From positions 32,709,706 through 32,773,705 of the forward strand of contig NC_045139.1 in NCBI RefSeq assembly GCF_008831285.2: a stretch of 64,000 bases of DNA, written 5' to 3'. A program made the translations under genes and the position numbers. Under the pieces are notes generated by a model. That model was given only the letters and a program-made list of their open reading frames with translations, had not been told where the DNA came from and did no database searches. This document shows positions 1-64,000 of this stretch, piece by piece; the stretch's first letter is position 1; every line of letters starts with the position of its first letter. Source of the DNA: Nymphaea colorata. Its lineage: Eukaryota; Streptophyta; Magnoliopsida; Nymphaeales; Nymphaeaceae.

Positions 1-1565
1 AGTTAATTGATTGATTCCACAATTTTTTTCTGTGATTCTAATATTTGATTAGAGTGAAGTAAATGTATGATAAATAACCAAAGTAAAATGAGAATTTAAG
101 TGGACAAATTCTCGTACAACTTCTTGTTACACAAGATAAACAAATTAAGAAGGACTTTCATTCATTACATCCCAAAATGGGTTCTCTAATATTAATTAAA
201 CATCTCAAATTAAGACTTCCATCCATTATTGGAGTCCACACGAACTAGAAGTCCCACTGTCCAAGTGGTAATCCACCTCAGAAATGTTGGAATAGATTAA
301 GTTGACACATATGAAAGACGTCACCTTAAAACACTAAAAACAAAGCTAACACCTTAAGGACATGAGAGGAAATGTAGGAGCTTCGGCTTTTAGGTAGGTA
401 ATAAGATGAAATATTACCCTTGTGCATCTGATGAACAAATTTTATTGCTTTATTCCACAACCATTTTATTCAAAAAGTATGTTTGAACCAAGCTTAACTT
501 GAGTTTGTGATTATAGGATTTAAATTTCATTTTAGTTTAATTTCTTATGTAAATTTTCTTGATTCAAATACTCTATTAAAGTGAAATGTACCATAAGATA
601 AGTATTTGATTTTTTTTTAATTTCAATGAAAAAAAAATTCGACGATCCTATCACGTAAAAGCCCAGTTAAGTTAATTTATTTCTTCCACAAATTTTTTCC
701 GTGATTCTAATATTTGACTAGAGTGAAGTAAATGTATCATAAATAACCAACTTAAAATGGGAATTAAGTGGACAAATTCTTGTTACACAAGATAGACAAA
801 TTGAAAAGGACTTTCACTTATCACATCCCAAAATGGGTCCTCTAATGTTAATTAAACATGTCAAATTTAGACTCCCATGCATTAATGGAATCCAGATGAA
901 CCAGAAGTCTGTCCAAGTGGGAATCCACCTCAGAAATGTCGGGATCGATTAAGTTGAAACATATAAAAGACGTCACCTTAAAGCACTAAAAACAAGGCTA
1001 GCACTTTAAGGACATGAGAGGAAATGTCATAGCTTCGGCTTTTAGGTAGGTAATAAGATGAAATATTCCTCATGTGTATCTGATGAATAAATTTTATTGC
1101 TTTATTCCATAAACATTTTAATCAAAAAGTATGTTTGAACCAATCTTAACTTGAGTTTGTGATATTAATTACACATAAAAGCAAGGAATATAGGATTTAA
1201 ATTTCATTTTAGTTTAATTTCTTATGTAAATTTTCTCGATTCAAATACTCAATTAAAGTGAAATGAGCCATAAGATAAGTATTTGATTTTTTTTTAAATT
1301 TCAATGAAAAAAAAATTCAAGGATCATATCACATAAAAGCCAGTTAAGTTAATTGATTTCTTCCACAATTTTTTTCCGTGATTCTAATATTTGACTAGAG
1401 TGAAGTAAATGTATGATAAATAACCAACGTAAAATGAGAATTTAAGTGGACAAATTCTTGTACAACTTCTTGTTACACAAGATAGACAAACTAAGAAGAC
1501 TTTCATTTATGACATCCCAAAATGGGTTCTCTAATATTTATTAAACATGTCAAATTAAGACTTGC
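1..1565. repeat. Tandem array of a ~0.67 kb AT-rich unit (about 2.3 copies)
   Basis: Three successive blocks start near 1, 665 and 1342 with the same text (a TTAATTGATT..TTCCACAATTTTT opening, then a block with GTGAAGTAAATGTAT, later AGCTTCGGCTTTTAGGTAGG). The units differ by scattered substitutions and small indels; the third is cut off near 1565. The window begins inside the array, so it probably continues to the left. No reading frame is conserved between units. A further single copy lies at 19335-19950. Confidence 0.9.
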
Positions 1566-2198
1566 AAGCATGCATTAATGCAGGCTCTGCCTCCTGTGCT
1601 ACTGTTCGCCGGAGTGCGGGTTTATTGCGTTTACTATAGGAGTGATGTTTCCTGTGGAGAGACCCTCTACGAGGGTTCTGGTATATATTATTAAAAAAAA
1701 AAACATTATAGAGCCGTTTTTAGGTTCAGTCTGGTCTTTGAATTCGACAAGTGTGGCTCTGATTCCACTGTTAGAGCAATTGAAGTGGCAGCAGAAGTTG
1801 CAAGTCGTCGCCTGCGTAGTATGTTTACTAGAGGCTCCACTGGTCAAGTATGGACCCTTGTGGAAAACAGCAAAGCAAGAAGAAGAGGAAGAAGAAGGAG
1901 AAGCTGAGATTTTTATTGGTTTCCCTCTAAGAGGCTTCTCTTGGGCAATCAAGGAAGGATTAAACCCTATAATAGAGAGTTGCTGGCCTTAAATAGGCCT
2001 GCCTCTTAGGTTGGGCTTCGGATTCCGGAGGGTGATGATCGGGAGCGCAGGAATGTCGATAATGCACTTCTCTGCTTCCTTTTTCGTTCATTTTCCACTT
2101 TCCTCATGGTATGGATTAGGTTTTCGACGTCCTCCCTGAAATTCCATGGAAATTTTTTGTTTGGCTTGTTTATTTCAATTATTGGTGTTTTCATTCAG
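1566..2198. other. Unassigned sequence upstream of the NERD exon
   Basis: No recognisable domain. Open frames on both strands (about 117 codons) contain runs of Glu or Ser from a GAAGAAGAGG-type purine tract and look like chance. The last part ends in a pyrimidine-rich stretch and CAG at 2196-2198, the acceptor of the following exon, so at least this end is probably an intron. I could not find the N-terminal exons expected for the NERD protein here. Confidence 0.4.
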
Positions 2199-2313
2199 GA
2201 AAGAAGTGATGGTGATGACGGTTAAGAATTTGCGTGGGTTTGTGGAGGTTGGCAATGATCGTAGCTGGATTTGCAGAGGCAAGGATGGCAGCCGAGAGTG
2301 GCATCCTGATCTG
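2199..2313 (+). pseudogene. NERD-domain protein gene, internal exon (gene broken)
   Basis: The exon encodes KEVMVMTVKNLRGFVEV followed by GNDRSWICRGKDGSREWHPDL. It matches the plant NERD (nuclease-related domain) protein pattern 'VTK.E.VVI.VKN.SGFV....GSWVC......HPDPV'. It is bounded by an acceptor (TTCATTCAG, ends 2198) and a donor (GTAATC at 2314). It begins with the third base of a codon and ends in phase 0, which joins in frame to the exon at 8735. A 5.6-kb copia element sits in the intron between them. Upstream exons for the protein start and downstream exons are not found in the window, so the locus looks like a fragment. Function of plant NERD proteins is poorly defined; the domain is distantly related to restriction-enzyme-like nucleases. 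Identification is from family memory; an unseen 5' part beyond the left edge cannot be excluded. Confidence 0.7.
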
Positions 2314-2425
2314 GTAATCTCTTCTTCATCTGAATTTGTTCTCTTATTTCTCGTTATGGAACTTGGTGGTTCTATCTTAATGATTCTTATGAAATTCGCA
2401 AATATTGGTCGGTGGATGGTGGTTG

Positions 2426-2749
2426 TGTTAGATGTTACACAAATCAACATAGTGATTTCAGGAAGCAGATCAGCAACATCCTGATTTTAGGAAAGGGGAC
2501 TGAGCCTGATTGAGATGTGATCTTGTCTTATCCTGTTGGTGATTTCCTATCTTGCCTTATTTATTATCTTGTTGTATATTTGAGAAAATAGGGAAGATGA
2601 GCATTGAATCATGTATAAATACCTTACGTTGGTAAGGCCTTGATAAATTGAACTGAAATGAAGAATTCCTTCCGTCTTCACTTTCTCTCTTTCTCTCTCT
2701 CCCTCTCTCTCTTTCGTCTTCACACTTTCTCTATTTCTACCATTTAATA
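2426..2749 (+). repeat. 5' LTR of copia element
   Basis: 324 bp, begins TGTTAGATG and ends TTTAATA, so its termini are TG...TA rather than the usual TG...CA. It contains a TATAAATA box near 2613 and a CT-rich tract near the end that is longer than in the 3' LTR. Confidence 0.93.
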
Positions 2750-2767
2750 TGGTATCAGAGCACAGAG
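2750..2767 (+). other. Primer binding site (initiator tRNA-Met type)
   Basis: TGGTATCAGAGC directly follows the 5' LTR. It is complementary to the 3' end of plant initiator tRNA-Met, the usual primer of plant copia elements. Confidence 0.9.
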
Positions 2768-3504
2768 ACTACCACCGTCGCTTCCCCAAGCTGTGAATTC
2801 CTGTAAGTTCTGGCCACGAAGATTGTTCCAACGACTGAAAGAGCATTGATTCTCGTCGTCCATCTCTGCAAAGCTCATATGAGCAGTTTGGACCAAATCC
2901 GAACGAAATTGGGCAAGAATCGGAGGTGACTTGGAAGCTAACGAAGAACAGAGGACTTCCGACAAAGAAACTGCTGCTACGGCACCTATACTTGATATTT
3001 TTTGGCCAGTTGCCCGATTTTTGGGCGATTAATTTTCGTTGAGAAGCAACCAGAAACTGAAAAACAGAGGAGTAAACCGATGACCACGGCGATTCAATCT
3101 TGTGACGCCAGACGCCTTCTGTGACTGCCGATGCTTGGGAGGCGACGGGAGACTATAGAGCCAGGAGCGCAACCGCCTTGCTTCACGTTCCGACTCTAGC
3201 GTAGTGAAGGCAGCCGATTCCTCTCAGGTTGCCGAAAGATGGAAGCTCGTCCGAGAGAGACGGCAGCACCTTCCTCCTCCACGACGTCGAAGTAATCACT
3301 TCAGCATTGACCGTCTGTTCATATGCACTGTTTCCGTTCTCGTTTAAAAATCAGCATTGATGGAGCCATTTGGGAAGCCTTTCTGCCACCATCGCTCAAT
3401 GCCTTGATTCTAGCTCGCTTGTGGTCTTGCCTCGTTGTTTTGCTTAGTTGCTGTTCTCAACCAACAATTATGCTGCTTGCTTGCACCGTTTTACATCATC
3501 ATCT

Positions 3505-4452
3505 ATGGCAGAAACCCAAGGAGCTATTGGGTCCCCTTCAAGATAAAAAACAACTGCCCAAGATGACAATCCGTTTTACCTCCACCATTCTAATAATCTC
3601 GGTGCTTGCCTTGTTTCTCAACTTCTCACTAGCGACAAATATGAAACATGGAGGCGTGCCATGACCATGGCTCTCTTAGCAAAAAATAAGATGGGTTTCA
3701 TCGCCGGTTCCGTACCAAAACCCACATCCCCGACATCTCTCATTATATCTTGGGAAAGATGCAATAATATGGTCCTTTCCTGGCTTCTCAATGCCATTCA
3801 TAAGTCCTTGATGCCAACAGTTGTATATGCCAAAGAAGCTGCTTTCGTTTGGAAGGAGCTACAAATCCGATTCACACAGTCTAATGCTCCTTGCTTGTAT
3901 TAAATTCAGCAGCAAATCATCAACTGCAAACAAGGTCAGTCTCCAATAATCATTTATTATACACGCATCAAAGGTTTATGGGATGAATATGATGCATATG
4001 TTACTCCTTCGGTATGTGATTGTGGAGCAATAAAGAAGATGACTGAGATACAAGAACGTGATAGACTGATTCAGTTGTTGATGGGTTTAAATGAAAGTTA
4101 TGGTCTCATTCGTAGTCAGATACTTCTTATGGAACCAATGTCCGACACCTCCAAGGCTTATGCCTTATTGGTTCAAGAAGAAAGAAAGCGAGAACTTCAT
4201 ATTCCACTTCAGCCTGACTCTATTTCTGCGACAACTGCCATAAAACATCATGATAATACTGTTAGGTCCATGGGACGCCCTCGACACCAATGTGATCACT
4301 GTGGTCAATTAGGCTACACCAAAGCTCGATGTTATCATCTACACGGCTTTCCTAAGAAGAAAAACTTTGGTGATCAACGACAACAGCCACAAGCAAACTC
4401 ATCCACAACTGATATTGCATCTCTCGGCAACCCTACCAAACCACCAGGATAG
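3505..4452 (+). pseudogene. copia gag, broken by stops
   Basis: Frame 1 reads MAETQGAIG..., then a retrotransposon gag domain (YETWRRAMTMALLAKNK, later LNESYGLIRSQILLMEP). It ends with a CCHC-type zinc knuckle CDHCGQLGYTKARC near 4291-4332, in which the expected His is Tyr. In-frame stops occur at 3544 and 3901 and a stop at 4450. Gag would form the virus-like particle. The changed zinc-knuckle His and the stops show decay. Confidence 0.85.
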
Positions 4453-4560
4453 TCAGCTTCTCCTAGTTCAGATCTCTTCCAACAATTTCTAGAGTTCATG
4501 AATTCCAAGACTCCCAAAGTCAATCTCGCAGGTACTACCCTATCACTTGCTTGTCAAACT

Positions 4561-5753
4561 TCTTCCCAAATTTGGATAATCGATTCTGGTGCTACACACC
4601 ATATCACCAATTCATTATAGTCTTATTCATCCATCGCTAGTTAAATCAAATCTGGTCCAGCTTCCTAATGGTTCTTCTACACCCGTCACACATGTCGGTC
4701 AGCTTCACTTAAATCCCTCAATTACTTTGCATAATGTTCTTTGTGTTCTCTCTTTTACTTTTAATCTTATATCAGCACCTAAACTTGTCAATGAAAATCA
4801 ATGTCAAGTTATATTTGACAATGATTCTTGCATCATTCAGGACCAACGTTCGATGAAGATGATTGGGAAGGGTAGGAAGGCAAATGGACTATACGTTTTT
4901 GAGAATGAAGGACCATGTACTGCTGCTGTTTCATCAGACCACCAAAGTCTCTGGCATCGTCGACTTGGTCACCCCTCTTTTTCCCATTTGAAGGCTATTT
5001 TCAATTTTTCTAATTCTGCTTCCAAACATGAACATTGTTCTACATGTTATTTTGCCAAACAAACACGTTTGCCATTGTCGAATAGTTCTATATCAACTTC
5101 TAGCATATTTCAATTGGTTCATTGTGACATATGGGAAGGCTATCAAACACCTTCACTATCAGGCGCCCACTATTTTTTTACTATTGTAGACGATTTTTCC
5201 CGTTGCACCTGGGTTTTTCTTATGCGCCACAAATCGGAAACATGTTTTTACATTGAAAAATTTCATAACCTCGTAGAAAATCAATTTTCTACAACTGTTA
5301 AAAAAAAATCACAGTGATAATGGAACTGAGATCTTTTCCTCCCACATGGAAACCTTGTTGCATAATAAGGGCATAGAGCGTCAACATTCTTGCGTTGCCA
5401 CCCCACAACAAAATGGAGTGGTAGAACGGAAGCACAAAGATTTATTAAATACCGCTCGTGCCATTCGTTTTCAAGCTGACCTTCCTATCAAATTTTGGGG
5501 CGATTGTATCTTATCTGTTGCTTACTTGCTAAACCGGTTGCCCACACAACCTTTACATGGCAAAACCCCTTATGAGGTTCTTTATGAAAAGAAACCCAAG
5601 TATGAACATCTTCGAGTTTTTGGGTATTTATGTTATTCATATAACATTGGCCCAAGTATTGACATCTTCGAGTTTTTTGGTGTTTATGTTATGCATATAA
5701 CATTGGCAAATCTCACAAGTTTGACGCCCGTTCTCGCAAATGCATTTTTATAG
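4561..5753 (+). pseudogene. copia protease and integrase, frameshifted
   Basis: The protease active-site triplet DSG is at 4582-4590 in the motif WIIDSGATHHIT, followed by an in-frame stop at 4618 and a frame change. The integrase zinc-binding part follows (WHRRLGHPSF, then CSTCYFAKQ). The core has HCDIW, an SDNGTE (near 5314) that falls out of frame after a poly-A run, and NGVVERKHK as the third acidic residue. Near its end a 56-bp segment is tandemly duplicated (5595-5650 and 5651-5706), shifting the frame again. Confidence 0.88.
5595..5706 (+). repeat. 56-bp tandem duplication inside integrase
   Basis: The segment starting CCCAAGTATGAACATC at 5595 recurs at 5651 (CCCAAGTATTGACATC) with a few substitutions. 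56 is not a multiple of three, so the duplication disrupts the frame. Confidence 0.9.
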
Positions 5754-5935
5754 GATATCCTTTTGGCCAAAATGCTTATAAATTATATGATCCCAATAGC
5801 CAAGAAATTTTGACAAGTCGAGATGTTAAATTTTTTGAAGACAAATTCCCTTTCCACAATATCAAGGACACCCATAGTGATGTTGTCATACCTCTCCCTA
5901 TTCATGAACCTCTTGAATAGGTCAACCATCCTACC

Positions 5936-7750
5936 TTGCCTACCCAACATCCGAATACATACCATATGTCCACCCAACCAGCCCCTTCCAACACCCGGCC
6001 TGATGTTGCACCACCTGTACGGCGCTCAACCAGGGTACATACACCTCCTTCACACCTCAAGGACTTCCAATGCTACTCCATTCATCCAACTCAATCATCT
6101 GAATTGGCATCGGCATCCACTAAAGGCACCAGGTACCCCATCGCTAACTACCTTCATCTCCAACATTTCTCTCCTAACTACCAAGCCTTCTTCACTTCTC
6201 TTCTCTGTCATTCCGAACCGTCATCCTTCTACGAAGCGATGCAATTTCCAGAGTGGCGTGATGTTATGGATGCTGAAGTTCGTGCACTCAAAGAAAATTC
6301 AACTTGGGACGTCGTTGATTCACCTCCCAACAAACACCCCATTGGATGCAAATGGGTGTATAAACTCAAATACCATGCTGATGGCACCATTGAGCGACAT
6401 AAGACTCGCCTCGTCGCCAAAGGTTATACCCAAACAGAGGGCATCGACTACACAAAGACCTTCTCACTTGTTGCTAAAATCACTACAATTCGATGTCTCT
6501 TGTCTATTGCCGCAATCAAAGGGTGGAGTCTATTCTAAGTTGATGTCAACAATGCATTCTTACATGGTGACCTCTCTGAGGAAGTATACATGACTCTCCC
6601 TCCTGGTTTTACCTGACAGAGGGAGCACAAGGTATGTCGGCTAAAAAAATCATTATATGGGCTCAAACAGTCATCTCGCAATTGGTTCTTCAAACTTTCT
6701 GAAACCTTAATACAACTAGGTTTCACTCAGTCAAAGGGAGACTATTTGTTATTTTCCAACATAACTGTCTATAGCAGTACCTTTATTATCGTCTATGTGG
6801 ATGACATAATAATTGCAGGAGACAATGAAGAGCAAATTACAAATTTGAAGTCCGTCATCAACAGCAAATTTCGGCTAAAAGATTTGGGCACATTAAAATA
6901 TTTTTTGGGTATTGAAGTCGCCCGTTCCAAACAAGGCATATTTTTATCTCAAAGGAAATAGAACATGGATATCCTAAGCGAGGCTGGGTATAGTGGTGCT
7001 AAACCTAGCGACACTCCGATGGAGCAACATTTGAAACTTGATGATGAAGCAAGCCAGCCATTGAAAGACCCCACATTTTACAGAAAATTGATTGGACGGC
7101 TCATTTATCTCACCATCACACGGCCTGACATCTTACACAGCGTCCAATTACTAAGTCAGTTCATGTCGCAACCCAGGAACATGCATCTGGACGCAGCCTT
7201 TGGAATCCTTCGGTACATCAAATCCACGCTAAGCTTTGGTATATTTTTATCTACATCTAGTAAAATTTGTGTCAAAGCTTATTGTGATTCAGATTCGGCT
7301 GCCTGCCCAATGACGCGAAGAACCACTTCAGGCTTTTGCATCTTTATTGGAGAAAATCCAAGATCATGGAAAGTAAAGAAACAAACTACCGTTTCCAGGT
7401 CAACAGCAGAGGCTGAGTACAAGTCAATGGCTCTAACGACAAGCAAGATGATTTGGATAAAATATTTATTAAGAGATCTTGAAATCAAACATCAACAACC
7501 AATGGAATTATATTGTGACAATATGGCAGCACTTCACATATCCGCAAATCCTGTATTTCATGAGAGGACCAAGCATATAAAAATTGATTGCCATGTTATA
7601 AGGGAGAGGATTCAGAATGGAGAACTTCATACCAAGCATGTTGATACTCAAAATCAAGTTGCTGATATTTTCACTAAGGCTTTAGGTAAAGATGCATTCA
7701 TCAAATTAAGAAGCAAGTTAGGCCTCCTAGATCCCGGACCGCCAACTTGA
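5936..7750 (+). pseudogene. copia reverse transcriptase and RNase H, broken
   Basis: Reverse transcriptase starts around 6229 with the typical WDVVDSP....IGCKWVYKLK and RLVAKGYTQTEGIDY. It continues through DVNNAFLHGDL and SLYGLKQS and has the catalytic YVDDIIIAGDN near 6793-6825. RNase H follows with KAYCDSDSA, SRSTAEAEYKSMA, ELYCDNMAA and HIKIDCHVIRERI, ending LLDPGPPT and a stop at 7748-7750. In-frame stops at 6536, 6615 and 6959 break the frame. Confidence 0.92.
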
Positions 7751-7757
7751 GGGGGAG
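7749..7757 (+). other. Polypurine tract
   Basis: GAGGGGGAG directly precedes the 3' LTR, where plus-strand DNA synthesis would prime. Confidence 0.9.
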
Positions 7758-8068
7758 TGTTAGACGTTACACAAATCAACATCGTGATTTCAAGAAGCAG
7801 ATCAGCAACATCGTGATTTCAGGAAAGGGATTGAGCCGGATTGAGATGTGATCTTGTCTTATCATGTTGGTGATTCCCTATCTTGCCTTATTTATCATCT
7901 TGTTGTATATTTGAGAAAATAGGGAAGATGAGCATTGAATCATGTATAAATACCTTACGTTGGTAAGGATTTGATAAATTGAACTGAAATGAAGAATTCC
8001 TTCCGTCTTCACTTTCTCTCCTTCTCTCTCTTTCGTCTTCACACTTTCTCTATTTCTACCATTTAATA
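7758..8068 (+). repeat. 3' LTR of copia element
   Basis: 311 bp, begins TGTTAGACG and ends TTTAATA, followed by the GGTTG target duplicate. It is shorter than the 5' LTR, mainly in the CT-rich tract. Confidence 0.93.
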
Positions 8069-8073
8069 GGTTG

Positions 8074-8734
8074 GTAATTCATAAGATGGCTTTCGTCCAG
8101 TGTTTTCTCTAGCATTGCAGTAGCCTTCCACTGGGACTTTGATCAGAACAAATTTGAGATACTTAGTTGGGGAACTAGTTTCAAGGAAAACATCAAGGGG
8201 AAACGAGATTGAAATTTAACAACTCTCCACCTGATAAAATTTTCTCATTCTCTTGTGGACTTGGAATCTTCAAAGATGAACCCAAAAAGACTTGCCAATA
8301 AAACTTCGTTTAGCAAAATTCTCTGCACTCCGATCTACTTTTTCTTCTGATGGCTTTTGTTCTATAATGTATGCATGGCTATATTCACCAGCAACAGAGG
8401 TAGCAAGTGACAAGCACTTCACCAATTTCAGATGTGTGAATCAGGTGATTGGTGTTCATGTTGAACCATGACTTTGTTATCTAGTCTTTCTTACTCCCAG
8501 AATGTACTGTTTAACCATGGTACAATCTGTGCTTCCTAGGACCTTAGTTCTATATTTTGTTGACCTTAGTCTCTTGAGTGCATTTGTCTTTTAACTGCTG
8601 CTTCCTTGAAGCTTGTTCACTGGTTGCCTATTTTTCCTTTAATCTTGTACCTTTCGTTGTTCTTCCAAGAAAAAACATTTTTGCCTACATGTAGCTATTG
8701 AAGTTGGGATTTCTCATAACATCTTTCTATTTAG
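8074..8734 (+). other. Intron remainder of NERD gene
   Basis: AT-rich non-coding sequence between the copia element and the next NERD exon. It ends in a pyrimidine-rich stretch and TTTAG at 8730-8734. No other feature recognised. Confidence 0.6.
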
Positions 8735-8850
8735 GTAATGGAAATGAGGCAGAAAGTCTCAACACTTGAATCTTACCTGGAAAAAAGAGGTGCTGTTTTG
8801 CCAAGTGGATTTTTGAAAGGCAGAGTGGTGCTTCCTAATCCAAAATGCAA
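8735..8850 (+). pseudogene. NERD-domain protein gene, following exon
   Basis: The exon encodes VMEMRQKVSTLESYLEKRG then AVLPSGFLKGRVVLPNPKCK. It continues in phase 0 from the exon ending at 2313 and matches the plant NERD family pattern 'HPDPV.E...Q...LESYLEQRG..LP.G.....V.LPNPK'. The acceptor ends at 8734 and the donor GTAAGG starts at 8851. From 8784 the exon lies inside the left arm of a long inverted repeat, so an antisense partial copy lies downstream (10017-10083). No further NERD exon is found after the inverted repeat, so the gene appears truncated here. Confidence 0.72.
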
Positions 8851-10083
8851 GTAAGGCCTGAGAATAACTAGCATGTTTCAGTTCTGTAGTTATTTCTTGT
8901 CATAGGTAGTGCCTCGAGTTAAATTGCATCATGTGCTTTCTTGGTTATTACTGTGACACCTCTTTCTGCAAAGGTGAAACCCACTTTGAATGAAAAAAAC
9001 AATTAGAATTTTTTTTTTGGATATTAATATGTGGCAGTTCCATTTCAAGTGTTCTGCCTTGAACGAACTGATATGATCTTGCGTGGAACTGTGTCCATAA
9101 TCATGCTTTGTGATGTGGCACCTAGCTTCTTGTGCGTTGATGCAACCAGAAGTACTTTACTTTTTTTGTTTTTAAAAATTCTTTTCTTCTAGAGAATCAA
9201 CCAAGAAAGAAGACTAAAACAGAAAAGTAGGCCTGGGTAATAAACTGCACACGGCACCACGGTTGGAATCCACTACCAACCACATCCCACATCTAACTTC
9301 CTAGTGGGATTCAAGTTTGAGTGGCTCTACTTCTATTTAAGTGGGAGTGTTCCGAGGTTTTGTGAGCCTGAGGGGATTCTAAGCGAGAGTGACAGAGAGC
9401 AAGGGGTCTGACAGAGAAAAATGAGATTATATACTTACATGAAGATGCCATTTTATCTGTCAGACTCCTTGCTCTCTGTCACTCTCGCTTAGAATCCCCT
9501 CAGGCTCACAAAACCTCGGAACACTCCCACTTAAATAGAAGTAGAGCCACTCAAACTTGAATCCCACTAGGAAGTTAGATGTGGGATGTGGTTGGTAGTG
9601 GATTCCAACCGTGGTGCCGTGTGAAGTTTATTACCCAGGCCTACTTTTCTGTTTTAGTCTTCTTGGTTGATTCTCTAGAAGAAAAGAATTTCTAAAAACA
9701 AAAAAAGTAAAGTACTTCTGGTTGCATCCACACACAAGAAGCTAGGTGCCACATCACAAAGCATGATTATGGACACAGTTCCACGCAAGATCATATCAGT
9801 TCGTTCAAGGCAGAACACTTGAAATGGAACTGCCACATATTAATATCCAAAAAAAAAATTCTAATTATTTTTTTCATTCAAAGTGGGTTTCACCTTTGCA
9901 GAAAGAGGTGTCACAGTAATAACCAAGAAAGCACATGATGCAATTTAACTCGAGGCACTACCTATGACAAGAAATAACTACAGAACTGAAACATGCTAGT
10001 TATTCTCAGGCCTTACTTGCATCTTGGATTAGGAAGCACCACTCTGCCTTTCAAAAATCCACTTGGCAAAACAGCACCTCTTT
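8784..10083. repeat. Long inverted repeat, arms ~630 bp, 42-bp loop
   Basis: The left arm 8784-9414 and right arm 9457-10083 are reverse complements with only scattered mismatches and 1-2-bp indels. The spacer is 9415-9456. The left arm begins within the NERD exon at the GAGGTGCTG codons and includes that exon's donor and downstream intron. The right arm carries the same in antisense. A transcript through it would fold into one very long hairpin. Confidence 0.95.
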
Positions 10084-10200
10084 ACTTACTGTTTCAAAAA
10101 TGCATTTGATCACGCGAATGGTTGTTCCTTACTGTTCCGTTCCGTACAGGCGTTCTTCATTTGATGAGATTAAACCAACCTAAGTTGGTACAGAGTAAGA
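10084..10200. other. Short unique spacer
   Basis: No feature recognised between the inverted repeat and the start of repeat R1a. Confidence 0.5.
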
Positions 10201-12893
10201 CTGCGTTTGATTTGGGGGTAAGCTGCAAGCACCTGAGTACATTTAGATGATATTCGACTTTGGATCTGATACAACCAAAAAATGTCAAAACCCTTCTTTC
10301 TCATCCAGCCATTTGCAACCCTTGGTTGAAGAAGCCCCTGTTTCCTCATTCATTTGTTTTCTTCAAGAAGCATTAGATCCAAGGCCGATCTGGGATCCGT
10401 TCTTAGAAAAATCCATTTCTTAAACGAAGAATGGATTTCAAACTCCTTTACATTGAGAAACAGTTCTGATATGAGATCCACGGTTTCCAAATCTGGATAG
10501 ATATTATATAAGTGATGTATGTACCCTAGCATGCATGCCAGCATAAAAAAAAAAAAAAAAAAAAAAGATCAGTCTATTCTTGAAGGGAAAAGATATTATT
10601 TTATATGCTTGAAGCTCATTACTTCCCTTACAACTTGACATCTTTCTTTCAGAGAAATTTGTTACCTCAAAGCATATTAAAAAATTGCAGACAGAAAATC
10701 TTGCTTTTTGTGTTCCACCTATTTGCAACTGTAGTGGGCGGTATGAGTTGCATGTGGATGTTGATTATGTAAAATGGGAATAAGAACAGATTCCATATCA
10801 CCAAGAATGACTTTAATATATATTTCAGAAATAATGAGCTTCAAGCATTAAAGAAATGCACCTGCGAAGAGGGAGTATGAAGGAGGTAGGAAGAGGAAGA
10901 GAGAATGAGAAGAGAGCAACAAAGAAACATCGGAATAAGAGGTACCCTTATAACATTAGAACTAGCAAGTCATCACAGTTTGCTAGCATCTCACTTTCCT
11001 TGGCTACTCTACTCTTTTGTTCTACTTAAAAAGAATAAGAAACCTACCTGCAATACCCTTGGAAGCTCTCAAAAAACATGAGAAATTAAAAAAAATGAAA
11101 AGAAAGAAAATAGGATATTAACCTCAAGGATCAATAGTGTGAGATTTGATATTTATACTCGCTGTTTAAAATAATCTCTAGATATTTTTCCCTGCTTTGT
11201 TTGCAACTCCAGCTCGACGACCCTTCCTGTTGTTAGCAATCCTATTATTATCTTCATTGGTTTTTATCTTCATAGATGTCATTTCTTTATGGGCTGCAGC
11301 ATTATCTTTAACAATAATGGCCTTCCTGTTCTTGGGAACATCTTATTTCATAATGTTAGATATTTTGCAAGATGCTTTCCATTTTCATTTTCCCTCAATA
11401 CCTGTAAAGACCAAGAGATATTTCAAATGAATTGATTTTGCAACACCAGGTTGATGACTGGCCTTTTTGATAACAATGTCATTATTATTTTTACTAGTGT
11501 CAACAATTTTTAATAATATCACAGTTCCTTTTGCTGTACAAATCTTGTTTGATAATGTTAAATATTTTGCATCACACATTTCATTTTCGTTCTCCATCAA
11601 ATTGAATGACGAGTTAGGAAAGTTGAAGTTTGTGAAGCCGGACCGAGCCTTCACTTTGTTGAAGATGGCAACAGTCGCTTGGTTGTCAAGAGCCTTTCAT
11701 TGAAGCCTAAATGACCATCCTCAGCAAGTATTCTTCATTATTTATCGTTGTTATTTTCCATCCTAACTTGAGCGTTGTGTTAAGATTATGATTAATCTGC
11801 ATTGCATACAACATGTAGGGCTTCTAGTACCTTATTAAAAAAAACACAAAAAATAACAAAAAACAGGAGATTTAACTGCCAAAGTAATCAAGAGAGCCAG
11901 AAAATTTTCTTGTGGTAAATTAAAGATTTTAAATTTTGACAAGTGCCGAATTATCATTTTTCAAATTTTTTTATATATGACAAGTGAAATTTTCTAAAAT
12001 TAGACGTATTTTTTTTTTTAAATTGAGGTGAGGCCATAACCCATGCTTTAAAAATCTGTGAGAATTGGTAATGAGAATTTTTCCTGTTACAAGAAGCTTC
12101 AGATATTTTTCACTATTTTTTTTTCCCATGGCAAGTCGATGACCTTCTTGTTGACAACAATGTGATCATCATTTTTGTTGGCATCTTTACCTCCACAAAG
12201 ACCATGCTCTTATGTGATACAATATTATCTTTAACAATAATAACCTTTTAATGCAAAGATCATGTTCAAATATCACTGCCAATAATAGTTAGTCAAGTCA
12301 CCTTAGGAACCAGTTGAGCTAATTAATTTCTAAGACAGTTTCAAGAATTTGTAAAAATGTCCAAATATCACTGCCAATACTCTTGCTCAAAATATGAAAC
12401 TAGTTAAATCAATCTAGGTTTGGTAAATAGAACTCTAGAAAATTTTCTTTGTATAATATATATATATCTTCTCTTCTCTTCTCTTCTAATAACTAGTAGT
12501 AAGGTATTTTTGCCAAGTGTTGCATAAAACCGACATTTATATACGCTGTTTTGAAAACTTGATTTTGCAGGGCAGATATTTAATCTGAAATTTTAACTGA
12601 AAAGATATGTGCGTCCACGGTGTATAACCAGTTGAATATTAGCAAGGATATTTCGATTACTATTTCACCCTCTGGTTTTCTGTGAATTGCAGAACTTGTC
12701 ATTTAGTACTTTCAGTATTAAAATGCAACTATCTTTTAAAATACAAATGATTTTCGAGCGTGGTAAAATGGGTGAGAATTTTGAGTATGTCTTTTAAATG
12801 TACTCTTTCTCATAAAATTTTGACACCCGTGACCTTATGGTTTAGGCAAATTACTTACATTTATGTTGTAAAAATTCAAATTGTATATAAAAG
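10201..12893 (-). repeat. Dispersed repeat R1, copy a
   Basis: 10201-11814 is the reverse complement of 16051-18776 (R1b, which carries a 1-kb insertion). 10523-12893 is the reverse complement of 23283-25567 (R1c). It has a poly-A run at ~10543-10565 and a short TA/TCTTC microsatellite at ~12455-12487. A 77-codon hydrophobic frame at 11197-11430 is present in R1a and R1c but disrupted in R1b. No transposon protein or clear terminal repeats could be recognised, so the element class is undetermined. Confidence 0.8.
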
Positions 12894-13973
12894 GGTATTC
12901 AAATTGTCTCGTAGAAAATTACGAGTGAAATAGCACAGGGACACAGAAATTAATTATAAAATATTTTTAAAAGTTAACTCATCGTTGTCTGCTCCTTCCT
13001 CCTTTTTTGCCCTTTTTATATACAAAATAAATTATAGATATTTGAAAATATGTAATAATTCAAAAAATGACTAATTTTTTAATCTTCATGTTCGCCAACA
13101 TTGTCTAAGCCTCGTTAAGATCTAATAAGCCTCATAGTCACCAAATTTTAATAATTCTTAATAATTCTAAAGTGTTTCATGCAATCAATCAAGCCAAGAA
13201 CATATCCATATATAAGTTAATTTGGATATCGGATTGTTTAGACCTGAGATCTAAATAGCTTGTGAACTCCAATTATTAATATGTACTTAGAACTCGAAAG
13301 ACTTCTATACAAATCCTCCCATTTGAACGTCAAATTTTTTAGGTAGTTCATTGAGTCTTTTAAAAACGTTTGGGTTATTAGAAATTAATTTGGAACAGTA
13401 TTATATACTGAAATGTGAACTTTATTGTGAATAAGAAACAGATTCGTCGAATGAATCTAAATATATTCAAGTCGTAAGTGATGAATGCATGAAACGATGC
13501 ATTCTAAAGAACACAAGTGATAAAGTGTTCCAGTTTTCAGATGCCATCTTTGGATACAACCCCACAACTTATGGTGGTTCTAATCACTCTATACAATGTG
13601 TAAAGCTTTTCCAGGAAAAAAAAAAAAAACTTGAAATTAAGGGGTCTTTTTTGTATTCTAGGCATCGTCCCAGCCCGACCCAACAAGAGTCAGGCTCACT
13701 GGAAACACAGGTTTGGCCCGCGGCTCGACACTCGAAACCCTAGCGCAAGTTGTTTCAACACCAGACCCAGGCCTGGCCCGGTTAAAACAAAAGTACTTTT
13801 TAAATTATACAATAAAAATTTTTAATATAAAATATATTTTAATAAAAAAATATATATCATTATTAAAATAAAAATAATATCAAAAAAATATATCAGGCCG
13901 ATTGGGGTCTCGTCGAGCTCACTCAAGCCGGTCTTTTAGGGCCAAAAAGGTACCAAAAAACAAGCAAGGAGGG
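12894..13973. other. AT-rich intergenic sequence
   Basis: No coding family recognised. 13660-13790 is locally GC-rich (runs like CAGCCCGACCC, GGCCTGGCCCGG), similar to degenerate plant repeat sequence. 13800-13890 is a TA-rich low-complexity stretch. Confidence 0.5.
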
Positions 13974-14119
13974 GAGAAGGCTGTGGAAGGAGAATAGTGA
14001 GGAGCATATCTCGGGCTTCGGAAGGAGCGGCCAGCTGCGAAGGAAAAACTCTCTGGACTATTTCCGAATTTGAGTGCTTTCTTTTCGTTTTTTTTTTTTT
14101 TTTTGTCCTCTCTCTGCTT
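13974..14119 (+). pseudogene. Fragment of gene X first exon
   Basis: Matches 28388-28535 (candidate first exon of gene X) from GAGAAGGCT through the TTTTTTTTGTC..CTCTCTGCTT stretch. The start codon of gene X is changed to ATA (GAGCATATCTCGGG against GAGCATGTCTCGGG), and ~13 bp of the coding part is missing. It is fused directly to an ESF1 fragment at 14113-14119, where both parents share TCTGCTT. Confidence 0.82.
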
Positions 14120-14512
14120 GCGAGATGCCTGCCTTAAATAAGCAGCACTCCTACAACAGCAACAGCTAGCAATTTTGCAGCTTAAGAGGACGAAGTGTAA
14201 ACGATAATTTCCTATCCCTGTGCAAAGTTAGTCACACTGCACGATCAAAGGTGGGGAAACATGGGTCACCTTAATTCCACGGTATGCTCTGTGTGCACAT
14301 ATGCATGCATGGGCATCTGATAGTACTTGCGTTTATCTGTATGTGCATGTCTGTGTTTGTGTGCATGTGTGAACCATCCTTGTTGAATATGAGAATGTTG
14401 GTCTTCGGGAGAAAGTATATGTCACTTTACGAAACCAGATAATGACTCCATTTCCTTTTATATCGAGGATCTGTTGGGTCTAACGCATAGAGTGGGGAAG
14501 TGAACAAAGCCG
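14113..14512 (-). pseudogene. ESF1 3' gene fragment, truncated
   Basis: Minus strand: piece of the penultimate exon 14455-14512 (ends ..DPRYK), intron 14151-14454 and the start of the last exon 14113-14150 (SAAYLRQ..). The intron donor is GA instead of GT, so the original splice cannot work. The fragment starts inside the exon at the same base (CGGCTTTG) as the other captured copies and breaks off after ~38 bp of the last exon at the gene X junction. The intron holds the GTGTGT/ATGCATGCAT low-complexity tract seen in the parent. Confidence 0.85.
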
Positions 14513-15170
14513 GCACTGCAGCCGAAGCTGCAAGTTTTTACTCAGTCTTGATTTCCATCAATTTCCCTTTTGTTCTTCTAGTGCATGAGGAGATCATTCA
14601 TTACTGCTTTTAAATTCATCCCTTTCCTTCTGGTCTCGCACTGGGGAAAAAACATTAACTTCTGCTTTTCATTAGTTAATGAATAAGAAAGAGGAACCCA
14701 TCTTCTTACAGTTACTTGATACATGCCAATTCTTGGCGTCATCTTGGCAAAGAATTTACCACTGCTCTACGTAGAATTGGTATTTTTGAACTGAAAGAAA
14801 CTTCTTTCCAGATTCTTGGCCGGCCGGGACGTGTTTCGGATCGAAAAGGTGAGCAGCCTCTGGAGAAATGTTCCCGGCTGAAGTCGGGTTGCTGAGGAGG
14901 TGGTTGGGTGGAGGGAGAAATTTTTGGCTATGGGGCGCTGTTGTATAAATTTATATTTTTAAACGGACGCAACATATATAAATAAGTAAATAATTGTAAG
15001 ACATCTATCTAAAAATAAACAAAAATTTTGTTGCTGGTGCCCACGCCAGCCTATATGTAGCTATGCTAGTGAGTTGGATGTCTCAGGCGTTTAGGCAATG
15101 CTGCAACTAAGCATAGCAAAAAAAGAGATTTTGTATATTTCTAAACAATGTACTTGATGTTGTCTCAAGG
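14513..15170. other. Partner sequence of the ESF1 fragment plus unassigned DNA
   Basis: 14513-14935 is the sequence attached to the ESF1 fragment in all captured copies (also 21380-21804 inverted, 38572-39000, 50200-50628) but absent from the ESF1 gene itself. No protein family recognised. 14936-15060 matches 21330-21450 inverted. The remainder is unassigned. Confidence 0.6.
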
Positions 15171-15220
15171 GGTGGCACGATGACTCACACTCAAGGCGGT
15201 TTGGTTTTTGTGGTCAATAT

Positions 15221-15690
15221 CAATACAACGAGCAGAGCCAACTCGGGGCTCGATTTGAACTTACTCAAAAAAGCTCGGCTTGTGCTCGAACTTACTCAAA
15301 AAAGCTTGGCTTGTGCTCGATCAGAGTTTGAACTTACAAAGACACTAAAAATGATAAATGAGTCAAGTTCGAGTTTAAGGAACTCGATTTGTTTATAATA
15401 ACTCTACTCGGAAAGCGGTACTCTATGTGATACTGCCAAAACCGGTCCACTCGATTTGTCAATACAACGAGCAGAGCCAACTCGGGGCTCGACTCGAACT
15501 TACTCAAAAAAGCTCGGCTCGTGCTCGATTTGTTTATAAAGAAGCAGAGTTTGAACTTACAAAGACACTAAAAATGATAAATGAGTCAAGTTCGAGTTTT
15601 AGGAACTCTATTTGTTTATAATAACTCCACTCGCAAACGGTACTCTATGTGATACTGCCAAAACCGGTCCACTCGATTTGTCTTCTGGAT
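15221..15690 (+). repeat. Tandem duplication, period 239 bp
   Basis: The block starting CAATACAACGAGCAGAGCC at 15221 recurs at 15460. Each carries CTCGGGGCTCGA..., an inner CAAAAAAGCT repeat and the ending CACTCGATTTGTC. Substitutions and small indels separate the copies. The CTCGA-rich text resembles that at 17520-17690. Confidence 0.88.
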
Positions 15691-16045
15691 TGACAGCACG
15701 GGCTAACAGCAGATGTAGGGGACATAGCTGGTGAATTTACCGATGGTAGAGCAGCTCCATCAGTATTATAGCCTGATGAAGGCAAAAAAGACTGGTGAAA
15801 AATCAAGGACAGAGAAACCAGGATCCACTAAAAGGAATCAAAACGGGTTGTACTTACAGTTAAACTCCTTCCAACCTAAGACGCCCTTCTCTCTGGTAAA
15901 AACAATCCAATGGCCTGTCGTGAAGTTCTCTGCAGAAGAAACGACCAAGGTATTCGGTGTCAAGCTATACGAATGTTAAGGTAGCATCCCCATACTGTTT
16001 CTATCGGTTGAGTAGTTCCTGATAAATGAAGCAATTTATAGAAAC
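15691..16045 (-). pseudogene. Aspartic protease gene fragment (last two exons)
   Basis: Minus-strand match to exons 9-10 and the introns around them of the APF1-like genes (compare 52980-53340). It includes the exon 9 coding part RIV.......VLGWKEFNC-like at ~15858-15929 and the start of the last exon near 15773. The tail exon lacks its 3' end. The match stops near 16045, just before R1b, within the intron upstream of exon 9. It cannot encode a protease. Confidence 0.85.
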
Positions 16046-16050
16046 TTTAA

Positions 16051-18776
16051 TCCCTACATGTTGTATGCAATGCAGATTAATCATAATCTTAACACAATTC
16101 TCAAGTTAGGATGGAAAATAACAACGACAAATAATGAAGAATACTTGCTGAGGATGATCATTTGGGCTTCAATGAAGGGCGGTAGACAACCAAGCGATTG
16201 TCTTCAACAAAGTGAAGGCTCGGTCCGGCTTCACAAACTTCAACTTTCCTAACTCGTCATTTAGGGGGGCGTTTGATGCATAGGGAAGAATTTAACGTGG
16301 TAAATTTTTTTGAAATTTTTTTCAAAAATACAGGATGAAATGAAATTTGATGGAGAAAATGAAATGTGATATTTAACATTATCAAACAAGATTTGTACAG
16401 CAAAAGGAATTGTGATATTATTAAAAATTGTTGTCGTGACGTATAAGCGAATGATATCTGCAGACACTTGTAAAAAATAATAATGACATTGTTATAAAAA
16501 AGGCCAGTCATCGAGTATAGCAAAAACAAATCATTTGAAATATCTCTTGGTCTTTACAGGTATTGAGGGAGATCAAAATGGAAAGCATCTTGCAAAATAT
16601 CCAACATTATGAAATAGGATGTTCCCAAGAACTGGAAGGTCATTATTATTAAAGATAATGTTGCAGCCCATAAAGAAAAGATATCTAAGAAGATAAAACC
16701 CAATGAGGATAATAATAGGATTGCTAACAACAGGAAGGGTCATCGAGCTGGAGTTGCAAACAAAGCAGGGAAAAATATCTAGAGATTATTTTAAACTGCA
16801 AGTATAAATATCAAATCTCACACCATTGATCCTTGAGGTCAATGGTAGCCTTCAATGGTGAAAAAACACATTAGATCCTATTTTCTTTCTTTTCATTTTT
16901 TTAAATTTCTCATGTTTTTCTAGAGCTTTTAAGGGTATTGCAGGTAGGTTTCTTATTCTTTTTAAGTAGAACAAAAGAGTAGAGTGTTGTTTTTTTAAAG
17001 GGTAAATGCTAGTTCTTATGTTATAATGCTACCTCTTCTTCTTCTGCTGTTTCTCTGTTGCTCCCTTCTCATTCTCTCTTCCTCTCCCTACCTCCTTCTT
17101 CGCACCCCCCTCCTCGTACGTACATTTCTTTAAGGCTTTTCTCTCTGTTTCTCTCTCTTTGGGTCATTTGGATGTATATAAAGTGTTTGTGCATTAGACT
17201 TAATGAGTTAGAGTTTGTTTTTATTTGTAATCGCATTAACTGTGTCATTAATAGATATTATTCTCAAATTCTAACAAATGAAAACATCTTCTTTAAATTC
17301 ATGTTCACCCATTCTTCTAACGTTCCTAATTAGTAAAACTGAAATCTAAAGCATCGACACTGACATATATAGAACTAGGAAGTTAAAGGGACACGGACCC
17401 AAATTGTCCGTCCGTGCAATTGTGGAGCTTCAACATGAAGAAAAAGTGTCACTAATACATTTACTATAACTTATGCTTCTTCGTTGTTAATCCCAAATCC
17501 ATTTAACAATGCCTACACGAGTTAACACTTAAACGAGTTAAATGGGTAAAACGAGTCGAGATCGAACTTGATTTTGTGTAGTCCAGTTGGGCTCGAGCTT
17601 GCTATGCTCGAGTTAGAGTTTTTTTCAGCCAAGTCAAGCTCGAGCTGGCCAAGCTTAGGCTTGACTCGAATCTTGTGCAGCCCTAAATATCATGCTTGAG
17701 TGTGTTTACTTACAAAAGTTTTACTATAGTTGCTCGGGAATACATTTGTGAAACCCGTCAAATTTTAGAAAGGGATTTGACTATATAGAAGTATTATCCC
17801 TCATGAAATTTGATATGTTATAAAACTGTGTCCATCATATATATAGGAGATGTCATGTTTTTCAACCATGAAAACTTATATCACATAATTAGAATCTCGA
17901 CGAAAATAACTGTACAAATTGGACTTTTAAAATACAACCACATAATTTATGCAATTTTGGGAAAAACTCCACTTTTAAATTACATCAAACCTCTAGAAAT
18001 AAGAAATTGGAAAAATATGTTCAATTGTGGAGCCGGTTTGACCTACCGAAAAATTGGTGCAAATTCATAATATAGACGTTATGGCTGAAAATATAAAAAT
18101 TGGAGCAAATTGATAAATATAAATTGTGTCTCTTACATTTCTGAAATATATATTAAAGTCATTCTTGTTGATATGAAATCTGTTCTTATTCCCATTTTAC
18201 ATAATCAACATCCACATGCAACTCCTACCGCCCACTACAGTTGCAAATAAAATAGGTGGAACACAAAAAGCAAGATTTTCTGTCTGCAATTTTTTAATAT
18301 GCTTTGAGGTAAAAAATTTCTCTGAAAGAAGGATGTCAAGTTGTAAGGGAAGTAATGAGCTTCAAGCATATAAAATAATATCTTTTCCCTTCAAGAATAG
18401 ACTGATCCTTTTTTTTTTTTTTTATGCTGGCATGCATGCTAGGGTACATACATCACTTATATAATATCTATCCAGATTTGGAAACCGTGGATCTCATATC
18501 AGAACTGTTTCTCAATGTAAAGGAGTTTGAAATCCATTCTTCGTTTAAGAAATGGATTTTTCTAAGAACGGATCCCAGATCGGCCTTGGATCTAATGCTT
18601 CTTGAAGAAAACAAATGAATGAGGAAACAGGGGCTTCTTCAACCAAGGGTTGCAAATGGCTGGATGAGAAAGAAGGGTTTTGACATTTTTTGGTTGTATC
18701 AGATCCAAAGCCGAATATCATCTAAATGTACTCAGGTGCTTGCAGCTTACCCCCAAATCAAACGCAGTCTTCTTCT
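16051..18776 (+). repeat. Dispersed repeat R1, copy b
   Basis: Reverse-complement copy of 10201-11814 and direct copy of part of 23283-25567. The hydrophobic 77-codon frame of the other copies is disrupted here. About 1 kb (17140-18135) is extra relative to R1a and R1c. Confidence 0.8.
17140..18135. other. ~1 kb insertion within R1b
   Basis: R1a and R1c read directly from the CT-rich tract and GCATTTCTTTAA to the AAATATATATTAAAG block, while R1b has ~1 kb more. The inserted sequence includes a CTCGAG-rich stretch at 17520-17690 typical of degenerate plant repeat DNA. I saw no open reading frame of note and could not define terminal repeats. Confidence 0.6.
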
Positions 18777-19303
18777 CAGTGATGGGAAAGCATTGTAATG
18801 TCAAGTCGGTCTATATGTTATTCCTTCTTCTTTTTGCAAATTATTATGGTACCAAGTTTCTTTATTGTTCTTACCAGTAGCAACCCCAAAATTTAAATTT
18901 ATGTATATTGTGCTCTTTTTAGGTTGGGTTTGACCGTCTCATAAAAAAAAGTATGAAGTATGTTTTCGGAGATTATCAGTTTTTTTGAATTTGAAGCTGC
19001 ATGTTAAAAACCATAAATTTATAAATTTAAGGTTGAGTAGGGTTCGAACTTAAATCCACGAATATGAGATCCTAGGGATCTAGGATCACTGCAGATTTCA
19101 GATCAATAATTGGATTTTAGATACACTGTTTGATTTGAGCTTCATTCATTAAGGTGTTAGAGCTAATACACTGGCGGGTGAATCCTATGGGTGTTTGATA
19201 GACTTCAAAAAGTTTTGGAGGAAAAGTTCCATACTTCACGTTCATGTATTAAAAAAACCAAGAAAGTGATGCTTACTTCACCCAGCATACCAAGAAGCAA
19301 TAT
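18777..19303 (+). repeat. Copy of the inverted-repeat spacer and arm
   Basis: Reverse complement of about 26780-27345. Its last part, from CACTGTTTGATTTGAGC at ~19120, is a direct copy of the 27362-27549 arm. Confidence 0.8.
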
Positions 19304-19334
19304 TTTCTTCCGATATACATAAATAAAAAGGGCA

Positions 19335-19950
19335 CAATATACATATGAAAGACGTCACCTTAAAACACTGAAAAAAAAGGCTAACACCTTAAGGACATGA
19401 GAGGAAATGGAGGAGCTTCGGCTTTTAGGTAGATAATAAGATGAAATATTCCTCATGTGTATTTGATGAAGAAATTTTATTGCTTTATTCCACAAACATT
19501 TTAATCAAAAAGTATGTTTCAAACAAACTTAACTTGAGTTTGTGATATTAATTACACATAAAAACAAGGAATATAGGATTTAAATTTCATTTTAGTTTAA
19601 TTTCTTATGTAAATTTTCTTGGTTCAAATACTCTATTAAAGTGAAATGAACCATAAGATAAGTATTTGATTTTTTTTTTCTAATTTCAATGAAAAGAAAT
19701 TTCAGGGATATCACGCAAAAGCCCAGTTAAGTTAATTGACTTCTTCCACAATTTTGTTCGTGATTCTAATATTTGACTAGAGTGAAGTAAATGTATGATA
19801 AATAACCAACATAAAATGGGAATTTAAGTGGACAAATTCTTGTACAACTTCTTGTTACACAAGATAGACAAATTAAGAAGGACTTTCATTTATGACATCC
19901 CAAAATGGGTTCTCTAATATTAATTAAACATGTCAAATTTATACTTCACG
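19335..19950 (+). repeat. Dispersed copy of the ~0.67 kb array unit
   Basis: Matches the units at 1-1565: CATATGAAAGACGTCACC, the AGCTTCGGCTTTTAGGTAG block, and CCCAGTTAAGTTAATTGA. One full rotated unit, well away from the array. Confidence 0.88.
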
Positions 19951-19967
19951 AGGGAATGAAGCGATAT

Positions 19968-21804
19968 TATTTGATTTAGGAACAACATTCATAATGATCT
20001 TATGAGGTTTATTGAAACATAATATGGCGTTCTTCCAATATGTTTTAATTTTAAGAACATATATTTTGAGAAGGACAACATTATTTTGACTAAACATTCT
20101 TTAAGTTGAGTAACTAAGAGTACAGGTCAGGTCTAGACACTTAAAATCTATGTCAGCATCAACCTAATTTAAACGACTAAATTTATTCGTTGGTAGTTAT
20201 ACCATATGAATGATGATAACCTGCATTAAACAGATTTTAGATACCCAAAGCCAATTGCGTTTGACTTCAGGGTGAACGGAGGAGACCTAACCAACATAGA
20301 GCCGAAACTTCCACTAAATCCCTTCTCTCTTTAGAAGTTGTTTGGCAATTGAAACATTATGTGTGCGTTGCATAAATCTACCATAAAAATCTAGGCAGAT
20401 TTATGAAACATGAAAACTAGGTGTCAATGAATTTGTCGCACTTTTGAGTGCAGATTCAAGAAACACTTACAAAGTATTCCATTTGCTAAACGACATCTTA
20501 AGTTATAGGGTCTACTTTTGATACTTCGAGCGCCGCCCTCATGCACTTCAACTTGTGTGTTTAACCCTCTTCAACTGTATTTGATGTGAATTACTTTTAA
20601 GAAAAAAAAAAGATCAAAGGAAAGAAAATGAAAGGTCAAGCAATGAGATTTAACAACTTCCAAAATGTTACGCATCAAGTGACAAGATTTCACAACTTAC
20701 AAAATTTTATGAATTTCAGATGGCAGATTATTTTACCAGTTATGATATATCTCATTTAATTATTAGGTATGTAAATATGCGTGCAGTGAAGATGTCCAGT
20801 GATATGTTCTGACTAGATTTTGAAAACTTTTCGCTTGATCTGAATTAGATACACTCACAACCAATTGAAATTTGAGTTTAATATCAGACTGAAATCGGAT
20901 ACAGATTTGGCCCGATTACATATTGGTTTTTGGAAAAGTAACCTCTGGGCCTAAATCTAAATCCAAATCCAGTTAAAGTAAATGCAATTAATTGAATTTA
21001 ATAAAATCTGGAAACGACTCAACCATTTTAATCTTTTTTTTTTCATTTTAATGTTTACGTAAGAGATCATCTACTACTTAAAACATTCAATTGACTTGTT
21101 TTGGGGTTTGAGGAACCTATAGTACATCAATTTGGCGTTTATTGTTTGCAGTTCAGAAAAATAACACATTAAGTCATGATATTGACTACGAAAGTGTGAG
21201 TTGCACCAAGCCCCTTAAGACAACATGAGCTATTCTGTTCCAAACTATACAAAATCTTTCTTTGCTCTTCTTAGTTGTGGCATTGCCTAAAGGGTTGAGA
21301 TAACCTCAAGATGCTCCACCTCAATATCGGAGCTACATATAGGTTGGCGTGTGCACCAGCAACAAAACTTGTTTATTTTATATAGATGTCTTACAATTAT
21401 ATTACTTATTGATATATGTTGTGTCCCTTTAGAAATAAAAATTTATACAACAGATCCCCATTCCCAAAAATTTCTCGCTTCCGAGACTCGTCCCAGCCGG
21501 ACAAGAATCTGAAAAGAAGTTTCTTTCAGTTCAAAATGCTAATTCTACGTAGAGCAAGTGGGAAATTCTTTTCCAAGATGACGCCGAGAATTGGCATGTA
21601 TAAACCAACTGTAAGAAGATGGGTTTCTCTTTCTTATTCATTAACAAATGAAAGCAGAAGTAAATGTTTTTTCCCAATGCGAGACCAGAAGGGAAGGGAT
21701 GAATTTAAAAGCAGTAATGAATGATCTCCTCATGCACTCGAAGAACAAAAGGGAAATTAATGGAAATCTAGACTGAGTAAAAACTTGCAGCTTCGGCTGC
21801 AGTG
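19968..21804 (-). other. Inverted copy of the flank linked to the ESF1 fragment
   Basis: 19968-20550 is the reverse complement of 39000-39562 and 50628-51203. About 20555-21300 is additional and resembles, in inverse, the DNA at 29.75-30.25 kb downstream of a protease copy. 21380-21804 is the inverted partner sequence adjoining the ESF1 fragment. No coding family recognised. Confidence 0.65.
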
Positions 21805-22361
21805 CCGGCTTTGTTCACTTCCCCACTCTATGCGTTAGACCCAACAGATCCTCGATATAAAAGGAAATGGAGTCATTATCTGGTTTCGTAAAGTGACATA
21901 TACTTTCTCCCGAAGACCAACATTTTTATATTAAGGATGGTTCACACATGCACACAAACACACACATGCACATATAGATAGACACAAGCACTATCAGATG
22001 CCCGTGCATGCATATGTGCACACAGAGCATACCGTGGAATTAAGGTGACCCATGTTTCCCCACCTTTGATCGTGCAGTGTGACTAACTTTGCACAGGGAT
22101 AAAGTAGAAAAGGGAAATTATCGTTTACACTTCGTCCTCTTAAGCTGCAAAATTGCTGGCTGTTGCTGTTGCAGGAGTGCTGCTTATTTACTCGCAAGCA
22201 GAAGGGCATCGTTGATGAGGTGCCAGAGGAAGCAGAGCAGCCGGGGAGGAAAGATGATGATAAGCAAGAGATTAAGAAAGAGAAAGTTGAACTCATGTCA
22301 CTGGTCAAGTGCCTGAAAAGGAAGGTCGGTTCTATGCCCAACTCAAGCGACTGCAAGTTGA
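21805..22361 (+). pseudogene. ESF1 3' gene fragment, inverted copy
   Basis: Plus strand: penultimate-exon piece 21805-21863 (SALFTSPLYALDPTDPRYK), intron with mutated donor (GA for GT), last exon from 22175. A 10-bp deletion after SAAYL shifts the frame, further bases are missing in the PERKNVEKPDDEQE region, and a 4-bp deletion removes the normal stop after SMPNSN. It is the most decayed of the near-full 3' fragments. The 3' flank to 22913 also matches the other copies. Confidence 0.88.
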
Positions 22362-22913
22362 CTTGTAAGATGGATCTGGTGCGCCCGCTTCTCACAAAGC
22401 TTATACTGCAAACTGAGAGGAGATACAAACTACAAAGTTCTAGCGGCTAATGTTCAAGGTTAATCACTTCAAGTTTTTAACATATTTTTTTTCTGCAATG
22501 GTGCTAATCCTTTTTGTAGAAATTAAACATATCTAAGATATTATTTTTCCAGGGATAAGTCTGAAAATAATTTTCAAGATGTTATACTCATGTTAACCAA
22601 AGATGCCGCTTCCTTCGCACCACTAGAATTTTGTAAATGTGACGTGCATGAGCAGCCATGAGTCCCTGTCAGCCATCTATCTGGAATTTCCATGTTCATG
22701 GGCTTCTCTAAAAGCCATTTTTATTCTGTTAGTTTGACTGTTTCTAGAGGGAAGTCATACTCTTACATTGGTTACCTCTGTAAAAGCACGTTTCAAACAA
22801 AGTTTTACCATAACAAAAATTCCTATAATCCAGTTTGCTCCCTTGTATGAATCATTTATTTCACCATTTATAAGAAAGACAGATACAAAAGAAGTTAGTT
22901 AACAACCTGTGAT
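22362..22913 (+). other. ESF1-fragment 3' flank, inverted copy
   Basis: Reverse complement of about 37320-38000 with indels, including the former 3' untranslated sequence. It breaks abruptly at 22913 into protease intron sequence. Confidence 0.75.
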
Positions 22914-23163
22914 CAAACTTTAGCATACATCACACTCACAAAGACAACATTCATGTTCATGCTCGTATTGCATACGGCTGCAAACAGTGTTCTGTCTAAA
23001 ATTTAATAAGCTTAGCAGAGAAGGCATAAAGAAGCTCCTTGTATGGCATTTCAATGATGTAAGCATTGTTTAATCCACTCCATTAGACAACAAATAACTT
23101 AAAGAAAGCTGATGAGAAAATAATAGCACCCAAAGACAACTGAAGGATTGATTGCTTTTATAA
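22914..23163 (-). pseudogene. Aspartic protease intron 3 / exon 3 edge fragment
   Basis: Matches 32338-32648 of protease copy A: intron 3 and the last ~30 bases of exon 3 (donor in the AATAATAGCACCC context, altered). About 60 bp present in copy A (from CAGTTCACAAAAATT) is missing, apparently by deletion between two AAATTT repeats. The fragment is joined to ESF1-flank sequence on the left and to unrelated DNA on the right. Confidence 0.85.
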
Positions 23164-23282
23164 TTAATTTCTGAATCCCTGCTGTGCTATTGCATTCGTA
23201 TTTTTCTACGAGATCGATGAATCATTGTTCATTACTCGACAATGACCACAAGAAACGAACGAAATGACCCAAATACCCTTGT

Positions 23283-23492
23283 ACACACAATTTGAATTTT
23301 TACAACATAAATGTAAGTGAATTGTCTAAACCATAAGGTCACGGGTGTCAAAATTTTATGAGAAAGAGTACATTTAAAAGACATACTCAAAATTCTCACC
23401 CATTTTACCACGCTCGAAAATCATTTGTATTTTAAAAGATAATTGCATTTTAATACTGAAAGTACTAAATGACAAGTAACTACTAGAAGAGA

Positions 23493-23572
<80 letters not shown>

Positions 23573-25567
23573 CTAGAGTTCTATTTACCAAACCTAGATT
23601 GACTTAACTAGTTTCATATTCTGAGCAAGAGTATTGGCAGTGATATTTGGACATTTTTACAAATTCTTGGAACTGTTTTAGAATTTAATTTGCTCAATTG
23701 GTTGCTAAATCTTATGAATGACCACGCCCTCTCATGATGCCCTGCCTAATGGTACACAACTCCGCCCACAAAAAAATGTGGGCATTATGCAAAGTATTTA
23801 ATGTTATTGAACATGATCTTTGCATTAAAAGGTTATTATTATTGTTAAAGACAATATTGTATCACATAAGAGCATCGACTTGCCATGGAAAAAAAAAATA
23901 GTGAAAAATATCAGAAGCTTCAGAAATTCTCATTACAGTTCTCACACTTTGGACTTTTAAGGTCAATGGTGGGTTCCCTTTGGGTGGATGGGCTATGGCC
24001 TCACCTCAATTTTAAAAAAAAATACGTCTAAATTTTAGAAAATTTCACTTGTCATATATAAAAAAATTTGAAAAATGATATTTCGACACATGTCAAAATT
24101 TAGAAACTTTAATTTACCATGAGAAAATTTTCTGGCTCTCTTAATTCCCTTGGCAGTTAAATCTCCTGCTTTTTGTTATTTTTTGTGTTTTTTTTAATAA
24201 GGTACTAGAAAAGGAAAAATCCCAACATGTTGTATGCAATGCAGATTAATCATAATCTTAACACAACGCTCAAGTTGTGATGGAAAATAACAACGATAAA
24301 TAATGAGGAATACTCGTTGAGGATGATCATTTAGGCTTCAATGAAAGGCTCTTGACAACCAAGCGATTGTTGCCATCTTCAACAAAGTGAAGGCTCGGTC
24401 CCGCTTCACAAACTTCAACTTTCCTAACTCGTCATTCAATTTGATGGAGAACGAAAATGAAATGTGTGATGCAAAATATTTAACATTATCAAACAAGATT
24501 TGTACACCAAAAGGAATTGTGATATTATTAAAAATTGTTGTTGTGACGTATAAGCGAATGATATCTCCAGACACTAGTAAAAATAATAATGACATTGTTA
24601 TAAAAAAGGCCAGTCATCAACCTGGTGTTGCAAAATCAATTCATTTGAAATATCTCTTGGTCTTTACAGGTATTGAGGGAAAATGAAAATGGAAAGCATC
24701 TTGCAAAATATCTAACATTACGAAATAAGATGTTCCCAAGAACAGGAAGGCCATTATTGTTAAAGATAATGCTGCAGCCCATAAAGAAATGACATCTATG
24801 AAGATAAAAACCAATGAAGATAATAATAGGATTGCTAACAACAGGAAGGGTCGTCGAGATGGAGTTGCAAACAAAGCAGGGAAAAATATCTAGAGATTAT
24901 TTTAAACAGCGAGTATAAATATCAAATCCCACACTATTGATCCTTGAGGTTAATGGTAGCCTTCCATGGTGAAAAAATACATTAATATCCTACTTTCTTT
25001 CTTTTCATTTTTTTTAATTTCTCATGTTTTTTGAGAGCTTCCAAGGGTATTGCAGGTAAGTTTCTTATTCTTTTTAAGTAGAACAAAAGAGTAGAGTAGC
25101 CAATGAAAGTGAGGTGCTAGCAAACTGTGATGACTTGCTAGTTCTAATGTTATAAGGGTACCTCTTATTCCGATGTTTCTTTGTTGCTCTCTTCTCATTC
25201 TCTCTTCCTCTTCCTACCTCCTTCTTCATACCCCCTCTTCGCAGGTGCATTTCTTTAATGCTTGAAGCTCATTATTTCCTAAATATATATTAAAGTCATT
25301 CTTGCTGATATGGAATCTGTTCTTATTCCCATTTTACATAATCGACATCCACATGCAACTCCTACCGCCCACTACAGTTGCAAATAGGTGGAACACAAAA
25401 GGCAAGATTTTCTGTCTGCAATTTTTTAATATGCTTTTAGGTAACAAATTTCTCTGAAAGAATGATGTCAAGTTGTAAGGGAAATAATGAGCTTCAAGCA
25501 TATAAAATAATATATTTTCCCTTCAAGAATAGACTGATCTTTTTTTCTTATGCTGGCATGCATGCTA
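23283..25567 (+). repeat. Dispersed repeat R1, copy c
   Basis: Reverse complement of 10523-12893 over most of its length. It contains a long AT microsatellite (23494-23570) where R1a has only a short one. It ends near 25567 just after GGCATGCATGCTAGG, where the next inverted repeat starts. Confidence 0.8.
23494..23570. repeat. (AT)n microsatellite, about 77 bp
   Basis: Uninterrupted alternating AT. The equivalent site in R1a (about 12455-12473) is far shorter. Confidence 0.97.
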
Positions 25568-25587
25568 GGTATATTTAAATGACCAAA

Positions 25588-26515
25588 GTATCTGTTTTTT
25601 TAAATGACACAACTGCCCTTCACCTCACATAGTAAGCCACCAAAAGCACATACCACAATAAGGGACTATTTATTGAATAGATATTCTATAATGGAGCATT
25701 TCCTCATATAATGATTTGACTCAATTTCTACTAGGGTTTCATTCCTTTCATATTGCTTTTTGTCAAAATAGAGGCTTCTTTCTGCTTTGTTGTTGGAAAG
25801 TAAGATGCAATATTTAAAACCTGAGTTGGTTGGAACCCTGCATGCGCACACCCTATATGTGTGTATATGTGTGTGTGTGCGTGTGTTTCTTGAATCATGA
25901 ATTCAAATGGTACCCAAATATGAACTTAGAATCTAATCAAAAGCCAGCTTAGTAAAATAATTAGGGTAGCATATACAAAAGGTATATAGTGTGGATAGAA
26001 AGGGCATACGTAGCTAGTCGGGCTAGGGGAAGGCAAGGGAAATTAGGGGATGAATATACTTTAATTTCCCTTGCCTCCCCCTAGCCCGACTAGCTACGTA
26101 TGCCCTTTCTAGCCACACTATATACCTTTTGTATATGCTACCCTAATTATTTTACTAAGCTGGCTTTTGATTAGATTCTATGTTCATATTTGGGTACCAT
26201 CTAAATTCATGATTCAAGAAACACACACACATATATACACATATAGGGTGTGCGCAATGCACGGTTCCAACCAACTCAGCTTTTAAATATTGCATCTTAC
26301 TTTCCAACAACAAAGCAGAAAGAAGCCTCTATTTTGACAAAAAGCAATATGAAAGGAATGAAACCCTAGTAGAAATTGGGTCAAATCATTATATGAGGAA
26401 ATGCTCCATTATAGAATATCTATTCAATAAATAGTCCCTTATTGTGGTATGTGCTTATGGTGGCTTACTATGTGAGGTGAAGGGCACTTGTGTCATTTAA
26501 AAAAACAGATATTTT
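25588..26515. repeat. Long inverted repeat, arms ~455 bp, ~16-bp loop
   Basis: The left arm ~25588-26045 and right arm ~26062-26515 are near-perfect reverse complements. The loop is GGGGATGAATATAC-like sequence. The arms contain a short GT-rich microsatellite (25855-25885) mirrored by a CA-rich one. A 61-codon frame on each arm is a by-product. Confidence 0.93.
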
Positions 26516-27991
26516 GGGCCCCATTTTTTAATGCAATTTGGATTGATAAGTCGATAGTTTCAACATATATTTAATCTTGAAATTAATAAAAGTGTTTTTT
26601 TTATTATTTTAGTGTGAAGAACTGAACACAAGCTAGATTTGCTGATTGGGACTTAGTTAGTCAATAATGTGCTGCTGAATTGGTAATTCAGTGGAAAAAT
26701 CCATAAATTCATTGTTATTCACAATTTCTTCATGAATTCGCTGTTTAAGCGAATATTCATATGAACTGATGCCATTGGAAGAAAATATTGCTTCTTGGTT
26801 TGCTGGGTGAAGTAAGCATCACCTTCTTGGTTTTTTTAATACATGAACGTGAAGTATGGAACTTTTCCTCCAAAACTTTTTGAAGTCTATCAAACACCCA
26901 TAGGATACACCCGCCAGTGTATTAGCTCTAACACCTTAATGAATGAAGCTCAAATCAAACAGTGTATCTAAAATCCTATTATTGATATCAAATCTGCTGT
27001 GATCCTAGATCCCTAGGATCTCATATTTATGGATTTAAGTTCGAACCCTCTACTCGACCTTAAATTTATAAATTTATGGTTTTTAACATGCAGCTTCAAA
27101 TCCAAAAAAACTAATAATCTCCCAAAACATACTTTTTTTATAAAGCCTAGACAGAGACGGTCAAACCCAACCTAAAAAGAGCACAACATACATAAATAAG
27201 TGTATTGTCATAAGCCAGCTATATAAATTTAAATTTTGGAGTTGCTACTGGTAAGAACAATAAAGAAACTTGGTACCATAATAATTTGCAAAAAGAAGAA
27301 AGAATAACATATAGACCAACTTGAAATGTTCGGGACACTCATTTTTATCATTTTACCCATCACTGTTTGATTTGAGCTTCATTCATTAAGGTGTTAGAGC
27401 TAATACACAGGCGGGTGTATCCTATGGGTGTTCGATAGACTTCAAAATGTTTTGGAGGAAAAGTTCCATACCTCACGTTCATGTATTAAAAAAACCAAGA
27501 AAGTGATGCTTACTTCACCCAGCATACCAAGAAGCAATATTTTCTTCCAATTGCATCCGTTCATATAAATATTCGCTTAAACAGCGAATTCATGAAGAAA
27601 TTGTGAATAACAATGAATTTATGGATTTTTCCACAGAATTACCAATTCAGCGGCACGTTATTGACTAAGTCACAATCAGCAAATCTAGCTTGTGTTCAGT
27701 TCTTCACACTAAAATAATAAAAAATACACTTCTATTAATTTCAAAATTAAATATATTTTGAACCTATCGAGTTATCAATCCGAATTGCATTAAAAAATCG
27801 GGGAAAACATATCTTTTTTTTAAATGACCCAAGTGCCCTTCACCTCACATATTAAGCCACCAAAAGCACATACCACAATAAGGGACTATTTATTGAATAG
27901 ATATTCTATAATGGAGAATTTCCTCATATAATGATTTGACCCAATTTCTACTAGGGTTTCATTCCTTTCATATTGCTTTTTGTCAAAATAG
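26332..27991. repeat. Overlapping inverted repeat, arms ~630 bp, ~400-bp spacer
   Basis: The left arm 26332-26961 and right arm 27362-27991 are reverse complements with more divergence than the neighbouring palindrome. The left arm shares 26332-26515 with the previous inverted repeat, so one ~180-bp segment occurs three times (25588-25770, 26332-26515, 27818-27991) in alternating orientation. The spacer 26962-27361 is repeated, inverted, at 18777-19119. Confidence 0.88.
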
Positions 27992-28265
27992 ACAATTCTA
28001 CCAGCTTTGGAGTTATTTTACAGTTCACACAACATACCTTTCCAGTGGTGAGATTCATCCCTACCACTCCAATTTGTACAATTATTTTCGTCGAGGTTCT
28101 AAGTGAAAGATCAGAAAGTGACGATGCTTCCCGAATTATGAGACAAAGGCAGAATCCTAAGTGAAAATTTCCCTATCAGTAGTGTCACTTTCCTGTCTGT
28201 CACAAATTCTTCTCCTGGCCCCATAAATTCAGAAATTTCTTCCCAGGAGGCAAATTCTCCCACCC

Positions 28266-28282
28266 TATAAATGCGCCACGTG
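28266..28282 (+). promoter_or_regulatory. TATA box and G-box upstream of gene X
   Basis: TATAAA at 28266-28271 and CACGTG (G-box core) at 28277-28282, followed by a CT-rich leader and an ATG at 28422. The upstream sequence from 27992 is unique within the window. Promoter role is inferred. Confidence 0.5.
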
Positions 28283-28421
28283 TGAAACTTTTTCATAAGC
28301 TCATCTGTCGTCCTACGCAGCCCCCGCTTTCCCAGAAGGAAGAAGACGCAGAGGAGGTGGAAGATCTCTTTCTCTCTCTCTCTTCCGGAGAAGGCTCTGA
28401 GGAAGGAGAATAGTTAGGAGC

Positions 28422-28535
28422 ATGTCTCGGGCTTCGGAAGGAGCAGCCATTTCTGCTGCTGCGAAGGAAAAACTCTCTGGACCATTTCCGAATTCGAGCG
28501 CGCTTCTTTTCGTTTTTTTTGTCATCTCTCTGCTT
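28422..28535 (+). CDS. Gene X, candidate first exon (unrecognised)
   Basis: An ATG at 28422 opens MSRASEGAAISAAAKEKLSG, then PFPNSSALLFVFFVISLL. It follows a TATA box and a pyrimidine-rich leader, and the frame stays open to a stop at 28770. I do not recognise the family. The first ~20 residues look like coding sequence; the rest may be intron. The right end given is the limit of the captured copy at 13974-14119, not a known splice site. A possible acceptor (TTCCTCTAG, near 28890) lies downstream, but I could not build a convincing transcript. It could be the 5' exon of a gene whose remainder was lost. Confidence 0.3.
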
Positions 28536-29200
28536 AGCGTAGACGTTCCACTAAACTCTAGTGGTTCGTCGAGAACGTTTTGCATGGTCATGGTTTTTGC
28601 TTGCTTATGCAGCCGGCTCAGCTTCTGGCGGAGATTTCTGGATTTCTGTGTGTTTTGCCTCTCGCCGGAACCTTTTGAGGCCCGAGATCTTTTAGTTTTT
28701 GGTGGAAGGAGCGAATTTGTTGAGATTGAACCCCTAGGCACTCGGTGTCTGAATTTGAGTTCTTTGATTTAATTCGGAAATATCTGCACGTAAACCGTTC
28801 GCTTTCATCGACACTGGCGTCATTTACGGCTCATAACAAATCTTTTAGTTCTGTAAGATGTACTCTCACTTTTTCCTTGTTTTTCCTCTAGTAATTTCGA
28901 CTGGAACGCCGTCCAGAACATGCCGTTCAATGTTTGCCCCTGTCCGTGCTTGTCGCTCTTTTCCCTTCATTTGAAAATTTCCAGCTTGCTTGGTGAAACC
29001 TGGAAAGAGGAAACCGGAGCTCGGCTTTGTCCACGAAATCTTCTTGGAAGTCCGTTGTTCAGGGGAATGTCCTCTTTTCTTTCCGCATGTTCACTTCTCA
29101 AACATGATTTCAGCAGCATAGCTGAAGGATTAGTGAGTTGTTATTTCGACGACTCCTCAGTGTTTTCCTGATAAGTATTTGCTTTTGAGCTCGAATTTTT
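28536..29200 (+). other. Sequence downstream of gene X exon
   Basis: Less AT-rich than its surroundings and open in several frames (for example 28920-29171), as expected near a gene, but no domain is recognised and exon limits cannot be set. Confidence 0.35.
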
Positions 29201-29639
29201 GCATCGATTTCAGGTTTTTTTTGTCTAGTTGATTCCTTCTGTCTTTGAATCAACGCATTTTGATCAGGCGACGTTTGAGTAACACGTGTTTTCCTTGCAA
29301 TATGTCGCTAGCTTCTGTTGTAGAAGGAGAAAGCAATAGTTAGTAGTTTTACTGATTTGCAGCTGTAGCTTATGAGAAAGCAATAAGACACCATGTGTGT
29401 GGAGGGCGTTTGACACGGAAGACATTTTGTTCTTAGAATCCGTAATGTTTTCAGAATCCGTATATATAATAATCTTAATTCTGTCTCTCACTAAATTACG
29501 AGTAGCGCGGTTGGGTTAAGTGCTGTATAATAACCAAACCCTAAGTTCGAGTTTTGAAAGGTGTTATTCACATGTTCTTGAGAAGTATTGATCTTGAAGT
29601 CAGGCGTGCCACTGTAGAGGCCAAGTTCTGGTTCTTGTC

Positions 29640-29688
<49 letters not shown>

Positions 29689-30833
29689 GTATGCATATGG
29701 AGATATAAATTTGTATACATTTATATATGCCAACATCACTTTTTATTACTTTTTTTTTTTAATTCGACAGTGAGGCAAAGATAAAATGGTGGGGTTCGGA
29801 TCCAGCTTTTATAAACTCAATTAATTCGATTATATGTAACTGGATAGATTTGGATTTAGATTTAGACTCCAACGCTATTTTCCCAAAACCGAATATGTAA
29901 TCAGACCGGATCTGTATCCGTTTACGTTGGATATTAAACCCAAATTCAATTGGTTGTGAAAGCATCAATCCGCATTCGATTATCAATCAGATTCAAATTT
30001 TTATCAGATGTAGCTAAAGGTTCCAAAATCGAGTCCGTAATCCAATATATCATGGGTACTGCACCCCACTTGCATCCGCAATTAAATGAGATTTCATTTT
30101 GATAAAATACTAAACGATCTGAAACCTATAAAACTTTTTGAGTTGCGAAATCTTGTCACTTGACGTGTTTTTGTAAGTTGTTACATTTCATTGCTCGAGT
30201 TTTCTTTCGCTTCTGTTTTTTTAATACGAAAGTAATGCACATCAAATGGAGTTGGTTTTGTGTAGCTTGAATTTGCTATATGGTTGCATTACTGACACGG
30301 TATAACTATGAATGAACAAATTTAGTTGTTTTAACTTAAGCCGCTTTGAAACATAATTGCAGAGAGTGGATGTCATAGGTACTCTGGTGCAGAAAACTTT
30401 TCTAGGAATAGATTAATTTGCATAAATAGTACGTAGATATGCTTTCCATTTAAGACGGAACATTCTATAATACAAAAGAAGTTCCTTCCAATGTTGAAAC
30501 GTCTTAGGGTATGCCTCAAATTAACTAACAGCTGAAAGATATACTTTAAAGAGTTCCTAGAAAACAGAGGGATGGGAATAGGGCAGATTTATCCGCGTAT
30601 AATCATTGTGTACACAATGATGGGAGGGGTGAAAACTAAAAGAAACTTGCTAAAATAGACAACATTGTAAAGAAAACGTATACAAACGCTGGGTGTGAAG
30701 CATAACCAGAAGATGTTGCGTGAATTCGGGTTTTGTTTCCAACTGCTGTTGTGTCTTCTAGGTTGACAGCACTGGGGTATCAGCAGATGTGGGGGACATA
30801 GCTGATGACTTTACCGATGGTGTAGCAGCTCCA
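29201..30833. other. 3' flank of protease copy A
   Basis: Mostly non-coding. Homologous blocks recur at 51950-52873 downstream of protease copy C (for example GCAATAAGACACCATGTGTG near 29380 and 52030). Contains a (TC)n tract at 29643-29683 of about 20 units and AT-rich stretches. No gene seen. Confidence 0.6.
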
Positions 30834-33800
30834 TCAGTGTTTATAGCCTGATGAAGGAAAAAAAGACAGGTGAAAAAAATCAAGGACACAGAAACCAGGA
30901 TCCGCTAAAAGGAATCAAAACGGGTTGTACTTACAGTTAAACTCCTTCCAACCTAAGACGCCCTTCTCTCTGTTAAAAACAATCCGATGGCCCGTCATGA
31001 AGTTCTCTGCAGAAGAAATAACCAAGGTATTCGGTGTCAAGCTATACGAATGTTAAGGTAGCATCCCCATAATGTTTCTAACGGTTGAGTAGTTCTTGAT
31101 AAATGAAGCAATTTATAGAGCCTGTAGATGTGCACACACGGAAAGAGAGAGAGATATAGGTACTTACGCCCAATAATGTCCAAACCATCACTCTTCACAA
31201 TAGCTAGGCAATACATATTTTGGCCCTGCAAATTATGACAAGCGAATGGTGAAGAGTTAACGGGCATGATCACACTAGCACAAAGACATATATTGACACA
31301 ATACGTACCTGTGAGGTTAAAACAACTATTGGATTCAAGACATTAAAATTGGCTCCACTACTCATTGTTATGTTGATTTTTGGGATAAGTATGGAGTTTT
31401 GGTTTGAACTGCATGAAGACAAATTATTATATATATCATGTTTCGCTATTTATATTTCAACAGAGAAAATAACATACGAATGGATAGATCGGTTACCTTA
31501 TGTCATAACAATACTCAAACGGAGTTGTGGAGTTAAGAGTAGAACGAGGCTCCTGGACTTGCTTATTAAACTGCAAAAGTAATGCCACATATCTAAGAAT
31601 TTAAGTAGAACATCTTGAAGGTACTTTCAAGAATTAAGAGTAGAATAAGTTTATTACACTGTCTCCAATAGCTGTGTATAGTGGATCAGCTAAATAAGTG
31701 AAGGAGGTTCCAGTATCAAAAACAGGAAGGAGCCCTGGACGTATGCTAATGACATTTGCTCCCACTTGTATGTCAGTAACGTTAATTTGGTATGTGGGGC
31801 TGCATATTTATTTCCAATGGTGAAACACAAAAGCAAACCAGTCACTAAACCAACTCAATATTGATTTCCATAGTCCACGAAAGAAAGGAGACACTCACTG
31901 TGACTGAGCCACAACAAATGGAGTTTCTTCTTGATCACTGCTACCCTTGTCTCCAAAATTGATTCTTCCAAAACCATCGGAACCAAAACACATGGAGAAA
32001 GAATTCGCAATAAGGCCAGAATTGGCTAGAATGCTAGGGACAGATTGGTTTCCCAAACCAAGCCCAAATAACCCATTTAGAGCAGGGCCACGCAGAAAGA
32101 CACCGGTCTGGATCCGTCCACATCTGCATCATAAAAGTATTCCGTAAAGATTTATGCTGAAGACGTGCAATAAATGACCAAGGACATTGTTACAGTAGTT
32201 TATACCTTTTCCAGAAAACATATTGGTGAGACTAAGAGTTTACATATCATTGAACAGTCTGACCTTGAATATTGCATTTAGAAGACCTTGGACCTTTTTC
32301 TAAGGGCCAGAAAACTATCTTTTTCTCATTTCCCCTAGAATTTGATCAAACTTTGGCATACATCACACACACAAAGACAACATTAAGGCTCATGCTCTTA
32401 TTGGCTGCAAATAGTATTCTGTCTAAAATTTCAGTTCACAAAAATTTTGCGGATGTGTATGAGTTACTAGATGAAAGAATGATGAGGTAAATTTAATAAG
32501 CTTATCAGAGAAGGCATAAAGAAGCTCCTTGTATGGCATTTCAATGATGTAAGCATTGTTTAATCCACTCCATTAGACAACAAATAACTTAAGAAAGCTG
32601 ATGAGAAAAATAATCGTACCCAAAGACAACTGAAGGATTGATTGCTTTTGGTTGACTGTCTTCAGTAATCAAGTGGAGAACATCCTCCACCAGAACACCA
32701 GATGATGAAGTATTTGCAGAGACATAATCAACCTTGTACGGGCACTGGCTGTTTGTTCCAGAGCATAGAGTTTGAGAATCACATAGATCTGAACTGCAAG
32801 GCAAATATTTGCCCGTCGTTGATACATTAGGAGAATAAACACCACTCGTAAAACCCTGAACCTGAAGCAAGGGAATCAACAAATAAAATTGCAAAAATTT
32901 CAACCTTCCTTCCTAACTACTCGAAATTAATAACTGGTAAACGCTATATCGTCAGAGGTGGATGCCCAGTGGTTGCGGCCTTCAACCACTCCCAAAACAA
33001 ATGGTAAGAACATTTCAATAGCATGATGCCCAACTCAAATTTGGAGCTCTTCTAACCAGCAGAAACCAAAAGGTTGCCGCTTGTATTGGTCATAGACACA
33101 TATTACATATAGTAATAAAACGTAATATATAGCAAAGTCTGCAAATTGTAAAACAACCTTTCTCTAATCCAAAAAACAAGAGAAAAAAAAAATCATATTT
33201 CATAAGAAAAATGATATGAACTATAAATATATGAATTGAAAATGAATTACACAAAACACGCAAGGCAAAATTTGAGAAAATATAAATTATGACTAATCTG
33301 TACATTTTCATCGGATAAACAATTTTCACAGCTTATTACATATTGGAAAAACGAGTTGTACAAAGAAGGTGAGAAACAGAACTATAAGGGACGAGGTACT
33401 GTAAAGAAGCTTGAAAAATGGTTATGAATATTCATAATAACATACATACCAACTTCTTCCCCTTTCACCACAGAAAACTAAGGTAACAATCTTATCATAG
33501 AAAAATCAAGGGCCAAATGTTTGGAATTACGCCTGAAAGTCAAGCGCCATTTCATGAAATATATATATATATGTGGTCCTTGTTTGGGAGAGATGTTCAG
33601 ACGTAAGGCGTCCTGGACGCGCATCTCGGCACAACATATTTTTGAAAGGAAACGGAACCGTCCATCTTTAAATCTGACGGTTTTTGAAAAGGAAAGAAAA
33701 AATGCGGTGGGTCCATCCAGGGCGGTCCATGATGCTCTGGACCGAACCTCATGCGGAAGCGGGGATTGGGAGAATCCATTCGAATCAAATTCAGGCCTCA

Positions 33801-34423
33801 AAAAGGATGAAGAATGTCGATCACATCACAAAAGAAACAGAAAAAGAAAAAAGAGCAGAAAGTGAAGGAATCATACGAGTGGTGAAGAGGAATTAGCACA
33901 CTGGATGCACTGACATGGCACCCAGAAGAGGTCGCTGCCCGTGTCCAACGCCACTAGAAACTTCACTGCAGGTGTCCCAATTTCAACCATGGCGTAGTGC
34001 AGACTTCACCCCGTCACCATAATGAACAAAGAAACGCAAGTGAGAACAAGCGAAAACCTAAGTGGTAGAAGAAGAGAGAGCGAGATGGATGCAGGGGTGT
34101 ACGTACAATCCCAACTGAAGATGAAGAGTCAAGTTCCCGTCGTGGAAGGTAACCGGAGGTTTGCTTCTTGCGGCGAGATTACGGCCAAGGAGCAGCCGAT
34201 CATGATGGAAAAGGGTATTGTAGTATTCGGGACTCCCCGGCTGCGGCCAGTTGTCGACGGAGACGCCGGAGGTGGAGCGCACCCATTCGCGCACCTGATC
34301 GGAGAACTTGTGGTGGAGCTCAAAACTGAAGGTGGTTTTACTGACGGATGGGTGAAAGAGAAAAAGCAAAGCGAGGAAGAAGAGGAGGGTCGACGACAGA
34401 AAGGAGACACCAGGGAGCGCCAT
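30834..34423 (-). CDS. APF1-like aspartic protease, copy A, C-terminally truncated
   Basis: Pepsin-like A1 aspartic protease in ten exons: 34107-34423, 33877-34003, 32620-32861, 31899-32123, 31658-31799, 31497-31570, 31309-31408, 31168-31225, 30935-31006, 30834-30847. All introns are GT-AG and all phases join, giving 456 residues. It has a signal peptide (about residues 1-28, MALPGVSFLSSTLLFFLALL), the propeptide-like FSFELHHKFSDQVREW, first catalytic DTGS at 126-129 (VALDTGSDLFWVPC) and second DTGT at 332-335 (PVFDTGTSFTYLADP). The last exon has one extra base relative to copy C (TATAAACACTGA against TATAATACTGA), so it ends at a TGA four codons in. The C-terminal tail with its hydrophobic GPI-like segment is lost. 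The catalytic core looks intact; it may be a functional soluble form or an early pseudogene. Start chosen by the signal peptide and by agreement with copies B and C. Confidence 0.85.
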
Positions 34424-34458
34424 GGCAGGTCTGGAGGAGTCCGGCGGGGATGAGGAAA

Positions 34459-34465
34459 TTTTATA
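34459..34465 (-). promoter_or_regulatory. Possible TATA box of protease copy A
   Basis: TATAAAA on the minus strand, 36 bp upstream of the ATG. In copy C the same motif is 74 bp upstream because of extra GC-rich leader sequence. Function is inferred. Confidence 0.45.
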
Positions 34466-36206
34466 GAAGAAGAAGAGGAGGAGGAGAAGTAGTAAAGCTC
34501 TCTCATCTCTTCAATTTCCTCTCCTCCTTCCTCTACGAAGATGATAGCCCACAAAGTCAGGTCGTCGTCGGCCTCGTTAAAAATTAATTGAAATTTCTTA
34601 GAGACTGAGAGCCTTAGCTTTATGTATTCTTTTGCACGTCCATGTCTACCTTTTGTAATGTAACTTCAATTCTTTTGATGTTGAAGTTTAGATGAACTAT
34701 AGATAAATTCATTGTCAGTAGTTACTTCCAACAATGTTCATAGCTTCACTTTCAAAAAGAAAATCAAAATACAGCGCGGGTAAGAATTAGGTAAACTATA
34801 CCAATCAAAGGCGGCTTCTACTTAAGGGATCTGAGGTTGGAATTTCATGTTTATACCATGGTAATGCAATAATTGAGTTAAAAATATATCATGAGTCCAC
34901 CTACACTTCCAACTTCTAAGCAAGTAAACCACTTGATGTTATAAGGATATGACTTTGGGGGTTTGACGTGGAGGCCGCTTTTTCAAGAAAAAACTGCATG
35001 GATGCGTGACTTCCATGCAAAAAGTAAGTGCAGAGCTTGAAACTTTTCAGCAAAAATTTGGTCAAAACTCCCCATCTGCCTTATGCCAATAACAAATCTA
35101 TGGCATATATTGAAACATTAAGAATCAAGGGCATCTGTGGCATACAATCCCCTTCTTTCGTCCATGCATGGCCTCATGCATTGAACCGGATAGTGTACTA
35201 TGAGGGTTTCTCCATCCAAACCGAGAAACCGAGAAAAAAAAAATAATTCTTGACCACTTAGGTGAGATATAAGAACCCAACTCCTTAAAATTAATTATTT
35301 AACTACATTCTATGCAATTTGACATTCTCAATGAGCTTATGAATTTGATCATTTTCGTTCAAATGTGTTTTTCCAATAAAAGCGAAACTAACGGTTCCTG
35401 CAATGTCAAAATTTTGACAATTAGAATGTCGATATTTTCCATAAAAGCAGTCTGAATTTGAACATTTTTTTATTAAATTAGTATTAACAAACATATCAGG
35501 ATGTCCATGAAATACTCTTTTTTGTGTACAACATAAGTAGTGTGCTTGGTTTTGTTCCTCACATAAGTAATTACGGATATACCGGTTTCCATATGTATTA
35601 TCAATCTTCTCAAATGGGGAGATTGGTTATCTAGTTTTAGCTTATCGTGTATGTCTATACTATAGGTCTATCCAAGCCTTGAAGCAAGTGAGGACCTGGA
35701 AGGCATAAGAATATAATATCTAAAGTTTTAAGTAAAATGCGCTTTCTCTAAGTAAATACTAAAAAAAATAGTCTCCAACTCATAAAAATATGTGAGGATG
35801 ATATTTCAATTGTTACATGTGCCTCAAGAAGTTGATGGCACCGTTCATTATCAGAGCTCAATATCTCCAATAAGTCCAAGTTGAAGAAAGGTTGGTCTCA
35901 AGTCAAGTCTTTCATTATGGTTTTTTCTATTGTTTTTAGTGATTTTTTTTTCTCCCTTATCCCTTATGACGATGGTAAGTAAAGACCACAAAGCGTTGCG
36001 TTGGCAACATCACGAGACTTTTCGTATTGCTTTTGAAATTACAAAATATGTATTTTAACCATAAAAAATAAGTATTTTATCAGAATTGTTTGATATTTTG
36101 CATAAATGAAGATCTGGTCGGACAGCAGATATATATAAAAGAAGTGTCATCTCTTCTCGATTTTTGTGGGCACTATTGTCTTAAATTAAAACGGTGGAAT
36201 CACAAC
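34466..36206. other. 5' flank of protease copy A
   Basis: AT-rich, non-coding, and homologous along its length to 44694-46437 and, more divergently, 57020-58985. It marks the left half of the block that was duplicated. The match stops at CACTCTAGTG (36206), where the LINE begins. Confidence 0.75.
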
Positions 36207-37142
36207 ACTCTAGTGTGGTTGGATGATTGGGGGGAGAGCATTTTGCTGTTCAAAGTCTATTCTGAGTTCTATACTTTAACGACCATGGGTGTTTTTTTCT
36301 GTTGCAGAGTTAAAGCTTGCTATTCAACATAACTTAGATGCTAAACGATTGGCTAAAGCTTGCTATTCAACATAACTTAGATGCTAAACGATTGGCTAAG
36401 GATGTTTGTCCTCATCTAAGCTCTATCCACCTTTCTCAATCTCCTGATTTGTGGCAATGGAAGGGCTTAGATTGAGATAATGTTGCTTGGCAGCTTATTT
36501 GGGAGGATATCCGGAAGAAAGAGAATGTTGTCTATTGGAAAAAGACTATTTAGGATGCTGCGATTCCACCAAGGGCCCAATGGTATGCATACATCGCGAG
36601 TGAAGGAAAGTTGAGCACTATAGACAACCTCCAACGTAGAGGGTTTCATATGCTGAATAGATGCCCTCTTTGTCTTTCTAATGAGGAGTCTATTAATCAC
36701 CTGTTTTTTCATTGTCCAGTCACTACTGGTTTTTGGCATCTCATCCTTACAAAGTTCCAGAAACCCTACGTCACTTTGAGATCGTTTTCGCAAGGTATCC
36801 AGTGGTGGATTGCCTCCTCTTTCAAGAGGGGATGGTTGAGCAAGTTTGGCGAATTACCTTTCCAGTAGTAATCTGGAAAATTTGGGCATGGAGGAACTCA
36901 GTAGTTTTTGAAGATCGCCCTATATGTGCAACACAAACACAAAATATTGACAAAAAGTGAAAGGAGTGTTCCTTGATCTATCAATCTCTCAATTTGCCAC
37001 CAGATCAGACAAGGGAGATTTCTCCTTGGGTTAAAACAAGCTTTCTTCCTGACCTAAGTCTCCTTAAAGCAGATTATGAGCTTCTAATTCAGATAGCTAC
37101 TTCGAATGTGGGTGATGTTGTCAAAGTTCTCGATGCAGTCTG
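36207..37142 (+). mobile_element. LINE (non-LTR retrotransposon) 3' fragment
   Basis: Degenerate C-terminal part of a plant LINE ORF2: a WLDDWG motif near 36218, then the zinc-binding reverse-transcriptase region (zf-RVT) with IPPRAQWYAYIASEGKLST, NRCPLCLSNEESINHLFFHC and VVIWKIWAWRNSVVFE. It has several in-frame stops, a 43-bp tandem duplication (36311-36353 and 36354-36396) and a frameshift near 36860. The frame ends near 37142 (..VVKVLDAV). Relative to blocks B and C, which read on from CTAGTG into GATAAATG or GATGGGCG, it is an insertion or replacement in block A. Confidence 0.85.
36311..36396 (+). repeat. 43-bp tandem duplication in the LINE
   Basis: TAAAGCTTGCTATTCAACAT... at 36311 is repeated exactly at 36354. 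Confidence 0.95.
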
Positions 37143-38001
37143 AAATTAGTTCATTTGTCATTTACCATCAAACCACTTTGGCCCTTTCTGGTTTATTGGA
37201 AGGGCTTAATCAGCTAATGCCTCATTCTTTTTATGTATTAGAAATCCAATTTAAGATATTTAGTTTAGCTTAGTCGTTTGAGCAAGAATTGGCTCATTTC
37301 ATTCATGACTGATCGTCACAAATGATTAGGTTGTTAACTAACTTCTTGTGTATTTGTCTTTCTTATAAATGGTGAAATAAATTATTCATATAAGGGAGCA
37401 AACTCGATACTTGTTAGATATCGATATGCATCCATGGAAAATATTAAAAACTATAATAAAATACAAATAAATGACTATTCAATTTAATTCCACATCGAAT
37501 CAATTCCGTACCGATTCTGAATTATAGGAATTTTTGTTATGTTAAAACTTTGTTTGAAACGTACTTTTACAGAGGTCGCCAATGTAAGGGTATGACTTCC
37601 ATCTAGAAAAAGTCCAATTAACATAATAAAAATGGCTTTTACAGAAGCCCATGAACATGGGAATTCTAGATAGATGGCTGACAGGGACTCATACCTGCTC
37701 ATGCACGTCACATTTACAAAATTTTAGTGGTGCCAATGAAGCGGCAACTTTGGTTAACATGAGTATAATAACATCTTGAAAATTCTTTTCAGACTATCCC
37801 TGGCAAAATAATATCTTAGATATGATTAATTTCTGCAAAAAGGATTAGCACCCTTGTAGAAAAAAAATATGCAAAAAACTTGAAGTGATTAACCTTGAAC
37901 GTTAGCCGCTCGAACTTTGTAGTTTGTCTCTCCTCTCAGTGTGCAGTATAATCTTTGTGAGAAGCAGGAGCACCAGATCCATCTTACAAGTCAACTTGCA
38001 G

Positions 38002-38571
38002 TCACTTGTTTGAGTTGGGCATAGACCCGACCTTCCTTTTAAGGGACTTGACCAGCGACATGAGTTCAAACTTCTCTTTCTTAATCTCTTGCTCATCATC
38101 AGGTTTCTCCACATTCTTCCTCTCCGGCTGCTTTGCTTCCTCTGGCACTTCATCAACGACACCCTTCTGCTTGCTAGATACCTGCCTTAAATAAGCAGCA
38201 CTCCTGCAACAGCAACAACCAGCAATTTTGCAGCTTAAGAGGATGAAGAGCAAACGATAATTTCCCTTGTTCTACTTTATCCCTGTGCAAAGTTAGTCAC
38301 ACAGCACGATCAAAGGTGGAAACATGGGTCACCCTAATTGCACGGTATGCTCTGTGTGCACATATGCATGCATGGGCATGTGATAGTACTTGCGTCTTAT
38401 CTATATGTGCATGCGTGTGTTTGTGTGCATGTGTGAACCATCTTTGAATATCAGAATGTTGGTCTTCGGGAGAAAGTATGTCACTTTACGAAACCAGATA
38501 ATGACTCCATTTCCTTTTATATCGAGGATCTGTTGGGTCTAATGCATGGAATGGGGAAGTGAACAAAGCCG
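38002..38571 (-). pseudogene. ESF1 3' gene fragment, block A
   Basis: Minus strand: penultimate-exon piece 38514-38571 (SALFTSPFHALDPTDPRYK), intron 38204-38513, last exon 38002-38203 with an intact frame SAAYLRQVSSKQKG... ending ..KVGSMPNSNK and a stop. The intron donor is GA instead of GT, and only ~19 codons of the penultimate exon are present, so this cannot make ESF1. The fragment starts at the same internal exon base as the other captured copies. Confidence 0.9.
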
Positions 38572-39562
38572 GCACTGCAGCCGAAGCTGCATATTTTTAC
38601 TCAGTCTAGATTTTCATTAATTTCCCTTTTGTTCTTCTAGTGCATGAGGAGATCATTCATTACTGCTTTTAAATTCATCCCTTCCCTTTTGGTCTCGCAC
38701 TGGGAAAAATCATTAACTTTTGCTTTCATTAGTTAATGAATAAGAAAGAGAAACCCATCTTCTTACAGTTGGTTGATACATGCCAATTCTCGGTGTCATC
38801 TTGGAAAAGAATTTCCCACTTGCTCTACGTAGAATTAGTATTTTGAATTGAAAGAAACTTCTTTTCATATTCTTGTCCGGCCGGGACGAGTCTCAGAACG
38901 GAAAAGTGAGTAGCCTAAATGTTCCCAGTTGACATCGGGTTGCGGGAGAGGTGATAGGGTGGAGTAGTGGTGGAGCAAGAAATTTTTTGCTATGGGGTTG
39001 AAGTGCATGAGGGCGGCACTCGAAGTATCAAAAGCAGACCCTGTAACTTAAGAGGTCGTTTGGCAAATGGAATACTTTGTAAGTTTTTCATGAATCTGCG
39101 CTCAAAAATGCGACAAATTCATTGACTCCTAGTTTTCATGTTTCATAAATCCGTCCGGATTTTTATGGTAGATTTATGCAACGCACACATAATGTTTCAA
39201 TTGCCAAACAACTCCTAAAGAGACAAGGGATTTAGTGGAAGTTTCGGCTCTATGTTGGGTAGGTCTCCTCCGTTCACCCTGAAGTCAAATGCAATTGGCT
39301 TTGGATATCTAAAATCCGTTTACTGCAGGTTATCATCATTCATATGGTGTAACTACGAACGAATAAATTTAGTCGTTTAAATTAGGTTGATGCTGACATA
39401 GACTTTAAGTGTCTAGACCTGACCTGTACATCTTAGTTACACAACTTAAAGAATGTTTAGTCAAAATAATGTTGTCCTTCTCAAAATATATGTTCTTAAA
39501 ATTAAATCATATTGGAAGAATGTCATATTATGTTTCAATAAACCTCATAAGATCATTATGAA
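38572..39562. other. Partner sequence and flank of ESF1 fragment A
   Basis: Sequence joined to the ESF1 fragment in all captured copies, absent from the ESF1 gene. No protein family recognised. It contains a 5-6-kb-distant inverted match at 19968-21804. Confidence 0.6.
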
Positions 39563-39807
39563 TTAGCTAAACCTTCAATGGTCACAAATGTTAACATAAT
39601 CAATGACATAAATCTGATATGGATGTATAGCATGAGAATTACATGTAATGTGATTACAACATGTCTATTCTCAACTGTTCCAACTTTAAAACCTTATGGA
39701 GATCAAAACACAAACACATAAATACAAAATGAAACCAAAAAACTTTAAATTTTATTCTGCAGAAAAATGAATATGTGTCCATACATAAGAGCAAACAAAA
39801 TACAAAC

Positions 39808-41313
39808 TCCCACTAAACCAGCACATCATCCAAAGATAACACCCTCATACAAACAACATGTTCGTGAAAGACCTTAGGTGTTAAACCCTTAGTAAGCGGA
39901 TCCGCAATCATAGAGTTTGTCCCAATATGCTCTAAAGACACCTGACCATTCTGTATCCTCTTTTTAACATCCCAAAAAGTTAATGTCGATGTGCTTCGAC
40001 TTTGACAAATTGTGGCTGTTATTAGAGTACATGACTGCTGAATTATTGTCGCACAATAACCTTAGTGGTTTTTTTACACCATACATAATGTGCAGCCCCC
40101 GTGGCTAAATTCCGCAATCATAAAGCATGATTGAATGTCTCGTAACATGCTATGCTATGGTCTTGGCACCCAGCAAAGTCATAATCTGAATACCCAATGA
40201 TCTTCTACTGGTCTGACTTCCTGTATGTAAACATAAAATCTTTTGTTCTTTGTAAGTACCTCAAAACTCTTTTGGCTGCTTTCCAATGATCCATACCAAG
40301 ATCACTTAAATATCTACCTAACATTCCAATGATAAATGCAATCTCAAGACGAGTACAAACCTGAGCATACATAAGGCTTCCCACAAAAGACAAATAGGGA
40401 ATCCTTTCCATTTTCTTAGATTTGATTTCACTTTTAGGGCACTGTTTGAGACTAAACTTGTCTCCTTTAACAACTGGAGTTTCTCCTGCTTGATAATCAT
40501 TCATATCATATTGCTGAAGCACCTTATCAATGTATGTCTTTTGTGATAATCCAAGAATACCCCGAGAATGATCTCGAAATATTTAGATCCTCAATACAAA
40601 AGATGCACAACCAAGATCCTTCATGTCAAACCGCTGTTGACTAAAATTCTTAGTTTCATGCAATATGCCTACATCATTACTTGCTAGCAATATATCATCG
40701 CTATATAAAACCATAAAGCTAAATTTACCCCCACTGAACTTTTGGTATACACATTCATCAACCATATTAGTCTCGAAATAAAATGAAACTATAACTTGAT
40801 GAAATTTGTAATAACACTGACGGGAAGTTTGCTTTAGCCCATAGATGGATTTCTTGAGTTTGCAACCATTTTCTTTGCATCACCTAAAACAAAGTTTTTT
40901 AGTTGCACCATATATATCGTTTCATCAATGTTTCCATTTAGAAACGTTGTCTTAACATCTATCTGATGCAGCTCTAAGTCAAAATAAGCTACAAGTGTCA
41001 TTATAGTCCGGAAAGAGTCTTTCGACAAAACTGAAGAGAAAGTCTCTGTATAATCAATGTCTTCTTTTTTAGTAAAGCCCTTTGCAACAAGACGTGTCTT
41101 ATACCTTTCGATGTTTCCTAATGAATCCCTCTTGGTTTTAAATATCCATTTACAACCAATTGGTTTCACACCTTCAGGCAAGGGAACAACTTCCCATATG
41201 TCATTGTCCATCATTGACTTTATTTCTTCATTCATGGCATCTTTCCACTTATGAGATTTAGAACTCTTTATTGCTTTCTGGAAGTTAATAAGATCATCTT
41301 CGATTAAGCCCAT
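39808..41313 (-). pseudogene. copia reverse transcriptase / RNase H remnant
   Basis: WKDAMNEEIKSMMDNDIWEV and GCKWIFKTKRDSLGNIERYK open the reverse transcriptase. YSDDILLASNDVGI is the active-site region (usual YVDD is YSDD). PYLSFVGSLMYAQVCTRLEI and KAAKRVLRYLQRTKDFM follow. The RNase H tail RIQNGQVSLEHIGTNSMIAD PLTKGL is followed by a stop and a GTGGGAG purine stretch. The frame is interrupted between pieces. Confidence 0.88.
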
Positions 41314-41639
41314 ATCAACATCATGTTCTTGGAGATAGACAAAATCATTTGAAATTGACTTCTTTTCTCTATAGTGGATCCCCTCAGTGGCACCTCTACT
41401 TGATTTTCTTGAGGTTGTTGAGTTTGTTCTTCAGTAGGGAGATCGACATCATTGTCTTCTTCTGAATATGTTGATGGAACAATGACATGAACAAAGGTCT
41501 GACTATTGCTTACAACATCTGTATAAGTAGACTCACGTCTCTCTTCAAAGACAATATGTTAACCTAATCACCTCCCACAAACTCAATATCCTCAAAGAAT
41601 TGGGCATTTCCCTTTAGATTATAAAACTTATAACCTCTT

Positions 41640-42340
41640 AATGTTTGTTCATTTTGTCTTTATACTTTTCATGCAAACATTAAAGTCTGCAAAATCAAAG
41701 TACTCAAAAATTCCATTCGACATAAGTCTTTTTATTCTCTTTTCAGAGATATGTCCTAAGCGCCTATGCCACAACATAGCAGAATTCTCATTGGCTAATT
41801 TTCTTTTAGTACCAGTAATGTAACATGCAAGGTTTCATGATATGAAGCAACTGTATCAAGCAAATAAAGGTTATCGCTCCCAGACAAAGAACCAGTGGCA
41901 ATCAAATTTGAGTGCAGAAACAACTTAAATTTACTTCCTCCAAATAAACAATAATAAACAAATTTGTCAAGTGATGAAATAGAAACCAAATTCCGTCTAA
42001 AAGACGGTACCACATAAGTTTCTGCCAAATTCAAATAACAACCAGTTTTTAGCAATAACCTAAAAACTGTTATGACTTCAACTTTTGCCTTCTTATCATC
42101 GCCCACATAGATGAATCTTTCAGCATCATTTGGCGTTCGACAATTGAGGCAGTCTTGCATAGACACACTTATGTGAGTAGTAGCAACCGAATCTACCCAC
42201 CAAGTGTTTCTGGGTACTGAAATTAAATTAACCTCAAAACAAACCAAAGTGAGAACTGTACTCTTCATTTCACGCCATGCGTGATACTCAGTACAATCCT
42301 CCTTCATATGACCTTCACTCTTACAAAAAAAGCAGCCTAA
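41640..42340 (-). pseudogene. copia gag end, protease and pre-integrase remnant
   Basis: Zinc knuckle CFFCKSEGHMKEDC, then NTWWVDSVATTHIS (the active-site Gly of DSG replaced by Val), a conserved LISVPRNTW..VPSFRRNLVSISSLDK segment, and AMLWHRRLGHISEKRIKRLM. The integrase catalytic core expected next is missing. Confidence 0.85.
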
Positions 42341-43119
42341 TAGGCCTTCCTTATGCTTCTTCTATTTTTTAACGGATGATTGGCCAACTGCAACTTCCTT
42401 AACCGTCTTTCTTTTCTTACTTAAAAAAATCGAATCATTTAACTGAGGAATAGTACTCAAATTTGCAAGTATCATAGAGGCAGAACTCACTATACAAAGA
42501 ACAAAATTACCAAACATGCTTACAATCAAAACATGTACAAAGATGAAATAACAAATGTAAATGAATTTAAATACAATGGCCTAAATCCCATCACAAGGTA
42601 TCGGTGCAACATTAATATCCAATCTTTGGATTGAAATACCAACTGCAAGTGGTATTCTTGATCAACAATGAATATAGATAATTAACTCTGTCAAACAACG
42701 AGCCTATCTTTGGATTGACTCGCTATTCACATGAAAACCTAAAAAATTATCACATATTCATTGCTTTGTATACTTAAACCTGACCAAGCAACAATCATCC
42801 TTTGGGTTGATCATTGCCCGCATGGATCAAGTATACTATCATCTAATGTTCAAAACAGGCAAATTCGTACAACAGAAGTCACTTTGGCGACATAAAGTAC
42901 AAACGTTCATCTCAATTAACAGACATGCCCAAAGTTCAAATTCACATTCCAAACATTCATCTAAAGTACACCCACAAATTAACAACATGCAAAACATGAT
43001 GCATAAACCAAATTACATACAAAATTTTGCCCTACATTAAATCCAAAACCAAATGATTCAATGATGTGACCCATACAAAATTGCCTTACATTTAATCCAA
43101 AACCAAATGATTCAATGAT

Positions 43120-43690
43120 ATGGACCCAAAACAGTTCAAAATTTCATGAACCGGTACCATAATTATGTTTAAATGGGTCAAGAACCACTGAATCAGCCTT
43201 AAAATGGCCCGTATTGGTCTTAAACCACAACAAAAAACACCCACATAGCCCTAAAGAAGACTGAACCAGTCCAAAAATTGGACGAACCATTCAAAATTAG
43301 ACCGTATCAGTTCCAAAACCCAATGAACCGGTTAAAAATAGCAAAAATAAGTTCTAAAAACTGAATGAACCGGTCTGAAAAGCCCTGAATCGGTTCGAAA
43401 ACAAACTGAACCGGTCTAGAAAAGGCCTGAATCGTTTCAAAACTGGATGAACCGGTCCCAAATTGGTCTGAATCGGGTTTAAAAAGTCCAAACCGGTTCT
43501 GAAACTGAATGAACTAGTCCACCAAATGTCTGAATCGGTCTCCAAAAGTGTGAACCAATTCCAAAAGTATTCGAACCGATCTGAAAACCGATCGAACTGG
43601 TCTAGAAAAGATTTGAATCGGTTCCCAAAAGGTCTAAACCGGTTTTAAACTTAATGAACCGGTTCTAAAACTGAATGAACCTCGGCCCCG
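43120..43690. repeat. Degenerate short tandem array around ACCGGTT
   Basis: More than twenty variants of GAACCGGTC / GAATCGGTT followed by an A-rich linker, spaced about 20-40 bp. It lies in the leader of the copia remnant upstream of gag. On the minus strand it reads as repeated TTCAGACCGGTT-like units. Confidence 0.85.
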
Positions 43691-44189
43691 ACCCGGTCCG
43701 AAAAGCTTTAACACAGAGGCGCGGGCGGGCGGCAAAAATGAGGAGCATAAACTGATGGATCCAGATCGGGTCTGTCAACCCCTTCGGTGACTGACAATGG
43801 AAGTGGCTCCGTTGCTCGCCCACAACCCCTTTGGTGAATGCGGTCGGCTTCCACCGCCCACCCATGCCTGCAACGGTAGCCCGACGGCTGCCATTGCCCT
43901 AATGGTTGGCGTAGCCTTTGCTTAATGGTCTTCCCAACGGTGGCTTCCACCCTCTGAATCCTCATAGCCCAAGAAGCAACACGAGGGGTAGAGGGCGTAC
44001 AACAGAGAATGGGAAAAGGGCGCGAACCGACCAGAGAGCAAATGCACAAATTCATCCAAAAATCAATGATTTAACAATGAACATGGGCAATACCAAATGT
44101 TTGGATTTCTCCCCTTCATGCATACACAAACGATATGCCCTAAAAACAGGATCATGTTCATGCTAAATCATTAAATTAAACAAAACTTA

Positions 44190-44561
44190 AAACTGAAGCG
44201 GAAGCGTACCTGAATCCATCTGATCTGGTGCACAAGAAGATCGCAGCAGGGCCTTTCAGGGTACGTGCGGTGCGCGTGAGGTCTCTCTCAGATGAGGAAG
44301 AGAAAACCCTAGAATCCAAAGGCAACTGTTCTACACGACCCCAGGGACCACTACCATTATATAATGAGGACAATTACGGATTCAACCCATCAAAGAGTCT
44401 GTAATTGCGTACTGGTATCTATACATTTCAAAATTACCTCATACCATCTAAAATGACGTAATATCTCAAAATGCAATCACTTAAGTGGATATTTACGTTA
44501 AGACATCCACAATGTCTGAAATTTCTCATAGACATATGCCGGCCCACCAAATGATCTTACA
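44190..44561 (-). repeat. Likely 5' LTR of the second copia element
   Basis: Begins TGTAAGATCATTTGG on the minus strand exactly at the junction with protease exon 1. It has a TATATAATG box near 44355 followed by a leader with AACCCTAG, and the GGATTCAGGTACGCTTCC stretch common near LTR or leader ends of plant copia elements. The right boundary is uncertain and no partner LTR was found. Confidence 0.5.
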
Positions 44562-44651
44562 GGTTTTACTGACGGATGGGTGAAAGAGAAAAAGCAAAGC
44601 GAGGAAGAAAAAGAGGGTCGACGACAGAAAGGAGACACCAGAGAGCGCCAT
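44562..44651 (-). pseudogene. Aspartic protease copy B, first 30 codons only
   Basis: Minus strand MALSGVSFLSSTLFFFLALL FLFHPSVSKT, the signal-peptide part of exon 1, from ATG at 44651 to the copia LTR at 44561. Its TATAAAA (44687-44693) is 36 bp upstream as in copy A. The remaining exons are absent from block B. It is closer to copy A than to C in leader length. Confidence 0.92.
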
Positions 44652-46437
44652 GGCAGGTGTGGAGGAGTCCAGCGGGGATGAGGAAATTTTATAGAAGAAG
44701 AAGAAGTGGAGGAGGAGAAGTAGTTGCGCTCTTTCATCTCTTCAATTTCCCCTCCTCCTTCCTCTACGAAGATGACAGCCCACAAAGTCAGGTCGCCGTC
44801 GGCGTCGTTAAAAAATAATTGAAATTTCGTAGAGACTGAGAGCCTTAACTTTATGTGTTCTTTTGCACGTCCATGTCTACCTTTTGTACTGTTAGTTCAA
44901 TTCTTTTGATGTTGAAGTTTAGATGAACTATAGTTAAATTTATTGTCAGTAGTTACTGCCAACAATGTTCATAGCTTCACTTTCAAAAAGAAAATCAAAA
45001 TACAGCGCGGGTAAGAATTAGGTAAACTATACCAATCAAAGGCGGCTTCTACTTAAGGGATCTGAGGTTGGAATTTCATGTTTATACCATGGTAATGCAA
45101 TAATTGAGTTACAAATATATCATGAGTCCACCTACACTTCCAACTTCTAAGCAAGTAAACCACTTGATGTTATAAGGATATGACTTTGGGGGTTTGACGT
45201 GGAGGCCGCTTTTTCAAGAAAAAACTGCATGGATGCGTGACTTCCATGGAAAAATTAAGTGCAGAGCTTGAAACTTTCTAGCAAAAATTTTGGTCAAAAC
45301 TCCCCATCTGCCTTATGCCAATAACAAATCTGTGGCATATTTTGAAACATTAAGAATCAAGGCCATCTATGGCATACAATCCCCTTCATGGCCTCATGCA
45401 TTGAATCGGATAGTGTACTATGAGGGTTTCTCCATCCAAACCGAGAAACCGAGAAAAAAAAAAGATAATTCTTGACCACTTAGGTGAGATATAAGAACCC
45501 AACTCCTTAAAATTAATTATTTAACTACATTCTATGCAATTTGACATTCTCAATGAGCTTATGAATTTGATCATTTTCTAAGTTCAAATGTGTTTTTCCA
45601 ATAAAAGCAAAACTAACGGTTCCTGCAATATCAAAATTTTGACAATTAGAATGTCGATATTTTCCATAAAAGCAGCCTGAATTTGAACATTTTTTTATTA
45701 AATTAGTATTAACAAACATATCAGGATGTCCATGAAATACTCTTTTTTGTGTACAACATAAGTAGTGTGCTTGGTTTTGTTCCTCACATAAGTAATTATT
45801 GATATACAGGTTTCCATATATATTATCAATCTTCTCATATGGGGAGATTGGTTATCTAGTTTTAACGTATCGTGTATGTCTATACTATAGGTCTATTCAA
45901 GCCTTGAAGCAAGTGAGAACTTGGAAGGCATAAGGATATAATATAGAAAGTTTTAAGTAAAAAGCGCTTTCTTTAAGTAAATACTAAAAAAATTGTCTCC
46001 AACTCATAAAAATATGTGAGGACGATATTTCAATTGTTACATGGCCCTCAAGAAGTTGATGGCACCGTTCATTATCAGAGCTAAATATCTCCCATAAGTC
46101 CAAGTTGAAAGGTTGGTCTCAAGTCAATTCTTTCATTATGGTTTTCTCTATTGTTTTTAGTGATTTTTTTTCTCCCTTATCCCTTATGACGATGGTAAGT
46201 AAAGACCACAAAGCGTTGCGTTGGCAACATCATGAGACTTTTCGTATTGCTTTTGAAATTACAAAATATTTATTTTAACCATAAAAAAATAAGTATTTTA
46301 TCGGAATTGTTTGATATTTTGCATAAATGAAGATCTGGTCGGACAGCAGATATATATAAAAGAAGTGTCATCTTTTTGCGGGCACTATTGTCTTAAATTA
46401 AAACGGTCGAATCACAACACTCTAGTGGATAAATGTA
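44652..46437. other. 5' flank of protease copy B
   Basis: Homologous to 34424-36206 with small indels and substitutions. It ends at CACTCTAGTG before GATAAATG. No gene. Confidence 0.75.
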
Positions 46438-46563
46438 TTCTACCCCATCAATGTTCATGTTCTGACATACTTTATGATCTCAGAAATAAAAGGAATTGAG
46501 GAAGATGGTGGGGTTGTTAATTTCTTGTTCACTCAAAAAATGTTTAAAAAAAAGTGTCAACCC

Positions 46564-46620
<57 letters not shown>

Positions 46621-48756
46621 GAGAGAGATATGCAATTCACAATTTTCTTGGTGCTTTTCAAACAACAATACTGTTGCAAAAGTAATGAAAATATGTTCAT
46701 TTTTTAAACGCTCAAAATTAATCAAGTAAATGGGAGGAGAATCTCACGGCCCAAATTAACCGGATGCAGCTTGAGTCTATGCAACATAGGTGTGCCATGT
46801 CATGAACGGTGGTTATTAGCAAAGCTGGCCGAGGTTGGCCAGCTGAGGCAGCCATGTTATCACTGGAGACTCGGCCAGCTGAGGCAGCCATGTTATCACT
46901 GGAGACTAACTATAGTAAGGTCCGTTGCTCATGTTCTCAGCGTTTTGTCAGGCTGCCAAACAAGGGTGCAGCCATTGAAGCAGCCATGAGCCCCCCCTCA
47001 AATTTTTCCCAAAAACAAAAATTATCTATATGTAATAACCATTGTAAAAATTTTTAAAGTTACGTTTAACTCCTTTCAAAATTTCCAAACCATAACTCCA
47101 CCCTTCTTTTAAAAAAAAATTACAAATTCTGCCCCTGCTGCCAAAAGGCGTATTGTGCACCTCCATTGAAATATTGAAACTGGGTGTTCGACTAAAATAT
47201 TATATTTTCTTGCCTTCGACCGCACTCCAAATTGTAAATATTTAAAGAACACAGAAAGCAGAACCAATTGACTGGTTGCATTCTTTAAATAGTTTTCTTC
47301 AAAGATCACTTTGCTTAACCAATCTGAGAAGAACTGCTCGATTTACAATTCCCAAAGATGCCGTTTGGTTGCAATAATAACTATTCTTAGGACAAAATAA
47401 TAAGACTTTATCAAGACCCCTCCATTGAAAAGATATTTTGTTGATTTAATTCAAAATTGGATTATTCAGTCTATGTCAATACCGTTTGTATTGGTGTTAG
47501 TTAGTTAAAAGAAAATTTATGCTTGAATCCATGAAATTCTCATTCTTGCATGATCCATTCTGAGTTGAAATGTGAAAGAAACCTATTGTTTCTTCTAACT
47601 TTGAATTAATGGTAAAGCGTATATGGTAATCATATCTCATTTAATAATTATTCCCATTCAGAATTCATTTTATTTGGATTCTAATGGGTGTTCGAGTTTG
47701 TGGCACCAATTCCATCAACGCGATTCTAGTTTCTAAGACTAGACTAAAATGAAAAAATTGGAATAAAAAACGGATTTGGACCTGTTTTGTTTCGCACTTT
47801 TATGTGTCTCGTACTAGTATAACATCCAACTTATACAACTTATAAGAAAAAAAGATTGTTTTGTTGGTTGAGCGGGTATGCATGATTCATAATCTAGATG
47901 AATTGTTTTTTAGATATGTGTGAGCTGATCAACAATGGAATGTATCAATTGCAATATTTGTGGCTATTCCCGATTTATCAACAAAGAATCAAGTTCAATA
48001 GGAATAAACGCATTGTATTGTACCCAATTTGCATTTGGTTCTAATATATTGATGAATAATGGAATTGTAAATCAATTGGTAAGCAGAATCGTGGATTTAA
48101 TTTACTTGATTTTATCGAACGACTCCGAAAGCAAAAGAACAAAATATGTGAAAAGAAGCATGTCACCCCTTTGTATTGTTATCATTCTGTTTCAGTAAGA
48201 ACAAACAACAAAGAGTCTTTGGTTTCGGTCAGAAATTTCTGTGATGCCATAAAATATCCACGATTACCTGAGGTAATAGTTGTATATATAACACAACCCG
48301 ATGGATACCAAAAGATCGTGCTGCTTGGATTCTGATATTCTCAACCAGATTCAAGAATGAATCGAGGACGTTCACTTTGTTTTATTTTATTTACTTCATT
48401 GTGTGTTTTTTGTTTATTTTTTCACTTTTACTATAGTACTTATTATGTTTGATGCTCATGAATAACAAAATGAAATTAGTTTTAGATTTTGTTTCTCTTC
48501 CCATTTATCAAGTTTAGACAGTTGATGATTTAAAGAAAAGCAAAATTAAACTTTATGTTATTATGATTATCAAAATGATCAAATTGACGTATTAAAAGAT
48601 ATCTGTAATTATAGTTATTTGTTGTGATTGCACAAACTTGCTGATTGATTCAGAGATCAAATTGCGTCTTTACGGAAGAACTGCTTTCCACCAATAGCAA
48701 TGATGGCAAAGTGCCAGGATTTTTTATGTACAACCATTTTTAATGAATCCTTGATA
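46438..48756. other. Block B intergenic sequence
   Basis: An (AT)n tract at 46567-46612. 46740-47340 matches 59540-60140 of block C, including the GGCCAGCTGAGGCAGCCATG motif, here tandemly duplicated with a 36-bp period (46837 and 46873). 47345-48756 is AT-rich with no recognised family. Confidence 0.55.
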
Positions 48757-51190
48757 CTCGATGCAGTCTGAAATTAGTTCATTTGTCATTTACCATCAAA
48801 CCACTTTGGCCCTTTCTGGTTTATTGGAAGGGCTTAATCAGCTAATGCCTCATTCTTTTTATGTATTAGAAATCCAATTTAAGATATTTAGTTTAGCTTA
48901 GTCGTTTGAGCAAGAATTGGCTCATTTCATTCATGACTGATCGTCACAAATGATTAGGTTGTTAACTAACTTCTTGTGTATTTGTCTTTCTTATAAATGG
49001 TGAAATAAATTATTCATATAAGGGAGCAAACTCGATACTTGTTAGATATCGATATGCATCCATGGAAAATATTAAAAACTATAATAAAATACAAATAAAT
49101 GACTATTCAATTTAATTCCACATCGAATCAATTCCGTACCGATTCTGAATTATAGGAATTTTTGTTATGTTAAAACTTTGTTTGAAACGTACTTTTACAG
49201 AGGTCGCCAATGTAAGGGTATGACTTCCATCTAGAAAAAGTCCAATTAACATAATAAAAATGGCTTTTACAGAAGCCCATGAACATGGGAATTCTAGATA
49301 GATGGCTGACAGGGACTCATACCTGCTCATGCACGTCACATTTACAAAATTTTAGTGGTGCCAATGAAGCGGCAACTTTGGTTAACATGAGTATAATAAC
49401 ATCTTGAAAATTCTTTTCAGACTATCCCTGGCAAAATAATATCTTAGATATGATTAATTTCTGCAAAAAGGATTAGCACCCTTGTAGAAAAAAAATATGC
49501 AAAAAACTTGAAGTGATTAACCTTGAACGTTAGCCGCTCGAACTTTGTAGTTTGTCTCTCCTCTCAGTGTGCAGTATAATCTTTGTGAGAAGCAGGAGCA
49601 CCAGATCCATCTTACAAGTCAACTTGCAGTCACTTGTTTGAGTTGGGCATAGACCCGACCTTCCTTTTAAGGGACTTGACCAGCGACATGAGTTCAAACT
49701 TCTCTTTCTTAATCTCTTGCTCATCATCAGGTTTCTCCACATTCTTCCTCTCCGGCTGCTTTGCTTCCTCTGGCACTTCATCAACGACACCCTTCTGCTT
49801 GCTAGATACCTGCCTTAAATAAGCAGCACTCCTGCAACAGCAACAACCAGCAATTTTGCAGCTTAAGAGGATGAAGAGCAAACGATAATTTCCCTTGTTC
49901 TACTTTATCCCTGTGCAAAGTTAGTCACACAGCACGATCAAAGGTGGAAACATGGGTCACCCTAATTGCACGGTATGCTCTGTGTGCACATATGCATGCA
50001 TGGGCATGTGATAGTACTTGCGTCTTATCTATATGTGCATGCGTGTGTTTGTGTGCATGTGTGAACCATCTTTGAATATCAGAATGTTGGTCTTCGGGAG
50101 AAAGTATGTCACTTTACGAAACCAGATAATGACTCCATTTCCTTTTATATCGAGGATCTGTTGGGTCTAATGCATGGAATGGGGAAGTGAACAAAGCCGG
50201 CACTGCAGCCGAAGCTGCATATTTTTACTCAGTCTAGATTTTCATTAATTTCCCTTTTGTTCTTCTAGTGCATGAGGAGATCATTCATTACTGCTTTTAA
50301 ATTCATCCCTTCCCTTTTGGTCTCGCACTGGGAAAAATCATTAACTTTTGCTTTCATTAGTTAATGAATAAGAAAGAGAAACCCATCTTCTTACAGTTGG
50401 TTGATACATGCCAATTCTCGGTGTCATCTTGGAAAAGAATTTCCCACTTGCTCTACGTAGAATTAGTATTTTGAATTGAAAGAAACTTCTTTTCATATTC
50501 TTGTCCGGCCGGGACGAGTCTCAGAACGGAAAAGTGAGTAGCCTAAATGTTCCCAGTTGACATCGGGTTGCGGGAGAGGTGATAGGGTGGAGTAGTGGTG
50601 GAGCAAGAAATTTTTTGCTATGGGGTTGAAGTGCATGAGGGCGGCACTCGAAGTATCAAAAGCAGACCCTGTAACTTAAGAGGTCGTTTGGCAAATGGAA
50701 TACTTTGTAAGTTTTTCATGAATCTGCGCTCAAAAATGCGACAAATTCATTGACTCCTAGTTTTCATGTTTCATAAATCCGTCCGGATTTTTATGGTAGA
50801 TTTATGCAACGCACACATAATGTTTCAATTGCCAAACAACTCCTAAAGAGACAAGGGATTTAGTGGAAGTTTCGGCTCTATGTTGGGTAGGTCTCCTCCG
50901 TTCACCCTGAAGTCAAATGCAATTGGCTTTGGATATCTAAAATCCGTTTACTGCAGGTTATCATCATTCATATGGTGTAACTACGAACGAATAAATTTAG
51001 TCGTTTAAATTAGGTTGATGCTGACATAGACTTTAAGTGTCTAGACCTGACCTGTACCTCTTAGTTACACAACTTAAAGAATGTTTAGTCAAAATAATGT
51101 TGTCCTTCTCAAAATATATGTTCTTAAAATTAAAACATATTGGAAGAATGCCATATTATGTTTCAATAAACCTCATAAGATCATTATGAA
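48757..51190. repeat. 2.43-kb segment, right copy
   Basis: Near-identical to 37129-39562. Its right end continues the match to the inverted copy (19968) for ~13 bp more (GTTGTTCCTAAATC) than the left copy does, indicating that the left copy was interrupted there. Confidence 0.95.
49630..50199 (-). pseudogene. ESF1 3' gene fragment, block B
   Basis: Same as the block A fragment: penultimate-exon piece 50142-50199, last exon 49630-49831 with an intact frame, donor GA for GT. It cannot produce ESF1. Confidence 0.9.
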
Positions 51191-52873
51191 TGTTGTTCCT
51201 AAATCTAACAACAAATTAATATTATTGCACATAATTGCAGTGTATTCTTTGCGAAAGAGAAATGTTTTCTAATGTTAATGAACGTTAGTGATGATTTAAT
51301 GTGAGTAAGTAAAGGATGTTTACTGACGTCTACTTGCATCAATAAATTCTGTGTCGAATGCGTATATTTCGTGTCACAAATGGCAGATTTTGACTACGTG
51401 ATGCAAAACATCAGTAAAGGCTTTGACGATGCCGTCTTCACTGACATTTGGCTCGGCTCCAGTAAGAAGGTCGCTACATAATTTGCTGGCTTTTTTTTCA
51501 ATTTTTAGAGACATTTTTTAATGTCATTGAAAATTGTTTTTCCTTTTTGTTTTGTGTTTTCATAATATATATTTAAAGAACACAACGACTTCACACCAAA
51601 TAGTTTTACACATATGACTTACAAAAAATAAAAACATGCATCATTTAGTTATTTTTTAAAAAATAAATATATATAACGGTGAGAATAGTATAGTATTTGA
51701 ATAAGGGTAGTTTAAATGTCTTTTGTACTTCTTTCATATAGTTCTTATATATTTTATAGCTTTCTAAACAGATATCGTATTTATGAAATACATCCACTTT
51801 TAATTAAAGAGACTGTATGACTTAATTCTTACTTAAGAGGGGAATAAATACTTTATTCTTTTTTCTGAATTTTTATTGCATATATATATATATTAGAAAC
51901 AGATGTATGTAAAAAATTTACATGCACGAACCATTGAACTGGTCGGCAGATTTCAGTCCAATTCTTAAGACATTGATTTTCTCGTTGTTAGTAATTTTAC
52001 TCATTTGCAGCTGCAGTTTATGAGATGGCAATAAGACACCATGTGTGAGGAGAGCGTTTGATAGGGATGACACTTTGTTCTTAGAATCCGTTATGTTCTC
52101 AGAATCCGTGTACATAATGATCTTAATTCTTTCTCTCACTAAATGATGGGCAGCGCGGTTGGGTTAAAAGCTGTCTGCTTCCTATCAATCAGGTTCAAAT
52201 TTTTATCAGATGTAGCTAAAGGTTCCAAAATCGAGTCCGTAATCCAATATATCATGGGTACTGCACCCGAATTCCATCCGCAATTAAATGAGATTTCATA
52301 TTGACAAAAATACTACATGATCTGAAACCTATAAAATTTTTTGAGTAGCGAAATCTTGTCACTTGACGTGTAAAATTTTGTAAGTTGTTAAATCTCATTG
52401 CTCGAGTTTTCTTTCGCTTCTGTTTTTTTAATCCGAAAGTAATGCACATCAAATGGAGTTGGTTTTGTGTAGCTTGAATTTGCTATATGGTTGCATTACT
52501 CACACGGTAAAACTATGAATGAACAAATTTCATTGTTTAACTTAAGCCACTTTGAAACATAATTGCAGAGAGTGGATGTCGTAGGGACTCAAGTGCAGAA
52601 AACTTTTCTAGGAAAAGATTAATTTGCATAAAATGAAATATGAACAATAGTACATAGATATGCTTTCCATTTAAGATGGAACAATTCTATAATACAAAAG
52701 AATTCCCTCCCAATGCTGAAACGTCTTAGGGAATGCTTCAAATTAACTAACAGAAGGATATATTCTAAAGAATTCCTAGAATACTGAGGGATGCCGAATA
52801 GGGCAGATTTATCCGCGTATAATCATTGTGTAAGCTAAAACAGTTTCATATACAATGATGGGAGGGGTGAAAA
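51191..52873. other. Spacer between block B and block C
   Basis: 51204-51950 is unassigned AT-rich DNA. A short open stretch near 51380-51480 (ADFDYVMQNISKGFDDAV) is not recognised. 51950-52873 matches the 3' flank of protease copy A. No gene supported. Confidence 0.5.
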
Positions 52874-55800
52874 CTAAAAGAAACTTGCTAAAACAGACAA
52901 AATTGTAAAGAAAACGTATACAAACGCTGGGTGTGCAGCATGACCAGAAGATGTTGCATGAATTTGGGTTCTGTTTCCAACTGTTGTTGTGTCTTCTGGA
53001 TTGACAGCACTGGGGCTAACAGCAGATGTGGGGGACATAGCTGGTGACTTTACCGATGGTGTAGCAGCTCCATCAGTATTATAGCCTGATGAAGGGAAAA
53101 AAGACTGGTGAAAAATCAAGGACAGAGAACCCAGGATCCACTAAAAGGAATCAAAACGGGTTGTGCTTACAGTTAAACTCCTTCCAACCTAAGACGCCCT
53201 TCTCTCTGTTAAAAACAATCCGATGGCCTGTCATGAAGTTCTCTGCAGAAGAAACGACCAAGGTATTCGGTGTCAAGCTATATGGATGTTAAGGTAGCAT
53301 CCCGATAATGTTTCTATCGGTTGAGTAGTTCTTGATAAATGAAGCAATTTATAGAGCCTGTAGATGTGCACACACGGAAAGAGAGAGAGATATAGATACT
53401 TACGCCCAATAATGTTCAAACCATCACTCTTCACAATAGCTAGGCAATATATATTTTGTACCTACAAATTATGACAAGCAAATGGTGAAGAGTTAGCAGG
53501 CATGACCACACTTGCACAAAGACATATATTGACACAATACGTACCTGTGAGGTTAAAACAACTATTGGATTCAAGACATTAAAATTGGCTCCACTACTCA
53601 TTGTTATGTTGATTTTTGGGATAAGTATGGAGTTTTGGTTTGAACTGCATGAAGACAAATTATTATATATATCATGTTTCGCTATTTATATGTCAACAAA
53701 GAAAATAACATACGAATGGATAAATCGGTTACCTGATGTCATAACAATACTCAAACGGAGCTGTGGAGTTAAGAGTAGAACGAGGCTCCTTGACTTGCTT
53801 ATCAAACTGCAAAAGTAGTGCCACATATCTAAGAATTTAAGTAGAAAATCTTGAAGGTACTTTCAAGAATTAAGAGTAGAATAAGTTTATTACACTGTCT
53901 CCAATATCTGTGTATAGTGGATCAGCTAAATAAGTGAAGGAGGTTCCAGTATCAAAGATAGGAAGGAGCCCTGGACGTATGCTAATGACATTTGCTCCCA
54001 CTTGTATGTCAGTAACGTTAATTTGGTACGTGGGGCTGCATATTTATTTCCAATGGTGAAACACAAAAGCAAACCAGTCACTAAACCAACTCAATATTGA
54101 TTTCCATAGTCCACGAAAGAAAGGAGACACTCACTGTGACTGAGCCACAACAAATGAAGTTTCTTCTTGATCACTGCTACCCTTGTCTCCAAAATTGATT
54201 CTTCCAAAACCATCGGAACCAAAACACATGGAGAAAGAATTCGCAATAAGGCCAGAATTGGCTAGAATGCTAGGGACAGATTGGTTTCCCAAACCAAGCC
54301 CAAATAACCCATTTAGAGCAGGGCCACGCAGAAAGGCACCGGTCTGGATCTGTCCACATCTGCATCATAAAAGTATGCCATAAAGATTTATGCTGATGAT
54401 GTGGAATAAATGACCAAGGACATTGTTACAGTAGTTTGTACCTTTTCCAGAAAACATATTGGTGAGACTAATAGTTTTCATATCATTGGACAGCCTGAAC
54501 TTGAATATTGCATTTAGAAGACCTTGGACCATTTTCTAAGGGTCAGAAAACTATCTTTTTCTCATTTCCCCTAGAATTTGATCAAACTTTGGCATACATC
54601 ACACACACAAAGACAACATTAATGTTCATGCTCTTATTGGCTGCAAATAGTATTCTGTCTAAGCTTTCACTTCACAAAAATTTTGCGGATGTATATGAGT
54701 TATGAGATGAAAGAATGATGAGGTAAATTTAATAAGCTTATCAGAGAAGGCATAAAGAAGCTCCTTGTATGGCATTTCAATGATGTAAGCATTGTTTAAT
54801 CCACTCCATTAGACAACAAATAACTTGAGGAAAGCTGATGAGAAAATAATCGTACCCAAAGACAACTGAAGGATTGATTGCTTTTGGTTGACTGTCTTCA
54901 GTAATCAAGTGGAGAACATCCTCCACCAGAACACCAGATGATGAAGTATTTGCAGAGACATAATCAACCTTGTACGGGCACTGGCTGTTTGTTCCCGAGC
55001 ATAGAGTTCGAGAATCACATAGATCGGAACTGCAAGGCAAATATTTGCCCGTCGTTGATATATTAGGAGAATAAACACCACTCTCAACACCCTGAACCTG
55101 AAGCAAGGGAATCAACAAATAACATTGTAAAAATTTCGACCTTCCTTCCTAACTACTCGAAATTAATAACTGGAAAACACTATATCGTCACAGGTGGATA
55201 ACCAGTGATTGCGGGCCTTCAACCACTACCAAAACAAATGGTAAGAACATTTGAATAGCATGATGCCCATCTCAAATTTGGTGCTCTTCTAACCAGCAGA
55301 AACCGAAAGGTCGCCGCTTGTATTGGTCAGATAAATAATAAAGACACATATTACATATAGTAATAAAACGTAATATATTGCATAGTCTGCAAATTCTATA
55401 ACAAAAGCGAAAAAAATTATCATATTCTATGACAAAGTCTGCAAATTTTAATCCGAAAAAACAAAAACGAAAAAAGTCATATTTCACAAGAAAAATGATA
55501 TGAACTATAAATATATAAATTGAAAATGAATTGCACAAAACACGCAAGGCACAATTTGAGAAAATATATATTATAACTAATCTGTACATTTTCATCGGAT
55601 AAACAATTTTCACAGCTTATTTCATATTGGAAAAACGAGTTGTACAAAGAAGGTGAGAAGAAGAACTAAGGGACGAGAGGTACTGTAAAGAAGCCTGTGA
55701 AATAAGATGTTTAATTCACCTGAAAAATGGTTATGAATATTCACAAAAATATACATACCAACTTCTTCCCCTTTCACCACATAAACTAAGGTAACAATCT

Positions 55801-56939
55801 TATCATAGAAAAATCAAAGGCGAAACGAAAATCTTGACAGCTAGGGCCAGTTTTTGGAATTACGCCTGAAAGTCAGGCGCCATTTATGAAAGAAAAATAT
55901 GGTCCTTGTTTGGGAGGGATGTTCAGAAGTAAGGCGTCCTGGACGCGCATCTCGGCAGAACATATTCTTGAACCGAACGGAACCCGTCCATCTTTAAATC
56001 GGACGGTTCTTGAAAAGGAAAAGAAAAAATGCGGTGGGTCCATCCAGGGCGGACCATGATGCTCTGGTCCGAGGCGCGACAAACCGGGGACTGGTTAATA
56101 TTGAACAGGATGCGTGATGCGGAAGCGGGGAAGCGAATCATTTTTTATTCAGATAAGCAAATTTTCTGAAAAGGAAAGGAATTTCCTGGTAGCTATGGGA
56201 TGAGCACCATTCAGGCAGCAGCAGGGAGGCCATTGACCAGTCGACTTCGTACCCGTAAAAGGAAAAAAGAGATGAAAGGGAGTGGGAGAATCCATTCGAA
56301 TCAAATTCATGCTTCAAAAAGATGAAGAATGTCGATCACATCACAAAAGAAACAGAAAAAGAAAAAAGAGCAGAAAGTGAAGGAATCATACGAGTGGTGA
56401 AGTGGAATTAGCACACTGGATGCACTGACATGGCACCCAGAAGAGGTCGCTGCCCGTGTCCAACGCCACTAGAAACTTCACTGCAGGTGTCCCAATTTCA
56501 ACCATGGCGTAGTGCAGACTTCACCCCCATCACCAGAAAGAACAAAGAAACGCAAATGAGAACAAGCTCAAACCTAAATGGTTGAAGAAGAGAGAGATAG
56601 ATGGATGCAGGGGTGTACGTACAATCCCAACTGAAGATGGAGGGTCAAGTTTCCGTCGACGAAAGTAACCAGAGGTGTGCTGCTTGCGGCGAGATTACGG
56701 CCGCGGAGGACCCGATCATGATGAAACAGGGTATTGTAGTATTCGGGACTCCCCGGCTGCGGCCAGTTGTCGACGGAGACGCCGGAGGTAGAGCGCACCC
56801 AGTCGCGCACCTGGTCGGAGAATTTGTGGTGGAGCTCGAAACTGAAGGTAGTTTTACCGACGGATGGGTGAAAGAGAAAAAGCAAAGCGAGGAAGAAGAG
56901 GAGGGTCGATGACATAAAGGAGACACCAGAGAGCGCCAT
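52874..56939 (-). CDS. APF1: APF1-like aspartic protease, copy C, intact
   Basis: Pepsin-like (A1) plant aspartic protease, predicted to be secreted and GPI-anchored. Ten exons: 56623-56939, 56392-56518, 54856-55097, 54135-54359, 53894-54035, 53733-53806, 53545-53644, 53404-53461, 53171-53242, 52874-53085. All introns are GT-AG and phases fit, giving 522 residues, a normal length for the family. Signal peptide ~1-28 (MALSGVSFMSSTLLFFLALL); FSFELHHKFSDQVRDW; first catalytic DTGS at 126-129 (VALDTGSDLFWVPC); family motifs GCGQIQTGAFL, GLFGLGLGNQSVPSILA, SFSMCFGSDGFGRINFGD; second DTGT at 332-335; MTGHRIVFNREKGVLGWKEF near the end. The Ser/Thr/Pro-rich tail from ~453 ends in a hydrophobic FVYVFFTILSVLASFF, as expected for a GPI signal. 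Substrate unknown. Symbol denotes the family, not a proven orthologue. Confidence 0.93.
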
Positions 56940-57012
56940 GGCAGGTCTGGAGGAGTCCGGCGGGGGCCGCTGGATCGGGGGAAGGGAAGGAGGGGATCAG
57001 GGGATGAGGAAA

Positions 57013-57019
57013 TTTTATA
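57013..57019 (-). promoter_or_regulatory. Possible TATA box of protease copy C
   Basis: TATAAAA on the minus strand 74 bp upstream of the ATG, with a CT-rich stretch just upstream. Conserved in all three copies. Confidence 0.5.
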
Positions 57020-60000
57020 GAAGAAGAAGAGGAGGAGGAGGAGAAGTAGTAGTCTCTCATCTCTTCAATTTCCCCTTCCTCTTCCTCTACGGAGGCGACG
57101 GCCCACAAAGTCATGGTCGTCGTCGGCCTCGTTAAAAATTAAATGAAATTTCTGAGAGACTGAGAAAGAGAGCGCGTGAAAATTCGGTCTCTCTCTGCTC
57201 CTCTCCTTCTCTGCAACAGCCTCGTTGACTTGCTCAAAATATAAAAAATTACAGGGCCGGTCCTTTCTTCTAGGCCACATTACAGAAACAGTCTTGCTTC
57301 ATGTATTCTTTTGCATGCCCATGTCTACCTTTTCTACTGTTAATCCAATTCTTTTGATGATGAAGTTTAGATTAACTATAGATAAATTTATCGTGAGTAG
57401 TTACTGTGAACAATGTTCATACCTTCATTTTCAAAAAGAAAAACAAAATGCATCTCCGGTAAGAATTAGGTAAAGTGCACCAATCAAATGAGGCTTCTAC
57501 TTAAGAGATCCGAGGTTCGAGTTCGAATTTCATGTTCATATGATGGCAACTCAACATTTGAGTTGAAAGGTATATCATGAGTCTACTAGGCTTTCAAGCA
57601 AGTAACCACTCGATCCGATGATATAAAGATACGACTTTGGAGGTTTGACGTGGATGCCGCTTTTTCAAAAAGAAACTATATCGATGTGTGACTTTCACAA
57701 AAAGTAAGAGCACAGTTTGAAACTCTTTCGCAAAAGATTTGGTCAAAATTGGATCTATTTAAACAAAGAAAGAAGATCTGGAATACTGATTTGGATCCGG
57801 CACCACATCCGAGAATATTCCTCGACTACATGGAATTTTGGATTAAAAATTCAAGTTCGGGTTCGATTAAACACATGCATTGCATCAGGTAGTGTGCTAT
57901 AAAAGGCTAGAGGATTTCTCCATCCAAACCTGAAAAAGAGAGGATAGTTCTCGATCACTTTGGCGACATATAAGAACCCAACTCTTTAAAATTAATTATT
58001 TAACCACTTTCTATGCAATTTAACATTTTCAATATGAGCTTAAGAATTTGATCATTTTCTGAGTTCAAATGTTTTTTTTCCAATAAAAGCAAAACTAACG
58101 GTTCCTGCAATATCAAAATTTTGGCAATTAGAATGTGAATTAAGTCATGTTTTATATTAAATTAATAAACATATCTGGATGTCCATGACGTACATTTTTT
58201 TGTGTACAAGTGTGGTGGTTTTTGTTCCTCACATAAGTAATTATGGATATACCAGTTTTCATGTATATTATATGTTTATCTAAGTCTTAACCTTGAAGGC
58301 ATAAGAATATAATATCAAAAGTTTTACGTAAAAGGCGATCTCTTCTAAGTAAACACTAAAAAAAAAAAAATCGTGGGGAGCTCATAAAAATATGTGAGGA
58401 TGAGATTTGGTCAACCGCTCAACTACTTAGCGAATTCGATGAACACTAAGCGCGTATATTTTCAATTGTAACGTGATTGTGCCTCAAGAAGTTGATGGCG
58501 CCATTCATTACCAGAGCTAAATATCTCCAACTTTTTCAGTGTAAAAGTCCAAGTTGAAGAAAGGTTTGGTGTAGGTCAATTCTTTTATTATGGTTTTTAT
58601 ATTGTTTTTAGTGATTTTTTTCCCCCTCATGACGATGGTAAGTAGTGACCACAAACCGTTGCGGTGGCAACATCACTAGACTTTTACAAAATATTTATTT
58701 TAACCATAAAGAAAATAAATATTTTATCAGAACTTTTTTGATATTTTGCATAAATGAAGATCTGGTCGGGCAGTAGATGTATATAGAAGACGTGTCATCT
58801 CTCATTGATTTTTGTAGGTACTATTTTTTTCATACATGGACTTTGGTCTCATTTTAAAAAATTTCGTTTAAATTTTAGGTACTAGTATAATTTAAAAACT
58901 TTAATTCGACCCCCTCATGAAAAATTCTTTACTCCGCCCGTAACTATTGAACTGGGAAAACGGTGGGATCACAACACTATAGTGGATGGGCGTATTCTTG
59001 ATCACCGAAAAATTGTTTTTAAAAAAGAAATGTTAAAAAAAAAACTCCAACCCAAAGTCAGCTAAGAATTGGTCATTGTTCGGAAGCCTTACGCTGAAGA
59101 CTTGTTCGGTTCCGTGACATTAGAAAATTGAAACCAAATTTTGGTGACTAGATGGCGACCCGACCTACTGACCTGATTCTCTGAGTCGTTGCTGGATGAG
59201 TTCTTTATATTATACACAACCAAGTTTCACAGTTTTAGAATATTAGAAAAATGGGTATTTGTTTATGCATGTATCTCCATGTTCTAAGTTGCTTTTCCTA
59301 TAAAACTAATCATATCAACGAATGCGGCATGCATGAAAATATATTCATAAAACAATGTGAGAATCTGATGACCAAGTCCAATATTATGATAGGGCCATTA
59401 ATGTTTAGAGCCTTATAGAATTTCAATTATACACTATTTTTATGATTTTTTGAAAAGCTTATAAATTTTTTATTTTGCATTACTCGCAACATTGAGTTTG
59501 TGACAAAAAAACACCCCTCTCTCTCTCTCTCTTTTTATATATATATTGGCCGGCCAACCTAACCGGATTCCTTGACTCTACACGCCACAGGTGTGGGATG
59601 TCATGCTGGCCAGTAGCAAGGTTGGCCAGCTGAGGCAGCCATGTTAGTGCTGGGAGACTAACTATAGAAAGTTTGATTGCTCATGGTCTCAACGTTCTGT
59701 CAGGCTGGGGGGGCATGAGCCCCCCTCAAATTTTCAAAAAAATAAATAAATAAATTCTATATGTAATTTAAAATCATTATAAAAATTTTAAAAATAAAAT
59801 TTACCCTATCAAAATTTTGAAACCATAATTTCACTCTTCTTTTTAAAAATTTACTAACTCTTCTGCCAAAAGCTGTATTGTGCACCTCCATTGAAAGATT
59901 GAAAACCGGCGAGCGACTAAAATATTATATTTTCTTGCCGTCGACCACACTCCAACTTGTCTATATTTAAAAAACACAGGAAACGGAACCGTTTGACTGG

Positions 60001-60300
60001 TTGCACTATTTACATAGTTTCTTTCAAAGCCACTTTGTTAGCCTTCACCCGGGAAGGGCGGAAAGTGGACCCGCTTCGTGAACAAATGAACAAGGAGTAG
60101 GACTCTTCATTGCAAAGGACAATCTGAGAAGAACTGCCTGATTTTCCGATCCCCAAGAAAATAATGAGGCTTTATCAAGACCCCCTGTTTGCAATTGCTA
60201 GCAACAGTATAGCCCAAATTTGGAAGTTAGAAATGTGACTAAGTTTTGGTATTAAGGAGAGTGTTTGGAAACGAATGAACAAGATTCATTTATGCAGTAC
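57020..60300. other. Intergenic region between protease C and ESF1
   Basis: 57020-58985 is homologous to the 5' flanks of copies A and B. 59516-59532 is a (CT)n tract. 59540-60140 matches 46740-47340 with the GGCCAGCTGAGGCAGCC motif present once. No reading frame of note. Confidence 0.6.
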
Positions 60301-60758
60301 GAAAAATGTGCTTTTACAGAGGCCGCCAATGTAAGAGTAGGACTTCCCTATACAAAAATCAAACTAACAGAATAAAAATGGCCTTTACAGAAGCCCATGA
60401 ACACGGAAATTCCAGAAACATGGCTGACACGATGGCTGACAGGATCTTACCTGATCAATTGCACGTTACATTTACTAAATTCTAATGGTGCCAAGGAAGC
60501 TGCAACTTTGGTTGTAAGTTGCAACATGACTATAACATCTTGAAAATTCTTTTCAGACTATCCCTGGCAAAATAATATCTTAGATATGATTAATTTCTAC
60601 AAAAAGGATTGGTACCATTGCAGAAAAAAAAAAGGTATAAAACTTGAAGTGATTAACCTTGAACGTTAGCCGCTCGAACTTTGTATCTCCTCTCAGTTTG
60701 CAGTATAAGCTTTGTGAGAAGCAGGAGCACCAGATCCATCTTACAAGTCAACTTGCAG
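60301..60758 (-). other. ESF1 3' flank / probable 3' UTR
   Basis: Follows the ESF1 stop codon. Homologous sequence travels with the captured fragments (37540-38001, 49168-49629, 22362-22750 inverted), which shows that the captured piece extended past the end of the gene. The polyadenylation site was not determined. Confidence 0.55.
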
Positions 60759-62667
60759 TCACTTGTTTGAGTTGGGCATAGACCCGACCTTCCTTTTAAG
60801 GGACTTGACCAGCGACATGAGTTCAACCTTCTCTTTCTTAATCTCTTGCTCATCATCAGGTTTCTCCACATTCTTCCTCTCCGGCTGCTTTGCTTCCTCT
60901 GGCACTTCATCAACGATACCTTTCTGCTTGCGAGATACCTGCCTTAAATAAGCAGCACTCCTGCAACAGCAACAACCAGCAATTTTGCAGCTTAAGAGCA
61001 TGAAGAGCAAACGATAATTTCCCTTGTTCTACTTTATCCGTGTGCAAAATTAGTCACACAGCACAATGAAAGGTGGAAACATGGGTCACCTTAATTCCAC
61101 CGTATGCTCTGTGGGCACATATGCATGCATGGGCATGTGATAGTACTTGTGTCTATCTATATGTGCATGTGTGTGTTTGTGTGCATGTGTGTACCACCTT
61201 TGAATATGAGAATGTTGGACTTCGGGAGAATGTATATGTCACTTTAAGAAACCAGATAATGACTCCATTACCTTTTATATCGAGGATCTGTTGGGTCTAA
61301 TGCATAGAGTGGGGAAGTGAACAAAGCCGACAACCTTGGATCATTATAATCAACTTCCGGCAACTCGTCATCCGAAAGAACATCTTTCCTTTTGCCCTTC
61401 TTCTTCTTCGACTTCAAATTATATCCCTTGACCTTGGTAGAGGTGGCATTATCATCAGCAAGCAATAGCTCAAGCTCTTCCTTGCTTGCAACCTGTTCCT
61501 TGGTCTCTGATATCTTGTTCTTGCCATCTTTATGGACAGCACTTTTCTTCTTTGAAGATCTCTTCTTTTCAGCTAGGTCTAAATTGTCATCGGCATCAAG
61601 TTCCTCATCCACAAAGAAGTCATCATCCTGATCAGCAACTTCTTCATTTGTATCACTGCTGTCATCTTCAGAAGACGACTTCCCATTCCTCTTCCTAGCT
61701 TTTCTCTTTTCACGTCTTTTCCTCAGATATGCCTCCCATACTGATTCAGAATCTTTGTTCTTTTCCCTCTCAAGGAACCGCTTGCTTATGCCTTCTAAAT
61801 CAGTATTGAAAGTTACTTCCATGTCCATGTCATCCTTGCTGTCCTCCGAACCATCCCCTGATTGCAACAGTGCAAGAAGTTTGTCTCGTTTCTTTTGTTT
61901 CCTGTCTATTTTGTCTGACATGGACTGCACTTCGAGATCTCCATCATTACCTTCATTTTCATCCTCATCGTCGTCATCAGATTCTTCGTCATCAGAAGCC
62001 AAGAAGTCCTTAAATTCCATCTCATCCAGCTACAGTAAAACAGGACAGTGAAAGATGAATAAGTTTGCTTCCACGTATTCTCAAAATAAAAATATTAGCA
62101 AGACAATGTGGAAGGGGTAAGTAATTCAAAGAAAACTGTAAGGCCTTCCACAAGGAACCCAGGTGTTCCAAAGTAAAGCAATAAGCAATAACAGACTTGC
62201 TACTAAAGAGCACCTATACAAATAATCCACCCTCGGATTTCAGACACCTTCCTGGGAGGAGCGATCAAAAGCTAGACAACATCTAAGTTAACATCTGATG
62301 CATCACTGATGTGATCAACTATCACTAGTTGGTGAGCACCCTAAGAATGCTAGGCAACTAGCCAGTCTGAGTCAGTATCCAAAAGAGAGAATCAAGTGAA
62401 AAAGTGAATACCACTGGAGTTGCCTATCACAGTAAAACAGAAGATGCTTTGACCTAAAACATGCACATCTGATATAACCAAAACAAACATGCATATAATA
62501 AGGCCGTCTATGTAAGAACAAAAGTTTGAAATTGTTGTGGTCCTATGTAGACGACAATAACACATCATATAGCACATCCTTATAAATTTATAACCCTTTA
62601 CATTGATAAATGTTTACCACGACTAAAATACTTACCATATTGATGAACAGGATAAAGAAGGGGTGAG

Positions 62668-62699
<32 letters not shown>

Positions 62700-64000
62700 G
62701 GAGTTTGGGCACCAATTTACCTTAGATCCCTTAAGGAATAGCAGATATAAAAAATAAATAAATAAGTAAAAGAATGATCTACAGACTAGTTGGGACTAGT
62801 TAACAATGTAGTTAAAACTTAAAAGCACTAAGCAAACAACACCAAAAAAGGCCTAGCAGGGCCTAGTCCAGTATTGGCAATCCTTGACGCAAAAGGGGGA
62901 AAAAAAGAGATTTGAAGCTCCTCTCAGCATTTTCTATATCAGCAATGGAACAAAAAAGAATTAAAAATTTAAAGAAAATCATTTCTTTGAGCCGCCTAAG
63001 TGCCTCAGACTAGGCATCTAGCTAGTGGCTAGGCTTGCCAATCGAGGCAGCCATCTAAACCTGCTCTTGACCATATAGCTAGTTGGACTACTTGGTTCAC
63101 TCGAGAGTAATCAACTATGTAGTCCAATTTTTTACTTAATAACATTGCTGCACAAAATCAGTTATTTATTCAATAGGCTTGCTAAACAACAGACACATGT
63201 AAACTAGCAGAATTGCCAAAACGCCACAATCCAATACAGAAGATCACTAAAAGAAAATAGCACGAGAAAATACACCTCTCAAAGTACATCAAGCTTCATG
63301 AACCAGCCTAAATTAGACTTGAAACAAGTAAACATGTCCACGCTATTCCAAAGCTCACACAACATTACAGTGCCCCCTCCGCTACTCTTTCTATTACTTT
63401 TTATAACCAGCAATAGCTTCTGGCAAGAATCTGGTTTCTTTGAAACTGGGTATTGCCCCTGAACCTTACTTAATTTTTGTCTGGCTGCCAAAAATGGCTA
63501 CCGTAAAAAGAAACAAGAGAATAAGTGAAAGAATTCAAAAGACACGGTGGTCATTTTCTTCACACCTACCAGCTGGAAAATGGACTAGTCAAGTTTAACT
63601 ATATTGTTTGCCCTGACCAGCCCCGCCATTGGTCGTTGGCTGAAAAAAATGCTGGAATTCCTAAAATTTAGAAAAACAAAACTGAAGAAAAAAAACGGAT
63701 GGTTTTCTGAAGACAACTGGCTGAGAAATGGTTATGTCAGCAACACCAGAGCTGGAAGACATTACCCCCATTTCCCAGTCCGTATGTGGCCATGAAATAG
63801 TGACAGAGAAGAAAAGGCAAAAGTGAAATTTCTTCCCCAGCTGTTCACAGAGTAGCACGCTGGAAAATGGCTGGATCAGCATCATCAGGCGAGGACAATG
63901 CCAGTCCAGCCATTCCCAATGTGGAATGGCAGGAATATTTGGTCCATTCTTCATCACTCTTCCTCAACAAAGCAGGTTGGGGGCTGGATGAAGAGCGTTG
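60759..64000 (-). CDS. ESF1: ESF1 pre-rRNA processing protein, C-terminal exons (5' part off-window)
   Basis: ESF1 is a nucleolar factor for early pre-rRNA cleavages leading to 18S rRNA. Two coding exons are visible: 61272-62029 and 60759-60960, joined in phase 2 across a 311-bp GT-AG intron. They give ~319 C-terminal residues. The first opens LDEMEFKDFLASDDEESDDD, then long acidic and Lys-rich low-complexity stretches (DDDFFVDEELDADDNLDLAE, KSKKKKGKRKDV) and the conserved YNDPRLSALFTSPLYALD PTDPRYKR (NUC153-type motif). The last exon has SAAYLRQVSRKQKG and ELMSLVKSLKRKVGSMPNSN before the stop. The acceptor of the large exon is TTTACTGTAG (62030). Upstream exons are beyond the window. This is the only copy with an intact donor and complete penultimate exon, so I take it as the functional gene. 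Confidence 0.92.
60961..61271 (-). other. ESF1 last intron with GT/ATGCAT repeats
   Basis: Donor GTAATG at 61271, acceptor CTGTTGCAG ending at 60961. It contains ATGCATGCATG and GTGTGTTTGTGTGC low-complexity tracts that are preserved in every captured copy. Confidence 0.88.
62030..64000 (-). other. ESF1 intron, at least 1.97 kb
   Basis: No ESF1-like coding sequence was found to the right edge, so this is taken as intron. It contains a (CA)n(GA)n microsatellite at 62670-62700. Open frames here (for example 63279-63491, 63661-63957) match nothing I recognise. Confidence 0.55.

Follow-up and report, generated by a model that had tools for sequence, protein, structure and literature searches.

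The window analysed here is a stretch of 64,000 nucleotides of Nymphaea colorata DNA. Toward its left end it contains what appears, from sequence comparison, to be a truncated NERD-like gene, a Ty1/copia element in one of the introns of this gene, and a long inverted repeat that begins inside the exon following that intron (Table 1). The copia element and the NERD-like exons by themselves point to a plant source. The gene pieces were located with a single plant NERD protein used as a tblastn probe against the whole window. On the plus strand the probe matches three pieces in the expected order (2010-2072, 2182-2379, and 8735-8851), and a further piece of 22 residues is matched on the minus strand within the right arm of the repeat (10081-10016, E 0.002). 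Exons 3 and 4 join in phase into a continuous reading of 76 residues, which spans positions 48-110 of the 111 in the NERD profile.

Table 1. Coordinates of the features at the hairpin locus, numbered from the first letter of the window
Feature	Position	Strand	Remark
NERD-like upstream piece (VGLRIP...)	2010-2072	+	match to the NERD probe; end looks degenerate
Exon 3 (NERD-like, preceding)	2199-2313	+	AG/GT borders; splices in phase to 8735
5-bp target duplication GGTTG	2421-2425 and 8069-8073		both sides of the copia element
Decayed Ty1/copia element	2426-8068	+	in the intron between exons 3 and 4
Copia LTRs	2426-2749 and 7758-8068	+	from pairwise comparison
TATA-like word TATAAATA	7945-7952	+	in the 3' LTR, 839 bp upstream of the left arm
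Exon 4 (NERD-like)	8735-8850	+	AG at 8733-8734, GT donor at 8851-8852; 8784-8850 within the left arm
Left arm of the inverted repeat	8784-9420	+	637 nt; continuous with the exon at its left
Hairpin loop	9421-9450		30 nt
Right arm of the inverted repeat	9451-10083	-	633 nt; inverted copy of the left arm

According to Pfam, the best match of the joined peptide is NERD (PF08378) with an E-value of 0.0008, but its score of 20.3 bits stays under the gathering score of 22.1. The NERD label given by the first-pass annotation is kept as the best-matching family, though not as an assignment above the cut-off. Membership in the NERD family seems likely, not proven, and the fragment is called NERD-like here, without being counted as a member. 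Pfam finds no match to NERD in exon 4 alone. The same applies to the unspliced frames of 1-2700 (three frames per strand) and 8600-8860 (three plus frames), both searched at E up to 1, and to those of 8069-17000 (three frames per strand, E up to 0.1). As for a later NERD exon downstream on the plus strand, none is recognised, the best tblastn match there having E 3.1 with the one probe used, which a diverged later exon could escape. The C-terminal part of the probe finds its best match on the minus strand at 36712-36617 (E 0.086), and this match was judged to be a chance one after reading its translation. A PDB search by sequence returns E 0.27 at best. Pattern searches for relatives of the peptide in viral contigs and in bacterial and archaeal contigs produced 10 and 133 matches, respectively, with none confirmed in either collection; neither is meant to hold plants, so that the result carries no information on paralogues.

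The copia element between exons 3 and 4 is decayed, judging by the 38, 71, and 88 stops found between its LTRs in the three forward frames. Among the three open stretches sent to Pfam, the one at 4580-5317 has GAG-pre-integrase as its best match (E 6e-13), and the other two have no match at E 0.01. The LTRs differ from each other at 12 of 311 ungapped positions. The word TATAAATA at 7945 in the 3' LTR is the nearest promoter-like word noted toward the hairpin and, being a consensus word only, represents a candidate promoter reading in that direction. An AATAAA at 8297, between this word and the left arm, could end readout transcripts from the LTR. A second copia-like fragment lies on the minus strand at 40834-42361, with matches to RVT_2 (E 4.8e-29) and Pol_BBD (E 1.6e-9).

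The inverted repeat itself occupies 8784-10083, with arms of ~630 bp that are identical at 625 of 633 ungapped positions, exactly where the first-pass annotation had placed it. The annotation was also right that the left arm begins inside an exon (8735-8850) and takes in its donor (GT at 8851-8852), and that the right arm is the reverse complement of the left. The copy is near-exact: the arms are told apart by a single 4-nt gap and by 8 substitutions, of which 5 are transitions and 3 are transversions. The loop, given there as 42 bp, measures 30 bases (9421-9450). Between the differences the perfect runs reach 157 bases, and 474 of the 617 21-mers of the left arm are identical in the right arm. 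In a blastn comparison of the window with itself the hairpin scores 2159 bits, whereas the best inverted match anywhere in the window after shuffling is 53.6 bits (50 dinucleotide-preserving shuffles). Only 67 of the 637 left-arm bases are exonic (8784-8850), the other 570 being non-exonic. The right arm holds only the 3' part of exon 4, so that its minus-strand reading opens with the last 67 nt of the exon; the arm ends at 10083, with different sequence beyond. No Rfam family matches the window at the gathering threshold.

Chimeric long reads can yield short-loop palindromes, and an assembly or read artefact in the form of a fold-back chimeric read would produce such a shape. The 8 substitutions and the 4-base gap, however, include no homopolymer differences: the gap lies outside a homopolymer, and homopolymer runs are equal in both arms. 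The differences therefore look like divergence and not like read error. Other sequence also continues past 10083, and an artefact appears highly improbable. With its long terminal inverted repeats and short loop, the structure might alternatively be a DNA transposon of Foldback type or a MITE-like element. The boundary of the left arm, however, falls inside an exon that extends further left, no target duplication was seen at the outer ends 8784 and 10083 when the junctions were compared by eye, and blastn at E 1e-5 found no other copy of the hairpin within the 64-kb window. A transposon of this kind is hardly credible, and both it and the artefact are disfavoured.

Regarding the age of the hairpin, divergence is lower between its arms (K about 0.013, 8/633) than between the copia LTRs (K about 0.040, 12/311), with Fisher p 0.014 for the substitution counts. 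The hairpin is thus probably the younger event of the two, a relative dating that holds if rates were equal and the arms underwent no gene conversion, and that rests on 12 versus 8 substitutions. Of the two arms, the left one is probably the original, since the exon continues at its left, whereas other sequence follows the right arm at 10083. From this arrangement we infer, as the simplest reading, that a local rearrangement copied 637 bp of the truncated NERD-like gene back to back over a 30-bp loop, the copied piece taking in the last 67 bp of exon 4 and the beginning of the intron after it, and that the probable route was fold-back or template-switch repair. The analogy with fold-back inverted duplications in human is a loose one: those described in PMC3907307 have spacers of 766-70,466 bp, far longer than the 30 bp of the present hairpin. 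Overall, the sequence argues for a real inverted duplication of a gene fragment, and for a rather young one.

Another part of the window contains a second palindrome with arms at 25583-26045 and 26062-26517, which has 443 of 455 ungapped positions identical and a 16-bp loop. Its right arm is overlapped by an inverted duplication of 26311-26974 and 27350-28009 (622 of 658 positions identical, 375-bp spacer). No Pfam match above the cut-off is found in 25500-28100. These two mutually overlapping inverted duplications (25583-26517 and 26311-28009) suggest that the region is prone to such events.

If the hairpin were transcribed, its RNA would be expected to fold back almost completely. The predicted fold of 8784-10083 pairs over the whole length except for a few mismatches, at -1179.2 kcal/mol for the native sequence alone, and with its nearly uninterrupted stem it agrees with the earlier expectation of a near-perfect double-stranded RNA of ~630 bp. 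The locus thus has the long inverted repeat that endogenous inverted-repeat siRNA loci need, with arms that can pair into a near-perfect duplex. The premise of that expectation, transcription of the NERD locus through the hairpin, cannot be taken for granted: the locus looks truncated and carries a copia element in the intron before exon 4. Because of this element and because no NERD exon is recognisable downstream on the plus strand in the window, ordinary NERD transcription cannot be assumed. Transcripts might instead read out of the copia 3' LTR, for example, or start at an antisense promoter. In either case a duplex of ~630 bp would result, from which Dicer-like enzymes could cut siRNAs of 21-24 nt without an RNA-dependent RNA polymerase. 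In Arabidopsis, endoIR-siRNAs are reported to come from very long stem-loops without RDR, in DCL4-dependent 21-nt, DCL2-dependent 22-nt, and DCL3-dependent 24-nt forms (PMC4687873). The best explanation of the locus, to which we give about an even chance, is a fold-back copy of a NERD-like fragment that would act as a putative dsRNA/siRNA locus if transcribed.

The same structure may also be an inert young fold-back duplication in a dead gene relic, untranscribed, functionless, and due to be lost by deletion. This possibility is a substantial one, rated somewhat short of even. It is consistent with the broken locus beside a copia element full of stops in its forward frames, with the failure to recognise a downstream NERD exon, and with the wealth of inverted and direct duplications in the window, where such events look common; nothing direct counts against it.

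For a transcribed fold-back copy, the likeliest effect would be that the hairpin itself and any identical intron sequence become methylated and silenced, and the hairpin is a possible candidate for an endogenous-inverted-repeat siRNA locus acting mainly on itself. About a tenth of the arm could supply siRNAs directed against spliced NERD mRNA, because only 67 of its 637 bases are exonic. For the non-exonic part, intron-bearing RNA and DNA would be the only targets, and an intact paralogue could be silenced only if it closely matched the 67-bp exon piece or the intron.

A trans-acting role, in which arm-derived siRNAs control intact NERD paralogues and the hairpin is an incipient MIRNA or PAI-like locus, is unlikely on these grounds, though not without precedent. 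The 67 bp of coding exon are present in both orientations. In Arabidopsis Ws, the PAI1-PAI4 inverted repeat is described as triggering methylation of unlinked PAI2 and PAI3 (PMC3203196), and the inverted repeats of a response regulator in poplar are proposed to act likewise (PMC7465354). The 570 non-exonic bases of the arm, however, speak against such a role, and so does the window, which contains no paralogue: none of the 1512 distinct arm 21-mers, both strands counted, occurs elsewhere in the 64 kb. For an inverted pseudogene pair in rice, siRNAs from the duplex are reported, with none detected from the parental gene (PMC2708354), which calls for caution in assuming silencing in trans. The probability of the trans-acting role overlaps with that of the transcribed fold-back copy, to which it adds one step. 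More demanding still is a scenario in which the copia LTR in the gene intron drives the younger fold-back copy, giving a retrotransposon-powered RNAi hairpin that silences intact NERD-family paralogues as an incipient MIRNA or PAI-like locus; this we consider very improbable.

Comparable loci have already been published, with small RNAs according to the reports on Arabidopsis and rice, and as a proposal in the report on poplar. The Arabidopsis loci IR71 and IR2039 share with the present hairpin a very long stem-loop in which double-stranded RNA could form without an RNA-dependent polymerase (PMC4687873), and the inverted pseudogene pairs of rice share adjacent inverted copies and a predicted duplex (PMC2708354). 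Precursor RNAs are reported for both Arabidopsis loci, with siRNAs from IR71, and small RNAs are mapped to the rice example, whose duplex measures 185 nt and whose loop measures 1,283 nt. The present hairpin, in contrast, is a predicted fold with a stem of ~630 bp and a loop of 30 nt, and it differs from IR71 and IR2039, as they are described, in containing a fragment of a gene exon.

Arabidopsis PAI1-PAI4 is also an inverted repeat of gene sequence. It consists, however, of two genes arranged tail to tail, with PAI1 giving the enzyme, whereas here only a 67-bp piece of exon, together with intron sequence, is repeated; the PAI repeat is described as transcribed from a heterologous upstream promoter, with the unlinked copies methylated (PMC3203196). 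The partial inverted repeats of a response regulator in the sex-determining region of poplar likewise consist of truncated gene fragments, for which small RNAs are proposed. Five arms there are more than 90% identical to a known intact gene (PMC7465354), whereas for the present hairpin no intact counterpart was seen within the window. The inverted-duplication model of MIRNA origin likewise takes as its raw material a gene or pseudogene that has been duplicated in inverted orientation (PMC3237417). Among the literature matches listed, one of which deals with archaea, none mentions a plant NERD-domain inverted repeat in its title or in the start of its abstract.

New MIRNA genes and epigenetic silencing of the PAI type are both proposed to arise from young inverted duplications of gene fragments. 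The nearly identical arms, together with a neighbouring retrotransposon that can be dated, would help to time an early stage of this process if the hairpin is expressed. As it stands, it adds one more candidate to a published class.

The window also holds many longer-range direct and inverted duplications. At its left end, 1-1580 is taken up by tandem repeats with units of about 670-690 bp, which lie upstream of the gene relic and have a further copy at 19341-19947. Three partial copies of another segment lie at 10197-12899, 16049-18771, and 23272-25569, the first being inverted relative to the other two and having its edge 113 bp right of the hairpin. A third segment is present in copies that partly overlap in extent (14113-14935, 21211-22833, 37517-38997, 49145-50625, and 60304-61332), and the stretches 37129-39563 and 48757-51191 are 99.9% identical to each other. 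On the minus strand, the open stretch 61268-62029 carries a NUC153 domain at its end according to Pfam (E 4.6e-8), and the segment copy near 14.5 kb has a sub-cut-off match to the same domain (E 0.001). The repeated segment bearing NUC153 presumably resembles the rRNA-processing factor ESF1.
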